A stretch of 64,000 nt of DNA from Algoriphagus machipongonensis (GTDB taxonomy: Bacteria; Bacteroidota; Bacteroidia; Cytophagales; Cyclobacteriaceae): NCBI RefSeq assembly GCF_000166275.1, contig NZ_CM001023.1, positions 2,793,001 to 2,857,000 of the forward strand, written 5' to 3'. Positions 1 through 64,000 of the stretch are shown here, piece after piece. The notes under the pieces were generated by a model. That model was not told where the DNA came from, searched no databases, and saw nothing but the letters and a program-made list of their open reading frames with translations. Position 1 is the first letter of the stretch; each line of letters begins with the position of its first letter. A program made the position numbers and the translations under genes.

Positions 1-218
1 CCTTGGTTTTGATATTGCTTTGCAACAGAAACGACAAATCGAAGGTTGGCTTTGGTTAATTTTTCCAAAGCTAGTTGGTCACCTTCTCTGATTCTTTTGG
101 CCAGAACTACCTCTTCATCTGCTGTTAACAGGTCTACCTTCCCAATTTCCTGGAGATATTTATCCAGTGACTGGCTTTCTCTGTTGGTAATCTGTTTGCT
201 AATTTTTAGCTGCCTCAT
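1..218 (-). CDS. rpoD: RNA polymerase primary sigma factor RpoD (N-terminal part)
   Basis: Only the first 72 codons are in the window; the gene continues past position 1. The reverse strand reads MRQLKISKQ, then [20 protein letters not shown] and a helix ending [15 protein letters not shown]. This is the very conserved start of the short Bacteroidota primary sigma factor: a short region 1.2 followed by the beginning of region 2.1. The family directs core RNA polymerase to housekeeping promoters. The start is the ATG whose complement is at 216-218, which gives the usual N-terminus of the family. It is separated by 70 bases from the stop of pnp upstream on the same strand, so readthrough from pnp is possible. 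Function is secure from sequence conservation; regions 2.2-4 cannot be seen. Confidence 0.93.
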
Positions 219-288
219 TCAGGATTATGATTTGTGAATTTTAATTTAGTTGTATTCGTTAAAATAATCAATTACTGGATTAACCTAG

Positions 289-2427
289 TTATTTTGACTC
301 AGGTTTTTCCGGTTTTGGCAATAAAGCCTTTCTAGAAAGCTTGAATTTACCAGTCTTTTTATCGATATCGATCAATTTAACCATAATTTCTTCTCCTGGC
401 TCAAGTACACCGTCCATGCTCTCTACACGTTCCCACTTAATCTCGGAGATATGTAGTAAACCATCTTTACCCGGCATAAATTCCACAAATGCACCAAAAG
501 GTTGAATATTTTTCACTTTACCTGTGTAAGTCTCTCCGATTTCAGGCTGAGCAACAATCGCTTTTATCCTTGAAATCGCTGCATCCATATTGTCTTGGTT
601 AGCAGAGAATACACTGATTTTACCTTGATTATCCACTTCTTCAATCACAATCGTAGTGGAAGTATCTTTCTGAATTTCTTGAATTACTTTTCCACCTGGG
701 CCGATCACTGCACCGATCAACTCTTTTGGAATCATCATCATGAAGGATCTTGGCGTATGAGGCTTCAATTCAGTTTTTGGAGCTGCCAAAGTTTTGGTGA
801 TCTCATCCAAAATATGAAGTCTACCCTCTTTTGCCTGAAGCAATGCTTCCTTCAAAACAGAATAATCCAGTCCTTCTACTTTCAAGTCCATTTGACAAGC
901 GGTAATACCTTGAGAAGTACCAGTCACTTTAAAGTCCATATCACCCAAGTGATCCTCGTCACCAAGGATATCAGATAAAATAGAATATTTTCCAGTGTTA
1001 GCATCAGAAATCATTCCCATTGCAATACCGGTCACAGCAGATTTGATTTGAATCCCTGCATCCATCATTGCTAATGAACCTGCACAAACTGTTGCCATGG
1101 AAGATGAACCATTTGATTCCAATATATCAGAAACGATACGGATGGTGTATGGGTTCTCTTCTGCTGGTGGAAGCACTTTTTTCAATGCTCTCATCGCTAG
1201 GTTACCATGTCCAACCTCTCTTCTACCTGGACCTCTATTTGGCTTAACTTCACCTGTGGAAAATCCTGGGAAGTTATAATGTAAGTAGAACTTGTTATAA
1301 CCAGAAATTGTTGCACCATCTACCATCATTTCATCCATCTTAGTACCCAATGTACAAGTGGTTAATGATTGAGTTTCACCTCTAGTAAATACTGCAGATC
1401 CATGAGCTGAAGGCAAATAATCAACGACAGACCAGATAGGTCTTACTTCGTTCAATTTTCTACCATCCAATCTTTTCTTCTCATCCAATGTCAAATTTCT
1501 AGCAGCTTCCTTGTGGATTTTGCTGAAATAAGGACCGATTAGGCTAGCTTCATACTCATGCTCTTCGCCTAAACTTTCTACAAACTCATCTTTGATTTCT
1601 TTGATTAAAGCAGAACGCTCAGATTTATTTGCAATTTGCTTGCTTACAGATGCATAAAGTTTGTCATAAACTTCAGCTTTCATTTTATCGAAAAGTGCTG
1701 GATCAGACTTTTCGTGAGTATATTCTCTCTTTACTTCTTTACCAACAAGCTTGGTCAATTCAATTTGAGCTTGGCAATGTCTCTTGATTTCTTCATGAGC
1801 AAATTGCATTGCTTCAAGCATTTCTTCTTCCTGAATTTCGTCTGCTTCACCTTCTACCATCAAAATGAAGTCAAGTGAACCTGCAACGATAAATTCTAAA
1901 GAAGCCTTCTCCAATTCTGTTGGAGTTGGGTTAATTTTCAATTTCCCATCGATTTTCGCTACACGAACTTCAGAAATAGGACCATTGAAAGGGATATCAG
2001 ATACTGCCAAAGCAGCAGAAGCAGCAAGTCCTGCCAATGCATCTGGAAGTACCTCATCATCACCACTTACTAAAGTAATGGCGATTTGAGTGTCTGCGTG
2101 ATAATCATCAGGAAAAATTGGACGAATAGCTCTATCTACAATACGGCTAATCAAAATTTCATAATCGGAAAGTCTTCCTTCTCGCTTCAAAAATCCTCCA
2201 GGAATTTTTCCTGTTGAAGCAAATTTCTCTTGGTAGTCAACAGACATTGGCAAAAAGTCCACTCCCTCGCCAGCTTCTTTTTTGGATACCACAGTAGCCA
2301 AAAGCATAGCTTTTCCCATCTTCACTACGACCGATCCATCAGCTTGTTTAGCCAATGCACCTGTCTCGATAATAATTTCTCTTCCATCTTCTAGTTTGAT
2401 GGATTTGGTGATCAAGTTTGGTAACAT
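289..2427 (-). CDS. pnp: polyribonucleotide nucleotidyltransferase (PNPase)
   Basis: A 712-residue protein of normal family length. It phosphorolytically degrades RNA 3' to 5' and acts as part of mRNA turnover in the cytoplasm. Two RNase PH domains fill about residues 1-540, with the typical N-terminal [20 protein letters not shown] segment and the second-core [15 protein letters not shown] motif. A KH domain follows at about 555-620, with its GxxG loop visible as GPGGK. An S1 domain is at about 625-700 ([15 protein letters not shown]). It lies just downstream of rpsO on the same strand, the rpsO-pnp order found widely in bacteria. A hairpin with a T-rich tail between the two genes (2496-2522) could end rpsO transcription or act as an attenuator. 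Nothing is truncated or unusual in the reading frame. Confidence 0.97.
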
Positions 2428-2495
2428 ATATACGTGTTAGTATGTAAAGCGTCTAATAATAAAAGTAGTTGGTGATAACCTATAAAAAAGAAAAA

Positions 2496-2522
2496 GTAAG
2501 GCTCTCAATATGAGAACCTTAC
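2496..2522 (-). terminator. rho-independent terminator after rpsO
   Basis: On the minus strand GTAAGG and ACCTTAC-type arms form a stem of about 11 pairs with one mismatch around a short ATA-type loop. It is followed by a T-rich run (TTTTTCTTTTTT). It lies between the rpsO stop and the pnp start, so it may also tune expression of pnp. Confidence 0.6.
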
Positions 2523-2531
2523 AATTAAGGG

Positions 2532-2807
2532 TTATTTTCTGATTCCTAAATCGGCAATGATAGCTCTGTATCGTTCGATTTCTTTTTTCTGAAGGTAATC
2601 AAGAAGAGATCTTCTCTTACCTACTAGTTTCAATAAACCAAGTCTTGAGGAGTGATCCTTCTTATTTGACTTCAAATGCTCAGTCAAATGCTTGATTCTG
2701 TGTGAAAAGAGGGCAATCTGAGACTCAGGAGATCCTGTGTCTTTTTCAGATTTTAACCGTCCATGATTCTTAAACAACTCTTGTTTTTTCTCTGAGGATA
2801 AATACAT
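2532..2807 (-). CDS. rpsO: 30S ribosomal protein S15
   Basis: A 91-residue protein of the expected S15 length. It binds 16S rRNA in the central domain of the small subunit and helps nucleate the platform. The sequence holds the family signature: the [22 protein letters not shown] segment and the downstream [15 protein letters not shown] helix. It starts with MYLSSEKKQ. It is transcribed towards pnp on the same strand, with a hairpin in the 100-base gap. In other bacteria S15 represses its own message through leader structures; I did not find a leader here that I could support. Confidence 0.97.
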
Positions 2808-2868
2808 GTTTAGCTAAATTTTTATAAAACAACCACAAAGGTAAGGCTATTATTCAAATAATAAAAGA

Positions 2869-4683
2869 TCAAGCGGCTTTTGGACGAATTACTTTGCTCC
2901 ATTTCTTCAGCTTTTGCCAAACCGCCAAGTAGAAATCCGGCTCAAATAACCGAGCATCTTTTCTAGCTTGCTTCAGGAAGAATAATCCAAATGGAATCAA
3001 GCAGAGATTAGAAAACCAAGTTCCTATCAAGGGGTCTATAATGCCTTCTTTTGCCCACTTCTCTCCTGTCATGGTCAACATGTAATACACAATGAAAAAG
3101 ATGATTGAGATAAGTACTGGCATCCCCAGCCCCCCTTTTTTGATAATTGCTCCTAAAGGTGCACCGATCATAAACATCACTATACATGCAAATGCTTGGG
3201 TGTACTTCTGATACCAAGAAATCTCATACCTTCTATATTCTCTCTCATCGGTATCTATTTGCGCTTTTTTTACGTCAAATGAATTTTTGAGATTTCTGGA
3301 GTTGTTGGAAGCTATGGTAATGGCATTTCCTATGTAATTTTTACCAAACATGACAGAATCTATTTTTGCCTTTTCTTCTGCAGTAAGCGGTTTCGTACGA
3401 ATCACCTTTTCTGGCTCTTTTTCTACCCCGGCAGGAGTAAGCGTTAGCTTTTTATCTTTCCCTTCAGAGCTTCTTAGATCAGCTGAATCCACTAGAGTCA
3501 GAGGCTTTTCCCTGACGATCTCACGCTTTTTCTTAAATAAACTATCATTGGGTTGGGATTTGACTGCTGTAGCCTCCCCTAAGGCTAATGGCTTATCCTC
3601 AGGAGCGGTAATCGTCTCTTCCCTACCCTGAATTACTTCTGCACGTTTAGTACTATCTTGTTTCTCTTTAATTCGGCCCAAGGAATCCTTCAAAGCACGT
3701 TCCTTCTCCATTTTAATTTGGCGGATTGAATCATCCAAATTTCTTCTTTCCTGAATGCCTGGCAAAGGTTTAAGTTTCCTGTTTCTTGTAAAAAATTGGA
3801 AATTTGCCTCTGTGGAAATGTAATTTTGAAATACTTTATCATTCACCAAAGTGGTAATTGAGTCAAGTCCATCTTTGATTCCTGAAATATTTTTTATGGC
3901 TCGATTGGTAGACCAGAGGTCTTCTGGTGTACGGTCCATTTGGAAAGCATCCAAACTGAATACAATCACATTGGTCTCGAATTCACCTCGACTGAAATTA
4001 ACTGGTTTTTCAGCTATACCGCGGCTTTGCCTTTCTTCGGAGTAGTTTATGCCATTGTACAACGTCAAACGCATGTAACTATCGTTGAAAAAGGTCTCCA
4101 TACGACCTGAATCTGCCAGAGTCACATTTAAATTACCCTGAACTCCCGTATGGTCATAAATAATGATATCCTTCAGCCTAACATCATCAAGTTTCTTATT
4201 TACTTTAATGCTGTATCCCGGAATTCCATTATAAAATACCCCCTCCTTAATATCTAGGGCAGGAGATTTCATCCTGATATCATAAAGTAAGCTAAATGTC
4301 TTTAGGTTGACTTTAGGAACGAGATGGTTGTTAGAAAGGTAGGCTGCAAACGAAAGAACAATGACAAAGACTCCAATAGACCTCATAGCCCTTATAAGGG
4401 AGATTCCACTACTCTTGATTGCGGTCAACTCAAAGTGCTCACCAAGATTACCAAAAGTCATTAAACTGGATAGCAAAACCGCAAGTGGTAATGCCATAGG
4501 CGAAATACTGATAACGAAGTAAGAAATCAGTTCCATGTAAATCCAGAAATCCAGTCCTTTCCCGAAAATTTCATCGAAATATTTCAGCATATTGACAGTC
4601 AACAAGATGAAATCAACCACCAAGAATGTCAATAAAAATGGGCCTATAAAAGACCCAAGAATTAGTTTATCCAGTTTTTTCAT
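2869..4683 (-). CDS. LptF/LptG-family permease (YjgP/YjgQ)
   Basis: A 604-residue inner-membrane protein of the LptF/LptG family. These are the transmembrane subunits of the ABC machine that pulls lipopolysaccharide out of the inner membrane. Hydrophobic segments are at the N-terminus (about residues 10-120) and again at about 495-580. Between them is a large soluble region containing the family's PVNFSRGEFETNVIVFSLDAF stretch. Residues about 320-450 form a lysine/glutamate-rich insert with runs such as ALKDSLGRIKEKQDSTKRAE, low in complexity and unlike the shorter E. coli proteins. Whether it acts as LptF, LptG or a homo-oligomer cannot be told from one gene. The gene stands alone between rpsO and the START-like gene, all on the minus strand. 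Confidence 0.9.
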   Translation of the reverse strand: MKKLDKLILGSFIGPFLLTFLVVDFILLTVNMLKYFDEIFGKGLDFWIYMELISYFVISISPMALPLAVLLSSLMTFGNLGEHFELTAIKSSGISLIRAMRSIGVFVIVLSFAAYLSNNHLVPKVNLKTFSLLYDIRMKSPALDIKEGVFYNGIPGYSIKVNKKLDDVRLKDIIIYDHTGVQGNLNVTLADSGRMETFFNDSYMRLTLYNGINYSEERQSRGIAEKPVNFSRGEFETNVIVFSLDAFQMDRTPEDLWSTNRAIKNISGIKDGLDSITTLVNDKVFQNYISTEANFQFFTRNRKLKPLPGIQERRNLDDSIRQIKMEKERALKDSLGRIKEKQDSTKRAEVIQGREETITAPEDKPLALGEATAVKSQPNDSLFKKKREIVREKPLTLVDSADLRSSEGKDKKLTLTPAGVEKEPEKVIRTKPLTAEEKAKIDSVMFGKNYIGNAITIASNNSRNLKNSFDVKKAQIDTDEREYRRYEISWYQKYTQAFACIVMFMIGAPLGAIIKKGGLGMPVLISIIFFIVYYMLTMTGEKWAKEGIIDPLIGTWFSNLCLIPFGLFFLKQARKDARLFEPDFYLAVWQKLKKWSKVIRPKAA

Positions 4684-4755
4684 GCAGTAACTTACTCCTA
4701 AGCGGATTTACGTCCTTTTAGAAATGAAGTTCAAAAATGGTGATTAGTATTCAAA

Positions 4756-5151
4756 TTAACCACCAATAATTTCTTTTAGTGAACCAACTAACCCACCCCA
4801 AATTGCGATAAGTTCCTCATCATCATAACCATCAGAGTAATCTATCACCTTTAAAAATAGTGTTTGCGTTAATTCGTTTTCTTCTAATTTGAATTCTATG
4901 TAGGAATTATCGGAGGCATCTGGATTTTTTGGGTCGTAAAACTCAAATTTTACATGGGAGTTTGTTCGAATCGAAGCCAGTCTGGCATAATGATCTTCAT
5001 TATCGAAATTGAAAATAAAGTTTTTATCCTCGTTAATCCGGACTTCATCGGCGAACCACTCCTCTAATCCACTCGCTGTACTTAAATATTGAAAAACTAT
5101 TTTTTTGGAGGCATTGATTTGATAATCAGCTACAAACTTATTTTTGACCAT
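4756..5151 (-). CDS. START-like domain protein (SRPBCC superfamily)
   Basis: A 131-residue acidic protein. It begins with KFVADYQINASKKIVFQYLS, then GLEEWFADEV, the pattern of the AHSA1/START-like beta-sheet and helix-grip fold. It ends in a helix with AIWGGLVGSLKEIIGG. Bacteroidota carry a conserved single-copy protein of this type, usually annotated only as START-like domain protein. The fold binds hydrophobic ligands or client proteins, but no ligand can be inferred here. No signal peptide is present, so it is probably cytoplasmic. It is 72 bases upstream of the LptF/G gene on the same strand, so the two may be co-transcribed. Confidence 0.82.
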   Translation of the reverse strand: MVKNKFVADYQINASKKIVFQYLSTASGLEEWFADEVRINEDKNFIFNFDNEDHYARLASIRTNSHVKFEFYDPKNPDASDNSYIEFKLEENELTQTLFLKVIDYSDGYDDEELIAIWGGLVGSLKEIIGG

Positions 5152-5390
5152 GATATCTACTTTTTCTTTGCGAAAAATTCCATTTTTTAAAGAACTGTAA
5201 CTTGCATTTCACAGTACAAGACCTCATATTTGCATTCCCATTCGGAAGGGAGGTTTTCGGGTTTAAATATTTTCTTTTAAGCCTGTGACAATTTGAAAAT
5301 CGACGGCGACTTAATATAGCTATTAATTTCAAATTTCAATACCAGAAAAATGTTTCTCGTATTTAATAAACCTAAAGTTTGACTTAATTT

Positions 5391-5452
5391 AATATTTGGC
5401 GAGGTAGCTCATCCACGATAGTTATCGGGAGGTTAGAGCCCAGGATTCATTT
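5391..5452 (+). pseudogene. degenerate 5' half of a tRNA-Met with inserted palindrome
   Basis: This stretch copies the 5' flank and first half of the intact tRNA-Met at 5524. It reads AATATTTGGCGAGGTAGCTC, then an 18-base foreign module CCACGATAGTTATCGGGA (5413-5430), then GGTTAGAGC and CAGGATTCAT. The module replaces three bases of the D loop. After the anticodon-stem region the similarity stops, so no tRNA can form. The rest of the 5152-5523 gap shows no gene that I can support. The same module occurs twice more nearby in opposite orientation (5731-5748 and 6295-6312). Confidence 0.75.
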
Positions 5453-5523
5453 CCATAGCGTTGAATTTGGTAGGAATACTCAGAAGAATAAAGTTTCTTC
5501 TTTTTAACATATTTAAAATATTT

Positions 5524-5597
5524 GGCGAGGTAGCTCAGTTGGTTAGAGCGCAGGATTCATAACCCTGAGGTCACGGGTTCAACTCCCGTCCTCGCTA
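5524..5597 (+). tRNA. tRNA-Met (CAT anticodon)
   Basis: A full cloverleaf can be drawn. The acceptor stem GGCGAGG pairs with CCTCGCT, starting with a G-U pair. The D arm is AGCTC..GAGC. The anticodon loop TTCATAA carries CAT, and the T arm is ACGGG TTCAACT CCCGT. The discriminator base is A5597 and CCA is not encoded. The body matches the elongator tRNA-Met type common in Bacteroidota. A CAT tRNA could in principle be a tRNA-Ile decoding AUA after modification, but the body favours Met. It is the only intact tRNA in the window. Confidence 0.93.
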
Positions 5598-5599
5598 CG

Positions 5600-5632
5600 A
5601 AGGCTTTCAGAAATGGAAGCCTTTTTCTTTTT
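5600..5632 (+). terminator. terminator after tRNA-Met
   Basis: AAGGCTT (5600-5606) pairs with AAGCCTT (5617-5623) and a T-rich tail (TTTTTCTTTTT) follows at once. The same hairpin appears in decayed form at the ends of the two repeats at 5641-5780 and 6194-6342, which shows those repeats derive from a tRNA plus its terminator. Confidence 0.75.
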
Positions 5633-5640
5633 AATAAAAT

Positions 5641-5780
5641 AGAACGCTGGATTCTTATCCGCCACGGCGGACACGGGCCTGCCTGCCGTAGGCAGGTTCA
5701 ACTCCCCCCAGTAATTATCGGGACTCGATATTCCGATTACCATCGTGGAGCTTTCAGAAATGGAAGCCTTTTCTTTTTTA
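5641..5780 (+). repeat. degenerate tRNA 3' half with palindromic insertions, copy A
   Basis: This aligns with the second half of the tRNA-Met and its terminator, but four short modules interrupt it. TCCGCCACGGCGGA (5658-5671) sits after the anticodon region. CCTGCCGTAGGCAGG (5682-5696) sits at the T-stem/T-loop border. GTAATTATCGGGA follows the T arm. TTCCGATTACCATCGTGG (5731-5748) lies between the acceptor end and the terminator hairpin. Remaining tRNA words are GAACGCTGGATTC, CACGGG, GGTTCAACTCCC and CTCGATA, then GCTTTCAGAAATGGAAGCC. The remainder of the 5598-5900 gap holds no other feature I can support. Confidence 0.75.
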
Positions 5781-5924
5781 TTTAAACTACTCGCAAAATT
5801 GATACCTGTTGTACCAAGGCCATTTGGCACAAAAAATACGGTATTACTTTAGACCCCAGTTAATTTAAAAGCTCAATTTACAACTAATACTTTCAGAAAA
5901 GTGACGGTTTTACTATTTTACCCA

Positions 5925-6188
5925 ATGGATGAATTCGTCGTATACGTACTTTTTTCTAAGTCCTCAGGCAGAACTTATACCGGTATGACCTCTGATTTAA
6001 TCACACGTTTTCATTTCCATAATTACAAATCTACAAAGGGATTTACTGTAAGATATAGACCGTGGAAAGTATTACATGTTGAGTTTTTCCAAAATAAAAA
6101 GGAAGCATTGATTAGAGAAAAGGAACTGAAGTCTGGTAAAGGGCGGGAATTTATTAAAACTAAAATACTTCCATTTATTAATATCTAA
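5925..6188 (+). CDS. GIY-YIG nuclease domain protein
   Basis: An 87-residue single-domain protein from the ATG at 5925; a longer GTG start at 5901 adds eight residues without family similarity. The pattern VVYVLFSK, RTYTGMTSDLITRFHFHN and the later YRPWKVLHVE and REKELKSGKGREFI is that of the small UPF0213-type GIY-YIG proteins. These have the paired tyrosines of the GIY-YIG fold, an arginine on the first helix and a glutamate near the end. Such domains cut DNA in repair, restriction and homing enzymes; the role of the small free-standing Bacteroidota members is not known to me. Here the gene lies between two copies (5641-5780 and 6194-6342) of a tRNA-derived repeat. This suggests a link between the nuclease and the duplicated tRNA fragments, but that is inference. 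Confidence 0.82.
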   Translation: MDEFVVYVLFSKSSGRTYTGMTSDLITRFHFHNYKSTKGFTVRYRPWKVLHVEFFQNKKEALIREKELKSGKGREFIKTKILPFINI

Positions 6189-6193
6189 TTAAA

Positions 6194-6342
6194 GGATTCA
6201 TATCCGCTACGCCACAGCGCACAGGCGCGGCGGACACGGGCCTACCTGCCGTAGGCAGGTTCAACTCCCTCCCGGTAATTATCGGGACTCGCTATTCCGA
6301 TTACCATCGTGGAGCTTTCAGAAATGGAAGCCTTTTCCTTTT
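6194..6342 (+). repeat. degenerate tRNA 3' half with palindromic insertions, copy B
   Basis: This has the same structure as copy A at 5641-5780. GGATTCATA is followed by an expanded GC-rich module ending GCGGCGGA, then CACGGG, CCTGCCGTAGGCAGG (6245-6259), GTTCAACTCCC, CCGGTAATTATCGGGA, CTCGCTA, TTCCGATTACCATCGTGG (6295-6312) and the decayed terminator GCTTTCAGAAATGGAAGCC. It is a direct repeat of copy A, with the GIY-YIG gene between them. Confidence 0.75.
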
Positions 6343-6406
6343 AACCTATTTCCTAAACATTCATTGACTATTGTTCAGAGGAGTTTTTTTTCCTTATTTT
6401 TAGTTA

Positions 6407-7723
6407 ATGACTTCGCCCAAAATAAAGAATCCTCCTACCCTCTTTCTTGATAAATTAAAATTTCTAGGACCTGGATTTATCCTATCAGCTTCTATCGTAG
6501 GTTCAGGAGAATTAATTGCCACCACTGTATTGGGAGCTAAAGGTGGCTTCACCACTTTCTGGGTTATTATCGTTAGCTGCCTAGTCAAAGTAGCGATTCA
6601 ATTGGAGTTCGGTAAGAATGCGATCATTTCCGGCAAACCTTTGATGGTTTCATTCTCCAACTTGAAAGGACCCAAAAACTGGGCAGTTTGGACTACATTT
6701 TTCCTGACACTTTTTAAAATCATTCAACTCGGAGGAATGATAGGTGGAGCAGCAATCGCATTGAGTATGCTATTCCCAGAATTTTCAGCTTTCCTACTTT
6801 CTTTCATCTTAGGAGCAATCACTAGCTTATTGATCTATAAAAACTATTACAAGGTAGTTGAGCGAACATCCATGTTTCTTGTAGTGAGCTTCACCATTTT
6901 CACCATTGCCTCAGTCATTGCTGTAAATTTTAGTCCCTTTGGTTTCTCGATCTCTGATATCTTCAGTGGGCTGACTTTTGAATTACCCAGTGAATTGATA
7001 TTTGTAGCGATTGGTGCATTTGGAATCACAGGAGTAGCAAGTGATGAAATCATAGCTTATACCTACTGGTGCCAAGAAAAGGGCTATGCAAAATTTACTG
7101 GTAAAAATGATGGAAGCCCTGAATGGAGAAACCGAGCAAATGGCTGGATAAAAATCATGTATCTCGACGCGATTGTAGCAATGATCATATATACCATTGT
7201 AACAGCTGCCTTTTACCTTTTGGGAGCTTCCATATTGTACGGAAGAGAAGCAATCCCCAATGGAAACGAACTGATCGCCACTCTGGCTAATATTTATACC
7301 AAAACTATGGGTGAAGAAGTCAGTATTGCCTATACCATAGGTGCTTTTTTTGTGCTGTTTTCCAGTGTATTCGCCACATTAGCCTATTGGACTAGGTTAC
7401 TGCCTGATATATTTGGTCAAATGGGATGGATCAACTATTCAGATCGAAAAACAAGAGGTAAATGGGTTGCTATTTTGGCTTGGTCTCTCCCCATTCTTTG
7501 GTCCTTAGCCTTTGCTTTTGTCAAACTACCTACGCTGATGGTAATCTTCGGTGGTGTAGTCGGATCCGTCTTACTTTTATTGGTGGTTTACGCAGGAATC
7601 CATTTTCGATTAAAAAATGCCAAATTAAACCTGGCATCAGGAATTTTATCAAAAGTCATGTTTTGGCTAAGCGTACTTTCTATTGGCTTGGTATCTATTT
7701 ATGGAATTGTGAAATTATTCTAG
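6407..7723 (+). CDS. Nramp-family divalent metal transporter with altered metal-site motifs
   Basis: A 438-residue membrane protein with about 11 hydrophobic segments and the overall Nramp (SLC11/MntH) pattern: FLGPGFILSASIVGSGELIATT in TM1 and a TM6 segment GAFGITGVASDE. Classical Nramp proteins bind the metal with DPGN in TM1 and MPH(N) in TM6. Here the corresponding places read GSGE (about residues 32-35) and VASD (about 210-213). An acidic residue is kept, but the asparagine and methionine ligands are gone. The protein therefore belongs to a divergent branch, and its substrate may not be manganese or iron. It stands alone on the plus strand, convergent with the DUF5060 gene. I saw no DtxR-like palindrome in front of it. 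Confidence 0.82.
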   Translation: MTSPKIKNPPTLFLDKLKFLGPGFILSASIVGSGELIATTVLGAKGGFTTFWVIIVSCLVKVAIQLEFGKNAIISGKPLMVSFSNLKGPKNWAVWTTFFLTLFKIIQLGGMIGGAAIALSMLFPEFSAFLLSFILGAITSLLIYKNYYKVVERTSMFLVVSFTIFTIASVIAVNFSPFGFSISDIFSGLTFELPSELIFVAIGAFGITGVASDEIIAYTYWCQEKGYAKFTGKNDGSPEWRNRANGWIKIMYLDAIVAMIIYTIVTAAFYLLGASILYGREAIPNGNELIATLANIYTKTMGEEVSIAYTIGAFFVLFSSVFATLAYWTRLLPDIFGQMGWINYSDRKTRGKWVAILAWSLPILWSLAFAFVKLPTLMVIFGGVVGSVLLLLVVYAGIHFRLKNAKLNLASGILSKVMFWLSVLSIGLVSIYGIVKLF

Positions 7724-7754
7724 ACTTGATTCCTTATAACAGTTCAGAGAATTT

Positions 7755-9383
7755 TTATTCTTTCCTCTCCAAAACCAACACCATATCTTGATCTAAAGGG
7801 TTTTCAAATTCTAGAATAGGATCCTTTGGACTTAAATTGCCCTCCATATAGGTGTTGTCAATAGGATTGAACCAACGAAGCTGATACGTATTCCCATTAA
7901 TATTAAAAAGTTTAAACGGTTGTTTTACAGGTGAGTAAATCAGGATTTTGGACTTTTCCTCATTAGAAACTACCGAGACGAATTGATCAAACTTTTCATC
8001 TCCGGGTTGGTCTACCAATAAGTCATTTGCTGGTTTGAAATTCCACCAGTCAAATTGATTAATAAATTCATTCAAATAGCCAATTTGCTTGCTGCCTTCA
8101 AAGTCCAAACTTTGTTTCCAAGAATGTGTGCCTATGGCAGATTCATGATTTTCTATGTCTTCCCCTTCTCTCAGCCAAGGCCAAATTCCATTGGCTCCAT
8201 AGGTAATTCCCGATGGAGGAGCCGCAAAAACACTCCAATAGGAAGCATTTCTTACGTCCTTAGCAGTTATCCTAAAAAATATTTCCTCGTAATTCGGCTC
8301 TGTGTTGATCAATGGCATTGGGCGAAGATTATCCCACTGTTTTGCAATAGGACCTTTATTGATCCAATTAACCGTATTTTCTGAATTACTATGGGAAGAT
8401 TGATAAGTGATCACATCGTACCAATCCTGGTTTTCATAGATATCCCCGATCCAACTTAAACCATGGGGATGTAAGGTTACTAATCCTTGGTGTTTTCCAT
8501 CACCAAATACTTGAGAACCTATCGATTTCCATCGATCTTCCAAATCACCATAGTATTTACCATCTCCTCCTAAAGTCCATAGCACATGATTTCCCTGGTA
8601 CCTTGCGACAATGTATTTGGCAAGTATTACAGCCTCACGAATAGGTAAATAATATCCTGGGCTATATTCAGTTCCCTGGCCGAAAGGAAGTGCCCATAAA
8701 ACTACAGGAGAAACTAAAAGCCCTTTGGCATTGGCCTCCTCAATCTTTTGATCAATACGATCAAAAAACTCAGGGTTAAGGGATATTTTTCCTGAACCGG
8801 TAAATGCTACCTCTCCTTCGCTATTTTTTGTTCCTCCTCTCCATTGAGTAGTTACCAACTGAATCGTATTGTAATTATTTTCTACTCGATGGTTAAGATA
8901 ATAATCCCACTCTTCATCAGTGGATTTTAAAGCCCCATTCCAGGCAGTGCATGCTGTCCAGAAAAACGGAGTTCCATCGGCATAACTTAAGTGGTAAGTA
9001 CCTTTGGTATGAATGATATTACCTTTTTGGAATAAATTAAGAGGGCTGTCATTCTCTATACAGTTAAATGAGCCCTTGACACCATTCAAACCAGTATTAT
9101 TTTTATCAGATGCGGAGGTTGAAAATTGCCAAGTACCGATTTCATCAGGCATAAAACGAACTCTCCAAGTGCTGCCACCATCCCAAAAACCCCGAACTAC
9201 TTGTTCACGCCCAGAAGGGGAAATAAATTTTACATCAAACTCCGAAACATCGTATAAGGGGTTTTCATAAGTTTTGTCACTCTGAAATTCCTCTTCGAAT
9301 CGATCATATTTTTTGACTTGGCAAAATGAAAAATGAGATGAAAGAACAATAAGGAAGAAAAAGGCGATTTGAAGGACTTTCAT
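7755..9383 (-). CDS. secreted DUF5060/DUF4038 glycoside hydrolase-like protein
   Basis: From the ATG at 9383 the protein has 542 residues and opens with a signal peptide (MKVLQIAFFFLIVLSSHFSF, then CQ). The 22-codon upstream extension is rejected because it precedes the signal peptide and would approach the rplT terminator. An N-terminal Ig-like DUF5060 domain (GFWDGGSTWRVRFMPDEIGT) is followed by a TIM-barrel DUF4038 region (WTACTAWNGALKST, then VLWTLGGDGKYYGD and LINTEPNYEEI). A C-terminal beta domain of the collagen-binding-like type ends it. DUF4038 includes GH140 apiosidases acting on pectin. The aspartate in GGDGKYYG and the glutamate in NTEPNYE fit the acid/base and nucleophile positions, by analogy only. 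Substrate is unknown. Confidence 0.83.
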   Translation of the reverse strand: MKVLQIAFFFLIVLSSHFSFCQVKKYDRFEEEFQSDKTYENPLYDVSEFDVKFISPSGREQVVRGFWDGGSTWRVRFMPDEIGTWQFSTSASDKNNTGLNGVKGSFNCIENDSPLNLFQKGNIIHTKGTYHLSYADGTPFFWTACTAWNGALKSTDEEWDYYLNHRVENNYNTIQLVTTQWRGGTKNSEGEVAFTGSGKISLNPEFFDRIDQKIEEANAKGLLVSPVVLWALPFGQGTEYSPGYYLPIREAVILAKYIVARYQGNHVLWTLGGDGKYYGDLEDRWKSIGSQVFGDGKHQGLVTLHPHGLSWIGDIYENQDWYDVITYQSSHSNSENTVNWINKGPIAKQWDNLRPMPLINTEPNYEEIFFRITAKDVRNASYWSVFAAPPSGITYGANGIWPWLREGEDIENHESAIGTHSWKQSLDFEGSKQIGYLNEFINQFDWWNFKPANDLLVDQPGDEKFDQFVSVVSNEEKSKILIYSPVKQPFKLFNINGNTYQLRWFNPIDNTYMEGNLSPKDPILEFENPLDQDMVLVLERKE

Positions 9384-9460
9384 CGTAAAATTGGGTTGAC
9401 TGCTAATTAATTGGATCAGGGAATAAGATAGTAAAAATTCCAAATCCAATTGAAAACAAA

Positions 9461-9486
9461 AAAGCCTTCCCGAGTGGGAAGGCTTT
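9461..9486 (-). terminator. terminator after rplT
   Basis: AAAGCCTTCCC and GGGAAGGCTTT form a perfect 11-pair stem around a GAGT-type loop. On the minus strand the stem is followed by a TTTTTTG run. It closes the thrS-infC-rpmI-rplT transcription unit. Confidence 0.88.
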
Positions 9487-9509
9487 AACTAAAACAAGGC
9501 AGTGCAACC

Positions 9510-9854
9510 TTATTTTACACTTTCAACTACAGCTTTGAATGCCGATGGGTGATTCATTGCCAAGTCAGCCAAAACCTTACGGTTAAGCTCAACTCCGCCT
9601 TTCTTCAAAAGACCCATTAATTGAGAATAAGATACGCCGTGCTCTCTTGCACCTGCGTTAATACGCTGAATCCACAAAGCTCTGAATTCTCTTTTCTTCT
9701 GCTTTCTGTCTCTGTATGCGTACTGAAGTCCTTTCTCGTATTTGTTTTTGGCTACAGTCCATACGTTGCTACCTCTTCCGAAATAACCTCTCGTGGCCTT
9801 TAGCACTTTTTTTCTTCTTGCTCTTGACGCTACCGCGTTTACTGATCTAGGCAT
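9510..9854 (-). CDS. rplT: 50S ribosomal protein L20
   Basis: A 114-residue protein of normal L20 length, essential for early large-subunit assembly through binding 23S rRNA. Recognisable parts are the basic N-terminus [20 protein letters not shown], the [10 protein letters not shown] segment, the [12 protein letters not shown] core and the C-terminal [13 protein letters not shown] stretch. It is the last gene of thrS-infC-rpmI-rplT and is followed by a strong terminator. In other bacteria L20 represses the rpmI-rplT message by binding an RNA structure resembling its rRNA site; I cannot demonstrate such a structure here by eye. Confidence 0.97.
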
Positions 9855-9965
9855 AGTTTTTTGTTTTTTGACGCTTGGTGCACTGATTGATCAGCGTCTT
9901 TTGTACCAAAGTGTCTGGTGAATAAATAAACCTTAATTAATTAATTTTTAAGCGACTGCAGAGAA

Positions 9966-10160
9966 TCAGATTCTCAACATGTCTCTTACTCTACCTTCAT
10001 CGGACTCATGAACTAGACCAGTTTTGGTCAGGTTATTTTTCCTTTTGGTAGCTTTCTTCGTAAGGATGTGGCTTTTGAAAGCGTGTTTCCTTTTGATTTT
10101 ACCGGTTCCCGTTAAAGCGAACCTCTTCTTTGCACTGGATTTGGTTTTTACTTTTGGCAT
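9966..10160 (-). CDS. rpmI: 50S ribosomal protein L35
   Basis: A 64-residue, very basic protein beginning [20 protein letters not shown], with [20 protein letters not shown] following; this is the complete L35 signature. It is a structural protein of the large ribosomal subunit. It lies 24 bases after infC and 111 bases before rplT on the same strand, in the conserved infC-rpmI-rplT order, and is presumably co-transcribed with both. Confidence 0.97.
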
Positions 10161-10184
10161 TTTGCTGTTTGTATTTAGTTGAAA

Positions 10185-10739
10185 TTATTTTTTTCCTGCT
10201 TTCGGTGCCACAAAGATGTTCATTCGCTTTCCTTCCATTTTTGGAAGCTGCTCTACTGCTCCGTATTCTTCCAAAGCTTGAGCAAATTTCAAAAGAAGCA
10301 TCTCTCCTCTTTCTTTAAAGACGATCGTACGTCCCACGAAATGCACATAAGCTTTCACTTTTGCGCCTTCCTTCAGAAAGTTGATTGCATGCTTCACTTT
10401 AAAGTTAAAGTCATGATCATCGGTATTAGGTCCGAATCTTATTTCCTTCAAAACAACCTTCGCTGCGTTTGCTTTGATCTCTTTTTGTTTCTTTTTCTGC
10501 TCGTACTTAAACTTCGCGTAATCTAGAATCTTACAAACTGGAGGATCAACATTCGGAGAAATTTCCACAAGATCCAGGTCATTTTCTTGAGCTAGTCTGA
10601 TTGCTTTATCGGTAGCCATGAGGGCATTTCCGCCTTCTACATGCTCTCCGACCACTCTCACTTCCCGAGCTCTAATTTTCTGGTTTACTTTATAAGGTTC
10701 TTCTTGCCGACCTCTATAGGGTTGTCTGTTGTTTCTCAA
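10185..10739 (-). CDS. infC: translation initiation factor IF-3, TTG start
   Basis: A 184-residue IF-3. The N-domain contains [15 protein letters not shown] and [20 protein letters not shown]; the C-domain contains [20 protein letters not shown] and [11 protein letters not shown]-3 keeps ribosomal subunits apart and proofreads start codons. No ATG is available at the right place. The first in-frame ATG is codon 41, inside the conserved N-domain, and an in-frame TAA lies three codons before the TTG at 10739. The start is therefore TTG, decoded as Met. Unusual start codons are a known hallmark of infC because IF-3 rejects them, giving negative feedback. The gene follows thrS by 85 bases and precedes rpmI. 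Confidence 0.95.
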
Positions 10740-10824
10740 ATTTGTTTAGGTTGTTTTTGTGAAATTGCGTGCAAATATCGGAATAATTTCTAATTAAGAA
10801 AAATAGTATCAATTAATTAGTGTT

Positions 10825-12774
10825 TTATGACCTACTTAAAGACTCAGAAATAATTCCTTCAAAATAGTTTATAAACTCCTCTGGAGAGAAGTTACCTAGA
10901 TCTCCTTGACCATGTTTTCTAACAGAAAGTTTACGCTCTTCTTTCTCTTTTTCTCCCACGATCAACATAAATGGTACTTTTTTAACCTCAGAGTCACGGA
11001 TTTTTCTTCCAATTTTCTCATCTCGGTTATCTATTGAACCAGAAATTCCTGCTTCATCAAGAATCCCTTTGATTTCTTCGGCATAATCTACGAATTTCTC
11101 AGAAATTGGCAGAATATTTATTTGTTCTGGTGACAACCACAATGGGAAATTACCCGCACAGTGCTCGATTAATACCGCAACAAATCGTTCCAATGAACCA
11201 AACGGAGCTCGGTGAATCATCACCGGTCTATGCTTCTGATTATCCGATCCAATATATTCCAACTGGAACCTTTCAGGCAACTGATAATCCACCTGTATAG
11301 TTCCCAACTGCCATTTTCTACCCAAAGCATCCTTTACCATAAAGTCCAATTTAGGACCATAAAAGGCTGCTTCTCCAAGTTCAGTTACCGTATCCAAACC
11401 CTTTTCAGCGGCTGCTTCAATAATGGCTGATTCTGCTTTGTCCCAAGCTTCATCACCTCCAATGTATTTTTCGGGGTTTTCAGGATCTCTTAAAGAAATC
11501 TGTGCTGTAAAGTCATCAAAGCCTAAAGCCTTAAATACATACAGTACCAAATCAATTACCTTGATAAATTCTTCTTTAACCTGATCGGGTCTACAGAAAA
11601 TATGTGCATCATCTTGAGTAAAGCCTCGAACACGGGTCAATCCATGTAATTCTCCACTTTGCTCATATCTATACACGGTTCCAAATTCTGCGTAGCGAAT
11701 CGGTAACTCCTTATAGGAATGAGGCTTATGCTTATAAATCTCACAGTGATGAGGGCAGTTCATCGGTTTCAACAAAAACTCCTCCCCTTCATGTGGAGTA
11801 GTAATCGGTTGAAAAGAATCCTTACCATACTTCTCATAGTGACCCGAAGTTTCATACAAAACTTTATGACCAATATGTGGAGTAATCACTTGTTGATAGC
11901 CTGCTTTATCCTGTGCTTTCTTTAAGAAGTTGACTAAACGCTCACGCAATAAAGTTCCTTTTGGAAGCCATAATGGCAAGCCCATGCCTACTTTCTCTGA
12001 AAATGTAAAAAGCTCCAGCTCACGACCTAGTTTCCTATGGTCACGCTTTTTGGCTTCTTCGATCATCTCCAAATACTCTTTGAGCTCTTTGGCCTTCGGG
12101 AAAGTCACCCCATAAATACGGGTAAGCATTTTACGGTTTTCATCCCCTCTCCAATAAGCACCAGCAATATTGGTCAGCTTCACGGCCTTGATAAATCCTG
12201 TATTTGGGATATGTGGACCTCTACATAGGTCTACGAAATTTCCTTGCTCGTAAAAAGTGATGGAACCATCTTCCAGCCCTTCCAAAAGGTCTAACTTGTA
12301 CTCATCCCCTTTTTCTTGGTAATAAGCTACAGCATCGCTCTTAGAAATATCTTTTCGGATATACTCATTCTTTTCTCTTGCAAGCTCCACCATTTTCTTC
12401 TCAATGGCTTCTAGCTCAGAACCATCCAAGGTTTTTTCTCCAAAATCCACATCGTAGTAAAAACCCGTTTCGATTGGCGGTCCTATACCAAATTTAATTC
12501 CCGGATGAAGCGCCTCTAAAGCTTCAGCTAAAAGGTGGGCTGAGGAATGCCAGAAAGTATTTTTTCCTTCTCCATCATTCCAGGTTAAAAGTTGAACATT
12601 TGCATCATCCTGAATGGGGCGAGTTGCATCCCAAACTTGATCATTGACTTTTGCGGCTAGAACGTTCCTGGCTAAACCCTCGCTGATACTGGCAGCAATC
12701 TGTAGACCGGTTGTTCCTTTTTCATACATTCTTTCGGAGCCATCCGGAAGAGTAATTTTAATTTGTTGTGACAT
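10825..12774 (-). CDS. thrS: threonine--tRNA ligase
   Basis: A 649-residue class II aminoacyl-tRNA synthetase of normal length that charges tRNA-Thr. An N-terminal TGS domain ([19 protein letters not shown]) is followed by the editing domain with its zinc-type [11 protein letters not shown] motif. The catalytic core has the zinc-binding [14 protein letters not shown] motif, motif 2 [20 protein letters not shown] and motif 3 [15 protein letters not shown]. The C-terminal anticodon-binding domain ([14 protein letters not shown]) ends the protein. It heads the thrS-infC-rpmI-rplT unit. The 108-base gap upstream shows no recognisable T-box or other leader element. Confidence 0.97.
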
Positions 12775-12882
12775 GTGTAATTATTCTCTGCCCATACAAA
12801 CAGGCAAATGGTTTAAGCTGCAAATATGCAAAGAGCACCTGCAAAGGAAAAATTTATGGGAAAGGAATCCTGAAAAGAACCC

Positions 12883-14100
12883 TTATTTCTTTGGAGTATA
12901 AATAATAAGCACCGGATTTTCGGAATTCTTGGCTTCAAATGCTGCTTGCGCAAAGTTTTTTCCTTTGCCTTTCACATACGCTTCGAAGTCTTCTTGGCCT
13001 AGCTCTTTCTTCTTTTTTTCTAAGATTTCATATAGATCTTTGCCAGAGATTTTTATTCCAACTTTATCCATTCCAAAATTGTAGGTAAACCCGAATGGAT
13101 CAAATCCAGCATCTATATCATTCTCAATCGTTCTTCCTACTACACTCGTTTCACCGGTTTTTCTATTGTAAAACACATTATAACTTTCCTGTTCATACTT
13201 AAAACCAGAATGAAAAAGTGAACTGTTAATAAACCAAGCGTGTGGAATAAAATAAAGCTTTGCCTTCTTATTGATAAATTCCAATTCTTCTGGTGGAGAT
13301 AGATTTACTTTATTACTTTTTAATTCATCGAGACTTTGTTTATAAGAACCATAATCTAAAAACAATTTAGGTTCAAATTGTCCCTCCGACAATTTCAAAA
13401 TAGTATCATTAAATGGTCTTCCTAAATAGATCTCATCGCTAATTATAAAGTTATTTCTGCTAGGAAATCCTCCATAGTATCCATCCAATTCATAAGGAAA
13501 GTATCTTAATGTATCTTGGAAGGATTTGTTGACACTAGTAAGAAAATATTCTTCTGGACCTATAAATGGTGAATAAAAATAATAGCGAAGGTCTTTCTCC
13601 GAATATACCCCCGATCCAATATGTTGTTTAAGTTTTTCTTCTCTCAAAAAATCTCCATCCAAAGAAAACCACATCAATTTTGGAGGGTAAACTCCCATTA
13701 ATAGCAATTCATTATTTACAATTTGAGCATCATCAAAATCTAGGTATTTTTCAGGCCCTTCCCCATAGGCTCGTATTTTTGTGAGGTATTGACCTGATTT
13801 ATCAAAGATCTTGATACAATGGCAGCCAAAAATATCCAAGGTCAGGATTTTATCTTCATGAAAAATAATCTTGGGTAATCCACCGCTTAATTGGGCATCC
13901 TCTGAATCATCTTTTAGCCAGATATATTCGATTTCTGGCTCAAAAAATTCCGAAAGTTTCCCTTCTCTGGCTTCAGAGAGGTCTATTTTGATGATTTCCA
14001 GTCCTTCATTTGATTCTTTAATTTCACTTTTCTCAGACTTAGAACAAGAAAAGAGGGGGAGAATTAATACTAGCTGTAAAAAAAATGCAGATTTCTTCAT
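12883..14100 (-). CDS. 6-bladed beta-propeller lipoprotein
   Basis: A 405-residue exported protein. The N-terminus MKKSAFFLQLVLILPLFSC ends in a lipobox-like LFSC, so it is probably anchored in a membrane by a lipidated cysteine. The body has beta-strand repeats typical of the Bacteroidota 6-bladed beta-propeller family, for example EYIWLKDDSEDAQLSG, FDKSGQYLTKIRAYGEGPEKY and GDFLREEKL. No catalytic motif is seen; family members are mostly of unknown function. It is followed at some distance by thrS and preceded by the DUF5686 gene, all on the minus strand. There is only a short gap to the DUF5686 gene (42 bases), so the two may share a transcript. Confidence 0.75.
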   Translation of the reverse strand: MKKSAFFLQLVLILPLFSCSKSEKSEIKESNEGLEIIKIDLSEAREGKLSEFFEPEIEYIWLKDDSEDAQLSGGLPKIIFHEDKILTLDIFGCHCIKIFDKSGQYLTKIRAYGEGPEKYLDFDDAQIVNNELLLMGVYPPKLMWFSLDGDFLREEKLKQHIGSGVYSEKDLRYYFYSPFIGPEEYFLTSVNKSFQDTLRYFPYELDGYYGGFPSRNNFIISDEIYLGRPFNDTILKLSEGQFEPKLFLDYGSYKQSLDELKSNKVNLSPPEELEFINKKAKLYFIPHAWFINSSLFHSGFKYEQESYNVFYNRKTGETSVVGRTIENDIDAGFDPFGFTYNFGMDKVGIKISGKDLYEILEKKKKELGQEDFEAYVKGKGKNFAQAAFEAKNSENPVLIIYTPKK

Positions 14101-14142
14101 CCTATAAAAATAGGTGAACCAGTAAATTATCCCAAAATTTAA

Positions 14143-16620
14143 CTAAAGAATTATCTGAGCACTGATTTTTACCGCAAAAGGCTTGGCTTCAGGGCTATCC
14201 AGGTAGGTCATTCTGTGAAAGAAGTCAACTCTAAAAAACTTAAAAATATTTTCTATCCCATAACCCAATTCCACATAGGGTTTTTGAGGATCTAAGCGTC
14301 CAAAGGTCTCCAAAGGATTTCCATCTGGATCCATATCAGGCACATTGCTGATGTTCGCATCCCTGACCGAACCAAATAACACATTGGCATTTGCCACTCC
14401 TCTCCACTTTAATTTCTTAATCAATGGAATTTTATTCAGTAAGAACCCCTCAAAAAAGTGCCTATACCTCAAACTAACATACTGGTCCGAAGCAAACTCA
14501 TTGAAGTTCATCGTGTTGAAAGCAGCCGTGGTATAAAAAAGTGTTTCATTTCCCAAATGATTCTTAAATATAGGATAAGGAACTTCTCCAAATATTTTTC
14601 CTGCGTCCAATTCATACCTGGAAACACCCAGCATCCCCATATTTAAGCGCTGATACAAGTAAAACTTCAGTTTATCATAACTCAAGTCTCCTCCAAGAGC
14701 ATTAAAACCTCTGGCATAATCCACTTGTACAATAGGCCATTTTGCCGGACCAAAAGACACCCGCTCATTATCATTGATAATAATAATTTCATCTCTTCCG
14801 TAGCGAACAGAGAATCTGGCCTCAAGCGTCTCAAATTTGGATCTATAATCTCGTGTATCCTTGTCTAAGAAATAGAAATCATAAAGCGGATCAAACTTAG
14901 CATAAGTACCTGAAGCATTGAAAAGGAAGCCTTTGAAGATCTCCCTTTGAAAGTTTAATTTATGATTAGTTGTCAAATAGGGTCGTCTCAGAGTACCAAA
15001 GCGACTCGCTGCTAAGAATATACTATTTCCCTCCAAACTGGATATTTCCAATCCCACCTGATCGATTTCTTTTTGTGTGGAAATACTGACCGTAGACCAA
15101 TGAACTCTATCCAATATTCTGGTCACAGAAGCCGAATATTTAAATCGATCATCCTTAAAACCATAGGCTCCATAGGCCTTTAACAACCATTTATTACTAA
15201 AATCAAGGTTGGTTCTAAAACCCATCCCCAGACGAACTCCTTCTACATTATTGTAATTAAAAAAGCCTGGCCAGGGTCCTACATCTACCTTTCCATGTTT
15301 TAAATAGCCTGTGGCAAAGAATTTCAATCCCTCAGAAAAAAAGCGAACAATCGGGATTTTTTTCAGTGTATCGACCATTTGAAGGACCGCAAGTTCCTCC
15401 GAACTCAAAGGGTCTTGTCGATTTTGTATCCAAAACTCTTCTGTTCCGGTATTGAAGTCCTCTTTTAAAACTACTGATTGGTTAAAAAAGGATGTTGGTT
15501 TGGCTTCTTCTAATCTGACACTATCTGAGGAAGTATAGAATTTCGCCAACATACCCGCCGTTTTCGGTGTTACCTGGCCAATTTTTATTAAAATCCTGCT
15601 CTTTTTTGGGATCAGAGGTCCTGCCGAAGTAGGTAATAACTCCTGTTGAATTTTAATCCTTTCCACAAAATTCAAGTTAACTTCCTTGGGTATGGTCAAG
15701 TCTACCTGCTTTAAAGCATAAGTTTCTTTATTGATCCATATCGTCCCAGCAAAGGCTAAATCCTGCTCTCTACGTGGATAAACCTGAAGTTTGTAGCAAC
15801 TATCCTGACCAACTAAAACTGAATCCAGCAGGTCGTAATCGTAATAAGCTTTCCAACCTTCAGCAATTGGTGAAACAAAATCCTTTTCCAGGATAGTCAG
15901 CCAATTTTTGTAAAAGTTATATTCCTGAAAAACCGAACCTGTGATTTGTGATGTGGTGGATCCATCAGTAATCCCCACTCCTGTCACCCGAGATTTTTCT
16001 ACTATTTCTTTTCTGAGCTCAGGGTTGTTTCGGTAATAAAATTTAGAAAGGGTTTCGGAGAAAAAAACCGGGAGGATTTTCTCGCCTTCATCATTGGTTA
16101 ACTGCTTGATACTATCTAAAACTGAAGTCACTTTTTGCACTGATTTTCGCAGTGCAAATTCTTCAGAAACATGATCAATATCAATTTCTATTTTAGTATA
16201 ATTGTTTGTCTCATAAGCCATTAAGCTCCGCTTATCAAAGTCTTCCTTCTTGGCTACGGCCTTTCTAATAATATCAAATGCCGGGTTTTCTCCAGCTTCA
16301 AAAACAAATGCCTCTAATTGTAAATCAGAAGGCCTCAATTGAAAATTGATGGTTTGCTCCGCTTGTTTTTCTAAGGGTTTAGCTAAGGTCAAATACCCTA
16401 TATAACTTACCACAAGGCTATCCGAAAGTGATTTTACATTCAAGGAATAATTCCCTTCAAAATCAGTATTCATCCCTTGAGTGGTACCCTTAACTAGTAC
16501 AGAAGCAAATGGAATTGGGTCACCTGTCTCAGCATCAGTCACTTTCCCTTCAATAATAAACTGAGCTGTAGCCTCTGTAAAACAGAAAAATGCAAAAATA
16601 AACAGAAAGGTTCGGGTCAT
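14143..16620 (-). CDS. DUF5686 outer-membrane protein with carboxypeptidase-like regulatory domain
   Basis: An 825-residue exported protein with a signal peptide (MTRTFLFIFAFFCFTEATAQ). A CarboxypepD_reg-like beta-sandwich follows at about residues 22-105 (IIEGKVTDAETGDPIPFASV), the same module found at the start of TonB-dependent receptors. The remainder is the DUF5686 region, rich in alternating aromatic and polar strands that look like an outer-membrane beta-barrel, ending in KISAQIIL with a terminal hydrophobic residue. The family is common in Bacteroidota and is uncharacterised. No TonB box or plug domain is recognisable, so it is probably not a TonB-dependent receptor. Confidence 0.85.
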   Translation of the reverse strand: MTRTFLFIFAFFCFTEATAQFIIEGKVTDAETGDPIPFASVLVKGTTQGMNTDFEGNYSLNVKSLSDSLVVSYIGYLTLAKPLEKQAEQTINFQLRPSDLQLEAFVFEAGENPAFDIIRKAVAKKEDFDKRSLMAYETNNYTKIEIDIDHVSEEFALRKSVQKVTSVLDSIKQLTNDEGEKILPVFFSETLSKFYYRNNPELRKEIVEKSRVTGVGITDGSTTSQITGSVFQEYNFYKNWLTILEKDFVSPIAEGWKAYYDYDLLDSVLVGQDSCYKLQVYPRREQDLAFAGTIWINKETYALKQVDLTIPKEVNLNFVERIKIQQELLPTSAGPLIPKKSRILIKIGQVTPKTAGMLAKFYTSSDSVRLEEAKPTSFFNQSVVLKEDFNTGTEEFWIQNRQDPLSSEELAVLQMVDTLKKIPIVRFFSEGLKFFATGYLKHGKVDVGPWPGFFNYNNVEGVRLGMGFRTNLDFSNKWLLKAYGAYGFKDDRFKYSASVTRILDRVHWSTVSISTQKEIDQVGLEISSLEGNSIFLAASRFGTLRRPYLTTNHKLNFQREIFKGFLFNASGTYAKFDPLYDFYFLDKDTRDYRSKFETLEARFSVRYGRDEIIIINDNERVSFGPAKWPIVQVDYARGFNALGGDLSYDKLKFYLYQRLNMGMLGVSRYELDAGKIFGEVPYPIFKNHLGNETLFYTTAAFNTMNFNEFASDQYVSLRYRHFFEGFLLNKIPLIKKLKWRGVANANVLFGSVRDANISNVPDMDPDGNPLETFGRLDPQKPYVELGYGIENIFKFFRVDFFHRMTYLDSPEAKPFAVKISAQIIL

Positions 16621-16757
16621 AGGTTGGTTCTAGCCATCACAAAATCAGCTGCAAGATAAATCCAATGCTTGAGGTATTAAGCCCTACTCAGCTAAATTTT
16701 ACTAATAAATCAGATTTTGATTCATACGAAGATTCATGAAAAAGGATTTTACGCTTG

Positions 16758-16765
16758 TATATTTG
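16758..16765 (+). promoter_or_regulatory. candidate Bacteroidota -7 promoter word for lhgO
   Basis: TATATTTG fits the Bacteroidota -7 consensus TAnnTTTG and lies 20 bases before the lhgO ATG. No clear -33 TTTG element is present at the usual distance, so the call is weak. Confidence 0.3.
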
Positions 16766-16784
16766 GGGTACAAAATTGAACAAC

Positions 16785-17987
16785 ATGATTTACGACATCA
16801 TCATTGTAGGAGGTGGAATCGTAGGGCTTGCCACCGGCCTGAAAATTCAGCAATCAAATCCTGCATTGAAAATTGCCATTCTTGAAAAGGAAGATCAACT
16901 AGCCAAACACCAAACGGGTAATAATAGCGGAGTCATCCATTCGGGTCTCTATTATAAACCTGGATCCCTTAAAGCAACCAATTGCATTAATGGGTATCAT
17001 GAGTTGGTTAAATTTTGTGAGGAGGAAAAAATCCCCTTTGAGATCACTGGCAAAGTTGTCGTGGCCACCAAAGAAGAACAAAAGCCATTGTTGAACAATC
17101 TCTTGGAAAGAGGTCTTCAAAATGGTTTGGAAGGAACCAGACCCATAAGCTTAGAAGAACTGAAGCAGTATGAACCACACTGTGTGGGAGTAGCTGCTAT
17201 TCACGTTCCTCAAACAGGAATAGTCGATTATTTTCAGGTAGCGCTTGCCTATGGAAGAAAAATCATTCAACAAGATGGAGAGATTTTTTTAAATCATAAG
17301 GTATTAAGCTCTAGTAATTTAAATGGAATCAATTTAATTGAAACTTCAAAAGGAGAATTTCAATCTAAATTAGTAATTAATTGTGCTGGACTCTATTCTG
17401 ATAAGGTCGCTCAGATGAATGAAAGCGAGCCATTGGATGTTAAAATCATTCCTTTCAGAGGAGAATACTACAAGCTTAAAGAGGAGAAAGAATACTTGGT
17501 TAAAAACCTTATTTACCCTGTTCCTGATCCGAATTTTCCATTTCTAGGCGTGCACTTTACACGCATGATGAAAGGAGGAGTAGAAGCAGGCCCCAATGCT
17601 GTATTGGCTTTTCGAAGAGAAGGATATAAGAAATCTCAAATCAATCTATCGGAATTAGCAGAAAGTTTGGCTTGGCCAGGATTTCAAAAAGTTGCTGCCA
17701 AATATTGGAAAACAGGCTTTGGAGAGATGTATAGATCCTTTTCCAAAGCATCCTTTACCAAAGCTCTTCAGGAACTTATCCCAGAAATTCAAGAATCAGA
17801 TTTGACTGATGGCGGTGCAGGTGTCAGAGCCCAAGCTTGCGACAGAACAGGGGGTTTATTGGATGACTTTGCTATACGTGAATCAGCTCATGCCATAAAC
17901 GTTCTAAATGCCCCTTCTCCAGCGGCAACAAGCTCACTTTCCATTGGAGGAACTGTTGCTGAAATGGCCTTAAAGCGTTTTTCTTAA
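16785..17987 (+). CDS. lhgO: L-2-hydroxyglutarate oxidase
   Basis: A 400-residue FAD-dependent oxidase of the DAO superfamily. The ATG at 16785 is chosen because the dinucleotide-binding motif MIYDIIIVGGGIVGLATGL then begins at once; an upstream ATG at 16755 would add ten unrelated residues. Further landmarks are KHQTGNNSGVIHSGLYYKPG and the C-terminal GGAGVRAQACDRTGGLLDDF and NAPSPAATSSLSIG stretches typical of LhgO. The enzyme oxidises L-2-hydroxyglutarate, a side product of central metabolism, to 2-oxoglutarate. It is one of the few plus-strand genes in this part of the window and converges on the glutamate synthase-like gene with one base between the stops. Confidence 0.9.
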   Translation: MIYDIIIVGGGIVGLATGLKIQQSNPALKIAILEKEDQLAKHQTGNNSGVIHSGLYYKPGSLKATNCINGYHELVKFCEEEKIPFEITGKVVVATKEEQKPLLNNLLERGLQNGLEGTRPISLEELKQYEPHCVGVAAIHVPQTGIVDYFQVALAYGRKIIQQDGEIFLNHKVLSSSNLNGINLIETSKGEFQSKLVINCAGLYSDKVAQMNESEPLDVKIIPFRGEYYKLKEEKEYLVKNLIYPVPDPNFPFLGVHFTRMMKGGVEAGPNAVLAFRREGYKKSQINLSELAESLAWPGFQKVAAKYWKTGFGEMYRSFSKASFTKALQELIPEIQESDLTDGGAGVRAQACDRTGGLLDDFAIRESAHAINVLNAPSPAATSSLSIGGTVAEMALKRFS

Positions 17988-17988
17988 G

Positions 17989-19494
17989 TTACACCTGAGT
18001 ATTCACAGTATCAGGGAAATATCGGTTGGCAAGCTTCACCATTTCATCCCCTTTGACGAGATCATGTATACTGATTTCCTCGGTATGTGTATGGCCTGTT
18101 GCTCCGAGTAATTCCTGAACAGCATGGACGGTATTTTTATGGAAATTATAGACTCTTTCGGCCTTATCGGTAACCACTAAGCCTTTGACTAAATTTCCCT
18201 TTTGGGTGGCAACTCCTGTAGGGCATTCATTGGTATTACAGCGCAACGCCTGAATACATCCCAAGCTAAACATAAAACCTCTGGCGGAATTACAAATATC
18301 GGCTCCCATGGCTATATTTTTAATAATGGAAAAAGCTGAGATGGCTTTACCCGAGGCGATCACTTTGATATGCTCTCTCAGGTGATATTTTTCAAGAGTA
18401 CCATTGACAAAAATCAATGCGGGTTCCAAAGGTAAGCCTACACTATCAGAAAACTCCAAAGGTGCTGCTCCTGTTCCTCCTTCGGCCCCATCCACCGTGA
18501 TGAAATCAGGCCAAATATGAAGTGCCACCATTTCTTTACAGAGATTCACAAATTCCTCTGTTCTACCCACGCATAGTTTAAATCCTATGGGCTTTCCGCC
18601 AGAAAGTTCTCTAAGCTTCCCTACAAATTCTACCAGGCCTTTGGGACCATCAAAAGCGGTATGTGCTGGAGGAGATAAAATGGTAGTCCCTTGTTCCACA
18701 CCTCTGATCTCTGCGATTTCGGCTGTATTCTTTACTCCTGGAAGCACACCACCATGCCCTGGTTTAGCACCTTGCGAGAGTTTGATTTCTATCATTTTTA
18801 CCTCAGGCCACCTAGATTTTTCTTTAAACTTTTCCTCATCAAAGTTCCCATGCTGATCCCTGCAGCCAAAGTAACCAGTCCCGATTTGCCAAACCAAATC
18901 ACCCCCTCCATCTCTATGGTGATGACTAATTCCTCCTTCACCTGTATTATGATAAAAATTCCCTTTTTTTGCCCCTTTGCTCAAAGCTAAAATGGCATTA
19001 GAGCTCAAGGAACCAAAGCTCATAGCTGAAATATTAAATATGGAGGCCGAATAAGGATGTTTACAAGCTTCACTTCCTATGGTAATTCTAGGCTCTTCTT
19101 TTAGAGGCTGAACAGCATATATTGAATGTCTCAAAGCCATGTAATTTTCCCCGTCTATATCCCTTTGTGTTCCAAAGGGGTGAGTATCATTGACGCTTTT
19201 AGCTCTTCTATAAACCAAGGACCTTAAGTTTCTACTAAAAGGTCTTCCATCCGTATTACTCTCAATAAAATATTGCTGGATTTCTGGAGAAATTGCTTCA
19301 AACATGTATCTGAAATGCCCAACGATTGGGAAATTACGGAGAATCGCATGTTTCTTTTGAAGGATATCGTACAAGCCAATCAGAAAAAACACCAATAATA
19401 TTCCCAAAAATATATATCCCAGTCCCCAGAAATATATGGATAGCGCTGTCAGGGAAATTAATAGGAATGCACTTGCTAAAAATAGGGTCCTCAT
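17989..19494 (-). CDS. FMN-binding glutamate synthase family protein
   Basis: A 501-residue protein. Two hydrophobic segments at the N-terminus (about residues 1-40) are followed by the FMN/glutamate synthase central domain, with SAMSFGSLSSNAILALSKGA, HHRDGGGDLVWQIGTGYFGC and TVDGAEGGTGAAPLEFSD. The cysteine cluster CIQALRCNTNECPTG would bind a 3Fe-4S centre as in GltB. The glutaminase and GXGXG parts of GltB are absent. The membrane-anchored short form is widespread, but its reaction has not been settled to my knowledge. It converges with lhgO at a one-base gap. Confidence 0.88.
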   Translation of the reverse strand: MRTLFLASAFLLISLTALSIYFWGLGYIFLGILLVFFLIGLYDILQKKHAILRNFPIVGHFRYMFEAISPEIQQYFIESNTDGRPFSRNLRSLVYRRAKSVNDTHPFGTQRDIDGENYMALRHSIYAVQPLKEEPRITIGSEACKHPYSASIFNISAMSFGSLSSNAILALSKGAKKGNFYHNTGEGGISHHHRDGGGDLVWQIGTGYFGCRDQHGNFDEEKFKEKSRWPEVKMIEIKLSQGAKPGHGGVLPGVKNTAEIAEIRGVEQGTTILSPPAHTAFDGPKGLVEFVGKLRELSGGKPIGFKLCVGRTEEFVNLCKEMVALHIWPDFITVDGAEGGTGAAPLEFSDSVGLPLEPALIFVNGTLEKYHLREHIKVIASGKAISAFSIIKNIAMGADICNSARGFMFSLGCIQALRCNTNECPTGVATQKGNLVKGLVVTDKAERVYNFHKNTVHAVQELLGATGHTHTEEISIHDLVKGDEMVKLANRYFPDTVNTQV

Positions 19495-19539
19495 CGACTA
19501 GATTAATTTGATTAATGCTTAAAACTAATAATTCCCCAA

Positions 19540-20505
19540 TTAGTTTTCACTAGTAAGGAACTCCAAAAGCCGATATTCAGCCCAAGTAAATTCATGGCCT
19601 CTCCATGCAAAGCCCGTATGACCTCCTCTTTTGGGCATTTCCAGATAAATCTGCGATTTCCTCTCAGCCAATTCTATGGGGTAACATTCAGGCCCTAATA
19701 ATGGATCATTTAAGGCATTAATTATCAAGGTAGGGACATGGATATCCTCCATCCAATTATCGGCACTTACTGTTTGATAAAAGTCAGAAGCATCCTTAAA
19801 ACCATGAATTTTAGCGGTAAACTGGGTATCAAAAGCATCAAAATCTTCCACGGACTCCAGTAGGTTTAAATCCACTAGCTCAGGGAATTGTACCGCTTTT
19901 AAAGCCATCTTTTTCTTCAGCTTTCCTAGAAATCTCTTTTTATAAAAAATATTAGATTTCAATTTTAAAGTAGCAGCACTGGAAGGCAAATTACAAGGTG
20001 TAGAATAGACCGCTGCTTTTTTTATTTTTTCAGAAATCCTCTCCCCTTTTTCACCCAGATATTTGAGCGTCTGGGCACCTCCCATACTGATACCAGAAAG
20101 GTAAATTTCTTGATAATCATCATTTTTGAGAACAAAATCCACCACAGCCTCTAAATCATACGATGCGCCATGATGATATAAAATGGGAAGATTATTGATC
20201 TCGCCCCCACAGGTTCTATTGTTCCAAACCAAAACATCGATTTGATTTTGGTTAAACAGCTTAACCAAACCTCTGGCATAATGCCTTTCGGAGTCTCCTT
20301 CTAATCCATGGGAAATGATCAAGAGCTTTGAACTCCCTACTTTGGACCAATCTAAATTTAAAAAATCACCATCTGGCGTATCGATCTTTTGACGCTGGTA
20401 ATTCACTCCTTCCACCTTCCTAAATAAACTCGGGATAATGGTCTCTAAATGGCCATTTATTAAAAATGCTGGGGGGCCAGGATAAGTAGAGGGTATTATT
20501 GGCAT
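19540..20505 (-). CDS. YheT-family alpha/beta hydrolase
   Basis: A 321-residue alpha/beta hydrolase. The family start PPAFLINGHLETIIPSLFR is followed by ISHGLEGDSERHYARGL. The nucleophile elbow GISMGG has serine 140. The acid is probably the aspartate in LNDPLLGPE, and the histidine lies in RGGHTGFAWRG. This pattern is that of the YheT/ABHD1-3 group of esterases or lipases; the natural substrate is unknown. It is 45 bases after the glutamate synthase-like gene start on the same strand, with its own gap of 133 bases upstream in which I see no clear signal. Confidence 0.85.
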   Translation of the reverse strand: MPIIPSTYPGPPAFLINGHLETIIPSLFRKVEGVNYQRQKIDTPDGDFLNLDWSKVGSSKLLIISHGLEGDSERHYARGLVKLFNQNQIDVLVWNNRTCGGEINNLPILYHHGASYDLEAVVDFVLKNDDYQEIYLSGISMGGAQTLKYLGEKGERISEKIKKAAVYSTPCNLPSSAATLKLKSNIFYKKRFLGKLKKKMALKAVQFPELVDLNLLESVEDFDAFDTQFTAKIHGFKDASDFYQTVSADNWMEDIHVPTLIINALNDPLLGPECYPIELAERKSQIYLEMPKRGGHTGFAWRGHEFTWAEYRLLEFLTSEN

Positions 20506-20638
20506 AAGAATAGAATTTATTCTTTTACGGAAAGTTCATATTGAGTTAACCCCGGCAGAAAATTTACCAGCTACTTTTGGCATCATCTTCATAAGGTAAT
20601 TTTTGGGGAAATCGGAGTGGCAAGTGCTGCTCCTTTTT

Positions 20639-20986
20639 TTATTCCAGCAATAACTTGGTGTTTGCTATCGCATCTTCCAATGAATTGTTGAATTTTTCTA
20701 AATGTGCGTAAAACTCATGATTAAAGCCTACCGACTCTATGATCTCTTTTCCAAGCTGCAACTCATCTATAAGCGTCTGAAATTCAAACATCATCAAGGT
20801 AGGTTTCACCTTATGGCGTATCTGTTGAATCTTTAAGTCGTCCTTCTCATTGGCACCTTGAGAATAAACTTCTTTTAACTCAATCAAGCCATTATAAATC
20901 GCCTGAGTCAATTCCTTGTAAAAATCCTCGTCTCCCTCTGCAATTTCAAGTATTTTTTGCTTTAAATCTGCGTACAATTGAATCAT
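20639..20986 (-). CDS. small helical protein, possibly Hpt-like
   Basis: From the ATG at 20986 the protein has 115 residues (MIQLYADLKQKILEIAEGDE). The longer start at 21034 would sit fully inside the upstream oxidoreductase gene and is rejected. The chosen ATG overlaps the TGA of that gene as ATGA, a classical translational-coupling junction. The sequence is almost all helix. IRHKVKPTLMMFEFQTLIDE has the histidine, lysine and helix spacing of a histidine phosphotransfer (Hpt) domain, as in AHxLKG-type motifs. This is a suggestion from pattern only. No membrane segment or signal peptide is present. Confidence 0.6.
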   Translation of the reverse strand: MIQLYADLKQKILEIAEGDEDFYKELTQAIYNGLIELKEVYSQGANEKDDLKIQQIRHKVKPTLMMFEFQTLIDELQLGKEIIESVGFNHEFYAHLEKFNNSLEDAIANTKLLLE

Positions 20987-22197
20987 AGGCTGTTTTGTTT
21001 GGATGACACACCGGCAAGATATCCGGTAGACCAAGCAGCTTGGAAGTTAAATCCTCCTGTGATGCCATCAACATTTAAGATTTCTCCAGCAAAGTATAAG
21101 TTCGGGTGATAAATACTTTCCATGGTATTGGCATTGACCTCGTTAAGGGGAATTCCGCCAGCTGTGACAAATTCCTCTTTAAAGGTTGTTTTACCTTTCA
21201 TGGTCAAAATATAGCAAAAAAGATTCTGTACCAATTTATTAATCTGCTTTTTACCTAAATGATTGTACGTCTGATCCGATTTTATCTCTGATTTTTCGCA
21301 TAAATGCTCCCATAATCGCCCCGGAATGTCAAAAAGGGTGTTTTTTTGAACCATCCTATGCGGATGGTTAAGTGCATAACTTTTTAGATGATCCAAATAG
21401 CTAATTTCATTGAAATTCACATTCCAATTGATGATTGCCTTGGCCTGATACTGCTGTTCATATAGCCAATTCGCACCGAAGGCTGAAAGTTTCAACACTG
21501 CTGGCCCTGATATCCCCCAATGTGTAATCAACAAAGGTCCTTGATAATTTAATTTAGTACCCTCAATCTTGACATGCGCCATAGGCATAGACACTCCCAT
21601 CAGTTTCAAAATAGGTTCTTGAGGCGTATTAAAAGTGAATAAGGATGGAATGGGTGAGGCTATGGTATGTTTTAAGCCTTTTAAAAATCCATATCCCTCA
21701 ACCTTAGGATGACCTCCTCCAGCGACGATTAGTTTATCCATCGCAAAATTTCCTTTGTCAGAAATTAATAGAAAACCACTTCCCTTGACCTGGATACTTT
21801 GAATGCCGTTACTTTTTAGAATTTGAATGCCCAACTTATTGGCCTCCTTCAGAAGTGCATCTATAATAGACTGTGAATTATCAGACACCGGAAACATGCG
21901 TCCGTCCTGCTCAATCTTTAAGGGAACTGAACGAGATTCAAACCATTGAATGGTGTCTTCGCTCTTAAAGTGTCGAAAAACCTTCTTAAGAAACTTTTCA
22001 CCTCGGGGGTAATTTTTCACCAATTTGGAAATTTCCATGGGACGGTGAGTTACATTACATCTCCCGCCTCCGGATATTTTTACTTTTGATAATAGCTTGG
22101 GTGACTTCTCAAATATAGTAACTGTATTGCCTTGCTGGCTTGCCTGAATAGCAGCAAAAAAACCTGCAGCTCCCCCACCTATTACTCCAATATTCAA
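20983..22197 (-). CDS. BaiN/HI0933-family FAD-dependent oxidoreductase
   Basis: A 404-residue flavoprotein. The FAD-binding start IGVIGGGAAGFFAAIQASQQ is followed by the family-specific KISGGGRCNVTHRP and LIVAGGGHPKVEGYG. The C-terminal GEILNVDGITGGFNFQAAWS stretch is diagnostic of the HI0933/YhiN/BaiN group. These proteins bind FAD; a few act in bile-acid dehydroxylation, but most have no assigned reaction. Its stop overlaps the start of the small Hpt-like gene by four bases, so the two are probably translated together. It lies 34 bases after the HerA-like ATPase gene. Confidence 0.88.
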   Translation of the reverse strand: MNIGVIGGGAAGFFAAIQASQQGNTVTIFEKSPKLLSKVKISGGGRCNVTHRPMEISKLVKNYPRGEKFLKKVFRHFKSEDTIQWFESRSVPLKIEQDGRMFPVSDNSQSIIDALLKEANKLGIQILKSNGIQSIQVKGSGFLLISDKGNFAMDKLIVAGGGHPKVEGYGFLKGLKHTIASPIPSLFTFNTPQEPILKLMGVSMPMAHVKIEGTKLNYQGPLLITHWGISGPAVLKLSAFGANWLYEQQYQAKAIINWNVNFNEISYLDHLKSYALNHPHRMVQKNTLFDIPGRLWEHLCEKSEIKSDQTYNHLGKKQINKLVQNLFCYILTMKGKTTFKEEFVTAGGIPLNEVNANTMESIYHPNLYFAGEILNVDGITGGFNFQAAWSTGYLAGVSSKQNSL

Positions 22198-22231
22198 ACC
22201 TTATAACTCATTTATTTACAGACTTTTATTA

Positions 22232-23770
22232 CTATCTTCTTCTACCAGTAAACGAACCTAGTATACCTCTGGTCAATTCCCTAAATATAGTCCGCCCTAA
22301 TTGTCTGACCATCGTGTTTTTACTGAGCTCTTCAAACAAAGATGCTTCTTCTTTAACCCTGGTTCTAGGTTTAGGAATATTGGGTTTTGGTAAGGTGGAT
22401 TTTTCTTGTGCTTTCTCTACTTCCTGAAGTTTTTGCTCCAGCATCTCAAAAGCACTTTCCTTGTCAATATCCTCATTGTATTTTGGCACCAAAACAGATT
22501 GATTCACCAGGGCATCTATTTCTGATTTTGATAGAATATCCATTCTACTAATTGGAGCCCGAATTAAGGTATGTGCCAAAGGCGTGGGAATCCCCTTTTC
22601 ATTTAATGCAGTTACCAAAGCCTCTCCAATTCCCATCTGCGTAAGAACTTCAGCAGTATCGTAGAAATCAGAAATAGGGTAATTTTCTGCTGTTTTCTTA
22701 ATTGCTCTTCGATCCTTTGCAGTAAAGGCTCTTAAAGCATGCTGGACCTTCAAGCCCAATTGACCTAAAATACTTTCAGGAACATCCGTGGGTGTTTGGG
22801 TACAAAAATAGACTCCTACGCCCTTGGAACGGATTAATTTGACGATAGCTTCGATCTTTTCCAGTAAATCCTTTGAAGCGGTAGAGAACACCAAATGGGC
22901 CTCATCAATAAACAAACAGAGCTTGGGTTGATCGGAATCTCCTTGCTCAGGAAAGGTCTCATAAATCTCCGAAAGTAAACTCAACATAAAGGTTGAAAAT
23001 AACTTAGGAGTACTTTGAATGTCAGTCAATCTAATCACTGATATCACACCTTTTCCATCCTCTTGTCTTACAAAGTCCTGAACATCAAAAGATCTCTCAC
23101 CAAAAAAGCGTTCTGCTCCTTGTTGCTCAAGTTCGATGATCTTTCTCATGATCGTGTTTACCGAAGAGGAAGAAACTTGTCCATATTCCTTCTTAATCAG
23201 CTCTTTTCCTTCATTGGTAATGAATTGAAGGACTCTTTTTAAATCCTTTAGGTCCACCAAAGGCAAATGCTTTGTATCGCAATACCTAAAAATCAAGGCT
23301 ATGATCCCTTGCTGTGTATCATTTAGATCAAGAATTTGAGAAATAAGAACGGGACCAAATTCGGAAACAGTGGCTTTTAACTTCACTCCTTTCTCATCCG
23401 AGATGGACATAAGCTCTACCGGAAGTCCCATAGGGTTATAATCCACTCCGATAACATCCGATCTATTTTGAATAAAGTCATTGAGTTCCCCGGGTTGAGC
23501 CAAGCCAGAAAGGTCACCTTTTAAATCCATTAGTACGGAAGGAACCCCTTTGAGAGAAAGCTGTTCGGCAATTACCTGAAGTGTTTTTGTCTTCCCTGTA
23601 CCTGTAGCACCTGCGATTAAGCCATGCCTATTCATAGTTTTTAAAGGAACTTTTATTTGGGCATTTTGAATAGGTTCTCCTTCCAAAACTCCAGTTCCCA
23701 TGATAATAAAATCCTTTTTATAGGTCTGACCCTCAATTAATTGACTCTTGAATGCTTCAGTGTTACTCAT
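22232..23770 (-). CDS. HerA-like ATPase (DUF853 family)
   Basis: A 512-residue P-loop ATPase. The Walker A motif GATGTGKT is at residues 54-61 and the Walker B region is LCLFIDEAHLVF. GVGVYFCTQTPTDVPESILG is the sensor-like segment of the HerA/FtsK/VirD4 superfamily. The overall order matches DUF853 (YjgR-type) proteins, single chromosomal genes of unknown role. This should not be confused with the HerA partners of defence systems, since no nuclease gene is adjacent. It starts a likely minus-strand unit with the BaiN-like and Hpt-like genes downstream. Confidence 0.85.
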   Translation of the reverse strand: MSNTEAFKSQLIEGQTYKKDFIIMGTGVLEGEPIQNAQIKVPLKTMNRHGLIAGATGTGKTKTLQVIAEQLSLKGVPSVLMDLKGDLSGLAQPGELNDFIQNRSDVIGVDYNPMGLPVELMSISDEKGVKLKATVSEFGPVLISQILDLNDTQQGIIALIFRYCDTKHLPLVDLKDLKRVLQFITNEGKELIKKEYGQVSSSSVNTIMRKIIELEQQGAERFFGERSFDVQDFVRQEDGKGVISVIRLTDIQSTPKLFSTFMLSLLSEIYETFPEQGDSDQPKLCLFIDEAHLVFSTASKDLLEKIEAIVKLIRSKGVGVYFCTQTPTDVPESILGQLGLKVQHALRAFTAKDRRAIKKTAENYPISDFYDTAEVLTQMGIGEALVTALNEKGIPTPLAHTLIRAPISRMDILSKSEIDALVNQSVLVPKYNEDIDKESAFEMLEQKLQEVEKAQEKSTLPKPNIPKPRTRVKEEASLFEELSKNTMVRQLGRTIFRELTRGILGSFTGRRR

Positions 23771-23802
23771 AGTGGAAAAGATTAGAATTCTAAACTACAA
23801 AA

Positions 23803-23833
23803 AAAACCTTATTGCCAGGGGCAAAAAGGTTTT
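23803..23833 (-). terminator. terminator after the DUF4332 gene
   Basis: AAAACCTT pairs with AAGGTTTT and the inner TTGCC with GGCAA. On the minus strand the stem is followed by a run of eight T. It lies 26 bases after the DUF4332 stop. Confidence 0.8.
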
Positions 23834-23859
23834 CAATAAAAAAGGTATTTACAAATTTC

Positions 23860-24267
23860 TTAATAAGTGACTACTGGGTCTAATGACTTAGCATGAGCAA
23901 TGTATTTCTCTACCTGGCTTTCTGCAGGAACTGCTCTTGTTAAACCTTTTTCCTCTTGAGTTTTCACCAAAGCCGCATGTAAATTCGCAGGATTTCGGTT
24001 TCTAAGTTCTTTTACGGTATCAACTCCTGCCGCTTTAAGCAATTCAGCAAACTGACTCCCTACTCCATCAATTCTAAAAAGATCGGCCATATTTACCCAA
24101 TCCAATATTTTACCTTCAGCAATTCCAGATGCATCTGCAATTGCCTTTCTACCTGACTTAGTTGCACCTTTTTCAAGCAAACCCTCTACGGAGGAAATTC
24201 CTGCAGCTGCTAATTTTTCTTTCATAACCGGACCGATACTTTCGATCATTGTAATTGGCTTTGACAT
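23860..24267 (-). CDS. DUF4332 helix-hairpin-helix protein
   Basis: A 135-residue protein made of two helix-hairpin-helix-like units. ITMIESIGPVMKEKLAAAGI and LFRIDGVGSQFAELLKAAGV both end in the GhGxxxAxxLxxAGh pattern. This is the DUF4332 family, found widely in Bacteroidota and cyanobacteria, with no established function. The HhH pattern often contacts DNA or other proteins non-specifically. No signal peptide is present. It has its own terminator, and a 223-base AT-rich gap with no recognised element precedes it. Confidence 0.78.
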   Translation of the reverse strand: MSKPITMIESIGPVMKEKLAAAGISSVEGLLEKGATKSGRKAIADASGIAEGKILDWVNMADLFRIDGVGSQFAELLKAAGVDTVKELRNRNPANLHAALVKTQEEKGLTRAVPAESQVEKYIAHAKSLDPVVTY

Positions 24268-24490
24268 AATCTTTTGGATTTAAACAGTAATAGTGATTAA
24301 CTAAAATTTGAAATATTAATTCCTAGCAAAATTTAGTGCCAGTAATTAATTAATCCTTAAAATAAACACAATTTTTATCTTCTAAAATCCATTTTTGATA
24401 AATAATAGAAATTTAACCGCTTAGTAAAGTTTAACTTTTACTTGCTACGCCAACTGTCTTATATTGCGGAAAATACAGATCAATTAACCT

Positions 24491-25204
24491 GTGAACCAAA
24501 ACACCCTTCCTATTCTACGTTTACTATTTTCTATTGCGCTATTTTCCATTTCCTCGACTTTACTGGCACAGATAGGTCCCAACCTAGGCCAAACGGATAC
24601 CTGGATGAAAAATGCGGTTGCTGCGATCGAGCGAAATGACTACGAAACAGCAAATGGAATATTTAGAAACCTTATTGACTCAGGCCTTCCACTACCTGAA
24701 GAAATGCCCTATTATTTCGCTGAAACGCTCTTTAATTTGGGTCAGTATGACAACTCAGCCAATTTCCTGAATAAATATTTAGAGCTCTCTGGCTTTAAAG
24801 GTGACCATTATCAAGGGGCAAAGGAGTTGCAAAAAAAGCTGGAAACACCCCTTCAAAATATTCAGGTTTGCCAACTATGTGATCGAAAAGGCTATCGCTA
24901 TAAGGTTTGTTTTACCTGCGATGGCAAAAAGGAGATTTCACAGGAATGCAGCTATTGCAAAGCTAAAGGCGTGGTCGGATGCAGTCGATGTGCAGGTACA
25001 GGGATGATCACCAAAAAGAACATCTTCAATATCGTGGAATATTTTGAATGCGACCGATGTAATGGTCAGGGAAGATTGGAATGCCCTGTTTGCCATGGAG
25101 AGCTTAAAGAAGTAAGTGCATGCAAAACCTGTAATGGATCAGGAAGACTTGCCTCAGAGCTTCTTTGCGATCATCAACCAAGAGAAGATCATGATCATCA
25201 ATAG
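24491..25204 (+). CDS. exported TPR protein with DnaJ-type cysteine repeats
   Basis: A 237-residue protein starting with GTG, which gives a good signal peptide (NQNTLPILRLLFSIALF, then a site near LLAQ); the first in-frame ATG (codon 38) would remove it. Residues about 35-115 look like tetratricopeptide helices (AAIERNDYETANGIFRNLID). The C-terminal half has repeated CxxC or CxxCxGxG-like motifs: CQLCDRKG, CFTCDGKK, CSYCKAKG, CSRCAGTG, CDRCNGQG, CPVCHG and CKTCNGSG. These resemble the DnaJ zinc-finger region. It probably binds zinc outside the cytoplasm. It has no J domain and is not DnaJ. The tail is histidine-rich (DHQPREDHDHQ). Confidence 0.75.
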   Translation: MNQNTLPILRLLFSIALFSISSTLLAQIGPNLGQTDTWMKNAVAAIERNDYETANGIFRNLIDSGLPLPEEMPYYFAETLFNLGQYDNSANFLNKYLELSGFKGDHYQGAKELQKKLETPLQNIQVCQLCDRKGYRYKVCFTCDGKKEISQECSYCKAKGVVGCSRCAGTGMITKKNIFNIVEYFECDRCNGQGRLECPVCHGELKEVSACKTCNGSGRLASELLCDHQPREDHDHQ

Positions 25205-25227
25205 AAATTTTCACTATCCATGAATAA

Positions 25228-25262
25228 AAAAGAGCGTCCTCCGATTGGGGGACGCTCTTTTA
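25228..25262 (+). terminator. strong terminator after the cysteine-repeat gene
   Basis: AAAGAGCGTCCTCC pairs with GGGGGACGCTCTTT around GATT with a single wobble, giving a 14-pair stem flanked by A and T runs. It can act on either strand, but the nearest gene end is the plus-strand one at 25204. Confidence 0.88.
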
Positions 25263-25315
25263 TTTATCTATTCAAATTTCTTAGAGAGCTGTTTTAGCAT
25301 TTTTTTGACCTTATA

Positions 25316-25593
25316 CTCAGACTGAGCAAAAAGCTACGGGAGTAGCGTATATCGAAGCCTAATCAGAAATATTTGAAAGATCGTGATCTCTGTCAGGCTG
25401 AGCGGAGTCGAAGCCTTTTAAAAGAAGTCAAACCTATTCCGTTTTCAGCTTAGGTACGAAATTTCTTCTTCATTCTTCTCAGTTTGTATTGATTCAACTA
25501 GTTCTCGACTACTTGACTACCGAAGGAAGGCGCTCCAACTGACAGGCATTTCGGATTGAATGCTGTCAAGCTGAGCTAAGTCAAACCTATTCC
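25316..25593. repeat. intergenic patchwork of short Bacteroidota repeats
   Basis: The gap 25205-25624 has no gene. It holds TGTCAGGCTGAGCGGAGTCG (25391 onward, continuing AAGCC), a dispersed repeat word I know from many Bacteroidota genomes. A decayed copy is CTGTCAAGCTGAGCTAAGTC at 25563. Another near 25320-25359 has CTGAGC and TCGAAGCC separated by an extra AAGCTACGGGAGTAGC hairpin. AAGTCAAACCTATTCC is repeated exactly at 25425-25440 and 25578-25593. Confidence 0.6.
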
Positions 25594-25624
25594 TTATCAA
25601 AAGCGAAATAGTAGCTTGGCTATG

Positions 25625-26227
25625 TTATTTACAATACTTATCCAATGCCTCTTGTGATCCTGGATATTCCAGAGATCTGGCCAACTGAAAATCCTCGCAG
25701 GAACTTCCAATATTACCCATAGCGACTTTCAATAAACCTCTGTTGTAATAAGCTTGACCAAATTCCTTATCTCTCTTAATGGCATTAGCATAGGAATTCA
25801 AGGCTTCTTCAGACTTACCCATTTGGTGTAGGGCTCTTGCCTTGATAAAAGAGGCCATTGCCGGAGCTCCAGAGATCTCTTCTGCTCTGCTGGCATACAA
25901 CAAGGCATTGGTATAATTCTTTTCCTTGTGGTGTAAATTTGCCAGGCTTAAAAGCACCTGAAAATTATTCGGATCCAACTCCAGCGCTTTTACGAAATCA
26001 TTTTTGGCATTTTCAAAATCTCCATTCTCTTCATAGGCTCTTCCTCTATTATAAAGGTTCCTCACATCGTTTGGAGAGTACTTTAGAGATGCCGTATACT
26101 CTGATATGGCTTCTTCATATTGTCCTGAACTGAAATACTTATCCCCGGGGTTTTGATCCGGTTTTGAACAAGCCCATAACATCCCAGTTAATACCGTCAT
26201 CAACAGGACTTGGTTTAGTTTTCTCAT
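25625..26227 (-). CDS. TPR-repeat lipoprotein
   Basis: A 200-residue exported protein. MRKLNQVLLMTVLTGMLWAC ends in a lipobox-like cysteine. It is followed by at least four tetratricopeptide repeats, for example YFSSGQYEEAISEYTASLKY, NDFVKALELDPNNFQ and AYYNRGLLKVAMGNIGSSCE. TPR lipoproteins act as scaffolds for protein complexes on the membrane; the partner is unknown. It lies 16 bases after dapD on the same strand, so it is probably expressed with dapD, although no functional link is obvious. Confidence 0.82.
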   Translation of the reverse strand: MRKLNQVLLMTVLTGMLWACSKPDQNPGDKYFSSGQYEEAISEYTASLKYSPNDVRNLYNRGRAYEENGDFENAKNDFVKALELDPNNFQVLLSLANLHHKEKNYTNALLYASRAEEISGAPAMASFIKARALHQMGKSEEALNSYANAIKRDKEFGQAYYNRGLLKVAMGNIGSSCEDFQLARSLEYPGSQEALDKYCK

Positions 26228-26243
26228 GATAGTTGGTTGTTTA

Positions 26244-27059
26244 TTATACTGCTACACTATTTTCTCTTAGCGCATCATTTAGTGATGTTTTAAGGTCGGT
26301 AGAGGCTTTTCTCTTTCCTATAATAAGAGCACAAGGGACTTGATAAGTTCCAGCAGCAAATTCTTTGGAAAGGGATCCTGGGATCACCACAGATCTTTCT
26401 GGTACGATTCCTTTGTATTCAATGGGTTCAGATCCTGTCACATCAATAATCTTGGAGCTTGCTGTAAGCGTTACTCCAGCACCGATCACTGCTTCTTTAC
26501 AGATTCTTACGCCTTCGACAATAATCGCTCTAGAACCCACAAATGCACCATCTTCGATAATCACAGGGGCAGCCTGAACAGGCTCTAGTACTCCACCAAT
26601 ACCTACTCCACCACTTAAATGAACATTTTTGCCGATTTGTGCACATGAACCGACTGTAGCCCAGGTATCAACCATCGTGCCACCGTCCACATAAGCGCCA
26701 ATATTAACATAACTTGGCATCATGACCACTCCATTGGCTAAAAATGCCCCATATCGGGCTACTGCATGCGGAACCACTCTTACGCCCTGCTTAGCATAAT
26801 TGGTCTTCAGAGCCATCTTATCATGAAATTCAAATGGACCTACTTCAATGGTCTGCATCTTTTGAATTGGGAAATATAGAATCACTGCCTTCTTCACCCA
26901 GTCATTCACTTTCCAATTTCCATCAGGTAATGGTTCAGCTACTCTGGTTTGACCTGAATCAAGGTCTGCAATAACCGTTTTAATCGCAATTTGTGTTTCT
27001 TTCTCCTTTAATAATTCTCGGTTATCCCAAGCATTTTCTATGATGGTCTTCAGTTCCAT
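26244..27059 (-). CDS. dapD: 2,3,4,5-tetrahydropyridine-2,6-dicarboxylate N-succinyltransferase
   Basis: A 271-residue hexapeptide-repeat acyltransferase of normal DapD length. It transfers succinyl from succinyl-CoA to tetrahydrodipicolinate in the succinylase branch of lysine and diaminopimelate synthesis. The N-terminal helical part (LKTIIENAWDNRELL) is followed by the left-handed beta-helix with MPSYVNIGAYVDGGTMVDTW, ATVGSCAQIGKNVHLSGGVG and IIEDGAFVGSRAIIVEGV, then the C-terminal YQVPCALIIGKR. The gene is divergent from the glycosyltransferase gene with 20 bases between the two starts, so their promoters must lie within the opposite gene or overlap closely. Confidence 0.95.
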   Translation of the reverse strand: MELKTIIENAWDNRELLKEKETQIAIKTVIADLDSGQTRVAEPLPDGNWKVNDWVKKAVILYFPIQKMQTIEVGPFEFHDKMALKTNYAKQGVRVVPHAVARYGAFLANGVVMMPSYVNIGAYVDGGTMVDTWATVGSCAQIGKNVHLSGGVGIGGVLEPVQAAPVIIEDGAFVGSRAIIVEGVRICKEAVIGAGVTLTASSKIIDVTGSEPIEYKGIVPERSVVIPGSLSKEFAAGTYQVPCALIIGKRKASTDLKTSLNDALRENSVAV

Positions 27060-27079
27060 TATTTTAATTAGTTTCGTTT

Positions 27080-28210
27080 ATGGATCAACTTCCAGATTCT
27101 AAAATTCCAGTTTTAATTGCTTCAAGCCTAAAACCCCTCAAAGATACAAGAGCCTGGGAGAAGCTTTGCTTTTCGCTGCGTGAAACAAATAAATACGACC
27201 TAAACATCATAGGATTTTCATCTAAAATCGAGGAAAGTCAATTGGGAATAAAGCTTTTTTCATCAATCCGGGATTTCAACTCTAAAAAAGACCGGCTATT
27301 TTCTCAGTTTAGATTTCTTAAAACCTTATTAAAAGTTCGGCCAAAGTTGTTGATCTGTTGTACCTATGAATACCTACCCATTGCTTCCTTTTGTAAACCT
27401 ATCTTAGGCTATCAACTGATATATGATGTACAGGAAAATTATGTTTTAAACCTGGATTTGAATCCCAATTCAGCTCCCGGAAAAAAGAAATTAGCTAAAA
27501 AAATCATTGAATTTTGTGAGCATACATCAGCCATAGACCATTACATTTTTGCCGAGAAATGCTACACTCAGGAGATGCCTGACAAGGCTCCATTTTTGAT
27601 TTTAGAAAATAAATATGCCGGTAAAATCAGAGCTGTTTCAGCACTGGATTATCGTGAAAAAGAGCAGTTCAAACTCCTGATTTCAGGGACACTTTCCCCT
27701 GTATTTGGAACGCTGGAAGGAATCCATTTTTTCAAAAAATTACTGGAAAATTCTCCTAATTCCAGCCTTGTAATCATTGGCCATTGCCCGATAAAATCTT
27801 ATCAAAATAAGATCGCATTTGAAGCTGGAAAAGTGAGGCAAATCGAGCTAAAAATTTCGGATAAACCAATCCCACATCAGGAGATTTTAGAGCAAATAGA
27901 AGCAGCAGATTTCTGCCTTCTCCCATATCAAAATCAGGTGGCAATTTCCTCTAAAATGCCCACTAAATTATTTGAATCTGTATCCCTTGGAACTCCCATT
28001 ATTTCCAGCAAAAACACGCTGTGGGAAGAGTTTATTTCAAGCTATGATGCTGGATTTACTACTGATTTTTCGAAGGAAGAAAATGACCCATCAGTGATCT
28101 TTCAAAAACTCCAGGATCAATTTTTTAAACATGGAGTGGATGAAGAAGTAAATTGGAACTCCCAAAAAGTTGCCTTTCAAAACCTGATTGCCAAGCTAAG
28201 CAAGGCTTAA
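27080..28210 (+). CDS. GT4-like glycosyltransferase
   Basis: A 376-residue protein with the two-Rossmann layout of family 4-like glycosyltransferases. The N-terminal half contains LLICCTYEYLPIASFCKPIL and YQLIYDVQENYV. The C-terminal half contains LLISGTLSPVFGTLEGIHFF, then PHQEILEQIEAADFCLLPY and the nucleotide-sugar-binding KMPTKLFESVSLGTPIISS, where the glutamate of the E-x7-E-like motif is partly conserved. It presumably transfers a sugar to a cell-surface polymer or lipid; acceptor and donor are not visible. There is no signal peptide. The gene is the first of the plus-strand genes to the right of dapD. Confidence 0.75.
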   Translation: MDQLPDSKIPVLIASSLKPLKDTRAWEKLCFSLRETNKYDLNIIGFSSKIEESQLGIKLFSSIRDFNSKKDRLFSQFRFLKTLLKVRPKLLICCTYEYLPIASFCKPILGYQLIYDVQENYVLNLDLNPNSAPGKKKLAKKIIEFCEHTSAIDHYIFAEKCYTQEMPDKAPFLILENKYAGKIRAVSALDYREKEQFKLLISGTLSPVFGTLEGIHFFKKLLENSPNSSLVIIGHCPIKSYQNKIAFEAGKVRQIELKISDKPIPHQEILEQIEAADFCLLPYQNQVAISSKMPTKLFESVSLGTPIISSKNTLWEEFISSYDAGFTTDFSKEENDPSVIFQKLQDQFFKHGVDEEVNWNSQKVAFQNLIAKLSKA

Positions 28211-28218
28211 GCACAAGC

Positions 28219-28459
28219 TTTTCCACCCATGTGGATATCCACATAGAGTTATCCACCTCCCCCCTATCTTTTACACTCATTTCCTACAAATGGAAACTCG
28301 TTTTCATTTCTTGTTTTCCTTATTCCTTAAGTAAAAATCCAACAAAACAGGATTTCAACTTATTGAATAATAGATTTTTACAATATTTTATCCTCTAATC
28401 TAAATTTATTTTTAGCCTAGACTAAAACCTAAATCACATCTGAAATTGAGTTATCAACA
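28219..28459. other. candidate replication origin: DnaA-box cluster plus AT-rich stretch
   Basis: The 28211-28534 gap has several words close to the DnaA box TTATCCACA. TTTTCCACC is at 28219-28227 (7 of 9). TGTGGATAT and ATATCCACA form the perfect 16-base palindrome ATGTGGATATCCACAT (28229-28244; 8 of 9 each). TTATCCACC is at 28249-28257 (8 of 9) and TTATCAACA at 28451-28459 (8 of 9). Between them, about 28360-28412 is very AT-rich and could unwind. Most genes to the left, including the ribosomal, rpoD and pnp genes, run leftward, and the core genes to the right run rightward. No GC-skew could be computed. Confidence 0.5.
28410..28427. promoter_or_regulatory. DtxR/MntR-like operator, site 1
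   Basis: TTTTAGCCTAGACTAAAA is a palindrome with one mismatched pair. Its TTTAG..CTAAA arms resemble operators of DtxR/MntR regulators. It lies about 110 bases upstream of the DtxR-family gene. Confidence 0.5.
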
Positions 28460-28463
28460 GGAG

Positions 28464-28482
28464 TTTTAGACTCTGTCTATAA
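28464..28482. promoter_or_regulatory. DtxR/MntR-like operator, site 2
   Basis: TTTTAGACTCTGTCTATAA has the arms TTTTAGAC and GTCTATAA around TCT, a second imperfect palindrome of the same shape as site 1. Confidence 0.42.
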
Positions 28483-28486
28483 TTTA

Positions 28487-28502
28487 TTTAGATATGTCTA
28501 AT
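28487..28502. promoter_or_regulatory. DtxR/MntR-like operator, site 3
   Basis: TTTAGATATGTCTAAT has TTAGA and TCTAA arms. Its centre is about 21 bases after that of site 2, near two helical turns, and it lies 33 bases before the start of the regulator gene, so occupation could block transcription. Confidence 0.42.
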
Positions 28503-28534
28503 TTAAACTCTACCTTTAACTTTTCGTAATTTGA

Positions 28535-29203
28535 ATGAATATGAGTTTGACCATAGCAGAAGAGAATTATCTCAAGGCCATTTACCACCTCTCCGATGGC
28601 GGAACAAAAAGTGTTTCCACAAATGACATTGCAGCAGAGATCAAAACTAAGCCTGCCTCCGTGAGTGACATGTTGAGAAAATTGGGTGATAAAGCTGTAA
28701 TCGAATACAGGAAATATTATGGAGTAAATATTACAGAGGAAGGAAAAAAAATAGCTTTAGGAACGATCCGGAAACACCGCCTTTGGGAAGTGTTTTTGGT
28801 GGACAAATTACAGTTCGCCTGGGATGAAGTTCATGAGGTAGCGGAGGAGTTGGAACACATCCAATCTCCCCTATTAATCCAACGTTTGGATGCCTATTTA
28901 AATTACCCAAAATTTGACCCACATGGTGACCCCATTCCTGATGAATTTGGGGATGTCAAGGCAAGGCCAAGAGTAGCATTAAACGAAATGGAAATTGGGC
29001 AGTCCGGACAGATCGTTGCAGTGAAAGATAGCTCCGCTGCTTTCCTTCAATATTTAGATAAAGTCGGGGCCTACATAGGTGCCAGAATCAAGGTCATGGA
29101 CAAGGTGGAATTTGACGGATCTTTGGAGATTTTGGTAGACCAGAAAAAGAATCTCTTTATGTCAAAAGATGTGGCGGCAAACATTTTAATCCAACAATCT
29201 TAA
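28535..29203 (+). CDS. DtxR/MntR-family metal-dependent regulator
   Basis: A 222-residue regulator. The N-terminal winged helix begins LTIAEENYLKAIYHLSDGG and has KTKPASVSDMLRKLGDKAVI as recognition region. The dimerisation and metal-binding part has GTIRKHRLWEVFLVDKL, EVHEVAEELEHI and FDPHGDPIPDEFG. These supply the usual Glu/His/Asp ligands of a manganese- or iron-sensing protein. A C-terminal FeoA-like SH3 domain starts near GQIVAVKDSSAAFLQYLDKV. The ATG at 28535 is used; one two codons later is equally possible. Three tandem palindromes in front suggest autoregulation. Its targets in this window are not evident. Confidence 0.88.
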   Translation: MNMSLTIAEENYLKAIYHLSDGGTKSVSTNDIAAEIKTKPASVSDMLRKLGDKAVIEYRKYYGVNITEEGKKIALGTIRKHRLWEVFLVDKLQFAWDEVHEVAEELEHIQSPLLIQRLDAYLNYPKFDPHGDPIPDEFGDVKARPRVALNEMEIGQSGQIVAVKDSSAAFLQYLDKVGAYIGARIKVMDKVEFDGSLEILVDQKKNLFMSKDVAANILIQQS

Positions 29204-29374
29204 TCTCTCCAATGATACTCTTATCTCAAGCTCAAAATGTCTCTTTAACAATCAGGCATTTTTATTGCGATATAAGCTGTATATATTAATAGGTCTAACC
29301 AGCTATCTTGAGTATAGAATCCGGTTTGTTTGTAGGCAAGAGATTTACCGAATCGATTTACAAATGAAAATGAG

Positions 29375-29382
29375 TAAATTTG
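29375..29382 (+). promoter_or_regulatory. candidate -7 promoter word for the thioredoxin-mnmE unit
   Basis: TAAATTTG matches the Bacteroidota -7 consensus TAnnTTTG and lies 53 bases before the thioredoxin-like gene. No convincing -33 element was found. Confidence 0.35.
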
Positions 29383-29434
29383 CCAATGAACTTCCCAGGT
29401 CCAAAAGTCGTTTAGACCTCGAAGACAAATCCTT

Positions 29435-29887
29435 ATGAAAAAACTAATTCTACTTATATCCTTCGTACTAATTGGTATTACTGTGCAAGCACAGGAAAAG
29501 ATCGAATGGATGAAATTTGAAGAAGCTGTTGCAGCCAATCAGAAAGATCCTAAGATGCTTTTGGTAGATGTTTATACTGATTGGTGTGGATGGTGTAAAA
29601 AAATGGACGCTTTAACATTCAAAGACCCTGAAGTGGTCTCTTATATCAATGAGCGATTCTACGCAGTCAAACTGAATGCAGAAGACACCGAAAGAACATT
29701 CGATTTTATGGGAAAGGAATATTCTGAAGCCAAAATGGCTGCAGTGATGCGAGTTCAGTCCTACCCCAATTTTGTCATTATCGATGAAACTTTGAAGAAT
29801 ATCACTCAACTTCCAGGATACCGTGAACCGGATCAATTTTTAGAAGGTTTAGGCTTAATCGTAAAAAAAGGATTTAGAGGTCAATGA
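29435..29887 (+). CDS. exported thioredoxin-family protein
   Basis: A 150-residue protein with a signal peptide (MKKLILLISFVLIGITVQAQ) and a thioredoxin fold of the Thioredoxin_7 type. The active site is WCGWC, with the cysteines at residues 51 and 54, followed by KKMDALTFKDPEVVSYIN. The cis-proline is in QSYPNFVIID. It is likely to work in the periplasm as a thiol-disulfide reductant or isomerase. It overlaps mnmE by four bases (ATGA), so the two are translationally coupled, although their cellular compartments differ. Confidence 0.87.
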   Translation: MKKLILLISFVLIGITVQAQEKIEWMKFEEAVAANQKDPKMLLVDVYTDWCGWCKKMDALTFKDPEVVSYINERFYAVKLNAEDTERTFDFMGKEYSEAKMAAVMRVQSYPNFVIIDETLKNITQLPGYREPDQFLEGLGLIVKKGFRGQ

Positions 29888-31266
29888 GTTTTTCCCTTGC
29901 AGAAAGGAATGACACCATCATCGCCTTGGCAACACCCCAGGGAGTTGGTGCAATTGCTGTCATCAGATTATCAGGTCAAGACGCTATTAAGCTGACCAAT
30001 GAGGTGTTTTTTGGGAAAAACCTGGAAAAACAAGATTCTCATACCATTCATTTTGGAACCATTCGTGACGGTGAAAAAGTCATAGATGAGGTTTTGGTTT
30101 CACTTTTTATTGCTCCAAAATCATTTACCAAGGAGAATGTGGTGGAAATTTCCACGCATGGCTCCTCTTATATCATCAATCAAGTCATCAAACTATTCCT
30201 TAAAAAGGGAGTACGACCGGCAAAAGCAGGGGAATTCACCCAGCGTGCCTTCTTAAATGGGCAATTTGATTTGGCTCAGGCCGAAGCGGTAGCGGATTTG
30301 ATTCATGCAGATTCTGAAGCAAGTCATTCAGCAGCCTTAAGTCAAATGCGAGGCGGCTTTAGTGGAGAGATTCAGGTTTTGAGAGAGAAGCTTATTCACT
30401 TTGCTTCCATGATCGAATTGGAACTCGACTTCGGTGAAGAGGATGTGGAGTTTGCCAGCCGAACGGAATTGCAAGAATTGGTCGAAAGACTCTTACGGGT
30501 GGTAGAGGAATTGATTTTAAGCTTTGACTTGGGAAATGTGATCAAAAACGGCGTGCCTACGGTCATCGCCGGAAAACCCAATGCAGGCAAATCCACCCTA
30601 CTCAACGCTCTTCTCAACGAAGAAAAAGCCATCGTTTCCGATATTGCGGGTACCACCCGTGACCTTATTGAAGATGAGATCAACATTGGCGGAGTGATCT
30701 TCCGATTCATCGATACGGCAGGTTTACGGGAAACTACCGATACCATCGAGGCTATTGGCGTCAGCAGAACTCAAGAAAAAATGAAGACCGCTTCTCTGAT
30801 CCTTTATTTGTTTGATTTGGGAGATACTGATTTGGTGGAGATCAATCGAGATGTCAATAAACTGGAAAACCTGGGCGTTCCCTTTCTGAAAATTGCGAAC
30901 AAGCTAGATAAAGCCAATCCTGAATTGGTTTCTGAACTGAAGTCAAAATACCCGGATACCATTTTTATTTCTGCGGGCAACAAAGAAAATCTAGAAGGAT
31001 TAAAAGTAAAAATCCTGGAATTGGTCAATCTGGACAAGTTCAAAACCGGAAACACCATCGTCACCAATGTGCGTCATTACGATTCCCTGATCAAAACCAG
31101 AGATTCCCTTTTGGATATTTTAAGAGGAATAGATGATCAGATCACCAATGACTTTGTAGCCATGGATATCCGCCGCTCCCTACATTACCTAGGTGAGATC
31201 ACAGGAGAGATTACTACCGATGATCTGCTGGCTAATATCTTTAGCAAGTTTTGTATCGGAAAGTAA
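29884..31266 (+). CDS. mnmE: tRNA uridine-5-carboxymethylaminomethyl GTPase MnmE
   Basis: A 460-residue GTPase of normal length. With MnmG it modifies U34 of certain tRNAs. The N-terminal folate-binding domain begins DTIIALATPQGVGAIAVIRL. The helical domain has GEFTQRAFLNGQFDLAQAEA. The G domain has GKPNAGKST at residues 230-238, the DTAG switch in FIDTAGLRETTDTIEAIG and the NKLD specificity loop. The C-terminus is FSKFCIGK, with the catalytically important cysteine. The last 18 bases are repeated imperfectly at 61231-61248: the island that follows has integrated here and supplies or preserves a synonymous 3' end, so the protein stays intact. Confidence 0.97.
   Translation: MSFSLAERNDTIIALATPQGVGAIAVIRLSGQDAIKLTNEVFFGKNLEKQDSHTIHFGTIRDGEKVIDEVLVSLFIAPKSFTKENVVEISTHGSSYIINQVIKLFLKKGVRPAKAGEFTQRAFLNGQFDLAQAEAVADLIHADSEASHSAALSQMRGGFSGEIQVLREKLIHFASMIELELDFGEEDVEFASRTELQELVERLLRVVEELILSFDLGNVIKNGVPTVIAGKPNAGKSTLLNALLNEEKAIVSDIAGTTRDLIEDEINIGGVIFRFIDTAGLRETTDTIEAIGVSRTQEKMKTASLILYLFDLGDTDLVEINRDVNKLENLGVPFLKIANKLDKANPELVSELKSKYPDTIFISAGNKENLEGLKVKILELVNLDKFKTGNTIVTNVRHYDSLIKTRDSLLDILRGIDDQITNDFVAMDIRRSLHYLGEITGEITTDDLLANIFSKFCIGK
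31249..31266 (+). other. attL core at the 3' end of mnmE
   Basis: TTTTGTATCGGAAAGTAA matches TTCTGTATCGGGAAGTAA at 61231-61248 in 16 of 18 bases. Both encode FCIGK and stop, and the central TGTATCGG is identical. The mnmE (trmE) 3' end is an established target of tyrosine-recombinase islands such as SGI1, whose attachment core is the same coding position. Confidence 0.85.
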
Positions 31267-31311
31267 CTACCACAAAGTAAACAAATAGAAACTACCCAAA
31301 AACAAACAATT

Positions 31312-31334
31312 AGGCTCAAAATGAGCCTTTTTTT
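31312..31334 (+). terminator. terminator for mnmE, inside the island's left end
   Basis: AGGCTCA and TGAGCCT pair around AAA and a run of seven T follows. It lies 46 bases after the mnmE stop on the island side of the attachment core, so the island brings its own terminator for the host gene. Confidence 0.85.
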
Positions 31335-31376
31335 ATGATTTAATAATTCAATTTGTTTTGCGTTTCTAGTGATTTA

Positions 31377-31408
31377 TTTTGTACCCTTTTGTACCTTAGT
31401 TGTACCTT
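31377..31408 (+). repeat. phased GTACC direct repeats, left end
   Basis: TTTTGTACC or close variants occur three times with GTACC at 31381, 31391 and 31402, spaced 10-11 bases (one helical turn). Two more in the same orientation lie at the other end (61155 and 61166, 11 apart). They are probably arm-type sites for the integrase or sites for the excisionase-like proteins. Confidence 0.6.
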
Positions 31409-31489
31409 GATGGCTGAAGTACAAATTTCAGTCAATTTTCGGAGAGATTATGGCACTTAATTACATCTAAATTCAATTAATTCCATCTA

Positions 31490-31843
31490 ATGAGCTCTAA
31501 TATTCGGCTTCAGGCCATTTGTAATTTTTGTGGAAATGAATTTACAGCCAAAACTACAGTCACAAAGTACTGCGGTGATATCTGTGCAAAGCGTGCTTAC
31601 AAGGTTCGGAAACGAAATGAGAAAATATCTAACCAGATTGAAAAAACTAAAAAAATCATCATAAGGCCAATTGAAGAGCTAAATGCTAAAGACATTCTTA
31701 CTGTCAAAGATGCTGCCCAATTGCTGAACTGCTCAATTAGAACTATTTACAGGCTAATTGACTCAGGTCGGATTAAAGGAGTAAATCTGTCGGAAAGAAT
31801 GACAAGGATAAAAAGATCAGAGATAGATAAATTATTAATGTAA
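31490..31843 (+). CDS. zinc-finger and HTH excisionase-like protein
   Basis: A 117-residue protein. An N-terminal zinc-finger-like segment has CNFCGNEF and KYCGDIC (four cysteines). A basic linker follows, then a MerR/excisionase-type helix-turn-helix at about residues 68-115: ILTVKDAAQLLNCSIRTIYR, LIDSGRIKGV and the final RIKRSEIDKLL. Proteins of this shape regularly precede tyrosine recombinases in Bacteroidota elements and are likely to act as excisionase or directionality factor. It sits 22 bases before the integrase gene, in the same direction, and after the GTACC repeats, which could be its binding sites. Confidence 0.78.
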   Translation: MSSNIRLQAICNFCGNEFTAKTTVTKYCGDICAKRAYKVRKRNEKISNQIEKTKKIIIRPIEELNAKDILTVKDAAQLLNCSIRTIYRLIDSGRIKGVNLSERMTRIKRSEIDKLLM

Positions 31844-31865
31844 ATTCTGCACAAATTTTTAAGAT

Positions 31866-33029
31866 ATGACCATCAAAGTCGCTTTAAGACAAAAAGTAAT
31901 TAGTAAGGGGCGCAAAAGCCTGTACCTTGATTTTTATCCAGCAATCCCCCACCCTAAAACAGGGGAACCTACAAGAAGAGAGTTTTTAGGGCTTTATGTG
32001 TTTGAGAAAGTAAATAACCCCATAGACAAACAACACAATGCCGACACATTGAAAATTGCTGCAAGCATAAGGCAAAAGCGTGAGAACTATTTAAACAAAC
32101 CTGAGATATATAGTCAATTTGAAAAAGATCAACTCCGGGCAAAAGAATTAGGCGAACAATCCTTTATTGACTATTTCAAGAAACTAACTAATAAGAAAAA
32201 GGGGAATACTAAGCATAGCTGGACATCAGCACTCAATTACATTGTAACGTTTACTGGAGGTGAATTAAAGTTCGCAGACCTAAATCAAAAGCTATTAGAG
32301 AACTTTAAAGATTACTTACTTACCACTAAAAGCTTTAGAAGCAATAAAACACCCTTGGCACAAAATTCAGCTTCATCTTATTTCAACAAGATAAAAGCAG
32401 GTATAAAGCAAGCTTTCCAAGACGAAATACTCCTAACTGATCTAAATTCAAAAATCAGTCCCATCAAGACAGAAGAAACACGAAGGGAGTATTTAACAAT
32501 TGCAGAATTAAACAATCTTGTCAAAACGCCATGTAAAGATGAAGTTCTAAAGCGTGCAGCCATATTTTCTGCCATGACAGGTTTGAGATTTTCAGATATT
32601 CATAAACTACAATGGAACGAGCTAGAATACATTGAATCCCAAGGTTACATCTTAAATTTCAAACAAAAGAAAACCAAAAGCATTGAAGTACATCCAATAT
32701 CAGATCAAGCATATAATTTAATTGGTGGAGGAAACAAACCTCAGCAAATTCAGCAAGATACCCTTGTTTTTGTGGGGCTAAAATATTCTGCTTATAAAAA
32801 TGACATATTGAAGGGGTGGATTGAATCAGCAGGAATCACGAAGAAAATAACTTTCCATTGCTTCAGACATACCTACGCTACTTTGCTTGCATACGGCAAT
32901 ACCAATCCCGGTACAGTCCAAAAGATGCTGGGCCATAAAAACATAAAAACCACTATGCTTTATTTCCACATAGTTGATCAATTAAAGCGAGAGGCTTCCA
33001 ACGTAATCAATCTTGACATAAAATCTTGA
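31866..33029 (+). CDS. tyrosine recombinase (integrase)
   Basis: A 387-residue phage-integrase family protein. The N-terminal arm-binding region (IKVALRQKVISKGRKSLYLD) and a SAM-like core-binding domain precede the catalytic domain. Catalytic residues visible are R241 in MTGLRFSD, H331 and R334 in HCFRH, H357 in MLGHKN and the nucleophile Y366 in TMLYFH. The enzyme should catalyse site-specific integration and excision between the attachment cores at 31249 and 61231. The gene overlaps the next reading frame if that begins at TTG 33026. It resembles the integrases of Bacteroidota mobilisable and conjugative elements, but no subgroup can be fixed without a tree. Confidence 0.93.
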   Translation: MTIKVALRQKVISKGRKSLYLDFYPAIPHPKTGEPTRREFLGLYVFEKVNNPIDKQHNADTLKIAASIRQKRENYLNKPEIYSQFEKDQLRAKELGEQSFIDYFKKLTNKKKGNTKHSWTSALNYIVTFTGGELKFADLNQKLLENFKDYLLTTKSFRSNKTPLAQNSASSYFNKIKAGIKQAFQDEILLTDLNSKISPIKTEETRREYLTIAELNNLVKTPCKDEVLKRAAIFSAMTGLRFSDIHKLQWNELEYIESQGYILNFKQKKTKSIEVHPISDQAYNLIGGGNKPQQIQQDTLVFVGLKYSAYKNDILKGWIESAGITKKITFHCFRHTYATLLAYGNTNPGTVQKMLGHKNIKTTMLYFHIVDQLKREASNVINLDIKS

Positions 33030-33910
33030 AAAAATCAGCAATGGGAGTATTAAAAAAGAAAGGGTTTACAGAGGTATTAATGCTAATAAGTAACTTTTTA
33101 GAAGTTGAAAAAAAAATAGTTATCCTTAATGATGAACACCAATTGATAGGAACACTAGATGAATTTAAAGCTTTTAGTAAAGGCCTAAAAGTGGATTTTC
33201 CAGAACTTAGAAAAATAATCTATGAGTTTGAGGAGGAAATCAATCAGCCGATAACTTCAATTGATGTTTATAACTATTTCCGAAAATTGACAAATGGGTT
33301 TAAAGTTGAGGAGGTGAAAATTACTCTTCGGGAAATGTATGTTTTTAAGGACATGGTTCTAGAGGAAAGGCTATTAGAATTAGCAAGAAATGAATACCTC
33401 AAAAACAACTGGACGATTCCGACCTATACCAAAACAGGAAAACTAGGCACGAATGAATTTGAGGATGTAAGACAAATGATAGCTAAAGTATTTCCATTCC
33501 ATGGATCATTATTTTATGAAGCAATTGGTTTGTTAAAACATAAACTAAAGGAAGAAAATGAAAATAAATCAACAGGTAACCACCAAATAACTACAAGTCG
33601 TCAATTCATTTCCGATCCAAAAAAATACACCGCAAAACACTATGTTTTAGCATACCTTTTTGAATGCAATGCAAGTGGAGTAAGGTTTCCAAGAGGCATT
33701 AAATCAAAGTTGGAGAGTGAGGGAAATCAACGTATGGGAGCTGGCAAAGGAAACAGATTTTACAAGGCTTTTAATGAGATCACAAGTTTTGACTTAAATG
33801 TTGAAAGCAACCTAAAAATTATCGGTGGTGATCATTGGCGTGAAGCAATAATCCAATTGTCCAAAGATCCAGAGACAGTTGAAGAATACTTACAAAGTAA
33901 AGGACTATAA
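33026..33910 (+). CDS. unrecognised mobile-element protein
   Basis: A protein of 294 residues if it starts at the TTG that overlaps the integrase stop as TTGA, or 289 from the ATG at 33041. I do not recognise a family with confidence. The first 150 residues are largely helical and acidic. The last part has TAKHYVLAYLFECNASGVRF and MGAGKGNRFYKAFNEI, a pattern I associate with hypothetical proteins next to integrases in Bacteroidota elements. There is no signal peptide, membrane segment or catalytic motif. Being coupled to the integrase, it may help integration, regulation or replication of the element, but that is only position-based. Confidence 0.6.
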   Translation: MKKSAMGVLKKKGFTEVLMLISNFLEVEKKIVILNDEHQLIGTLDEFKAFSKGLKVDFPELRKIIYEFEEEINQPITSIDVYNYFRKLTNGFKVEEVKITLREMYVFKDMVLEERLLELARNEYLKNNWTIPTYTKTGKLGTNEFEDVRQMIAKVFPFHGSLFYEAIGLLKHKLKEENENKSTGNHQITTSRQFISDPKKYTAKHYVLAYLFECNASGVRFPRGIKSKLESEGNQRMGAGKGNRFYKAFNEITSFDLNVESNLKIIGGDHWREAIIQLSKDPETVEEYLQSKGL

Positions 33911-33988
33911 ATAAGGGCAGAAATAGGGCATTGCCCCAAGGTGCCCCGAAAAATGCCCTCTGAATTTTGATGCATCATTCAAAACCAA

Positions 33989-34339
33989 ATGAATATGCAC
34001 AATCTAGTATTAAGTCCAATCGATCCCGAAATACTCATTCGAAGAATAGCGGATCAAGTCACTGAGAACATCTTAAAAGCAGTTAGAAGTGACCACTCAC
34101 CAAGCAGCGATCTGGAAAAACTTTTAACCGTACAGGAAGCATCCGAATTCCTATCTCTCAAAGTCCCTACAATTTACTCCAAGGTAAGCAGGGGTGAATT
34201 ACCGGTAATGAAGAGGTCCAAACGACTGTATTTCTCACAAAAAGAGTTGTTGGAATACCTAAAGGAAGGAAGCAAAAGAACATATTCTGACCTACAAAAT
34301 CAAGCTGATATCTACCTGAAAAACAATGGTGAAATCTAA
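33989..34339 (+). CDS. excisionase-type HTH protein
   Basis: A 116-residue protein. After a variable N-terminal region it has the excisionase/MerR-like helix-turn-helix LLTVQEASEFLSLKVPTIYS, then KVSRGELPVMKRSKRLYFSQ and KELLEYLKEG. These are typical of the helix-turn-helix domain 17 group in Bacteroidota mobile elements. Its stop codon overlaps the start of the next gene by one base (TAATG), which couples it to the possible replication protein. It could regulate that gene or take part in excision. It differs from the zinc-finger HTH protein at 31490 in lacking cysteines. Confidence 0.78.
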   Translation: MNMHNLVLSPIDPEILIRRIADQVTENILKAVRSDHSPSSDLEKLLTVQEASEFLSLKVPTIYSKVSRGELPVMKRSKRLYFSQKELLEYLKEGSKRTYSDLQNQADIYLKNNGEI

Positions 34340-35205
34340 TGATCTGCGGAATCAAGTTGAAGCTGGATTCTCGGGCTATCAGTCAGTTAATTAATAATCC
34401 CAATATTGAATTCACATCTAACCTTAATTTGCAAACTGCTGAAATTGATGGAGCTCGTTTATGGTCAAATCAAGGAATAACTATCCAAATCAAGACTTTG
34501 GGATATGGCACAATTAAAGGCAGCCTCCACAAATACAAAAATGGAGGTAAGCACAATTATGATGATTTCTCTTGGGAGGATGTATTCCTAACCACTACAA
34601 ATCTTTCAGATTGCCTTGGTTTAAATATCGATAGTCTGGATCTCATAAATTTAGAATGGGGACTAAACATTGAAACAGACATCTCACCTAAGCAAATTCT
34701 TTCTGGTCTGGTGATGCACAAAGGTCAGCCCTTTAAAAACATGTATGTACACCCAGGCACTAACTATACCTGCTCCCACGCACAGTTTAAAGTAAAAGCA
34801 TATGATAAAGGAGCACAAAATCGCTTACCCTGGAACCTATTACGTATAGAGATGGCAGCCAATCGGTCTGTATTTTTCAATAATCTAGGGGTATATTCTT
34901 TAAATGATCTTAGGCGTGATGAAACCAAAGCTAACCTTCAAAACTGTTTGCTTTACGGAGGTTGGAATGACACAATATTAATTGAACCCGGATTAACAGA
35001 ATACAAGCCTATTAGTCATGAAGAGCAGCTAAGAATAAGCAAATGGTCAAATCCGAATTTTTGGATAAACAGTACAAAACAAGTCCGATATTACAACAAA
35101 AAGGAATATGACAATTTCAGGCTTAAAAAGGGCTTTGTAACTAAAGAAAAAATCTTTGACTCCTTGAATAAAAAAATCAGATCATTTTTACCCATTTACA
35201 CCTAG
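34339..35205 (+). CDS. possible phage/plasmid-type replication initiator
   Basis: A 288-residue protein without membrane segments. GTIKGSLHKYKNGGKHNYDD, LINLEWGLNIETD, QFKVKAYDKGAQNRLPWNLL and RIEMAAN follow the order seen in phage gene II/X-like and small plasmid replication proteins: a substrate-recognising core, then a K-x-YDK segment and an LRIE strand. Whether it has nicking activity is open, since I cannot point to a definite tyrosine pair. Coupled translation with an HTH protein and location in the mobility half of the island fit a replication or maintenance function. Alternatively it may be an uncharacterised DNA-binding protein. Confidence 0.45.
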   Translation: MICGIKLKLDSRAISQLINNPNIEFTSNLNLQTAEIDGARLWSNQGITIQIKTLGYGTIKGSLHKYKNGGKHNYDDFSWEDVFLTTTNLSDCLGLNIDSLDLINLEWGLNIETDISPKQILSGLVMHKGQPFKNMYVHPGTNYTCSHAQFKVKAYDKGAQNRLPWNLLRIEMAANRSVFFNNLGVYSLNDLRRDETKANLQNCLLYGGWNDTILIEPGLTEYKPISHEEQLRISKWSNPNFWINSTKQVRYYNKKEYDNFRLKKGFVTKEKIFDSLNKKIRSFLPIYT

Positions 35206-35247
35206 TATGTACTGTAAATAGGTAAAACGACTTACACGAAATATCAA

Positions 35248-35273
35248 GTGTATACACGCTAACAAAAGCTAAC
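35248..35273. promoter_or_regulatory. palindrome plus short direct repeats after the putative Rep gene
   Basis: GTGTATACAC (35248-35257) is a perfect 10-base palindrome, followed immediately by two GCTAAC words spaced 10 bases apart (35258 and 35268). The cluster lies in the 89-base gap between the possible replication protein and the next gene. It could be an operator or a small replication origin. Confidence 0.35.
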
Positions 35274-35294
35274 CTTCTCTAACTATTTAGGCAA

Positions 35295-35873
35295 ATGCAT
35301 AAAAGTGATACTTTTATTGTAGAACAATTTCCATCACTTCGAACAAGTGATTTAAAAGAATGGGACACCATTTCAAACATATGTGTTCTTGGGAAGAACA
35401 ACTCTCTTTTGCCTTATCGAGTAAGATATGAACTAACAAAAGATGGATTGTTTTTAGATTATTACATACATGGAATCCCAAAAGAACAATTCATTGAAAT
35501 AATATTTGAAACCTCCAATTTGGGAATTGGTGAAACATGGTATTTTTTATGCCCTGTGACAAATAAAAAATGCAGGAAACTAGTTCTATCACAAGGTAAG
35601 TTTATACACCAGTCAACCATCAAAGGAATTCATTACATACAACAGACTGAAAGTACACCTAAAAGGAAATCAATGAAATGGATTCGTAGATATAAGAAGT
35701 ATCAAGAACTAGAAAAAAGACAACGACAGAAATACTACAAACCTACTTATGGAGGAAATTTAAGTCGATTGGCCATTCGGGCAACCCAAGCTTTACATCG
35801 ATATGCTTCAGCTATGCAAAATGAAAAAGAAGTTTGGGCTTGGTTTCATCAAAAGTCTGATCTTCAAGAGTAA
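35295..35873 (+). CDS. hypothetical protein with a zinc-ribbon-like segment
   Basis: A 192-residue basic protein of no family known to me. The middle part GETWYFLCPVTNKKCRKLVL resembles the WWFLCP-x-x-C zinc ribbon found in small mobile-element proteins, but only two cysteines remain here, so metal binding is doubtful. The C-terminal third is rich in lysine and arginine (KRKSMKWIRRYKKYQELEKR) and may bind nucleic acid. It follows the possible replication protein in the same direction. The 208-base gap after it (35874-36081) contains no gene, and probably holds the promoter of the restriction operon. Confidence 0.6.
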   Translation: MHKSDTFIVEQFPSLRTSDLKEWDTISNICVLGKNNSLLPYRVRYELTKDGLFLDYYIHGIPKEQFIEIIFETSNLGIGETWYFLCPVTNKKCRKLVLSQGKFIHQSTIKGIHYIQQTESTPKRKSMKWIRRYKKYQELEKRQRQKYYKPTYGGNLSRLAIRATQALHRYASAMQNEKEVWAWFHQKSDLQE

Positions 35874-36081
35874 AAGATCTTCTCTGAAATAAATATTCAA
35901 ATTCCTCTCACCTTCTATCCTATTTTTCTTGGTTAAGTCAGTTAATCAAACTAATTTTTGTTTTTCAATTTTTATCTAAACATCATTTCCTATGCACAAA
36001 CTTGTATTACGTAAGTGGTATTAGGGACTTTTACAACATTTTGATGAGTTTAATAAATATCAAACAATTGATTACTATCTA

Positions 36082-38490
36082 ATGGCGATTAAAAAATCGG
36101 AATTGTACAGCTCCCTTTGGGCAAGTTGTGACGAGTTAAGAGGCGGTATGGATGCCAGCCAATACAAAGATTACGTATTGGTGATGTTGTTTATCAAGTA
36201 CATCAGCGACAAATGGGCAGGACAGCCCTTCGCTCCTATTACGATTCCGGAGGGTGCTAGCTTCAAAGACATGATTGCCCTGAAAGGTAAGACAGACATT
36301 GGCGATCAAATCAATAAGAAGATAATTGCACCCCTAAAGGAAGCAAACAATCTTTCTGACATGCCCGACTTCAACGACGTGAACAAACTTGGAGATGGCA
36401 AAGAAATGGTGGATCGATTAAGTAACCTGATTACCATCTTCCAAAAGAAAGAGCTAGACTTCAGTAAAAACAGAGCTGAAGGTGACGATATTCTGGGCGA
36501 TGCCTACGAATACCTGATGATGCACTTTGCAACAGAAAGCGGTAAGAGCAAAGGCCAATTCTACACTCCTGCAGAGGTGAGTAGAATCATGGCGATGATT
36601 ATCGGGATCTCTCAGGATCAAACAAATGCAAACACAACAGTGTATGATCCAACCTGTGGTTCAGGTTCCTTGTTGCTTCGAATTGGTTCGGCAGCAAAAA
36701 CAAAAGTAACGCTGTACGGTCAAGAGAAAGATTCGGCAACATCTGCTTTGAGCAGAATGAACATGATTTTACATGATTATCCATCAGCTGAAATCAAACA
36801 AGGAAATACCCTTGCCAATCCGCTGTTCCTAGAGGATGGCAAAATGAAACAATTTGATTACGTGGTTGCTAATCCTCCATTCAGCGATAAACGCTGGAGC
36901 AATGGCTTGTCAATCCCTAATGATGAACCAAACAATCGTTTTGCTGGGTTTGGAGTTCCTCCATCCAAAAATGGTGACTTTGCTTACCTGTTACATATTG
37001 TCCGTTCACTGAAGCGTAATGCCAAAGGTGCGATCATTTTGCCTCACGGCGTATTATTCAGAGGTAATGCAGAAGCAGAGATTCGTACCAACCTCATCAA
37101 AAAAGGATACATCAAAGGTATTATTGGCTTACCAGCCAACTTGTTTTATGGCACTGGTATTCCTGCATGTATCATCCTAATTGATAAAGAGAATGCACTA
37201 AACCGAAAAGCTGTTTTTATGGTGGATGCAAGCAAAGGTTACATCAAGGATGGAAACAAAAACCGATTGCGTGAGCAGGACATCCGGAATATTACCGATG
37301 TGTTTAATGCCCAGTTTGAGGTACCTGGTTATAGCCGTATGGTATCTAAACATGAGATTGAGCAAAACGAATACAACCTCAACCTCCCTCGCTACATCGA
37401 CAGCCAAGAGAAGGAAGACATACAAGACATCGATGCCCACTTAAATGGCGGCATACCAAATGCCGACGTAGATGACTTGCAACAATACTGGAAGGTTTAC
37501 CCTAATCTAAAAAAGAGCCTGTTTGAAGAGATACGTAGTGGTTACTCTGCTTTGAAAATAGATCCCTCGGAGATTAACGACAGTATTTACCAACACGCTG
37601 AGTTTACGGCTTTCATTACCGAAATGGATACGCTTTTCCAATCATGGTGCACTGAGAATATTGCCTATCTAAAAGGTTTAGAAACGAACTGTCACCCAAA
37701 AGAGGTGATAGCTTCATTAGCAGAGAGCTTGCTAAGTAAGTACCACAACAAGCCCTTGATCAATAAGTACAATGTTTACCAACATCTGCTTAGCTACTGG
37801 AACGAAGTAATGCAAGATGATGCCTATATCATTTCTTACGACGGTTGGAAAGCAGAAACCTACCGAATAGAAGTAGAAAACAATAAAGGCAAAAAGGTTG
37901 ACAAAGGTTGGACCTGTGACCTTGTACCAAAGGACTTGGTGATCAACCGCTACTTCCAAGCGGAGAAACAAGCTTTGGCAGACTTGGAAGCCAAGAAAGA
38001 AGCTTTAGCTGCCGAGATAGTAGAACTGGAAGAAGAGCATGGTGCTGAGGAAGGATTATTTGCAGAACTGGATAAGGTAAACAAAGGCGAAGCACAGAAG
38101 CGGATTAAAGCTATACAGAAAGAGAAAGATGCCGACTTGGCAGATGAACTGGAAGCCTTACAACAATACGTGAAATTGCACACAGACCTAACAGCCATCA
38201 ACAAAGAAATAAAGACAACAGAACAACAACTGGACGATGGCTTATATGCCAAATACCCAACGCTTACGGAAAATGAAATAAAGACCTTGGTAGTGGATGA
38301 CAAATGGCTAAAGACCATGGAAACGGCTCTGAAAGGAGAAATAGATCAGATAAGCCAACGCCTCACCAACCGTATTAAAGAACTGTCAGACCGCTACGAC
38401 ACACCTCTACCTACTTTGGTAACAGAAACAGCAAGCTTAGAGGCTACCGTAAACGAGCACTTGGCTAAAATGGGGTTTGTATGGAATTAG
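36082..38490 (+). CDS. hsdM: type I restriction-modification methyltransferase subunit HsdM
   Basis: An 802-residue N6-adenine methyltransferase subunit. The N-terminal helical domain begins KKSELYSSLWASCDELRGGM. The SAM-binding motif DPTCGSGS is at residues 189-196 and the catalytic NPPF at 264-267. From about residue 650 on there is a long coiled-coil extension (ALADLEAKKEALAAEIVELE), making the protein about 300 residues longer than classical HsdM. Together with HsdS it methylates the target; with HsdR it forms the restriction complex. Its stop lies inside the start of hsdS. The region looks GC-richer than the genes before it. Confidence 0.95.
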   Translation: MAIKKSELYSSLWASCDELRGGMDASQYKDYVLVMLFIKYISDKWAGQPFAPITIPEGASFKDMIALKGKTDIGDQINKKIIAPLKEANNLSDMPDFNDVNKLGDGKEMVDRLSNLITIFQKKELDFSKNRAEGDDILGDAYEYLMMHFATESGKSKGQFYTPAEVSRIMAMIIGISQDQTNANTTVYDPTCGSGSLLLRIGSAAKTKVTLYGQEKDSATSALSRMNMILHDYPSAEIKQGNTLANPLFLEDGKMKQFDYVVANPPFSDKRWSNGLSIPNDEPNNRFAGFGVPPSKNGDFAYLLHIVRSLKRNAKGAIILPHGVLFRGNAEAEIRTNLIKKGYIKGIIGLPANLFYGTGIPACIILIDKENALNRKAVFMVDASKGYIKDGNKNRLREQDIRNITDVFNAQFEVPGYSRMVSKHEIEQNEYNLNLPRYIDSQEKEDIQDIDAHLNGGIPNADVDDLQQYWKVYPNLKKSLFEEIRSGYSALKIDPSEINDSIYQHAEFTAFITEMDTLFQSWCTENIAYLKGLETNCHPKEVIASLAESLLSKYHNKPLINKYNVYQHLLSYWNEVMQDDAYIISYDGWKAETYRIEVENNKGKKVDKGWTCDLVPKDLVINRYFQAEKQALADLEAKKEALAAEIVELEEEHGAEEGLFAELDKVNKGEAQKRIKAIQKEKDADLADELEALQQYVKLHTDLTAINKEIKTTEQQLDDGLYAKYPTLTENEIKTLVVDDKWLKTMETALKGEIDQISQRLTNRIKELSDRYDTPLPTLVTETASLEATVNEHLAKMGFVWN

Positions 38491-39635
38491 GTATGCCAAT
38501 TATACAGAAAGTTAACGCATTGACTCTAAAGGATTGGGTAGAAAAGCCTTTGAAACAAATAGCACCGCTTCAAAGAGGTTTCGATTTACCTAGCACACAT
38601 TTAGCCAGTGGCAAATATCCTGTAGTATACTCTAATGGGATTGGTAATTACCATAATAAATACATGGTCAAAGCACCCGGAATAGTTACAGGACGCTCAG
38701 GGACTATTGGAAAAGTAATGTATTTGGGAAAAGATTTCTGGCCTCATAATACGTCTTTATGGGTTACTAACTTTCACGGTAATGATACTAAGTTTATATA
38801 CTACCTCTATCTATTCATTGGATTAGAACGATTTTCTACCGGTTCAGGAGTCCCCACTTTAAATAGAAATGATGTACATGATTTTCGTGTTTCACTCCCC
38901 CCATTCCACGAACAACAAGGAATTGCCCAAGTCCTTTCTGATACGGACAAGCTGATAAAGTTCCTAGAAAAGAAGATTGAAAAGAAAAAACTCATCAAAA
39001 AAGGGGTGATGCAAGCTTTGCTTACGCCTAAGGAGGGTTGGGAAGTGAAGAAGTTGGGAGAAATAGCAAATATCACAAAGTTAGCTGGATTCGAGTACTC
39101 GAATTACTTTAATAGTTACAAAGATAGGGGCGAGGTTATTGTATTAAGGGGGACTAACATAACTGCCAATAAGCTTGACTTATCAGACATAAAAACAATT
39201 CCAAGAAAAACCTCTGATTTCCTCAAAAGAAGTAAGTTGTATTGTGGTGATTTGGTATTTGCCTACGTTGGAACAATTGGACCTGTGTATCTAGTTAAGG
39301 AAAATAACCGATTTCATTTAGGCCCAAATACATCTAAAATATCAGCTAGTAATTTACTTAATTCAGAGTTTCTCTTCCATTATTTCACTTCATGGTACAT
39401 TCAAGATGAAATCGTTGAACACACAAGCATAGGAGCTCAACCAAGTCTATCTATGTCTAAAATTAGAAGTTTCAATATCAACTTACCGAACTTAGAAGAG
39501 CAAGTTGAAATTGCACGTGTATTGACCGCATTTGATAATGAAATAAAGGATTTGACTAAATTATTACAAAAGTATGGTCATTTAAGACAAGGCATGATGC
39601 AACAATTGTTAACAGGCAAAATTAGACTTGTATAA
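38481..39635 (+). CDS. hsdS: type I restriction-modification specificity subunit HsdS
   Basis: A 384-residue specificity subunit with two target-recognition domains and two conserved helical spacers. The first half ends in PPFHEQQGIAQVLSDTDKLI and the second in LPNLEEQVEIARVLTAFDNE, the repeated pattern that sets the spacing of a bipartite target. Each half is therefore expected to recognise one half-site; the sequence recognised cannot be deduced. The start at 38481 overlaps hsdM by ten bases; an ATG at 38493 is a fair alternative. No flanking spare specificity gene or inverted repeat is seen, so there is no sign of a phase-variable hsdS shuffling locus. Confidence 0.93.
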   Translation: MELGMPIIQKVNALTLKDWVEKPLKQIAPLQRGFDLPSTHLASGKYPVVYSNGIGNYHNKYMVKAPGIVTGRSGTIGKVMYLGKDFWPHNTSLWVTNFHGNDTKFIYYLYLFIGLERFSTGSGVPTLNRNDVHDFRVSLPPFHEQQGIAQVLSDTDKLIKFLEKKIEKKKLIKKGVMQALLTPKEGWEVKKLGEIANITKLAGFEYSNYFNSYKDRGEVIVLRGTNITANKLDLSDIKTIPRKTSDFLKRSKLYCGDLVFAYVGTIGPVYLVKENNRFHLGPNTSKISASNLLNSEFLFHYFTSWYIQDEIVEHTSIGAQPSLSMSKIRSFNINLPNLEEQVEIARVLTAFDNEIKDLTKLLQKYGHLRQGMMQQLLTGKIRLV

Positions 39636-39636
39636 T

Positions 39637-42600
39637 ATGCCAGGTGAGATAGAACGAATTACGCAAAACCGCATCGTAAAGCTCTTCCAAAAGAAAGAAG
39701 GCTTAAACTACAGTTACCTTGGTGACTGGGAAGAGCGTGAAGGTAATAGCAATATTGAGGTAGAGTTGCTCACTAAATACTTAAAACGACAAGGCTACTC
39801 TCCTGCTCACATCAGTAAAGCTATTTTTGAATTGCAGTCAGTTGCAACCAACTTCAACGATAGCCTCTATACCACCAATAAAGAAGTTTACAAAAAGCTT
39901 CGCTTTGGTGTACAGGTAAAGGTAAACGCTGGCGACAACTACGAGACGGTAAAGCTCTTCAACTGGACTGATCCTCTAGACAATGACTTCGCCATAGCGG
40001 AAGAAGTAACCTACAAAGGCAACAAGACCAAGCGACCAGACATTGTAATCTATGTCAACGGTATTGCGTTAGCTGTACTGGAACTGAAACGTGGTATAAT
40101 AGATATAGGCGAAGGCATCCGACAAAACATCACCAACCAACAAGACCGATTTATACAACCCTTCTTTTCTACCGTGCAGATCCTGTTTGCTGGCAACGAT
40201 TCAGAAGGGCTACGCTACGGAACAATCAGTACAGAAGAGAAATGGTATTTAGGATGGAAAGAAGACGTTGATAATACTAGTCAACTTATGCTTGACAAGT
40301 ACCTCCAAAAGATTTGTGACAAAGAACGGTTTATGGAGCTGTTGTACGACTTTGTGCTGTTTGACGGAGGCATTAAAAAACTACCCCGTGTGCATCAGTA
40401 TTTCGGTGTAAAGGAAGCAGAGAAGTTTGTGAAGCGATACGAAGGTGGCATCATCTGGCATACACAAGGAAGTGGCAAGAGCTTGACTATGGTGTACCTA
40501 GCCAAGTGGATTTTGGAGAATAATCCAAATGCACGCATCGCCATCCTTACTGATAGAACCGAACTTGACAAACAGATAGAAGATGTATTCACCGATGCAG
40601 GAGAAAGCATCTACCGGACAAGTAGCGGAAGAGATTTAATGACTCAATTGAGTCAAGAAAAACCTCGATTGCTTTGTTCATTGGTTCACAAGTTTGGCAA
40701 CAAAGACACCAAGAACTTCGACAAGTTCATCGCTGAACTGGCAGAGAACCCTTTTCCGGTAGCTGGTGAATTGTTTGTATTTGTAGATGAATGTCATCGT
40801 ACTCAAAGCGGTAAGCTGCATCGCACCATGAAAGCCATGCTTCCAAACGCTGTGTTCATCGGTTTTACGGGAACTCCCCTACTCAAAAAAGACAAACAAA
40901 CCAGTTTGGAAGTATTTGGTAAATACATCCATACCTATAAGTTCAACGAAGGTGTAGAAGATGGAGTCATCTTGGATTTGATGTACGAGCCACGAGACAT
41001 AGACCAACGTCTGACATCTGAAAGCAAGGTAGATGAATGGTTTAAGGCAAAGACAAAAGGATTGAACGAATTCCAGACATCAGAGCTCAAAAAGAAATGG
41101 GGAACGATGCAGAATGTACTCAGCAGTCGTTCTCGCATGGAAAAGATCGTAGCAGACATCACCTTTGACTTTAGCACAAAGCGATTGCTTACATCTACAC
41201 GAAGTAATGCTATTCTGGTCGCAAACTCCATTTATGAAGCGTGTGAATACTACAAGCTTTTTCAAAAGACAGAATTCAAAGGCAAGTGTGCTGTCATCAC
41301 TTCCTACAACCCACATCATGGAGATGTAACCACCGAAGACACTGGAGCAAACACCGAGACCAAGAAAGAGGCAATTTACAACTTGTATGAAGAGATTCTA
41401 AAGGATGTAGAAACACTGCCAAACAAAACCAAGACTGAAAGCTATGAAGATTGGGCAAAGCTCAAATTCAGAAAAGAGCCTGCTAATATGAAACTGTTGG
41501 TGGTTGTCTCAAAACTGCTTACAGGTTTTGATGCTCCAAGTTGTGCTTACATCTACCTGGACAAAAGCATGCAAGATCATGGTTTGTTTCAAGCCATTTG
41601 TAGAACCAATCGTGTGAATGGAGAAGAAAAGGACTATGGCTATATAGTGGATTACAGAAATCTGTTTGATAGCGTTGGTGCAGCTATATCTGTTTACACC
41701 TCAGAGTTAGATATGGATGATTTTGATTCAAAGGACATTAGTGTCATGTTGGAAGATCGTCTGACTGTTGGAAAAAAGCGACTCGATGATTCCATTGAAG
41801 CGCTGGCTCTTTTGTGCGAACCTGTAAAGCCACCGAAAGGCACACTTCAATACATACACTACTTCTGTGGAAATCCGGAGAAAGAGGAAGACTTAAAGGA
41901 AACGGCCCCTCAGCGTACCGTGCTTTATAAAAACATAGTTGCTTTCATCAGAGCCTATGCTAACATAGCCGATGAAATGACCGAAGCGGGTTACTCAGTT
42001 AAAGAGGCAGCTGACATTCATAAAGAGCTAGACTTTTATCTAAAACTGCGTGAGGAAATCAAGAAGGCTTCAGGAGAAACATTGGATTTCAAAACATATG
42101 AAGCTGATATGAGGCATTTGATTGACACTTACATCCAAGCAGAAGATCCAGAGAACATATCCCCTTTTGGTGATATGTCTTTATTAGAGATAATAACGAA
42201 TTCAGGTATTGGAGAAGCAATCGGTTCCTTACCCAAAGGGATCAAAGGAGATAAAGGAGCAATAGCAGAAACCATTGAAAATAACGTCCGAAAGAAGATT
42301 ATTTCAGATCAATTGATAGATCCAGCCTTTTTCGAAAAAATGTCAAAGCTGCTTGCTGAGCTTATAAAAGAAAGGAAGGCTAATGCAGTAAGTTATGAGG
42401 AGTATTTAAAAAGAATTGCCGATTTGGCGAAACAGGTTAATGAAGGCAAAAATCCTGATACACCTCCAAAAATGGACACAAGTGGAAAACGAGCATTATA
42501 TAACAATTTGAACGAGAATGAAGAGCTTGTGATAAAAATGGACGTAGCTCTAAAAACACAAAGTCCGGCAGATTGGAGAGGTATTAAGGCAAAAGAGAAT

Positions 42601-42738
42601 ATTGTTAAGAAAAATATTTATGACGTCCTCACTAAAGAAGAGGAAAATTTCGAGGCTGCTGAGCCAATATATAAATATGGTATTGAAGCAGAAGTAGTAA
42701 GAATATTTGAAATCGTTAAGAATCAACCAGAATATTGA
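39637..42738 (+). CDS. hsdR: type I restriction endonuclease subunit HsdR
   Basis: A restriction and translocation subunit of 1033 residues from the ATG at 39637; an upstream TTG in the hsdS end is less likely. The N-terminal nuclease domain has the PD-(D/E)xK pattern RPDIVIYVNGIALAVLELKR, with Asp about 135 and the ELK about 149-151. The SF2 motor has Walker A in WHTQGSGKSLTM and the DEAD-like box VDECHRTQSGK, motif III VFIGFTGTPL and a later QAICRTNRVNG. It pumps DNA and cuts when blocked. It overlaps the YgjP-like gene start by one base (TGATG). The last 500 bases look more AT-rich than the body. Confidence 0.95.
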   Translation: MPGEIERITQNRIVKLFQKKEGLNYSYLGDWEEREGNSNIEVELLTKYLKRQGYSPAHISKAIFELQSVATNFNDSLYTTNKEVYKKLRFGVQVKVNAGDNYETVKLFNWTDPLDNDFAIAEEVTYKGNKTKRPDIVIYVNGIALAVLELKRGIIDIGEGIRQNITNQQDRFIQPFFSTVQILFAGNDSEGLRYGTISTEEKWYLGWKEDVDNTSQLMLDKYLQKICDKERFMELLYDFVLFDGGIKKLPRVHQYFGVKEAEKFVKRYEGGIIWHTQGSGKSLTMVYLAKWILENNPNARIAILTDRTELDKQIEDVFTDAGESIYRTSSGRDLMTQLSQEKPRLLCSLVHKFGNKDTKNFDKFIAELAENPFPVAGELFVFVDECHRTQSGKLHRTMKAMLPNAVFIGFTGTPLLKKDKQTSLEVFGKYIHTYKFNEGVEDGVILDLMYEPRDIDQRLTSESKVDEWFKAKTKGLNEFQTSELKKKWGTMQNVLSSRSRMEKIVADITFDFSTKRLLTSTRSNAILVANSIYEACEYYKLFQKTEFKGKCAVITSYNPHHGDVTTEDTGANTETKKEAIYNLYEEILKDVETLPNKTKTESYEDWAKLKFRKEPANMKLLVVVSKLLTGFDAPSCAYIYLDKSMQDHGLFQAICRTNRVNGEEKDYGYIVDYRNLFDSVGAAISVYTSELDMDDFDSKDISVMLEDRLTVGKKRLDDSIEALALLCEPVKPPKGTLQYIHYFCGNPEKEEDLKETAPQRTVLYKNIVAFIRAYANIADEMTEAGYSVKEAADIHKELDFYLKLREEIKKASGETLDFKTYEADMRHLIDTYIQAEDPENISPFGDMSLLEIITNSGIGEAIGSLPKGIKGDKGAIAETIENNVRKKIISDQLIDPAFFEKMSKLLAELIKERKANAVSYEEYLKRIADLAKQVNEGKNPDTPPKMDTSGKRALYNNLNENEELVIKMDVALKTQSPADWRGIKAKENIVKKNIYDVLTKEEENFEAAEPIYKYGIEAEVVRIFEIVKNQPEY

Positions 42739-43451
42739 TGGAACAATTAGAGCTTGGTAACATCAGTATAGAGGTGGAACAAAAAGATATTAAGAACATT
42801 CATCTGAGTGTCTACCCACCTTACGGCAGAGTTCGTATTGCTGCACCCTCCAAAATGAAGATGGACACTATTCGTGTTTTCGTCATCTCCAAACTGCCAT
42901 GGATTAAGAAACAACAAGAGTCCCTGCTTGCACAGGAACGAGAATCTCCACGAGAGTTCATTAATCGGGAAAGTCACTACTTCTTGGGCAAACGTTATCT
43001 ACTAAAACTAATCGAAAATGATGAACCTCCAAAAGTAGAAATCGATCACAAATACATTCATCTGTACATCCGTAACGGAACAGACCAAACCAAACGGAAA
43101 GAAATTCTGGAAAGTTGGTACCGGATGGAATTAAAGAAGATAGTGCCAGATCTAATCGAGAAGTGGGAAAAGAAGATTGGTGTTCAAAGCAACGAATATA
43201 GGATCAAGCGAATGAAAACCAAATGGGGAACTTGTAACACAGAAGCAAAACGTATTTGGTTGAATCTAGAACTTGCTCGTAAACCAGTAGAATGCTTGGA
43301 GTACATCATTGTACATGAGCTTGTACACTTGCTTGAACGCAGTCACAACGCTCGCTTCATCAAATACATGGACGAATTCATGCCCAAGTGGCGATTTTAT
43401 AGAGATGAATTAAACAGACTTCCTTACAGCCATGTGGATTGGGGGTATTGA
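42738..43451 (+). CDS. YgjP-type M48 metallopeptidase domain protein
   Basis: A 237-residue protein from the ATG at 42738, which shares a base with the hsdR stop. The zinc-peptidase motif HELVHLLERSH lies at about residues 193-203, followed by the third-ligand type region WRFYRDELNRLPYSHVDWGY. The N-terminal part IEVEQKDIKNIHLSVYPPYG and MKTKWGTCNTEAKRIWLNLE are typical of the YgjP/DUF45 family. Such genes are often attached to type I restriction operons, as here, but their part in restriction is unknown. A proteolytic role in controlling HsdR, comparable to ClpXP control in enterobacteria, is conceivable but untested. Confidence 0.88.
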   Translation: MEQLELGNISIEVEQKDIKNIHLSVYPPYGRVRIAAPSKMKMDTIRVFVISKLPWIKKQQESLLAQERESPREFINRESHYFLGKRYLLKLIENDEPPKVEIDHKYIHLYIRNGTDQTKRKEILESWYRMELKKIVPDLIEKWEKKIGVQSNEYRIKRMKTKWGTCNTEAKRIWLNLELARKPVECLEYIIVHELVHLLERSHNARFIKYMDEFMPKWRFYRDELNRLPYSHVDWGY

Positions 43452-43477
43452 ATAGTTTTTAATTAAATTTTTATCAA

Positions 43478-46051
43478 ATGAAGTATTTCTTAGACAAGTC
43501 TATAACTAAACAAATACAAGCCCTAATGAGAAGAGGGGGTCAATTTCAAAAAGCTGCTGAAAAAATCAAACAACTTGTTTTTGACATTAATAGCGGTGAT
43601 CCTGATCCTTTTCGATCTTTAAGTACTACCAATCATGGAGAAACAAGGTTAAAAAACTGTGTCAAGTATGATCTTCAAGGTTACGCACGACTAATTACAA
43701 TACAATCAAATGGAGAATGCATCCTGAAATTTTTAGGTACCCATGAAGAATGTGATAAATGGCTAAACAACAACAGAAACCTAAACTTAGGAATTGAAAA
43801 AGACTCGAAAGAAATTAAGGATGTCTACAAGTCGAAGAATATTCATTCTCCAGAAGAAAGAGTCGATCATGATTCCGATTACTCTGATGGGAAACTAGTA
43901 AAAAAAATAGGTGATCATTACCTTGATAAACTCTATGATCGAATTTCAATTAAACAATCTACAATTAGAAGTTTAGCAGAATTAGAGTCCACAAGTGAAG
44001 AAGATGAAATTCTAAGTTTATGTGAACAAATAGGTGAAAAGGCTGATCAAGAAGTAATTTTTGATGTCTTTATGGAATTAAGACACGGAAGTGTTGATCA
44101 TGCAAAAAATAGGATCCTTGAATTTATTGATGAAATACAATTAATTGAAAAAGTTAAAGAGGAGGAAAAAGAAAACATCAATTCGAATGATCAATACCTG
44201 AGATTAGATGACCTAGAGGAAGAGGATCTTAAAATTCTGATGGACAATAAAAATTGGCATGATTGGATGTTATTTATGCACCCTGCCCAAAAACGAGTTG
44301 TTGATCAGGATTTTTCAGGTCCCGCAAGACTTCTAGGTGTTAGTGGGTCTGGAAAAACATGTGTAATCGTAAGAAGGTCCGTTAGATTAGCTAACAAATA
44401 TCCCGACGAGAGAATTTTAATTCTTACACTTAACCGATCACTTGCCAAACTAATTAGAAACCTTGTTGATATTTTAATTGAAAGCAAAAGTCTTCCTGAG
44501 AAAACCAAAAGTCAAATTAAAGTTTCATCCTATTGGGAATTATGCCGTGAGTATATATTAAGGATAGATAAAGATCCCATGAGAGCTCGTCTCTATAATG
44601 ACTTTGTTGATAAACATGAGGACAGTATTGATGAAATTTGGAGTGAGTTTTACAGATGCCAAAACAACAATTTTGACGCTGAAGTATTATTCCCTGTTCA
44701 CCAATCTCTTCTATCCCGAGGAGTATTTCCCCAGAACTATATAAGACAGGAGTTTGACTGGATAAGAAGTGCCCTTCCAAATAAGGAAAGAAACAAATAT
44801 TTATCAATTGAAAGAGATGGTAGATCGATCAATTTACCAGAGAATTACCGTGAAGCTATTTTAAACGGTCTAAAGAGTTGGGAAAAACATATGCCCGAAG
44901 TTGGAGTGACTGATTATTTAGGCCTATCCCAAAAAGTACTCAATTTTAAAGATCAAATTAAGGAAGAGTTTAAATGCATTTTAGTAGATGAATTTCAAGA
45001 TTTTGGAACTATTGAAATGGAAGTCATTAGAAGGTTAGCACCAAAAGGTGAAAATGATTTATTCCTCTGTGGCGACATAGCGCAAGTTGTACATACAAAA
45101 CATCACCGCATCAGGTCTGCTGGAATTAATATCATCCCCCAGAATTATCTTAAAATTGAAAAGAATTATAGAAATAGTAGGGAGATTTTAGCCGCAGCAT
45201 ATGAAGTATTTAAAAACAATACTACTTCTGAAATGTACCAACATGACGGGTTTGAGATTCTAAAGCCAGAATTTGCGAATTTCTCTTCTCCTAAGCCCTT
45301 TCTTAGACAAGCAAGTAGCCTAAGTAGGGCATTTATGTTTTCATGGGTATATCTAAATGATATTTTAGATTCAAAAAACCTTGAAAAGGCCTGTATTGCG
45401 ATTTGTGGGTATTCGTATTATGATATAGACTTAATTGGTAAACAATTAAAGATTCCTGTTCTGGATGGTAAAATTGATTTATCAGGGGGAAATATATTTT
45501 TATCGGATTTAGAAAACACTAAAGGTTTTGAATTTGATAGAATGATCATACTTAACTGTAATGATCATGTAATTCCAAATCATGACTTACCAAAAGAAGA
45601 GTGGTTTAGAGAAATAAGTAAGTTTTATGTTGCAATGACAAGAGCTAAAAAAGAACTTATAGTCTCTTATAATAAAACAGCATCCTCCCTTTTCGATTCA
45701 TGCAAAGACCTTTTTACAGAAGACAGATGGGTAGATCATGTCAATATTGATCTTATAAATGATGATTTCACTATGCCCTCCACCTCTGAAAATAATCTAA
45801 ATAATGGATTTACGAATTTAATAGGTAAGGAGTTCCTTTACTCGAAAATCCCTATTGGGATAACTACTGAATTACAAAATAAAATTTTAGACACTGTTAC
45901 TGGTAAAGATGCTTCTGATGGCTCAAAACCTTTAGAATGGCGTACTATTGGTAATTTGACAGTTTACATTAAAAGCAAAGGAAGAGACTACCCCCATTTA
46001 TCACGTCTATTTGGACCAGAAAGAATAAAAGAGCTTGAAGACTTACTTTAG
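43478..46051 (+). CDS. UvrD/Rep-type SF1 helicase with RelE-like N-terminal domain
   Basis: An 857-residue protein, 26 bases after the YgjP-like gene and therefore probably in the restriction operon. Residues about 10-100 (KAAEKIKQLVFDINSGD, then YDLQGYARLITIQSNGECIL and FLGTHEECDKWL) resemble the RelE/ParE toxin fold. The helicase part has Walker A GVSGSGKT at 287-294, ILVDEFQDFG with DEFQD near 504-508, a motif IV-type LKIEKNYRNSREIL and motif VI FYVAMTRAKKELIV, so it is a complete UvrD-like motor. Whether the RelE-like part is still an RNase or only a binding module is unknown. DNA composition becomes AT-richer from here on. Confidence 0.82.
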   Translation: MKYFLDKSITKQIQALMRRGGQFQKAAEKIKQLVFDINSGDPDPFRSLSTTNHGETRLKNCVKYDLQGYARLITIQSNGECILKFLGTHEECDKWLNNNRNLNLGIEKDSKEIKDVYKSKNIHSPEERVDHDSDYSDGKLVKKIGDHYLDKLYDRISIKQSTIRSLAELESTSEEDEILSLCEQIGEKADQEVIFDVFMELRHGSVDHAKNRILEFIDEIQLIEKVKEEEKENINSNDQYLRLDDLEEEDLKILMDNKNWHDWMLFMHPAQKRVVDQDFSGPARLLGVSGSGKTCVIVRRSVRLANKYPDERILILTLNRSLAKLIRNLVDILIESKSLPEKTKSQIKVSSYWELCREYILRIDKDPMRARLYNDFVDKHEDSIDEIWSEFYRCQNNNFDAEVLFPVHQSLLSRGVFPQNYIRQEFDWIRSALPNKERNKYLSIERDGRSINLPENYREAILNGLKSWEKHMPEVGVTDYLGLSQKVLNFKDQIKEEFKCILVDEFQDFGTIEMEVIRRLAPKGENDLFLCGDIAQVVHTKHHRIRSAGINIIPQNYLKIEKNYRNSREILAAAYEVFKNNTTSEMYQHDGFEILKPEFANFSSPKPFLRQASSLSRAFMFSWVYLNDILDSKNLEKACIAICGYSYYDIDLIGKQLKIPVLDGKIDLSGGNIFLSDLENTKGFEFDRMIILNCNDHVIPNHDLPKEEWFREISKFYVAMTRAKKELIVSYNKTASSLFDSCKDLFTEDRWVDHVNIDLINDDFTMPSTSENNLNNGFTNLIGKEFLYSKIPIGITTELQNKILDTVTGKDASDGSKPLEWRTIGNLTVYIKSKGRDYPHLSRLFGPERIKELEDLL

Positions 46052-46193
46052 AATGATTTTTAATTTATGACTTCAGCGATGACAAAATATGCAGAGATAT
46101 TCTCCAACATGCACGATAAATTTTGCTGAATATTTTGTTAGAAACTTCCTTTCATTTTGATAAATTAAATTTTCTCTGCCAATAACATATATA

Positions 46194-46691
46194 ATGGGCT
46201 TTTTAAAAAGGAATATCATTTCATTCATCACATTAATTGCATTCATTTTGGTGCTAATTCTTTACTCAATTGAGCGCATAGAATTCAATTTATTTATAGG
46301 AAGTCTTGGAACCATTGTGACGATCTATTTCGGATTGATTCGATTTCAAATAGAGAATGATAAAATTTTTAAAGAGCTATTTACTTCATTTAATGGGAAG
46401 TATGATGAAAAATTTAACGACCTCATAAATGAATTAAAAACTGATCCAGATAAGACCTTAGAACAAGGTGAAATAAACCTCATTATTGATTATTTCAATT
46501 TATGTGCTGAAGAATATTTATGGTTTAGTAAAGGAAGAATACCTAAATCTGTTTGGAGGGCTTGGAAGTCTGGGATCATAGAGAATTTAAAAATCAAACA
46601 GGTAATGGATGTATTTGAAGTTGAAACCTCAACCAAAGAAGGAGAGATCTCCTTTTATGGTCTCGTAGAGGAATTGGGTAAGAGGGTTTAA
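46194..46691 (+). CDS. small two-TM membrane protein
   Basis: A 165-residue protein of no recognised family. The N-terminus has two hydrophobic helices (IISFITLIAFILVLILYS and LFIGSLGTIVTIYFGLI). A soluble cytoplasmic-type tail follows, with FNLCAEEYLWFSKGRIPKSV and WRAWKSGIIENL, features reminiscent of DUF4760-like membrane proteins, though I would not assign it. It begins 142 bases after the helicase gene and ends six bases before the next membrane-protein gene, so the two are probably a pair. In defence loci, small membrane proteins often serve as effectors, which is an inference from place only. Confidence 0.6.
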   Translation: MGFLKRNIISFITLIAFILVLILYSIERIEFNLFIGSLGTIVTIYFGLIRFQIENDKIFKELFTSFNGKYDEKFNDLINELKTDPDKTLEQGEINLIIDYFNLCAEEYLWFSKGRIPKSVWRAWKSGIIENLKIKQVMDVFEVETSTKEGEISFYGLVEELGKRV

Positions 46692-46696
46692 GTAAT

Positions 46697-47410
46697 ATGA
46701 AATTTAACTTTTTAAAAAACATTAATATGTTATTTGGAAGTAAAGAATCAGCAAAAATCGAATTGTTTGAGAAATACAAGTTGCTAATAGCAGCCAGGAA
46801 TTTTCACTATGAAAATTTCAACAAATGGTTGACATATTTTTACGTGGCAAATGCAGCAATATTTTTAGGCTATATCCAGATCATAACATCAAAAGAAACA
46901 GAATGCCCTGAAAAATATCAATTTGCTATACTTTCTCTAGGACTAATTGCAGGCATATTACTCTATTGGTCATCCAAGGGCTATTACTATTGGAATATTA
47001 ACTATATCCTGCTTGTAAACTATTATGAAAAGGAGTTACTAGGATGGAAAGAAAGGGAGCGGATTTATTCCATGTTTGCAAACAAAAATGAACAAAACAG
47101 TTTCGCAAGTCCTGTCTCTGGAGCAAATTTCAGTACATCCAAAATAGCAATCTTATTTTCTTTCATCATTGCAACTTCATGGGGAGCTTTAATAATTAAT
47201 TATACTGAGATACTATCAAAAATACCATTTATTAATCAATTCGATAGTGACCTAATAATCCCGATACTCCTTTCTGGTTTATTATTGATTGGGGTTTCTT
47301 GGTTATTTGGGTTAGGTAAAAACCATATACTTTGGAGCAATACTGATCCACTTCATGATTTAGAAATAAACCAAAAGAAACCATCCACAAACAGGGACAT
47401 TATTTCATAA
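46697..47410 (+). CDS. four-TM membrane protein
   Basis: A 237-residue protein with hydrophobic segments at about residues 46-64 (YFYVANAAIFLGYIQII), 76-93 (FAILSLGLIAGILLYWS), 149-168 (IAILFSFIIATSWGALII) and 189-209 (LIIPILLSGLLLIGVSWL). Its start KYKLLIAARNFHYENFNKWL, before the first TM, resembles the RipA-like integral membrane proteins, but the similarity is from memory and weak. It is six bases after the two-TM gene and 35 bases before the giant ATPase gene, so these three genes and the following helicase gene could be one transcript. A membrane-effector role is possible; nothing in the sequence proves it. Confidence 0.62.
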   Translation: MKFNFLKNINMLFGSKESAKIELFEKYKLLIAARNFHYENFNKWLTYFYVANAAIFLGYIQIITSKETECPEKYQFAILSLGLIAGILLYWSSKGYYYWNINYILLVNYYEKELLGWKERERIYSMFANKNEQNSFASPVSGANFSTSKIAILFSFIIATSWGALIINYTEILSKIPFINQFDSDLIIPILLSGLLLIGVSWLFGLGKNHILWSNTDPLHDLEINQKKPSTNRDIIS

Positions 47411-47445
47411 GAGACTAATTATTAAAAAATACAATAAACTTTTCA

Positions 47446-50400
47446 ATGAAAAATTTTATTCAACAACTTAAAGACTACTGGAAATCAGAAGACTTAACAT
47501 TCATTGCAACTTATACAAGACATAAAGGGGAGTCAGGATTTTTTAATGACTTTCTTAATCCGGTTAATAAATTCAAATTGTATTATCCGGAAATTGACGG
47601 AATAGAAATTGAAAATAAGCGTGTATCATTTTATCATCAGAAAGGTCCAGAATTAATTGATGGTCACTATTATAAAATTGAATTAGAATTCACAAATAGG
47701 CCTAATGGTAAGAATAATCCCTATTCATTAAAAATCAAAAACATTTCAAATCTCAATCAAGAATCCATCAAAGAATTTTTAGATGGGGACAAAGAGTCGA
47801 GTGAATATGAAGGCATTGAATTGTATGGATGCTACAACAGGAAAAATGAAAAGTTTGCTTCATTTGAAAATGTAATGTTCATTGATTCAGGCGAAATTTT
47901 AAAAAATCAAGGAGAAGCAATAAACGTTTTTGTATCTCCTAATATGAAATTGAAGGAAGGAGTGTATTACTCCTTTTTAATCAAAGAAAATGAAGGCAAA
48001 CTTCCCAATGCAATTACTTCATCGATTAAGGAACTTGACTCAGATCCTTATGAAAAGCATATTGATTTTCGCTTTACTTATCTAAACAATCCTGGTGCAA
48101 ATAAAAGCCTTGCCACAACCATGACAGAAATTGGCAAAGGTATGTATTCATCTAAGCAACGCATGATTTTTGAGCTCCTTCAAAATGCGGATGATGCTCC
48201 CGGAAGAGATAAAGTAGGGTTTCATATTGATTTCAAAGGAGATTATTTTTTTATAATGCATGACGGAGCCCCATTCAGTAAAAGTGACGTCGAGGCTATT
48301 ACTAGATCTGGAGAAAGCACCAAACGAGATAAAAGAAAAGTAACTGGATATAAAGGAATTGGCTTCAAGTCAGTTTTCACCGACAGCTCGGAAGTATGGA
48401 TTAAATCTGGTGGTTATCAGTTTGCCTTTCTAAGAGATAATAAGCTCTTTGAGGATTTTGACAGATTCTACTTTAGTGATGAAAGATACACCAAGTATCC
48501 AGATCTACTCATAAAAGATAAAGAAAAATATCAATTTGACAGGTTAAACTTTAAGGGATCAGAAGATATACCTTGGCAATTGATTCCAATTTGGCAAAAA
48601 AAACTTCCTCATGAATTTCAAGATACCAACTTTAACTTTTATAAAAATCCTGTTCAAATAGGCCTCAAATTCGGAAAATCACATATTGAAGACTACAAGG
48701 CTGCGATAGAGAATATTGTAAAAAAACCTCAATTTTTACTTTTTCTAAGAAACACTTCTAGATTTAATTCTCCTAAAAACCCTGTTATAGTAATACGAGA
48801 AGATGAAAATGAGCTCGTTGCTATTACCCTTTTGCAAGGACCAGTAGAAAAAAAATACTTATATAAAAAGCTTTCTTTTAAAGATATCCAAGTTTCAAAT
48901 GAAGCTTTTTCGTCAAATGGTATTGGTCTATTAAAAGACTCGCAAGTAAATGATTATAATGAAATCACTTACTTCTTTACAGATTTGGAAGGAAATAAGA
49001 TTACTACAATCCCTCCTAAAATAGCATCAGTTTCAGAAACAGAAGTATCTTTTGGGTTCTTAATACAAAATGGAAAATTAGTTTCTGAACCAGGTTATGC
49101 AACTTCAAATTCCCAATATTCGAGCTTATTCACATATCTTCCAATGGAAGATAAAAGATTCAAATTGCCATTCCTTGTAAATGGAGATTTTGTGCCAGAT
49201 TCTCGAAGAGAAGAGATACAGGGTGATAACCTATGGAACAAGTATATTATGACTAAGGTAGCTGAGAAACATGTTGAAACCTTAGAAAAGTTTGCATTAG
49301 AATTTAAATCTGATAAGGTTTTTTACTCAGGTTATTTATCCTTGCTTCTAAAAGAACCGCTGCCAGGTGACGATTCGGCTCAACAAATCATAGATAGTTA
49401 CAACGATAAATATTTAGAACAGCTTGAAATAAAGGAAATTATTGTTAATGATATTAATCACGTTCAATTATTATCAGCTACGATAATTGATAATACAGGC
49501 TTGACAGAATTGTTTGGTCACGATATTTTTTATGAGATTGTTGATACTGATAAACGTCTTCCACATATCAGTTTGGATGCCAGCTATTTAAAGAATTATG
49601 AATATTTAAAAGTTGAAATAATCAAGTTGAAAGAATTGGCCACTCATATTACTCCAGAAATTTGTAACCGCTTAGGTGAAATAATTGAGGAAAATTCACT
49701 TTATGAGAAACCTGAGTTATTGAAATGGTTAGATGGATTGGTAAGCCATATTCCTGAAAATTTTGGAAAAATCCCCTTTATTCCACATGACAACTCTTTG
49801 TTTTCTCTTGAAAGTTTAATGGCTGAACCTGATGCATGGTTAATCAATAAAAACACCCTCAAATATCAAGAACTTTTAATTGAGTTAGGCTACCATTCTA
49901 TTAACCTAAATCTTCAAGATTATACCAATCTACAAACCTATATAAATGAAATGTCAGGCTATGTAAATGACAGATCATTAGCGTATGTTCGGTTAGCGGA
50001 AAATTCAAACTTATCCTCACTCAAAATTGAATTAAAAATTCAACTCATTGACTTTTTACAAAATAGTGAGTTTATGCAAGGAATAGGAAAGACTAAATAC
50101 TTTGGCGAATTAAAGCTGTTTGTTGATGAAAATCGTATTGCTCGTCCTCTAAACCAATTAATTAGCCGACAAGATGTTATTGGAATTCCTTCAATCCAAC
50201 ATTTCAGGATTACTGAAGGCGAATATCTCCATCTTACCGATGCTTTAAAGAAAGAGTTAATCCCAAATAATGAAGTGTTTACCTCATTTATTCTGGATCC
50301 AGATTTGTTCGATGAATGGTCTGTTTCATTCTTTTCTAATAACATAGATACCTATGTAGAAAATTTGAAGTCTATATACAGCTGGAAGGATGAAGATGAA

Positions 50401-53088
50401 GAGATACTTCAAAGTAAATGGGCGGCTATACCGTGGTTGTATGTAAGCGATGAATTGAGATTTCTACATTCAGAAAAAATATTTTGGTCGAGGGGATTTA
50501 GCAATCTTTCTACTGAAGACTATGAGACAATAAAAGAAACTTTTCAAAAAGCTAAATTGAAAACACTTCCAATTAAAGAATGTGATGATATAATTCAGTC
50601 ATTCACGCTTAAAACCGATAGTGATACTGATATAGATTGGACACAAATCAAAAATCTAGAATTACTATCCGCAAACTTACTTTTAGATTGGATGGAGAAT
50701 GATGGAGCCTACAGTGATTTTTTTGAAGAATACAATCTAGAGTCTAGTGATGTTGATCTTTGGTCAATCGTAGAAATTGAAAATACTCAAATATTTGATG
50801 GGTCCGAAAAAGCCTTAAAGGCTTATATAGAATCAATTGAAAATCTGAAATCTCAATTCACTGAACTTAATTCATCTTTAGGCAAATCGACACGACACAA
50901 AATTGGCTTGCTGCAAGGTGATAAATTGCTAAAAGCAATTATTGAGTCAAAAGCCTTCGATCAGAATTTGGCTTCACTCCTACCCTCCTCAATTTCAAAC
51001 GAACAACTGAAATCATTTATCTCGAATCTACCCGAATTAAATTTAAAAACAGGTGTTGAATACAATAGCACTACACCTGAACATGTAATTATAAATCAGT
51101 TAATTAAAACTATTGAAGACATTAATTCAATTCCTGATGATTTAACAAAATTGATAGAAATTTTCAGATCTAAGATTAAAATTAACGCTAACCCTTTGAG
51201 CGATTTTGATTTAAGTGACAGAATACAGTTTGGTAAAGGAGATGACAAATATATCCTAAAACTTTCAGATGTCTTAGAACAGTATAAAGGAGAGTCAAAC
51301 GTTCTAGATGAATTAATCGAATCCTTTGTTTCTATAACAGATAAAAGGAAATTAAGAAAGCTTATTTTCAATACCAGAATGATGCCTTTAAATGAGGTAC
51401 ATTCCGTAATTGAAACAGAAAGTTCCGCATATTATTCAATCCATCAGGTTACATTTCAATTACTGGATAAAAAATATGGGACAAATAGAAAGTGGTCAAA
51501 AATCCATTTCGATGATTACTTAAAAAATCAAGGAAAGACTGAGGAATTACATGGGTCATATGCTACTTTTCTAACACTCCTATTTGAATTAGATTTTACA
51601 ATTTTAGATAATTTTCGTTTCCATGATTTAGACCTAAAAAACTGTGTCGACAAAAGCGTGGCAATTAAATCGGAGTTGTTTCCACAATGGCTAGAGGAAT
51701 GGATAAAGATTGATCAAACCAAAAGAATAGAATTTATAGCTAAACTTGGTTATAATGGATTGGATAGTCCTATTGTAAAATTAAGAAAAGCTACTATCTC
51801 AGAAAAACATGATCCAAATGTAATTATTCAGTATTTTCAAGAGTCTAAATCGAATCCCAAAATAGTTTGGAATACAATTCACTGGTTATCTGCATTTAAT
51901 TCAGAAATTATCACAAAAAATATTAATTTAATTTATCAAATAAATAACTCAATTGATTTAAATATTGGTGATGCTAAATCTGTGATAATCCCGATTATAA
52001 CTAAGATTAGCCCTAAAGGTGAAAAAAATTACACATTAAAGAACATTACCACTGAAAAGAAGCTGTATAGTATAAAAAAAGATGAGCCTTTTTCTCATGC
52101 TATATATCAAAAACTAAATGAATCCAACAAGGATGCCATTTTTATTGATTTTAGCTGTGGCAAAAGAACTTCCCATTTCAATTGTGAAGAAATCAAGCTA
52201 GTATGTAATATTGATGATGAATTACTTATAAGAAAATCAAAGTTATGGGATACTTTATTCTATAAAAAATGGGAATTTTCGTCAATCCATCAAATTTATA
52301 TTTACGAGGGAAATGAAATACCTTTTAAATATACTTTTAACGATATCATAATCAACAGATTTACCCAAAACTTAGCAATTCTTTTCAATGGGAAGTATTA
52401 TGTTTCAAAAATCCTTCAAAATAACATTATTGAAAATCTACCTAATTCATTTCCTAAGGATGCTTTAGAGAAACTCAAAAATTGGCATTATAAAACTCTT
52501 CAAAACGAATCGCTTTTAGATGAAGATTCCTATGAATACAAAGAAGATATTGATAGATTACTTCAAGGTAGACTTGGGATTTCAACAAAAGATCAAAAAA
52601 CTGAAAGTGGGAATGCCAAAACTCATGCAGTTTACTTTTTAGATAAAGAAGGATTCAATTTATCAAATGTTAATAGTTCTGGAGCAGCCCTTACAAATAT
52701 CATAGACCCCGAAGGAAATAATGTAAAATGTATTGTTCGAAGTGCAAAAGGGGGACTACTCTATTTAGACAAGGATCATTGGGATATGTTTGAAGATAAC
52801 GACACTTACTTAGTTGTCATTTATCCAGGAAATTCACCTCGACTCTTCAAAAAAAGGTTAGAGCTATTAGATGATAGATTAGCCACAAATGTTCTATTTA
52901 AAGTTCCCAACAGTAGGGATACTGCTGAAATTGATGGGGTTTTTAATTCATTAAAATCAGAATCTCACCTAATATTGGTAACAAGTGAAAAAATGAAAGA
53001 AAGCCTATTTTCTGGTTTAAAAACTAGAAATATTATAACCCCAGAAACCGATATTGCAATTGAAGGAGATGGATTTTCATTAGACTAG
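47446..53088 (+). CDS. giant sacsin-like GHKL ATPase protein
   Basis: An 1880-residue protein. After about 220 residues of unknown type, a GHKL (Hsp90/MutL/sacsin-like) ATPase domain is seen. The N-box is FELLQNADDA at 242-251, with the Mg-binding Asn247. The G1 box is MHDGAPFS around 271-278 and the G2 box GYKGIGFKSVF at 301-311. This order is typical of sacsin-type proteins rather than histidine kinases. The next 1300 residues are acidic, helix-rich and without known domain. The C-terminus (NVKCIVRSAKGGLLYLDKDH, then YLVVIYPGN) has the layout of DUF3883-like restriction-endonuclease folds, but without the expected acidic and lysine residues. Three bases separate it from the helicase-PIN gene. 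Confidence 0.8.
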   Translation: MKNFIQQLKDYWKSEDLTFIATYTRHKGESGFFNDFLNPVNKFKLYYPEIDGIEIENKRVSFYHQKGPELIDGHYYKIELEFTNRPNGKNNPYSLKIKNISNLNQESIKEFLDGDKESSEYEGIELYGCYNRKNEKFASFENVMFIDSGEILKNQGEAINVFVSPNMKLKEGVYYSFLIKENEGKLPNAITSSIKELDSDPYEKHIDFRFTYLNNPGANKSLATTMTEIGKGMYSSKQRMIFELLQNADDAPGRDKVGFHIDFKGDYFFIMHDGAPFSKSDVEAITRSGESTKRDKRKVTGYKGIGFKSVFTDSSEVWIKSGGYQFAFLRDNKLFEDFDRFYFSDERYTKYPDLLIKDKEKYQFDRLNFKGSEDIPWQLIPIWQKKLPHEFQDTNFNFYKNPVQIGLKFGKSHIEDYKAAIENIVKKPQFLLFLRNTSRFNSPKNPVIVIREDENELVAITLLQGPVEKKYLYKKLSFKDIQVSNEAFSSNGIGLLKDSQVNDYNEITYFFTDLEGNKITTIPPKIASVSETEVSFGFLIQNGKLVSEPGYATSNSQYSSLFTYLPMEDKRFKLPFLVNGDFVPDSRREEIQGDNLWNKYIMTKVAEKHVETLEKFALEFKSDKVFYSGYLSLLLKEPLPGDDSAQQIIDSYNDKYLEQLEIKEIIVNDINHVQLLSATIIDNTGLTELFGHDIFYEIVDTDKRLPHISLDASYLKNYEYLKVEIIKLKELATHITPEICNRLGEIIEENSLYEKPELLKWLDGLVSHIPENFGKIPFIPHDNSLFSLESLMAEPDAWLINKNTLKYQELLIELGYHSINLNLQDYTNLQTYINEMSGYVNDRSLAYVRLAENSNLSSLKIELKIQLIDFLQNSEFMQGIGKTKYFGELKLFVDENRIARPLNQLISRQDVIGIPSIQHFRITEGEYLHLTDALKKELIPNNEVFTSFILDPDLFDEWSVSFFSNNIDTYVENLKSIYSWKDEDEEILQSKWAAIPWLYVSDELRFLHSEKIFWSRGFSNLSTEDYETIKETFQKAKLKTLPIKECDDIIQSFTLKTDSDTDIDWTQIKNLELLSANLLLDWMENDGAYSDFFEEYNLESSDVDLWSIVEIENTQIFDGSEKALKAYIESIENLKSQFTELNSSLGKSTRHKIGLLQGDKLLKAIIESKAFDQNLASLLPSSISNEQLKSFISNLPELNLKTGVEYNSTTPEHVIINQLIKTIEDINSIPDDLTKLIEIFRSKIKINANPLSDFDLSDRIQFGKGDDKYILKLSDVLEQYKGESNVLDELIESFVSITDKRKLRKLIFNTRMMPLNEVHSVIETESSAYYSIHQVTFQLLDKKYGTNRKWSKIHFDDYLKNQGKTEELHGSYATFLTLLFELDFTILDNFRFHDLDLKNCVDKSVAIKSELFPQWLEEWIKIDQTKRIEFIAKLGYNGLDSPIVKLRKATISEKHDPNVIIQYFQESKSNPKIVWNTIHWLSAFNSEIITKNINLIYQINNSIDLNIGDAKSVIIPIITKISPKGEKNYTLKNITTEKKLYSIKKDEPFSHAIYQKLNESNKDAIFIDFSCGKRTSHFNCEEIKLVCNIDDELLIRKSKLWDTLFYKKWEFSSIHQIYIYEGNEIPFKYTFNDIIINRFTQNLAILFNGKYYVSKILQNNIIENLPNSFPKDALEKLKNWHYKTLQNESLLDEDSYEYKEDIDRLLQGRLGISTKDQKTESGNAKTHAVYFLDKEGFNLSNVNSSGAALTNIIDPEGNNVKCIVRSAKGGLLYLDKDHWDMFEDNDTYLVVIYPGNSPRLFKKRLELLDDRLATNVLFKVPNSRDTAEIDGVFNSLKSESHLILVTSEKMKESLFSGLKTRNIITPETDIAIEGDGFSLD

Positions 53089-53091
53089 CAT

Positions 53092-55410
53092 ATGGTAACT
53101 AAACAAGATCAAATTAATTTTTATACAGATGAACTTAGAGAGTTAGAGTTTTCTGTTAAAAGAATATTTAATTCTACCGGCTTATCCTTATTTCAGAATG
53201 GAGAACTATATGTTGGTCAATTTAAAGGTTTTGATTCTAAAAGAGGGAATGCCTTCTTTGATTTACCCTATGGAAACAAATATCATTCTCCAAGGCTTGA
53301 CCAAAATCTAACTTGCTTCACATTAAAAACTGGATTTGAACGACCACAAACCTGGGAAAACATAACCTTTCTCGATCTTATAAAAGACAGAAATCGAACT
53401 GAAGCTAAAACTCTCGACTATATTTCATCCAAACGACAAGGGTGGATAACTCTGTTAGTAAGAGGAATGGATTATGAATTCGTTAAATCAATTCAAATAA
53501 ACCAAATCTTAGGTTTTGGCCCTACAATCCCACCCTTTGAATATCTCCAAAATTTAAAATTGTTGAGTGAGTCATTTGATGAAAACAGCTCAAATATTTG
53601 GGAAAAAATTCTAGGTTTCAAATACAAGTTTAATAAAAATAAGATCCCAGGCCTATTATTAGAAGATCATGATATTGCCGGAGTTATAATAAATGAATTA
53701 AATAAATCAAATATTTATATTTTTCAAGGACCTCCTGGTACAGGAAAAACTCATCAAGTTGCAGAAATTGTCTCACGGTTAGCTAAAACTAATAAATCGG
53801 TTTTGATTACTGCCCTAACCAATAAAGCTGCAGTCGAAGTATGTAAAAAGGAATCTATTGCTGAATTACTTAAAAACAATAAAATCTCAAAACTTCCACT
53901 TTCAATTGATGAGAAAAAGATGTTCCCAGATCTTGGTTTGGCTAAAGAACTAGTTGCTAGTAAAGGCCATGTATTATTGACGACTTATTATCAATTTTCA
54001 AGAATTTGGCAAACTCAGAACAATTCATTCGACTATGTCATAGTTGAGGAAGCGTCACAAGCTTATCTTACTACAATTGCTGCAGCTTCGAAAGTTGGAA
54101 AGAAAGTGATAGTTGTAGGAGATCCAAAACAAATTTTACCAATCGTTAGCAATAAAAATTATGAGGAATATGAGAATATTGACCTTTTAGTCAATGGTAT
54201 GGATACAATGGCCCAGATTGAAAGCTTTATATTCAACAGGAAAATTGAAACTCGAAGGTTGACTGAAAGGTCAACAATTTTCACAAATAGTTTCTATGAA
54301 AATACTATTCAATCTTTATCTATTAATAAGGATATCTATCCTGATAAAGAAAAGCTCATTTCAATGGGTGTCTTAATGCACCCATTGGGTGGTCCATCAT
54401 TAATTTTATTTTCAGATAAGAAAGGAAGTATAAAAGAATCGATGCTGAACTTCTTGGTTAAAAGCATAGACGAATTATCCACTCTTAAAAAAAATGAAAT
54501 TGCTGTTTTAACTCCCTATATAGAAACACTTAAATTTCTTCAACAAAATTTAAAATCAAAAACAAATTCTAGAAACTATTTAATTGAAACAGTTGATAGA
54601 GTTCAAGGATTAGATGTTGATTATTGCTTCTACGTCGTCCCAAAATCAAGTTCATTTTCATTTAACATAAATCGCTTCAATGTTGCAACAAGTCGGACTA
54701 AAAAATGCACATTTATTCTTGCTGAAGAGAAATATGATCATGTAGTTAATTTGTCAAATGAAGTTGATACTTACCTAAGAAAACTAAAGGAGGAATTTTC
54801 ATTCCTCTATACAACCGAAGGTGAGTTAATTAAGAACAAAAATCAATCTGAAAATGAAATCACTAATTCTAAAATAGAAATCAGAAAAGAAAATCAAATT
54901 GAACATTCCGAAAAAAGAATTAAAACTGAATCAAAACTTCCTGGATTAAAGATTTTAGGCCATATAGATCTTTCTAAACGTGGAAAACACATAAGTATTG
55001 ATAAGAATAATTATTACTTGATTGATACAAATGTTTTTATAGATGAACCGGAAATAATTAGTAAAATAGACAAGAAGTACCCAATTATACTTTCAGCAAA
55101 AGTCCTAGATGAACTTGATAGCTTAAAATTAAAATTGGATTCAGATGGTAAGAAAATGGTTCAAAGAGCCTTAAAGTCCATTAACCAAAACCAAAACTCT
55201 AGAGAAATTCGATTAATAACTTCAGATAAATCTTTACTTCCCGATGATTTTGACAAAAGATCACATGACAATCTGATTCTGACCGTATTGCTGAAATTCA
55301 AAGATGAAAATCCAATATTGATTAGCTCTGATAATGGATTACAGATAAAAGCGAAAGGACTTGGCTTTTCTGCCATAAATCTAAAAGATTTTCTTAGGTC
55401 AAATAGGTAG
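53092..55410 (+). CDS. SF1 helicase fused to a PIN nuclease domain
   Basis: A 772-residue fusion. After an N-terminal beta-rich region, the SF1B (Upf1/Dna2-like) helicase has Walker A GPPGTGKTHQ at 213-222, LITALTNKAAVEV as motif Ia, VIVEEASQAY as motif II, VIVVGDPKQILPIV as motif III and the C-terminal FNVATSRTKKCTFILAEE as motif VI. A charged linker of about 60 residues leads to a PIN domain from residue about 640: YYLIDTNVFIDEPEI, SAKVLDELD, LITSDKSLL and LISSDNGLQIKAKGL. These supply the conserved acidic residues of a metal-dependent RNase. The combination suggests RNA unwinding with cleavage. It starts three bases after the giant ATPase gene. Confidence 0.85.
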   Translation: MVTKQDQINFYTDELRELEFSVKRIFNSTGLSLFQNGELYVGQFKGFDSKRGNAFFDLPYGNKYHSPRLDQNLTCFTLKTGFERPQTWENITFLDLIKDRNRTEAKTLDYISSKRQGWITLLVRGMDYEFVKSIQINQILGFGPTIPPFEYLQNLKLLSESFDENSSNIWEKILGFKYKFNKNKIPGLLLEDHDIAGVIINELNKSNIYIFQGPPGTGKTHQVAEIVSRLAKTNKSVLITALTNKAAVEVCKKESIAELLKNNKISKLPLSIDEKKMFPDLGLAKELVASKGHVLLTTYYQFSRIWQTQNNSFDYVIVEEASQAYLTTIAAASKVGKKVIVVGDPKQILPIVSNKNYEEYENIDLLVNGMDTMAQIESFIFNRKIETRRLTERSTIFTNSFYENTIQSLSINKDIYPDKEKLISMGVLMHPLGGPSLILFSDKKGSIKESMLNFLVKSIDELSTLKKNEIAVLTPYIETLKFLQQNLKSKTNSRNYLIETVDRVQGLDVDYCFYVVPKSSSFSFNINRFNVATSRTKKCTFILAEEKYDHVVNLSNEVDTYLRKLKEEFSFLYTTEGELIKNKNQSENEITNSKIEIRKENQIEHSEKRIKTESKLPGLKILGHIDLSKRGKHISIDKNNYYLIDTNVFIDEPEIISKIDKKYPIILSAKVLDELDSLKLKLDSDGKKMVQRALKSINQNQNSREIRLITSDKSLLPDDFDKRSHDNLILTVLLKFKDENPILISSDNGLQIKAKGLGFSAINLKDFLRSNR

Positions 55411-55494
55411 TTTTCCGAAAAATTTAATCTATCTCAAATCAATCTAGATACCGTAAATATTATTGAAAAGGCAAAATTGTTTTTATTAAAATAC

Positions 55495-55522
55495 ATTATT
55501 ATGGGAAACCATAAATAATAAT
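55495..55522. promoter_or_regulatory. inverted repeat in front of the DUF413 gene
   Basis: ATTATTATGG and CCATAAATAATAAT are near-perfect arms around GAAA, in the 149-base AT-rich gap 55411-55559. It lies 38 bases before the DUF413 start, in a place suited to an operator. The HTH-like protein at 60425 is a possible ligand, untested. Confidence 0.4.
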
Positions 55523-55559
55523 ATACTTTATAAATTTTTTCATTTATTCAACTTTTTTT

Positions 55560-55946
55560 ATGAAAGAAATAACCAGACATCAAAACCTGATCAAAAGAAA
55601 AGGAACTTTTATAGTTGATTGTAGCCACGCAATTTTCTCTGAGGAAGAATTGGACACTTTAAAGAAATATGGACACTGGTTTATGGCTCTTACTTCAGGC
55701 GAACTCAATCCAATTTCAGAACTTCAAGGTGAATTTATAAAAGTTGCAAAAAGAGAGAAAAATCCAACCTCTCCATTTGAATGGGCATGGTTTAAGTATT
55801 TGGGGAGAAAGCGTATTGAGGAAGAACATGGTGACAGACTTAAAATTCAATACACTCCGAAAGAAGATAGCTTTTACAGCAGAGAAATGGCAAAGCAACA
55901 AAAGAGAATGATTTTTAGTGTTGTTAGTAAGAATCACAAAGAATAA
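55560..55946 (+). CDS. DUF413-family protein
   Basis: A 128-residue protein. FSEEELDTLKKYGHWFMALT, then SGELNPISELQGEFIKVAK and PTSPFEWAWFKYLGRKRIEE, follow the DUF413 pattern: a helix with L-x-x-YG, a short turn with G-x-x-x-P, and the terminal W-x-KY. The best-known member is MaoP of enterobacteria, which acts with a DNA site in organising the Ori macrodomain. In this island the gene heads a new unit: 15 bases later comes the 536-residue gene. A DNA-associated or adaptor role for the PLD module is conceivable. The C-terminus is more basic than in MaoP. Confidence 0.6.
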   Translation: MKEITRHQNLIKRKGTFIVDCSHAIFSEEELDTLKKYGHWFMALTSGELNPISELQGEFIKVAKREKNPTSPFEWAWFKYLGRKRIEEEHGDRLKIQYTPKEDSFYSREMAKQQKRMIFSVVSKNHKE

Positions 55947-55961
55947 AAACTATAAATTTTT

Positions 55962-57572
55962 ATGACTCAAACTGTTTTAAGAAACAATGAAATCAGACTC
56001 CCTTTTTTAGGGGCTAAAATTAATTTTATTGGTGGTCTAGACCCACTAGGGCTACAGAACGCATCTGAACAAGCATATTCAAGACTACTTCCTGGTCTAA
56101 ATAATGTAACTGGACTTATAAGATCTTATAGTTTCTATCCTTGGCTACTCAGTCAATATCCAAAAAGTATAGTTTCAACAGATCCAAGCAAACAAAAACA
56201 ATTCATTAGAAGAGCTGAATTCCTTAATGCCCTAATATCACAATCAAATGGAATTCAAGGCATTAATGGTGGTACCCTTGCAGCTAAATTTTTGGAAGAG
56301 GAGAACAATTCCTTTGATCTTCAAAAAGGGATTTATAATTCAAATGGATCAACCGTTGATACTTATTGGAAGTATCCATTTGGAATATTTGGTCAATATT
56401 ATTTAGGCTCAATACGCCAGATTGGAATTATTGAGGAAGTTGTTGATTCAAATAATATACTTCTTGGCCTATACAGGCCTACCAAACAAACAGATCATTC
56501 AATCGTATCTGGAGATTCGCTTGCTAAAGCCTTTGAATCCAATATTAGCGATTCTAATAGATTATTATATTTAAAATGCATCGAATCAGGTATAGTAAAT
56601 CGGAATAATCTAAAACAACTGAAAGATGATTTCAATCTTCGTGAAATTGATCAAACAACTGAAGAGTGGAATCTTTTAACCAAGCTACTTATTAGCACTG
56701 ATACCCCTCTGATTTATGGTGAGGAACCTAAAAATCGACGAAAAGAAACAATATTCCATTTGATGAATTTTGCTTCGGATACCAATAGAGAAATTAATGA
56801 CAGGGAATTCACGATGTGGGCTTACGACTCAAAGGGACTGATAAATGAAAATGAGGATGAATGTCTTTCCGGTTGGTATTATTATCAACTTAATGAATAT
56901 TGGCAATTAGCATGCACAGCTATCCTTCACGCAAGTATTGAAAAGTTACAAGACTTAGCAGGAACAGGTTGGTATCCATTTTATGAATTAATCGAAATTA
57001 TATCATCTGAAATAACGCTTAGTCTAAAAGAAAATGGGCTAATAGAATCAGAGAATGATGAAGTAATTCAAATTTTAGACAAGGTGAATTCTAGTGAAAA
57101 GAATCTTTACTTAGAAATCATGAACACCTTGGGGATTCAGAGATCGAATTCATCATTTAAATTACTTTTTAAACTTCTGAAAGAGAACACTATAAATGCT
57201 GAAAGATTAAGACAATATGTTAGTGAAAATCAATATGATTTAAGCAAAGATGTTTTGTCATTTATTGAAGAGTTTCAACTCACCGAGAATTTATCAATCA
57301 GACCGTTTTTAAATGACTTCCTAATAGAAAATATTTTTTTTCGACACAAGCATATCGCTTATAGGAAGATGGGATTAGGAAATCAGTCTACCGAAAAATT
57401 CATCTTGGAAGAAGGTATGATTCGAATGATTGATTTGTTTGGACCAGGTTTTACAGGACCCAGAGTAGGTAATCTTATAACTTATCTCAAAGATTTGCAA
57501 CTATTATCTCCAGAGGGGAAGATTAGTAAAGTTGGAATTGATTTTTTAGAGAAATTAAAATATGACATTTGA
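55962..57572 (+). CDS. unrecognised 536-residue protein, partner of the PLD protein
   Basis: I do not recognise this family. The protein has no signal peptide or TM helix. The N-terminus FLGAKINFIGGLDPLGLQNA, then SEQAYSRLLPGLNNVTGLIR and SYSFYPWLLSQYPKS, looks structured and conserved-type. The rest is mostly helical, and the last 60 residues (EEGMIRMIDLFGPGFTGPRV, GNLITYLKDLQLLSPEGKIS) could be a winged-helix-like region. It overlaps the following PLD gene by 11 bases, so the two are translated together and probably form a complex. A role in sensing or substrate recognition for the nuclease is a guess. Confidence 0.7.
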   Translation: MTQTVLRNNEIRLPFLGAKINFIGGLDPLGLQNASEQAYSRLLPGLNNVTGLIRSYSFYPWLLSQYPKSIVSTDPSKQKQFIRRAEFLNALISQSNGIQGINGGTLAAKFLEEENNSFDLQKGIYNSNGSTVDTYWKYPFGIFGQYYLGSIRQIGIIEEVVDSNNILLGLYRPTKQTDHSIVSGDSLAKAFESNISDSNRLLYLKCIESGIVNRNNLKQLKDDFNLREIDQTTEEWNLLTKLLISTDTPLIYGEEPKNRRKETIFHLMNFASDTNREINDREFTMWAYDSKGLINENEDECLSGWYYYQLNEYWQLACTAILHASIEKLQDLAGTGWYPFYELIEIISSEITLSLKENGLIESENDEVIQILDKVNSSEKNLYLEIMNTLGIQRSNSSFKLLFKLLKENTINAERLRQYVSENQYDLSKDVLSFIEEFQLTENLSIRPFLNDFLIENIFFRHKHIAYRKMGLGNQSTEKFILEEGMIRMIDLFGPGFTGPRVGNLITYLKDLQLLSPEGKISKVGIDFLEKLKYDI

Positions 57573-60432
57573 AAGACAGAATATCCTTGAATTAATTGGC
57601 AAAGATCAATCTAGGTATCAACATGCAATTATCACATCCTATAGTTTTGATTTTACTTTTTTTGAAACGAAAGTATCAAATATTCTCCGCCAAGCTAATA
57701 TTTCCAATATCAATTTATTAATAGATCGAACACAATTAGAAAAATCCATAGAACAAGCTCCTTCTGAAATTCTGGAAAGGGTAAGGAATTACTCGATCTC
57801 TCCGATTGATAGTAATGGTGTTTTTCATCCAAAAATCATGTTATTAATTGGAAAGAAAGAAGGTCTATTGGTTTTAGGATCAGGAAATATTACTTCTTCT
57901 GGAATTAATACCAATGATGAAATATGGGCTGCATTTCATATTAAAGACTTAGAAATCAACCATGCTCCAATATTTAGCGCAGCTTGGAATTATTTAAAAA
58001 CATATTTTGAACAGCTTTCCAAGTTTAATAGAAAAAAAATAGATTGGATATTGGCGCAAGCTTCTTGGATTTCAGAAATCGGAAATTTTACCGATGAGAA
58101 AAATATTCAACTCGATTCAGAAGAAGAAATATCCTTATTGACAAATAAAAACGGTAGCTCAATTTTTGAACAACTTAAATCAGAAATTTCAGAACCAAAC
58201 TTAGAAAAGCTAACAATAATTTGCCCTTTTTATGATAAGGATGGATACACAATCCAAAAGCTTAATCAAGAGTTTAAACCTAGGACTTTAGATTGTATAG
58301 TGGAATTAGAATTTGGACTTCTCCCCACCGAATTCAATTCTAGTGTAAACCCAAATGTCAATTTTTACAGTTGGATAAATAGCTCTTCAAATGATGATGC
58401 AATCAAATTCAACCGCCTTCATGCAAAAATTCTACATTTCAAATTTAAATCTGGGATAGAGTATCTTCTTCTTGGTAGTGCAAATTCAACAAGGCAAGGT
58501 TTAGGAACAGAAGGTTCCTTTAAGAACGATGAAGCATCAATACTTATCAAAAGAAGTGGTAATCGGGATTATTTGAGGGATTTAGATATAAAACCTAATC
58601 CAGAAAACTCTATTTTAATTCAAAATGAAAAACAAAAAGAATGGATTCAAGGAGATGTTAAAGATTCAAAGTCTTTTGAAAATAAAATCATATCTGCAGA
58701 ATTAGATACTTCTGGCTTAGTACTTGAATTTAAGAAACCAAATAATAAACCTATTACGATTGGTGTAAGCCAAAATAAGTCTTCATCACCGTATTTCATA
58801 GAATTGAATTTTGAGGGAAGATTCATTACTATTTCAATTATCGAATCCCTACGACCCTCCCTAGTTGCCATTTACAAGGATAAAGAGAAGGTTTCTCCCT
58901 ATTTTACTATCCAAAATAATATTGCACTTGAAAAGACTAATCCGTTAATCGGAAAGTCTAAAAGTTCCGCTATAATAGATTTATTTCTTTTAAATCCAGA
59001 ATCTGCTAATTATGCAGAACTTCTAAAGTTTCTCGATTATAGCTGGATTGATGAATTTGAAGATTCAATCAAAAAAACAATTTCAAATTCATCAATTAGA
59101 GATATAACCAGTACTAAGGAATCAAATTATAGGGAAATCAATGAAGCTCAATTCAATGAACTAAGATCTTTTAATGACGTCAAACAAGAAGCTTCACTTT
59201 ACGATGATACCTCAGCAATAACTGAATTAATCAATCAAATTTCAAAAGGTCTTATTCAGTCAAACGAAGTTGTAGAGAGTAATGAGCAAAAACTTTCATT
59301 AGAAAACGATTCTGATCAAGAAGGGGATTCTGAGGAAGAAATAAATTTAAGTCAAGCAAACATTGGTAATTCAAAAGAATTTGATGCCATACATAGACAC
59401 TTCAAAAAAGTAAGGGAAAGATTCAGTCAAAGAATTTCTATAATTTTCAAAACAGGTGATATAACAGAAAGTATTGAGGATCCAATAACAAGAAAAGAAA
59501 TATTAAATCTAGGAGCTGCATTAAGCCTCATGATAATTTTCCATGGGAAAAAGTATAATGAAGAGTATACTGTTTTAGGACTCCAAAATTCTAAGGAACT
59601 TGATCACGAATTCGGTGAAATCCGTTCCAGAAATTCTGCTACCCCAATTGATACTCCAAATGGATATAACCGGGGAGAATTGTTTTATGAAATGAAAAAG
59701 AATTCTTTCCAAAATTTCTTAAAAGAATTGGAAAAATTATCATTAGAAAGACTAATTATCAAGGAAAGCATTTCCACATTTTCTTCTGAGGAGAATTATT
59801 TATCTAATGGTTTATTTGTAGATGGCGAAAAAATATATGGGTTGAAAAACTACCTAACAGAGATTTTAAGCCCCTTCCTTATTTCTTATGCTTTTTACAA
59901 AGGCGAGAAGATATATTCATTTGACCCTGTAAATCATAGAATTAAAAAAGAGAAAGAGGATGTTTTTATTAAAGCATCATTTTTAATATTTAATATTGAC
60001 TGGAAAGAATCTGAATTAAAAAATCGAAATCTATTATTGCTAGACCTCATTCATTTTATTTATCCAAATAAAATCACAAATGAAATAATTGATGGGTTCA
60101 TAAAGGAATGGAATAGCTTTTATAAGAATGCATCAATTAAAAACAGGGCATTTCATATGAATAAAGAAGACTTCTTAATCAACCTCTTACCAAAATATCA
60201 AAGTTGGCAAACAACATATGAATCAAATCTAAAGGACAGTATAATTGAAGAAAAATCATTAATTCAGCCAGGTACGATAATATTTAACTCAAAGATTGGC
60301 TTTAGTACATTTTTAAAATTAGCCTCTAGTAATATCATAATCGAAAAATTTGGATTGAATGATGAAACCCAATTTGGAGATGAACTATTTAAAATAAAAT
60401 ACCCTCAAACGAGGGTAATAACCTTCATTTAG
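57562..60432 (+). CDS. PLD-superfamily protein (two HxK half-sites)
   Basis: A 956-residue protein. The first phospholipase D-like half-site is FHPKIMLLIGKKEGLLVLGS with GSGN (H89, K91, residues 106-109). The second is RLHAKILHFKFKSGIEYLLL with GSAN (about H287, K289, 305-308). Both have the H-x-K-(x)n-G-S-x-N arrangement of PLD-type nucleases and phospholipases, so a complete active site can form within the chain. Residues about 590-620 are very acidic (ENDSDQEGDSEEEIN), then helix-rich sequence without recognised domains fills the C-terminal 350. Likely a nuclease by the context of helicases. Its 3' end overlaps the convergent HTH-like gene by eight bases. Confidence 0.83.
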   Translation: MTFERQNILELIGKDQSRYQHAIITSYSFDFTFFETKVSNILRQANISNINLLIDRTQLEKSIEQAPSEILERVRNYSISPIDSNGVFHPKIMLLIGKKEGLLVLGSGNITSSGINTNDEIWAAFHIKDLEINHAPIFSAAWNYLKTYFEQLSKFNRKKIDWILAQASWISEIGNFTDEKNIQLDSEEEISLLTNKNGSSIFEQLKSEISEPNLEKLTIICPFYDKDGYTIQKLNQEFKPRTLDCIVELEFGLLPTEFNSSVNPNVNFYSWINSSSNDDAIKFNRLHAKILHFKFKSGIEYLLLGSANSTRQGLGTEGSFKNDEASILIKRSGNRDYLRDLDIKPNPENSILIQNEKQKEWIQGDVKDSKSFENKIISAELDTSGLVLEFKKPNNKPITIGVSQNKSSSPYFIELNFEGRFITISIIESLRPSLVAIYKDKEKVSPYFTIQNNIALEKTNPLIGKSKSSAIIDLFLLNPESANYAELLKFLDYSWIDEFEDSIKKTISNSSIRDITSTKESNYREINEAQFNELRSFNDVKQEASLYDDTSAITELINQISKGLIQSNEVVESNEQKLSLENDSDQEGDSEEEINLSQANIGNSKEFDAIHRHFKKVRERFSQRISIIFKTGDITESIEDPITRKEILNLGAALSLMIIFHGKKYNEEYTVLGLQNSKELDHEFGEIRSRNSATPIDTPNGYNRGELFYEMKKNSFQNFLKELEKLSLERLIIKESISTFSSEENYLSNGLFVDGEKIYGLKNYLTEILSPFLISYAFYKGEKIYSFDPVNHRIKKEKEDVFIKASFLIFNIDWKESELKNRNLLLLDLIHFIYPNKITNEIIDGFIKEWNSFYKNASIKNRAFHMNKEDFLINLLPKYQSWQTTYESNLKDSIIEEKSLIQPGTIIFNSKIGFSTFLKLASSNIIIEKFGLNDETQFGDELFKIKYPQTRVITFI

Positions 60433-61057
60433 CCCAATGCTTGTATCGGCCTATTCCTAATTTTACTTTTAATTGATATTCATTTAAGTTATATAAATCA
60501 TCAAATGCCAACTCCCCCTCCTCCTCTGCTTGGTCTTTTCTAAAGCGCCAATAGGAATTAAAATATCCTGGTCTTAATTGGATTCTTACAATTTGTTGAT
60601 CTTCTAAAAATTCATGAGTTATTTCTTCAACGTAGAAATGAGAATAACCAAAATATGCATAAAAGAATGAAATTGAAATAGATTCACCAACTCTTGGAAT
60701 TACCGGTAAACACCTTGATTCAAAGGATAAGTTCTGCTTCTTTAAATCATAGTAAATATTAAAAACATAAGTGATATTTTTGAATTCAAAAGGGATTTTA
60801 GCCACACCCTCTCCTATCAATTCCTGGTATATCAAATGAAGATATTTCCTAAGCTTGTCATATTTAATATTAAATCTCTTTGAAATCTCTTTAATACTGG
60901 GAATTTGATTTTCAAATTCTTCAGCAATAGATGATTTTAAAAATTCCTTTAAGAAATCATTAAATACATAATCATTTTCCAAAAGTTTAATTGCTCTCCC
61001 CTTCATTTCAAGTAAATCATATATTATCCTCTTAGTAGAAATTTGGTTCTGTTCCAT
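60425..61057 (-). CDS. HTH-like protein, convergent to the PLD gene
   Basis: A 210-residue protein, the only minus-strand gene of the island. Residues about 45-85 (IPSIKEISKRFNIKYDKLRK, YLHLIYQELIGEGV) look like a helix-turn-helix of the phage or AraC-like type, with IKEISKRFNIKYDKL as recognition unit. The C-terminal part is beta-rich with many aromatics (SISFFYAYFGYSHFYVEEIT). No known family is assigned. As the distal gene facing the PLD gene with an 8-base overlap of 3' ends, it may be a regulator; the inverted repeat at 55495 is a candidate target. It is the last gene before the right attachment end. Confidence 0.6.
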   Translation of the reverse strand: MEQNQISTKRIIYDLLEMKGRAIKLLENDYVFNDFLKEFLKSSIAEEFENQIPSIKEISKRFNIKYDKLRKYLHLIYQELIGEGVAKIPFEFKNITYVFNIYYDLKKQNLSFESRCLPVIPRVGESISISFFYAYFGYSHFYVEEITHEFLEDQQIVRIQLRPGYFNSYWRFRKDQAEEEGELAFDDLYNLNEYQLKVKLGIGRYKHWAK

Positions 61058-61150
61058 ATCTTTTGAGTTTGAAGAATTCTTAATTTAACAACAAATTCTA
61101 AAATGGATGGGCAACTGACATTTTGTCAAAAAAATGAGGAAAAAGCATCA

Positions 61151-61171
61151 TTTTGTACCCTATTTGTACCC
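61151..61171 (+). repeat. phased GTACC direct repeats, right end
   Basis: TTTTGTACCC and TTTGTACCC have GTACC at 61155 and 61166, 11 bases apart and in the same orientation as the left-end set at 31381-31406. They lie 60-80 bases inside the right attachment core. Confidence 0.6.
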
Positions 61172-61230
61172 TACAGAATTAAAATATTTATAAATAACTG
61201 ATTTACAGATTATTAATTGCATAGATTACT

Positions 61231-61248
61231 TTCTGTATCGGGAAGTAA
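61231..61248 (+). other. attR core: displaced 3' end of mnmE
   Basis: TTCTGTATCGGGAAGTAA encodes FCIGK and stop like the mnmE tail, with synonymous changes TTT/TTC and GGA/GGG. No mnmE sequence precedes it, so it is the tail separated from the gene by the island. The 61058-61372 gap otherwise has the GTACC repeats and a hairpin, and no gene. Confidence 0.85.
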
Positions 61249-61282
61249 GACCATCTATTCAAAAATTTCTTAAAATGATTGA

Positions 61283-61313
61283 AACCTTCGAGGTCTTTAA
61301 AACCTCAAAGGTT
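61283..61313. repeat. AACCTT/GAGGT inverted repeat
   Basis: AACCTTCGAGGT and ACCTCAAAGGTT pair around CTTTAAA with one mismatch. The word is of a type common between genes in Bacteroidota. It lies just outside the island after the displaced mnmE tail; it could serve as an mnmE terminator in the uninterrupted chromosome, but it lacks a clear T run. Confidence 0.5.
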
Positions 61314-61372
61314 ATTAGGGTATCAAATCCTATGATGATCGATTCAGCTAGAAAGTTTAGAAAGGATGTATC

Positions 61373-63421
61373 TTATCTAAACCAAAAATCCGGTGATATC
61401 ACCTCTTTAGGTTTATCCTCAAATTGCCAGGATAATTTCAGTTTAGCTGATTTATCATTCTTCATCAAGTATATTTTAACAGGATGATAGCCCGCTTCCA
61501 TATAGACTGATCCCTCAGCTGAATCAGCTATTTTATAATTCCCATCTATCACAGCTATATCATGAATTCGCATAAAGAAGTGGCTTTGCTCTCGATCTGC
61601 TGAAAAAGTATACTTTCCACTTTCAGGGACATTTATATATCCAGTCCAGACCACTAAATTTCCATTTTCTCCTTCAACTCCAGGTAAATTCACGACCTTT
61701 TCAGAGATAGCTTTCCCCAATGCTGAAGGAATGAATTCACTACTTACCTGATAGGAAGTTGCCAATAAGCCCTCCTTCACTTTTAGTCCTTTTAGGGCAG
61801 GAACAAGCGAAGTATCGTAAGGCCGGGGAGCATCTAAATCAGCAATTCTCCTCCTCAATACAGATGATTTAAATTCTTCTTGAAGTTCGCTTTTTTGATT
61901 TGCGAGATTGTCCCCCTGATGTGAATCCTTGGAGACATCATATATCTCGAAATCATCCAATTGATTTTGAATATCATAACGGACTCCTACCATATTCCCT
62001 TTTCGAATCATTTGCATTTGCCCTCGCTTCCGGTTGCGATGAGCTTCTAAAAACTCAGCATAATCTGGAAGTTTGCCATTTTGCGAATACTCCACATAAA
62101 TCTGACTTGGCTCTTGCTTTCCTTTCCCCGTCAATGAAGGCAATAATGAAACACCATCAGTCCTAATCGGCGCTGATGCCCCTGAGACATCGGCAAAAGT
62201 CGGCATCCAATCGTAGGAAATACTAGGAGATGTGATCACAGTTCCAGCTTTAATATGGTTAGGCCAAAAAGCAATCGTAGCAGTACGAAGTCCTCCCTCA
62301 TACACATCACGCTTGATACCATCAAAATCAGCGAAGTTATTAAAGAACTCAGGAGTATATTTCATATACTCTTTAGGAAGATAAGACTCCGTAGATGGTC
62401 CATTGTCCGAAGTAAAAATCACCAAGGTATTCTCTGCTATGTTTAGATCCTTAAGCAACTGTAATAAATCCCCAACTTGATCATCAATCCGTCTATTGAC
62501 AGTAGCATATCTCTGGTAAGTTAATGGCCATGCAATCTCAGGAGTATCAGGGTCCTTGTCATGATCATAGGTGGCATTGGCAAATTCAGGATAGATAAAT
62601 GAATCCACTTCCCCAGAAGCAGTATTGGTCATTTCCCCAGGAGTACCAAGCCATTTCATCCCACCATTCAATCCGCCTCCAGAAGGATATTCTTGAGTAG
62701 GCAATTCCAATACTGCATGTGGTGTGTCGTATGCCAAGTACATAAAAAATGGTTGTTCTGAATTTTCCTCCTGATGAGAAATAATATAGTTCTTGGCTTT
62801 GGCAGTAAATAAGTCTCCAGTATAACTTTTTTCTAAACCTGCTACAATTTCATATCCGTCATATACTTCTTTGCTTCCTCTGTAGATTCCTTCTACTGGA
62901 TAATGTTCATGACCGTCAGCATGTCTGATATAGCCGAAATAATGGTCAAAACCTTTCTTTAATGGATGGGCCGGCCAATTAGGTGCCTCCCCTTTCCCCT
63001 GCAGCCCCCATTTACCAATCGCTATAGTTTCATAACCCACAGTTTTAAGTATGTCTGCAATGGTATAATTTTCTCCGATTTCTTTATCAAATTGATTATT
63101 TCGAACATGAGCATGACCTTGATTGACTCCCATTAGAATGGATGCTCTGGACGGTGCACAGACAGGTGCTGCTGTATAATGGTCAGTTAGCATAGCACCT
63201 TCTTTAGCCATTTTATCCAACATGGGAGTCATAATCCAGGGCTCACTACGATCATTTTGAGCTTTCCTTTCATTCTGAAAAAAAACTCCAATATCACCAT
63301 AGCCTAAATCATCCACGAGTATAAAAATAATATTAGGCTTTTCTTCTTTCTCTGCAAAGACAGGAGTCAGAAGTATAAAAAACAGCAGAAGTGATAGGCT
63401 TAAATTGTAATTCTTTTTCAT
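61373..63421 (-). CDS. secreted sulfatase with C-terminal PA14-like domain
   Basis: A 682-residue protein from the ATG at 63421, which gives the signal peptide MKKNYNLSLSLLLFFILLTP; an 11-codon longer start would precede it. The sulfatase core begins PNIIFILVDDLGYGDIGVFF. The formylglycine motif is CAPSR, with Cys about 88, so maturation by an anaerobic- or aerobic-type activating enzyme is needed. Other landmarks are GKWGLQGKGEAPN, DNGPSTE and SYDWMPTFADVSG. From about residue 575 (VWTGYINVPESGKYTFSADR) a PA14-like carbohydrate-binding domain follows. It probably desulfates a sugar or polysaccharide. It lies upstream-adjacent to a SusD-like gene but has its own gap, with a terminator between. 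Confidence 0.9.
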   Translation of the reverse strand: MKKNYNLSLSLLLFFILLTPVFAEKEEKPNIIFILVDDLGYGDIGVFFQNERKAQNDRSEPWIMTPMLDKMAKEGAMLTDHYTAAPVCAPSRASILMGVNQGHAHVRNNQFDKEIGENYTIADILKTVGYETIAIGKWGLQGKGEAPNWPAHPLKKGFDHYFGYIRHADGHEHYPVEGIYRGSKEVYDGYEIVAGLEKSYTGDLFTAKAKNYIISHQEENSEQPFFMYLAYDTPHAVLELPTQEYPSGGGLNGGMKWLGTPGEMTNTASGEVDSFIYPEFANATYDHDKDPDTPEIAWPLTYQRYATVNRRIDDQVGDLLQLLKDLNIAENTLVIFTSDNGPSTESYLPKEYMKYTPEFFNNFADFDGIKRDVYEGGLRTATIAFWPNHIKAGTVITSPSISYDWMPTFADVSGASAPIRTDGVSLLPSLTGKGKQEPSQIYVEYSQNGKLPDYAEFLEAHRNRKRGQMQMIRKGNMVGVRYDIQNQLDDFEIYDVSKDSHQGDNLANQKSELQEEFKSSVLRRRIADLDAPRPYDTSLVPALKGLKVKEGLLATSYQVSSEFIPSALGKAISEKVVNLPGVEGENGNLVVWTGYINVPESGKYTFSADREQSHFFMRIHDIAVIDGNYKIADSAEGSVYMEAGYHPVKIYLMKNDKSAKLKLSWQFEDKPKEVISPDFWFR

Positions 63422-63558
63422 GATCAAGTTCAATTGAGAAATGTGAGCTAACAATAATTATGGAATTGTTAAGATTTAATTTTTGGTAAAACTTACTTAG
63501 CCAAAAATGGGTGACATAAGGTATCAAAAAAGGTAATAGTCATACCATAGTTAGATAA

Positions 63559-63590
63559 AAGCCCTTCGATCTACCTAGATCGAAGGGCTT
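63559..63590 (-). terminator. terminator after the SusD-like gene
   Basis: AAGCCCTTCGATC and GATCGAAGGGCTT form a perfect 13-pair stem around TACCTA. On the minus strand a TTTTATC tail follows. It separates the SusD-like gene from the sulfatase gene. Confidence 0.85.
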
Positions 63591-63608
63591 AAAATAAAGT
63601 TATCAGAC

Positions 63609-64000
63609 TTACCAGCCTGGATTCTGCTCAAGACTAGGGTTAAGGGCAATCTCTTCAGAAGGTACAGGATATAGATATTGATAATCTTCCCATGCTGGCG
63701 GATTGCCATTGAAGAATTGAATATATCCTTCTTCTGCTCCTCCTTGAATCGGAATTCTATTATTTACATCAGCACCTACAATCCAACGTCCAAGCTTAGG
63801 TGAATTCGTATAATCCATTTTTTTCCATCTTCTTAGGTCATCGAATCTAAAGCCTTCTGCCATCAATTCAATTCCTCTTTCACGTCTTATCTCCCATAGG
63901 ATCGGATCAACTTCTGGGTCCCTGGTTGGATCAAAATCAGCAGTAATTTCTCCCACCATCAAAGGTGCAACGTTACCTCTTTCTCTTAGCTTATTGATCG
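63609..64000 (-). CDS. SusD/RagB-family lipoprotein, C-terminal part
   Basis: The last 130 residues of a SusD-like outer-membrane lipoprotein; the gene continues beyond the window. The frame stays open to position 64000, with NKLRERGNVAPLMVGEITAD, then WEIRRERGIELMAEGFRFDD and LRRWKKMDY. The end is YQYLYPVPSEEIALNPSLEQ followed by NPGW, the classical SusD C-terminus. SusD proteins bind glycans on the cell surface for import by a SusC partner. That partner is expected just upstream, outside the window. Together with the sulfatase this points to a locus for a sulfated polysaccharide; which one cannot be told. Confidence 0.92.
   Translation of the reverse strand, partial: INKLRERGNVAPLMVGEITADFDPTRDPEVDPILWEIRRERGIELMAEGFRFDDLRRWKKMDYTNSPKLGRWIVGADVNNRIPIQGGAEEGYIQFFNGNPPAWEDYQYLYPVPSEEIALNPSLEQNPGW

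Follow-up and report, generated by a model that had tools for sequence, protein, structure and literature searches.

The block at 46194..61057 of the window, by which we mean the whole 64,000-nt stretch of Algoriphagus machipongonensis DNA analysed here (NZ_CM001023.1), most probably comprises two independently mobile two-gene modules, often linked to DNA modification, that follow a type I RM operon one after the other within an island at mnmE; we put the probability of this reading at roughly 70 %. Module A pairs a TmtA-family GHKL ATPase with an SF1 helicase, and module B pairs a 536-aa helical protein with a PLD-superfamily protein. Each is best read as a putative variant, remotely akin to an established anti-virus system, that would act as an add-on linked to RM. 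The initial annotation had proposed a single undescribed seven-gene system, which our comparisons do not support; what was one vague candidate becomes two precisely bounded gene pairs, each of which can be cloned separately.

Island and block organisation

The island is flanked by two copies of an 18-base att-like repeat, one at the end of mnmE (31249–31266) and the other at 61231–61248; the repeat pattern was defined after both copies had been seen and is post hoc, as is the estimate of its chance occurrence. G+C content is 34.0 % in the island versus 38.8 and 39.0 % in the flanks. The repeats at both ends and the integrase support the initial placement of the block in a mobile island, and its genes had been correctly recognised as being of defence type; homology and genomic context suggest that both modules serve in defence. 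The features are as follows.

31249..61248, no strand: island, 30.0 kb, at the 3′ end of mnmE, holding the integrase, the type I RM operon and the block
31866–33029: integrase, inside the island
36082..42738, plus strand: hsdM, hsdS and hsdR, a type I RM operon that lies upstream of the block (PADLOC MTase_I, Specificity_I and REase_I; Pfam)
46194..46691, plus strand: 165-aa protein, accessory, with N-terminal hydrophobic segments (hydropathy peaks 8–26 and 31–49)
46697..47410, plus strand: 8xMP membrane protein, accessory (PF24838, 4.2e-22)
47446..53088, plus strand: TmtA-family sacsin-like GHKL ATPase, 1880 aa (SACS PF25794, 5.1e-11; PADLOC TmtA)
53092..55410, plus strand: SF1 helicase with a C-terminal PIN domain, 772 aa (AAA_11, AAA_12; PIN_4, 6.3e-21)
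55411..55559, no strand: intermodule gap, 149 bases, with no significant RNA fold
55560..55946, plus strand: DUF413 protein, a local addition (PF04219, 2.1e-12)
55962..57572, plus strand: 536-aa all-helical protein, a distant ZacA relative (family alignment, AlphaFold2, profile match)
57562..60432, plus strand: PLD-superfamily protein, a distant ZacB relative (PLDc_2, 2.7e-8; ZacB, 1.5e-11)
60425–61057, minus strand: 210-aa ORF, the final gene of the island, placed in neither module

ORF calls and domain searches confirmed the genes and domains described initially: all seven plus-strand ORFs were found, plus the minus-strand ORF at the end of the block, which overlaps the PLD gene by 8 bases. 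Successive plus-strand ORFs are separated by 5, 35, 3, 149 and 15 bases and then overlap by 11; only the first of these spacings, previously given as 6 bases, needed correction. The residues singled out as catalytic are likewise present (N247 in the LLQNADD motif of the ATPase, GPPGTGKT at 213 in the helicase, and H89 and H287 of the two HxK motifs of the PLD protein), and the first two proteins, which had been described as membrane proteins, show hydropathy peaks consistent with membrane segments.

The break at the 149-base gap does separate two units, as had been suggested, but their membership differs, since neither the membrane pair nor the DUF413 gene was found as a conserved member of either. 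The inverted repeat in the gap, which had been offered as a further pointer, is not significant as RNA structure (z = −0.74; 43 of 200 shuffles fold equally well or better). The 165-aa protein had no family above its cut-off in the domain search, and its gene is not conserved in the loci read. Among genomes of the order, 8xMP scored above cut-off in 2 of 128 and DUF413 was found in 1 of 118, namely the present genome; both look like local additions.

Conservation of the two gene pairs

The ATPase of module A matches PADLOC TmtA models (PDLC03972, 2.5e-90, residues 211–706 of 1880; PDLC03970, 3.9e-61, residues 534–1713) and carries, beside LLQNADD, the GHKL motifs HDGAPF and GYKGIGFKS. The helicase is Upf1-like by motif, with its Walker A at 213–220, and the acidic residues of its PIN domain (D645, E674, D726 and D747) are all there. 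In 15 of the 18 helicase loci read, the gene immediately preceding the helicase is TmtA-like, suggesting that some TmtA proteins work together with a helicase; two loci (L197 and L199) encode the helicase without TmtA. PIN fusion is confined to 3 of the 18, including a second genome of the same genus (G286) in which a TmtA-like gene again precedes the helicase. DNA-modification genes (type I RM, BREX or type IIG) are neighbours in 8/18 loci; other neighbours of the relatives are pAgo, a reverse transcriptase or a DruE-like protein, or there are none. TmtA and helicase distances are weakly correlated (r 0.20; reached by 250 of 5000 permutations), and the two trees disagree in part.

Module B was sampled at 80 loci, in 77 of which both genes were called. 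In all 77 the 536-aa and PLD genes are adjacent on the same strand, with a junction of between −49 and +17 bases in 74, and their distances are closely correlated (Mantel correlation 0.985 for 75 loci and 0.961 for 43 dereplicated loci; 0 of 2000 permutations each), which shows that the two are tightly co-inherited. The 536-aa protein has no Pfam match; its AlphaFold2 model is confident (pLDDT 90.3, pTM 0.88). Its partner contains two HxK...GSxN half-sites, whose motifs are conserved in an alignment set of 75 sequences.

Searched by single-sequence phmmer (cut-off 1e-4), the 80 module-B loci returned no match to the TmtA, 8xMP, 165-aa, DUF413 or 210-aa genes, and the 17 module-A loci outside the window returned none to the 536-aa or PLD profiles. 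Because TmtA, 8xMP, the 165-aa gene and DUF413 are unmatched in the former, the full gene set is seen only here, and the co-occurrence in other genomes that the initial annotation had proposed as a check did not emerge.

Alternative readings and proposed mechanism

A joint system of the membrane pair, ATPase, helicase-PIN, DUF413, 536-aa and PLD proteins would account for their common strand, tight spacing and shared island; we nevertheless regard it as highly improbable, given that 80 module-B and 17 module-A loci returned no match to the genes of the other module, that DUF413 and 8xMP are so rare in the order, and that 149 bases divide the modules. Only slightly less improbable is the notion that the genes are unrelated hitch-hikers in a defence island and that neither pair is a functional unit. 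The widely varying companions of both modules and the weak TmtA–helicase distance correlation are consistent with such cargo, but the invariant adjacency, overlapping junctions and 0.96 distance correlation of module B argue against it, as does the pairing of TmtA with the helicase.

Module B could instead supply two accessory subunits to type I RM enzymes, altering what HsdR does or taking its place. Near module B, hsd genes occur in 12 of 43 dereplicated loci (in the same operon in 6), versus roughly 1 % expected for an hsdM in a stretch of this kind; on a Myroides plasmid the module sits between hsdS and hsdR, and here it follows hsdMSR. We consider this unlikely, as 31/43 loci show no hsd gene in the stretch read (although many of these are short contigs) and as module B also stands alone on plasmids and lies beside Zorya genes in Polaromonas.

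On the two-module reading, the TmtA-family ATPase would form an ATP-driven clamp or sensor that acts with the SF1 helicase on foreign nucleic acid, with the PIN RNase as the likely effector here. The translationally coupled 536-aa protein and two-motif PLD enzyme may likewise form a complex, in which the former most likely senses or scaffolds, and restrains the enzyme; once triggered and released, the enzyme would cut phage nucleic acid, and both modules would confer phage resistance. A bolder and distinctly tentative extension is that TmtA and the helicase constitute a general sensing platform that docks next to RM, BREX or type IIG systems and accepts interchangeable effectors (a PIN RNase fused to the helicase, an Argonaute, the UG19 reverse transcriptase together with the gene beside it, or the 8xMP membrane protein), the PIN domain being swapped between diverged helicases, and that the 536-aa/PLD pair is a widespread stand-alone two-gene defence system.

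Comparison with known systems

The whole block is named by no PADLOC profile set, as had been anticipated, although two of its parts are, namely the TmtA (Tiamat) ATPase and the ZacB (Azaca) PLD protein. Like Mokosh, the block appears to bring an SF1 helicase and PLD activity close together; unlike Mokosh, it places them in different modules. The helicase matches MkoA in short stretches only (1.6e-30, best 285–369), and the PLD protein has no MkoB match. As regards DISARM (DrmA helicase, DrmB, DrmC PLD), the PLD protein matches DrmC weakly (3.1e-7) and no block gene was listed as DrmA or DrmB.

Azaca comprises ZacA (DUF6361), ZacB (PLD) and ZacC (helicase), and module B resembles it in having a helical first gene with a ZacB-type PLD gene directly downstream. 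The ZacB profile matches 13 of 13 PLD members scanned (in the window's protein the match includes residues 175–331), and the ZacA profile 6 of 13 partners (best 1.5e-5); between families, the profile match is 98.9 % over 280 columns for PLD and ZacB, and 78.7 % over only 84 columns for the 536-aa family and ZacA. The window's 536-aa protein matched neither ZacA nor DUF6361 among the Pfam and PADLOC profiles, and no ZacC helicase occurs in the operon, the PLD gene being followed only by the opposite-strand ORF and the island end. Module-B proteins are also larger (536/956 aa versus about 412/610 aa in G034). Module B may be a cousin of ZacA–ZacB without ZacC, which raises the question of whether the Azaca helicase is dispensable. 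It also connects Azaca and type I RM operons with a broad protein family that no Pfam model covers.

Tiamat is a single-gene system consisting of TmtA. Several PADLOC TmtA models recognise the ATPase; unlike Tiamat so defined, it has an SF1 helicase as its partner, both here and in 14 other loci.

Module A is also reminiscent of the GHKL (MORC/paraMORC) ATPases encoded beside helicase and RM genes, for which a DNA-looping role has been proposed (PMC2292703), in that its ATPase adjoins a helicase with RM genes near. Those operons mostly contain superfamily II helicases (PMC2292703), whereas in module A the helicase is of the SF1 type and the GHKL ATPase is sacsin-like, a PIN RNase being added locally. 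That it recurs next to genes of type I RM, BREX and type IIG systems gives a hint of how defence may employ GHKL ATPases.

Layout of the block and of its island

Seven same-strand ORFs lie within 46194–60432, in agreement with the gene block of the initial annotation. The ORFs are spaced by 5, 35, 3, 149 and 15 bases, followed by an 11-base overlap; an opposite-strand ORF comes after them and ends at 61057. Pfam searches returned 8xMP, SACS, SF1 helicase plus PIN_4, DUF413 and PLDc_2, and no Pfam match was obtained for the 536-aa protein. The block occupies the distal portion of an island of 30.0 kb whose G+C content is 34.0 %, vs 38.8 and 39.0 % in the flanks, where Pfam identifies a SusD-family gene. 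The att-like repeats place the entire block inside this island, which is integrated at the mnmE 3′ end; their sequence resembles the site that SGI1 uses in mnmE.

Features of the island and block (block genes all on one strand)
31249–31266: 18-base att-like repeat, copy 1, mnmE 3′ end
31866: integrase, inside the island
36082–42738: type I RM operon, inside the island
46697–47410: 8xMP membrane protein
47446–53088: TmtA-family sacsin-like GHKL ATPase (module A)
53092–55410: SF1 helicase with C-terminal PIN (module A)
55560–55946: DUF413 protein
55962–57572: 536-aa protein (module B)
57562–60432: PLD protein (module B)
61231–61248: 18-base att-like repeat, copy 2, far boundary of the island

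A YgjP-like metallopeptidase gene (42735–43451) comes after hsdR, and L074, L095 and L112 likewise have YgjP relatives close to hsd genes.

The proposal that these genes constitute one undescribed seven-gene system was not borne out, as the co-occurrence test named with it failed. What remains is two conserved, uncharacterised gene pairs (modules A and B) that happen to adjoin in this window, each a variant of an already known kind. DUF413 was found in 1/118 genomes of the order, the window's own, and 8xMP exceeded the cut-off in 2/128 genomes, lying immediately after an hsdM-like gene in the second (G068); in the loci read, neither gene recurred as a conserved component of module A or B.

The TmtA–helicase pair

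Helicase searches covered 98 relatives, 395 genomes from the phylum and 390 from the order, with overlap between the sets; a threshold of 1e-40 was passed by 15/390 genomes of the order, one of them the window's own. In 15 of the 18 loci read (the window, L031, L032, L158, L187–L199 and L173, a viral contig), the gene immediately 5′ of the helicase is TmtA-like (12 called by phmmer, L193 and L173 by PADLOC, plus the window); TmtA was read in two pieces in L189. The TmtA position is cut by the contig end in L195, is taken by three paralogous genes of ~300 aa in L197 (259–4994) and holds an unrelated 619-aa gene in L199, a weak helicase match. TmtA and helicase distances are weakly correlated (13 loci, r 0.20, reached by 250/5000 permutations) and their trees partially disagree, which counts against tight co-inheritance. 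Viral contig L173 carries TmtA C-terminal sequence with the helicase, and the pair in L196 (13573–15482) sits beside genes that, by eye, resemble phage recombination genes.

The PIN domain is fused to the helicase in three loci (the window, L158 and L187); in L173 the contig ends within the helicase. Because the L158 (10745–13012) and L187 (10271–12526) proteins are 81 % identical in PIN vs 32 % in their helicase cores, the sequences suggest that PIN has been exchanged between helicases; stronger constraint on PIN is a possible alternative. The window's PIN is 59–60 % identical to both.

The neighbours of module A are varied: type I RM genes in the window, L031, L032 and L158, BREX pglZ and brxL in L189, and type IIG-like enzymes in L190, L191 and L194. 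L158 carries a pAgo (1.9e-270) and L032 a UG19 reverse transcriptase (7.3e-131). In L158, of the same genus (2935–13012), the pAgo and a DUF1016-like protein lie immediately 5′ of TmtA and helicase-PIN. In L032 (11310–15404), the helicase is followed by the reverse transcriptase, a 205-aa gene and hsdR, all within a type I RM locus. DruE-like proteins occur 3′ of the helicase in L190 and L194, which have a common order (type IIG-like enzyme, TmtA, SF1 helicase, DruE-like protein) that may represent a larger conserved system.

The 536-aa/PLD pair

Scanning one genome per species (84,980 species) with a 13-member alignment (A1) yielded 129 relatives, of which the best 80 were kept. Local gene calling recovered the 536-aa gene in 79/80 loci, the PLD gene in 78/80 and both in 77/80, always on the same strand (77/77). 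The junction measures −49 to +17 bases in 74/77; the other three overlap by 205–367 bases, probably owing to start-codon choice. In L057 and L083, where PLD was not called, the sequence stops ~40 bases or less from the match, and in L125 the 536-aa ORF was lost in filtering to a longer opposite-strand ORF. Eighteen plasmid records also matched, and the pair was present in all ten read; two Rhizobium plasmids have the genes inverted, and the PLD protein of one of them lacks its first half.

Distances for the two proteins correlate closely (75 loci, window included, r 0.985; 43 dereplicated loci, r 0.961), a value reached by 0/2000 permutations in either set. Across 75 sequences, the PLD motifs are near-invariant (H89 74/75, K91 75/75, N109 75/75), as is the second half-site (H287 75/75, K289 74/75, N308 75/75). 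The 536-aa protein is predicted with high confidence to be almost all-helical (57-sequence alignment, pLDDT 90.3, pTM 0.88), and this predicted fold returned no match at 0.001 among solved and viral structures. Weak second-look matches to winged-helix chains fall inside the noise level given for the tool.

Within the stretches read, an hsd gene was present in 20/80 loci before dereplication and in 12/43 after it (same operon, 6/43), with an hsdM-like gene in 7/24 dereplicated loci of at least 17 kb. The HsdM_N background (146 matches, 99 genomes of ~3.3 Mb) is about 1 % per 21-kb window. The resulting ~25-fold enrichment is approximate, since the two figures rest on different criteria (a phmmer search at 1e-8 with HsdM of the window for module-B loci, the Pfam model for the background) and the control is limited to a single phylum. 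Module B also has Zorya genes as companions in Polaromonas and a DrmD-like gene in Sphingobium. At 70 % identity, 14 of the 80 loci fall into a single cluster; in ten of these the neighbouring genes have the same sizes, as they would in one mobile element. Immediately 5′ of the pair in L041 (8551–9823), a 159-aa gene, an HTH gene and a 146-aa gene look, by eye, like a toxin-antitoxin-chaperone set.

Proposed roles and relation to known systems

The ZacB profile of Azaca matches 13/13 module-B PLD members (best 5.7e-18) and the ZacA profile 6/13 of their partners (best 1.5e-5), with no ZacA match for the window's own 536-aa protein. Profile comparison gave 98.9 % over 280 columns for the PLD and ZacB families and 78.7 % over 84 N-terminal columns for the 536-aa and ZacA families. 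G034, of the same genus as the window, encodes a ZacA match (3.9e-82; DUF6361, 4.3e-28), followed by a PLD protein and then an 1118-aa protein in which helicase-like motifs were picked out by eye. Thirty-seven plasmid records match this ZacA protein; in all six read, a helicase gene lies downstream of a DUF6361 gene, and four of them have a PLD annotation in between (the intervening gene is unnamed in L134, and PLD is not evident in L135). Because no helicase gene lies downstream of module B in the window, we call it a ZacC-less relative of Azaca, not a member.

The overlapping genes, two PLD half-sites and relationship to Azaca favour module B as a putative sensor or scaffold paired with a nuclease; PMC10952713 lists Azaca and Mokosh with PLD domains. 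HEPN proteins are discussed in PMC3710099 as second-line RNases beside RM systems. The GHKL–helicase design of module A resembles the DNA-looping model that PMC2292703 puts forward for RM-operon ATPases of the MORC type; unlike that model, module A includes an SF1 helicase and, in the window, a predicted RNase tail.
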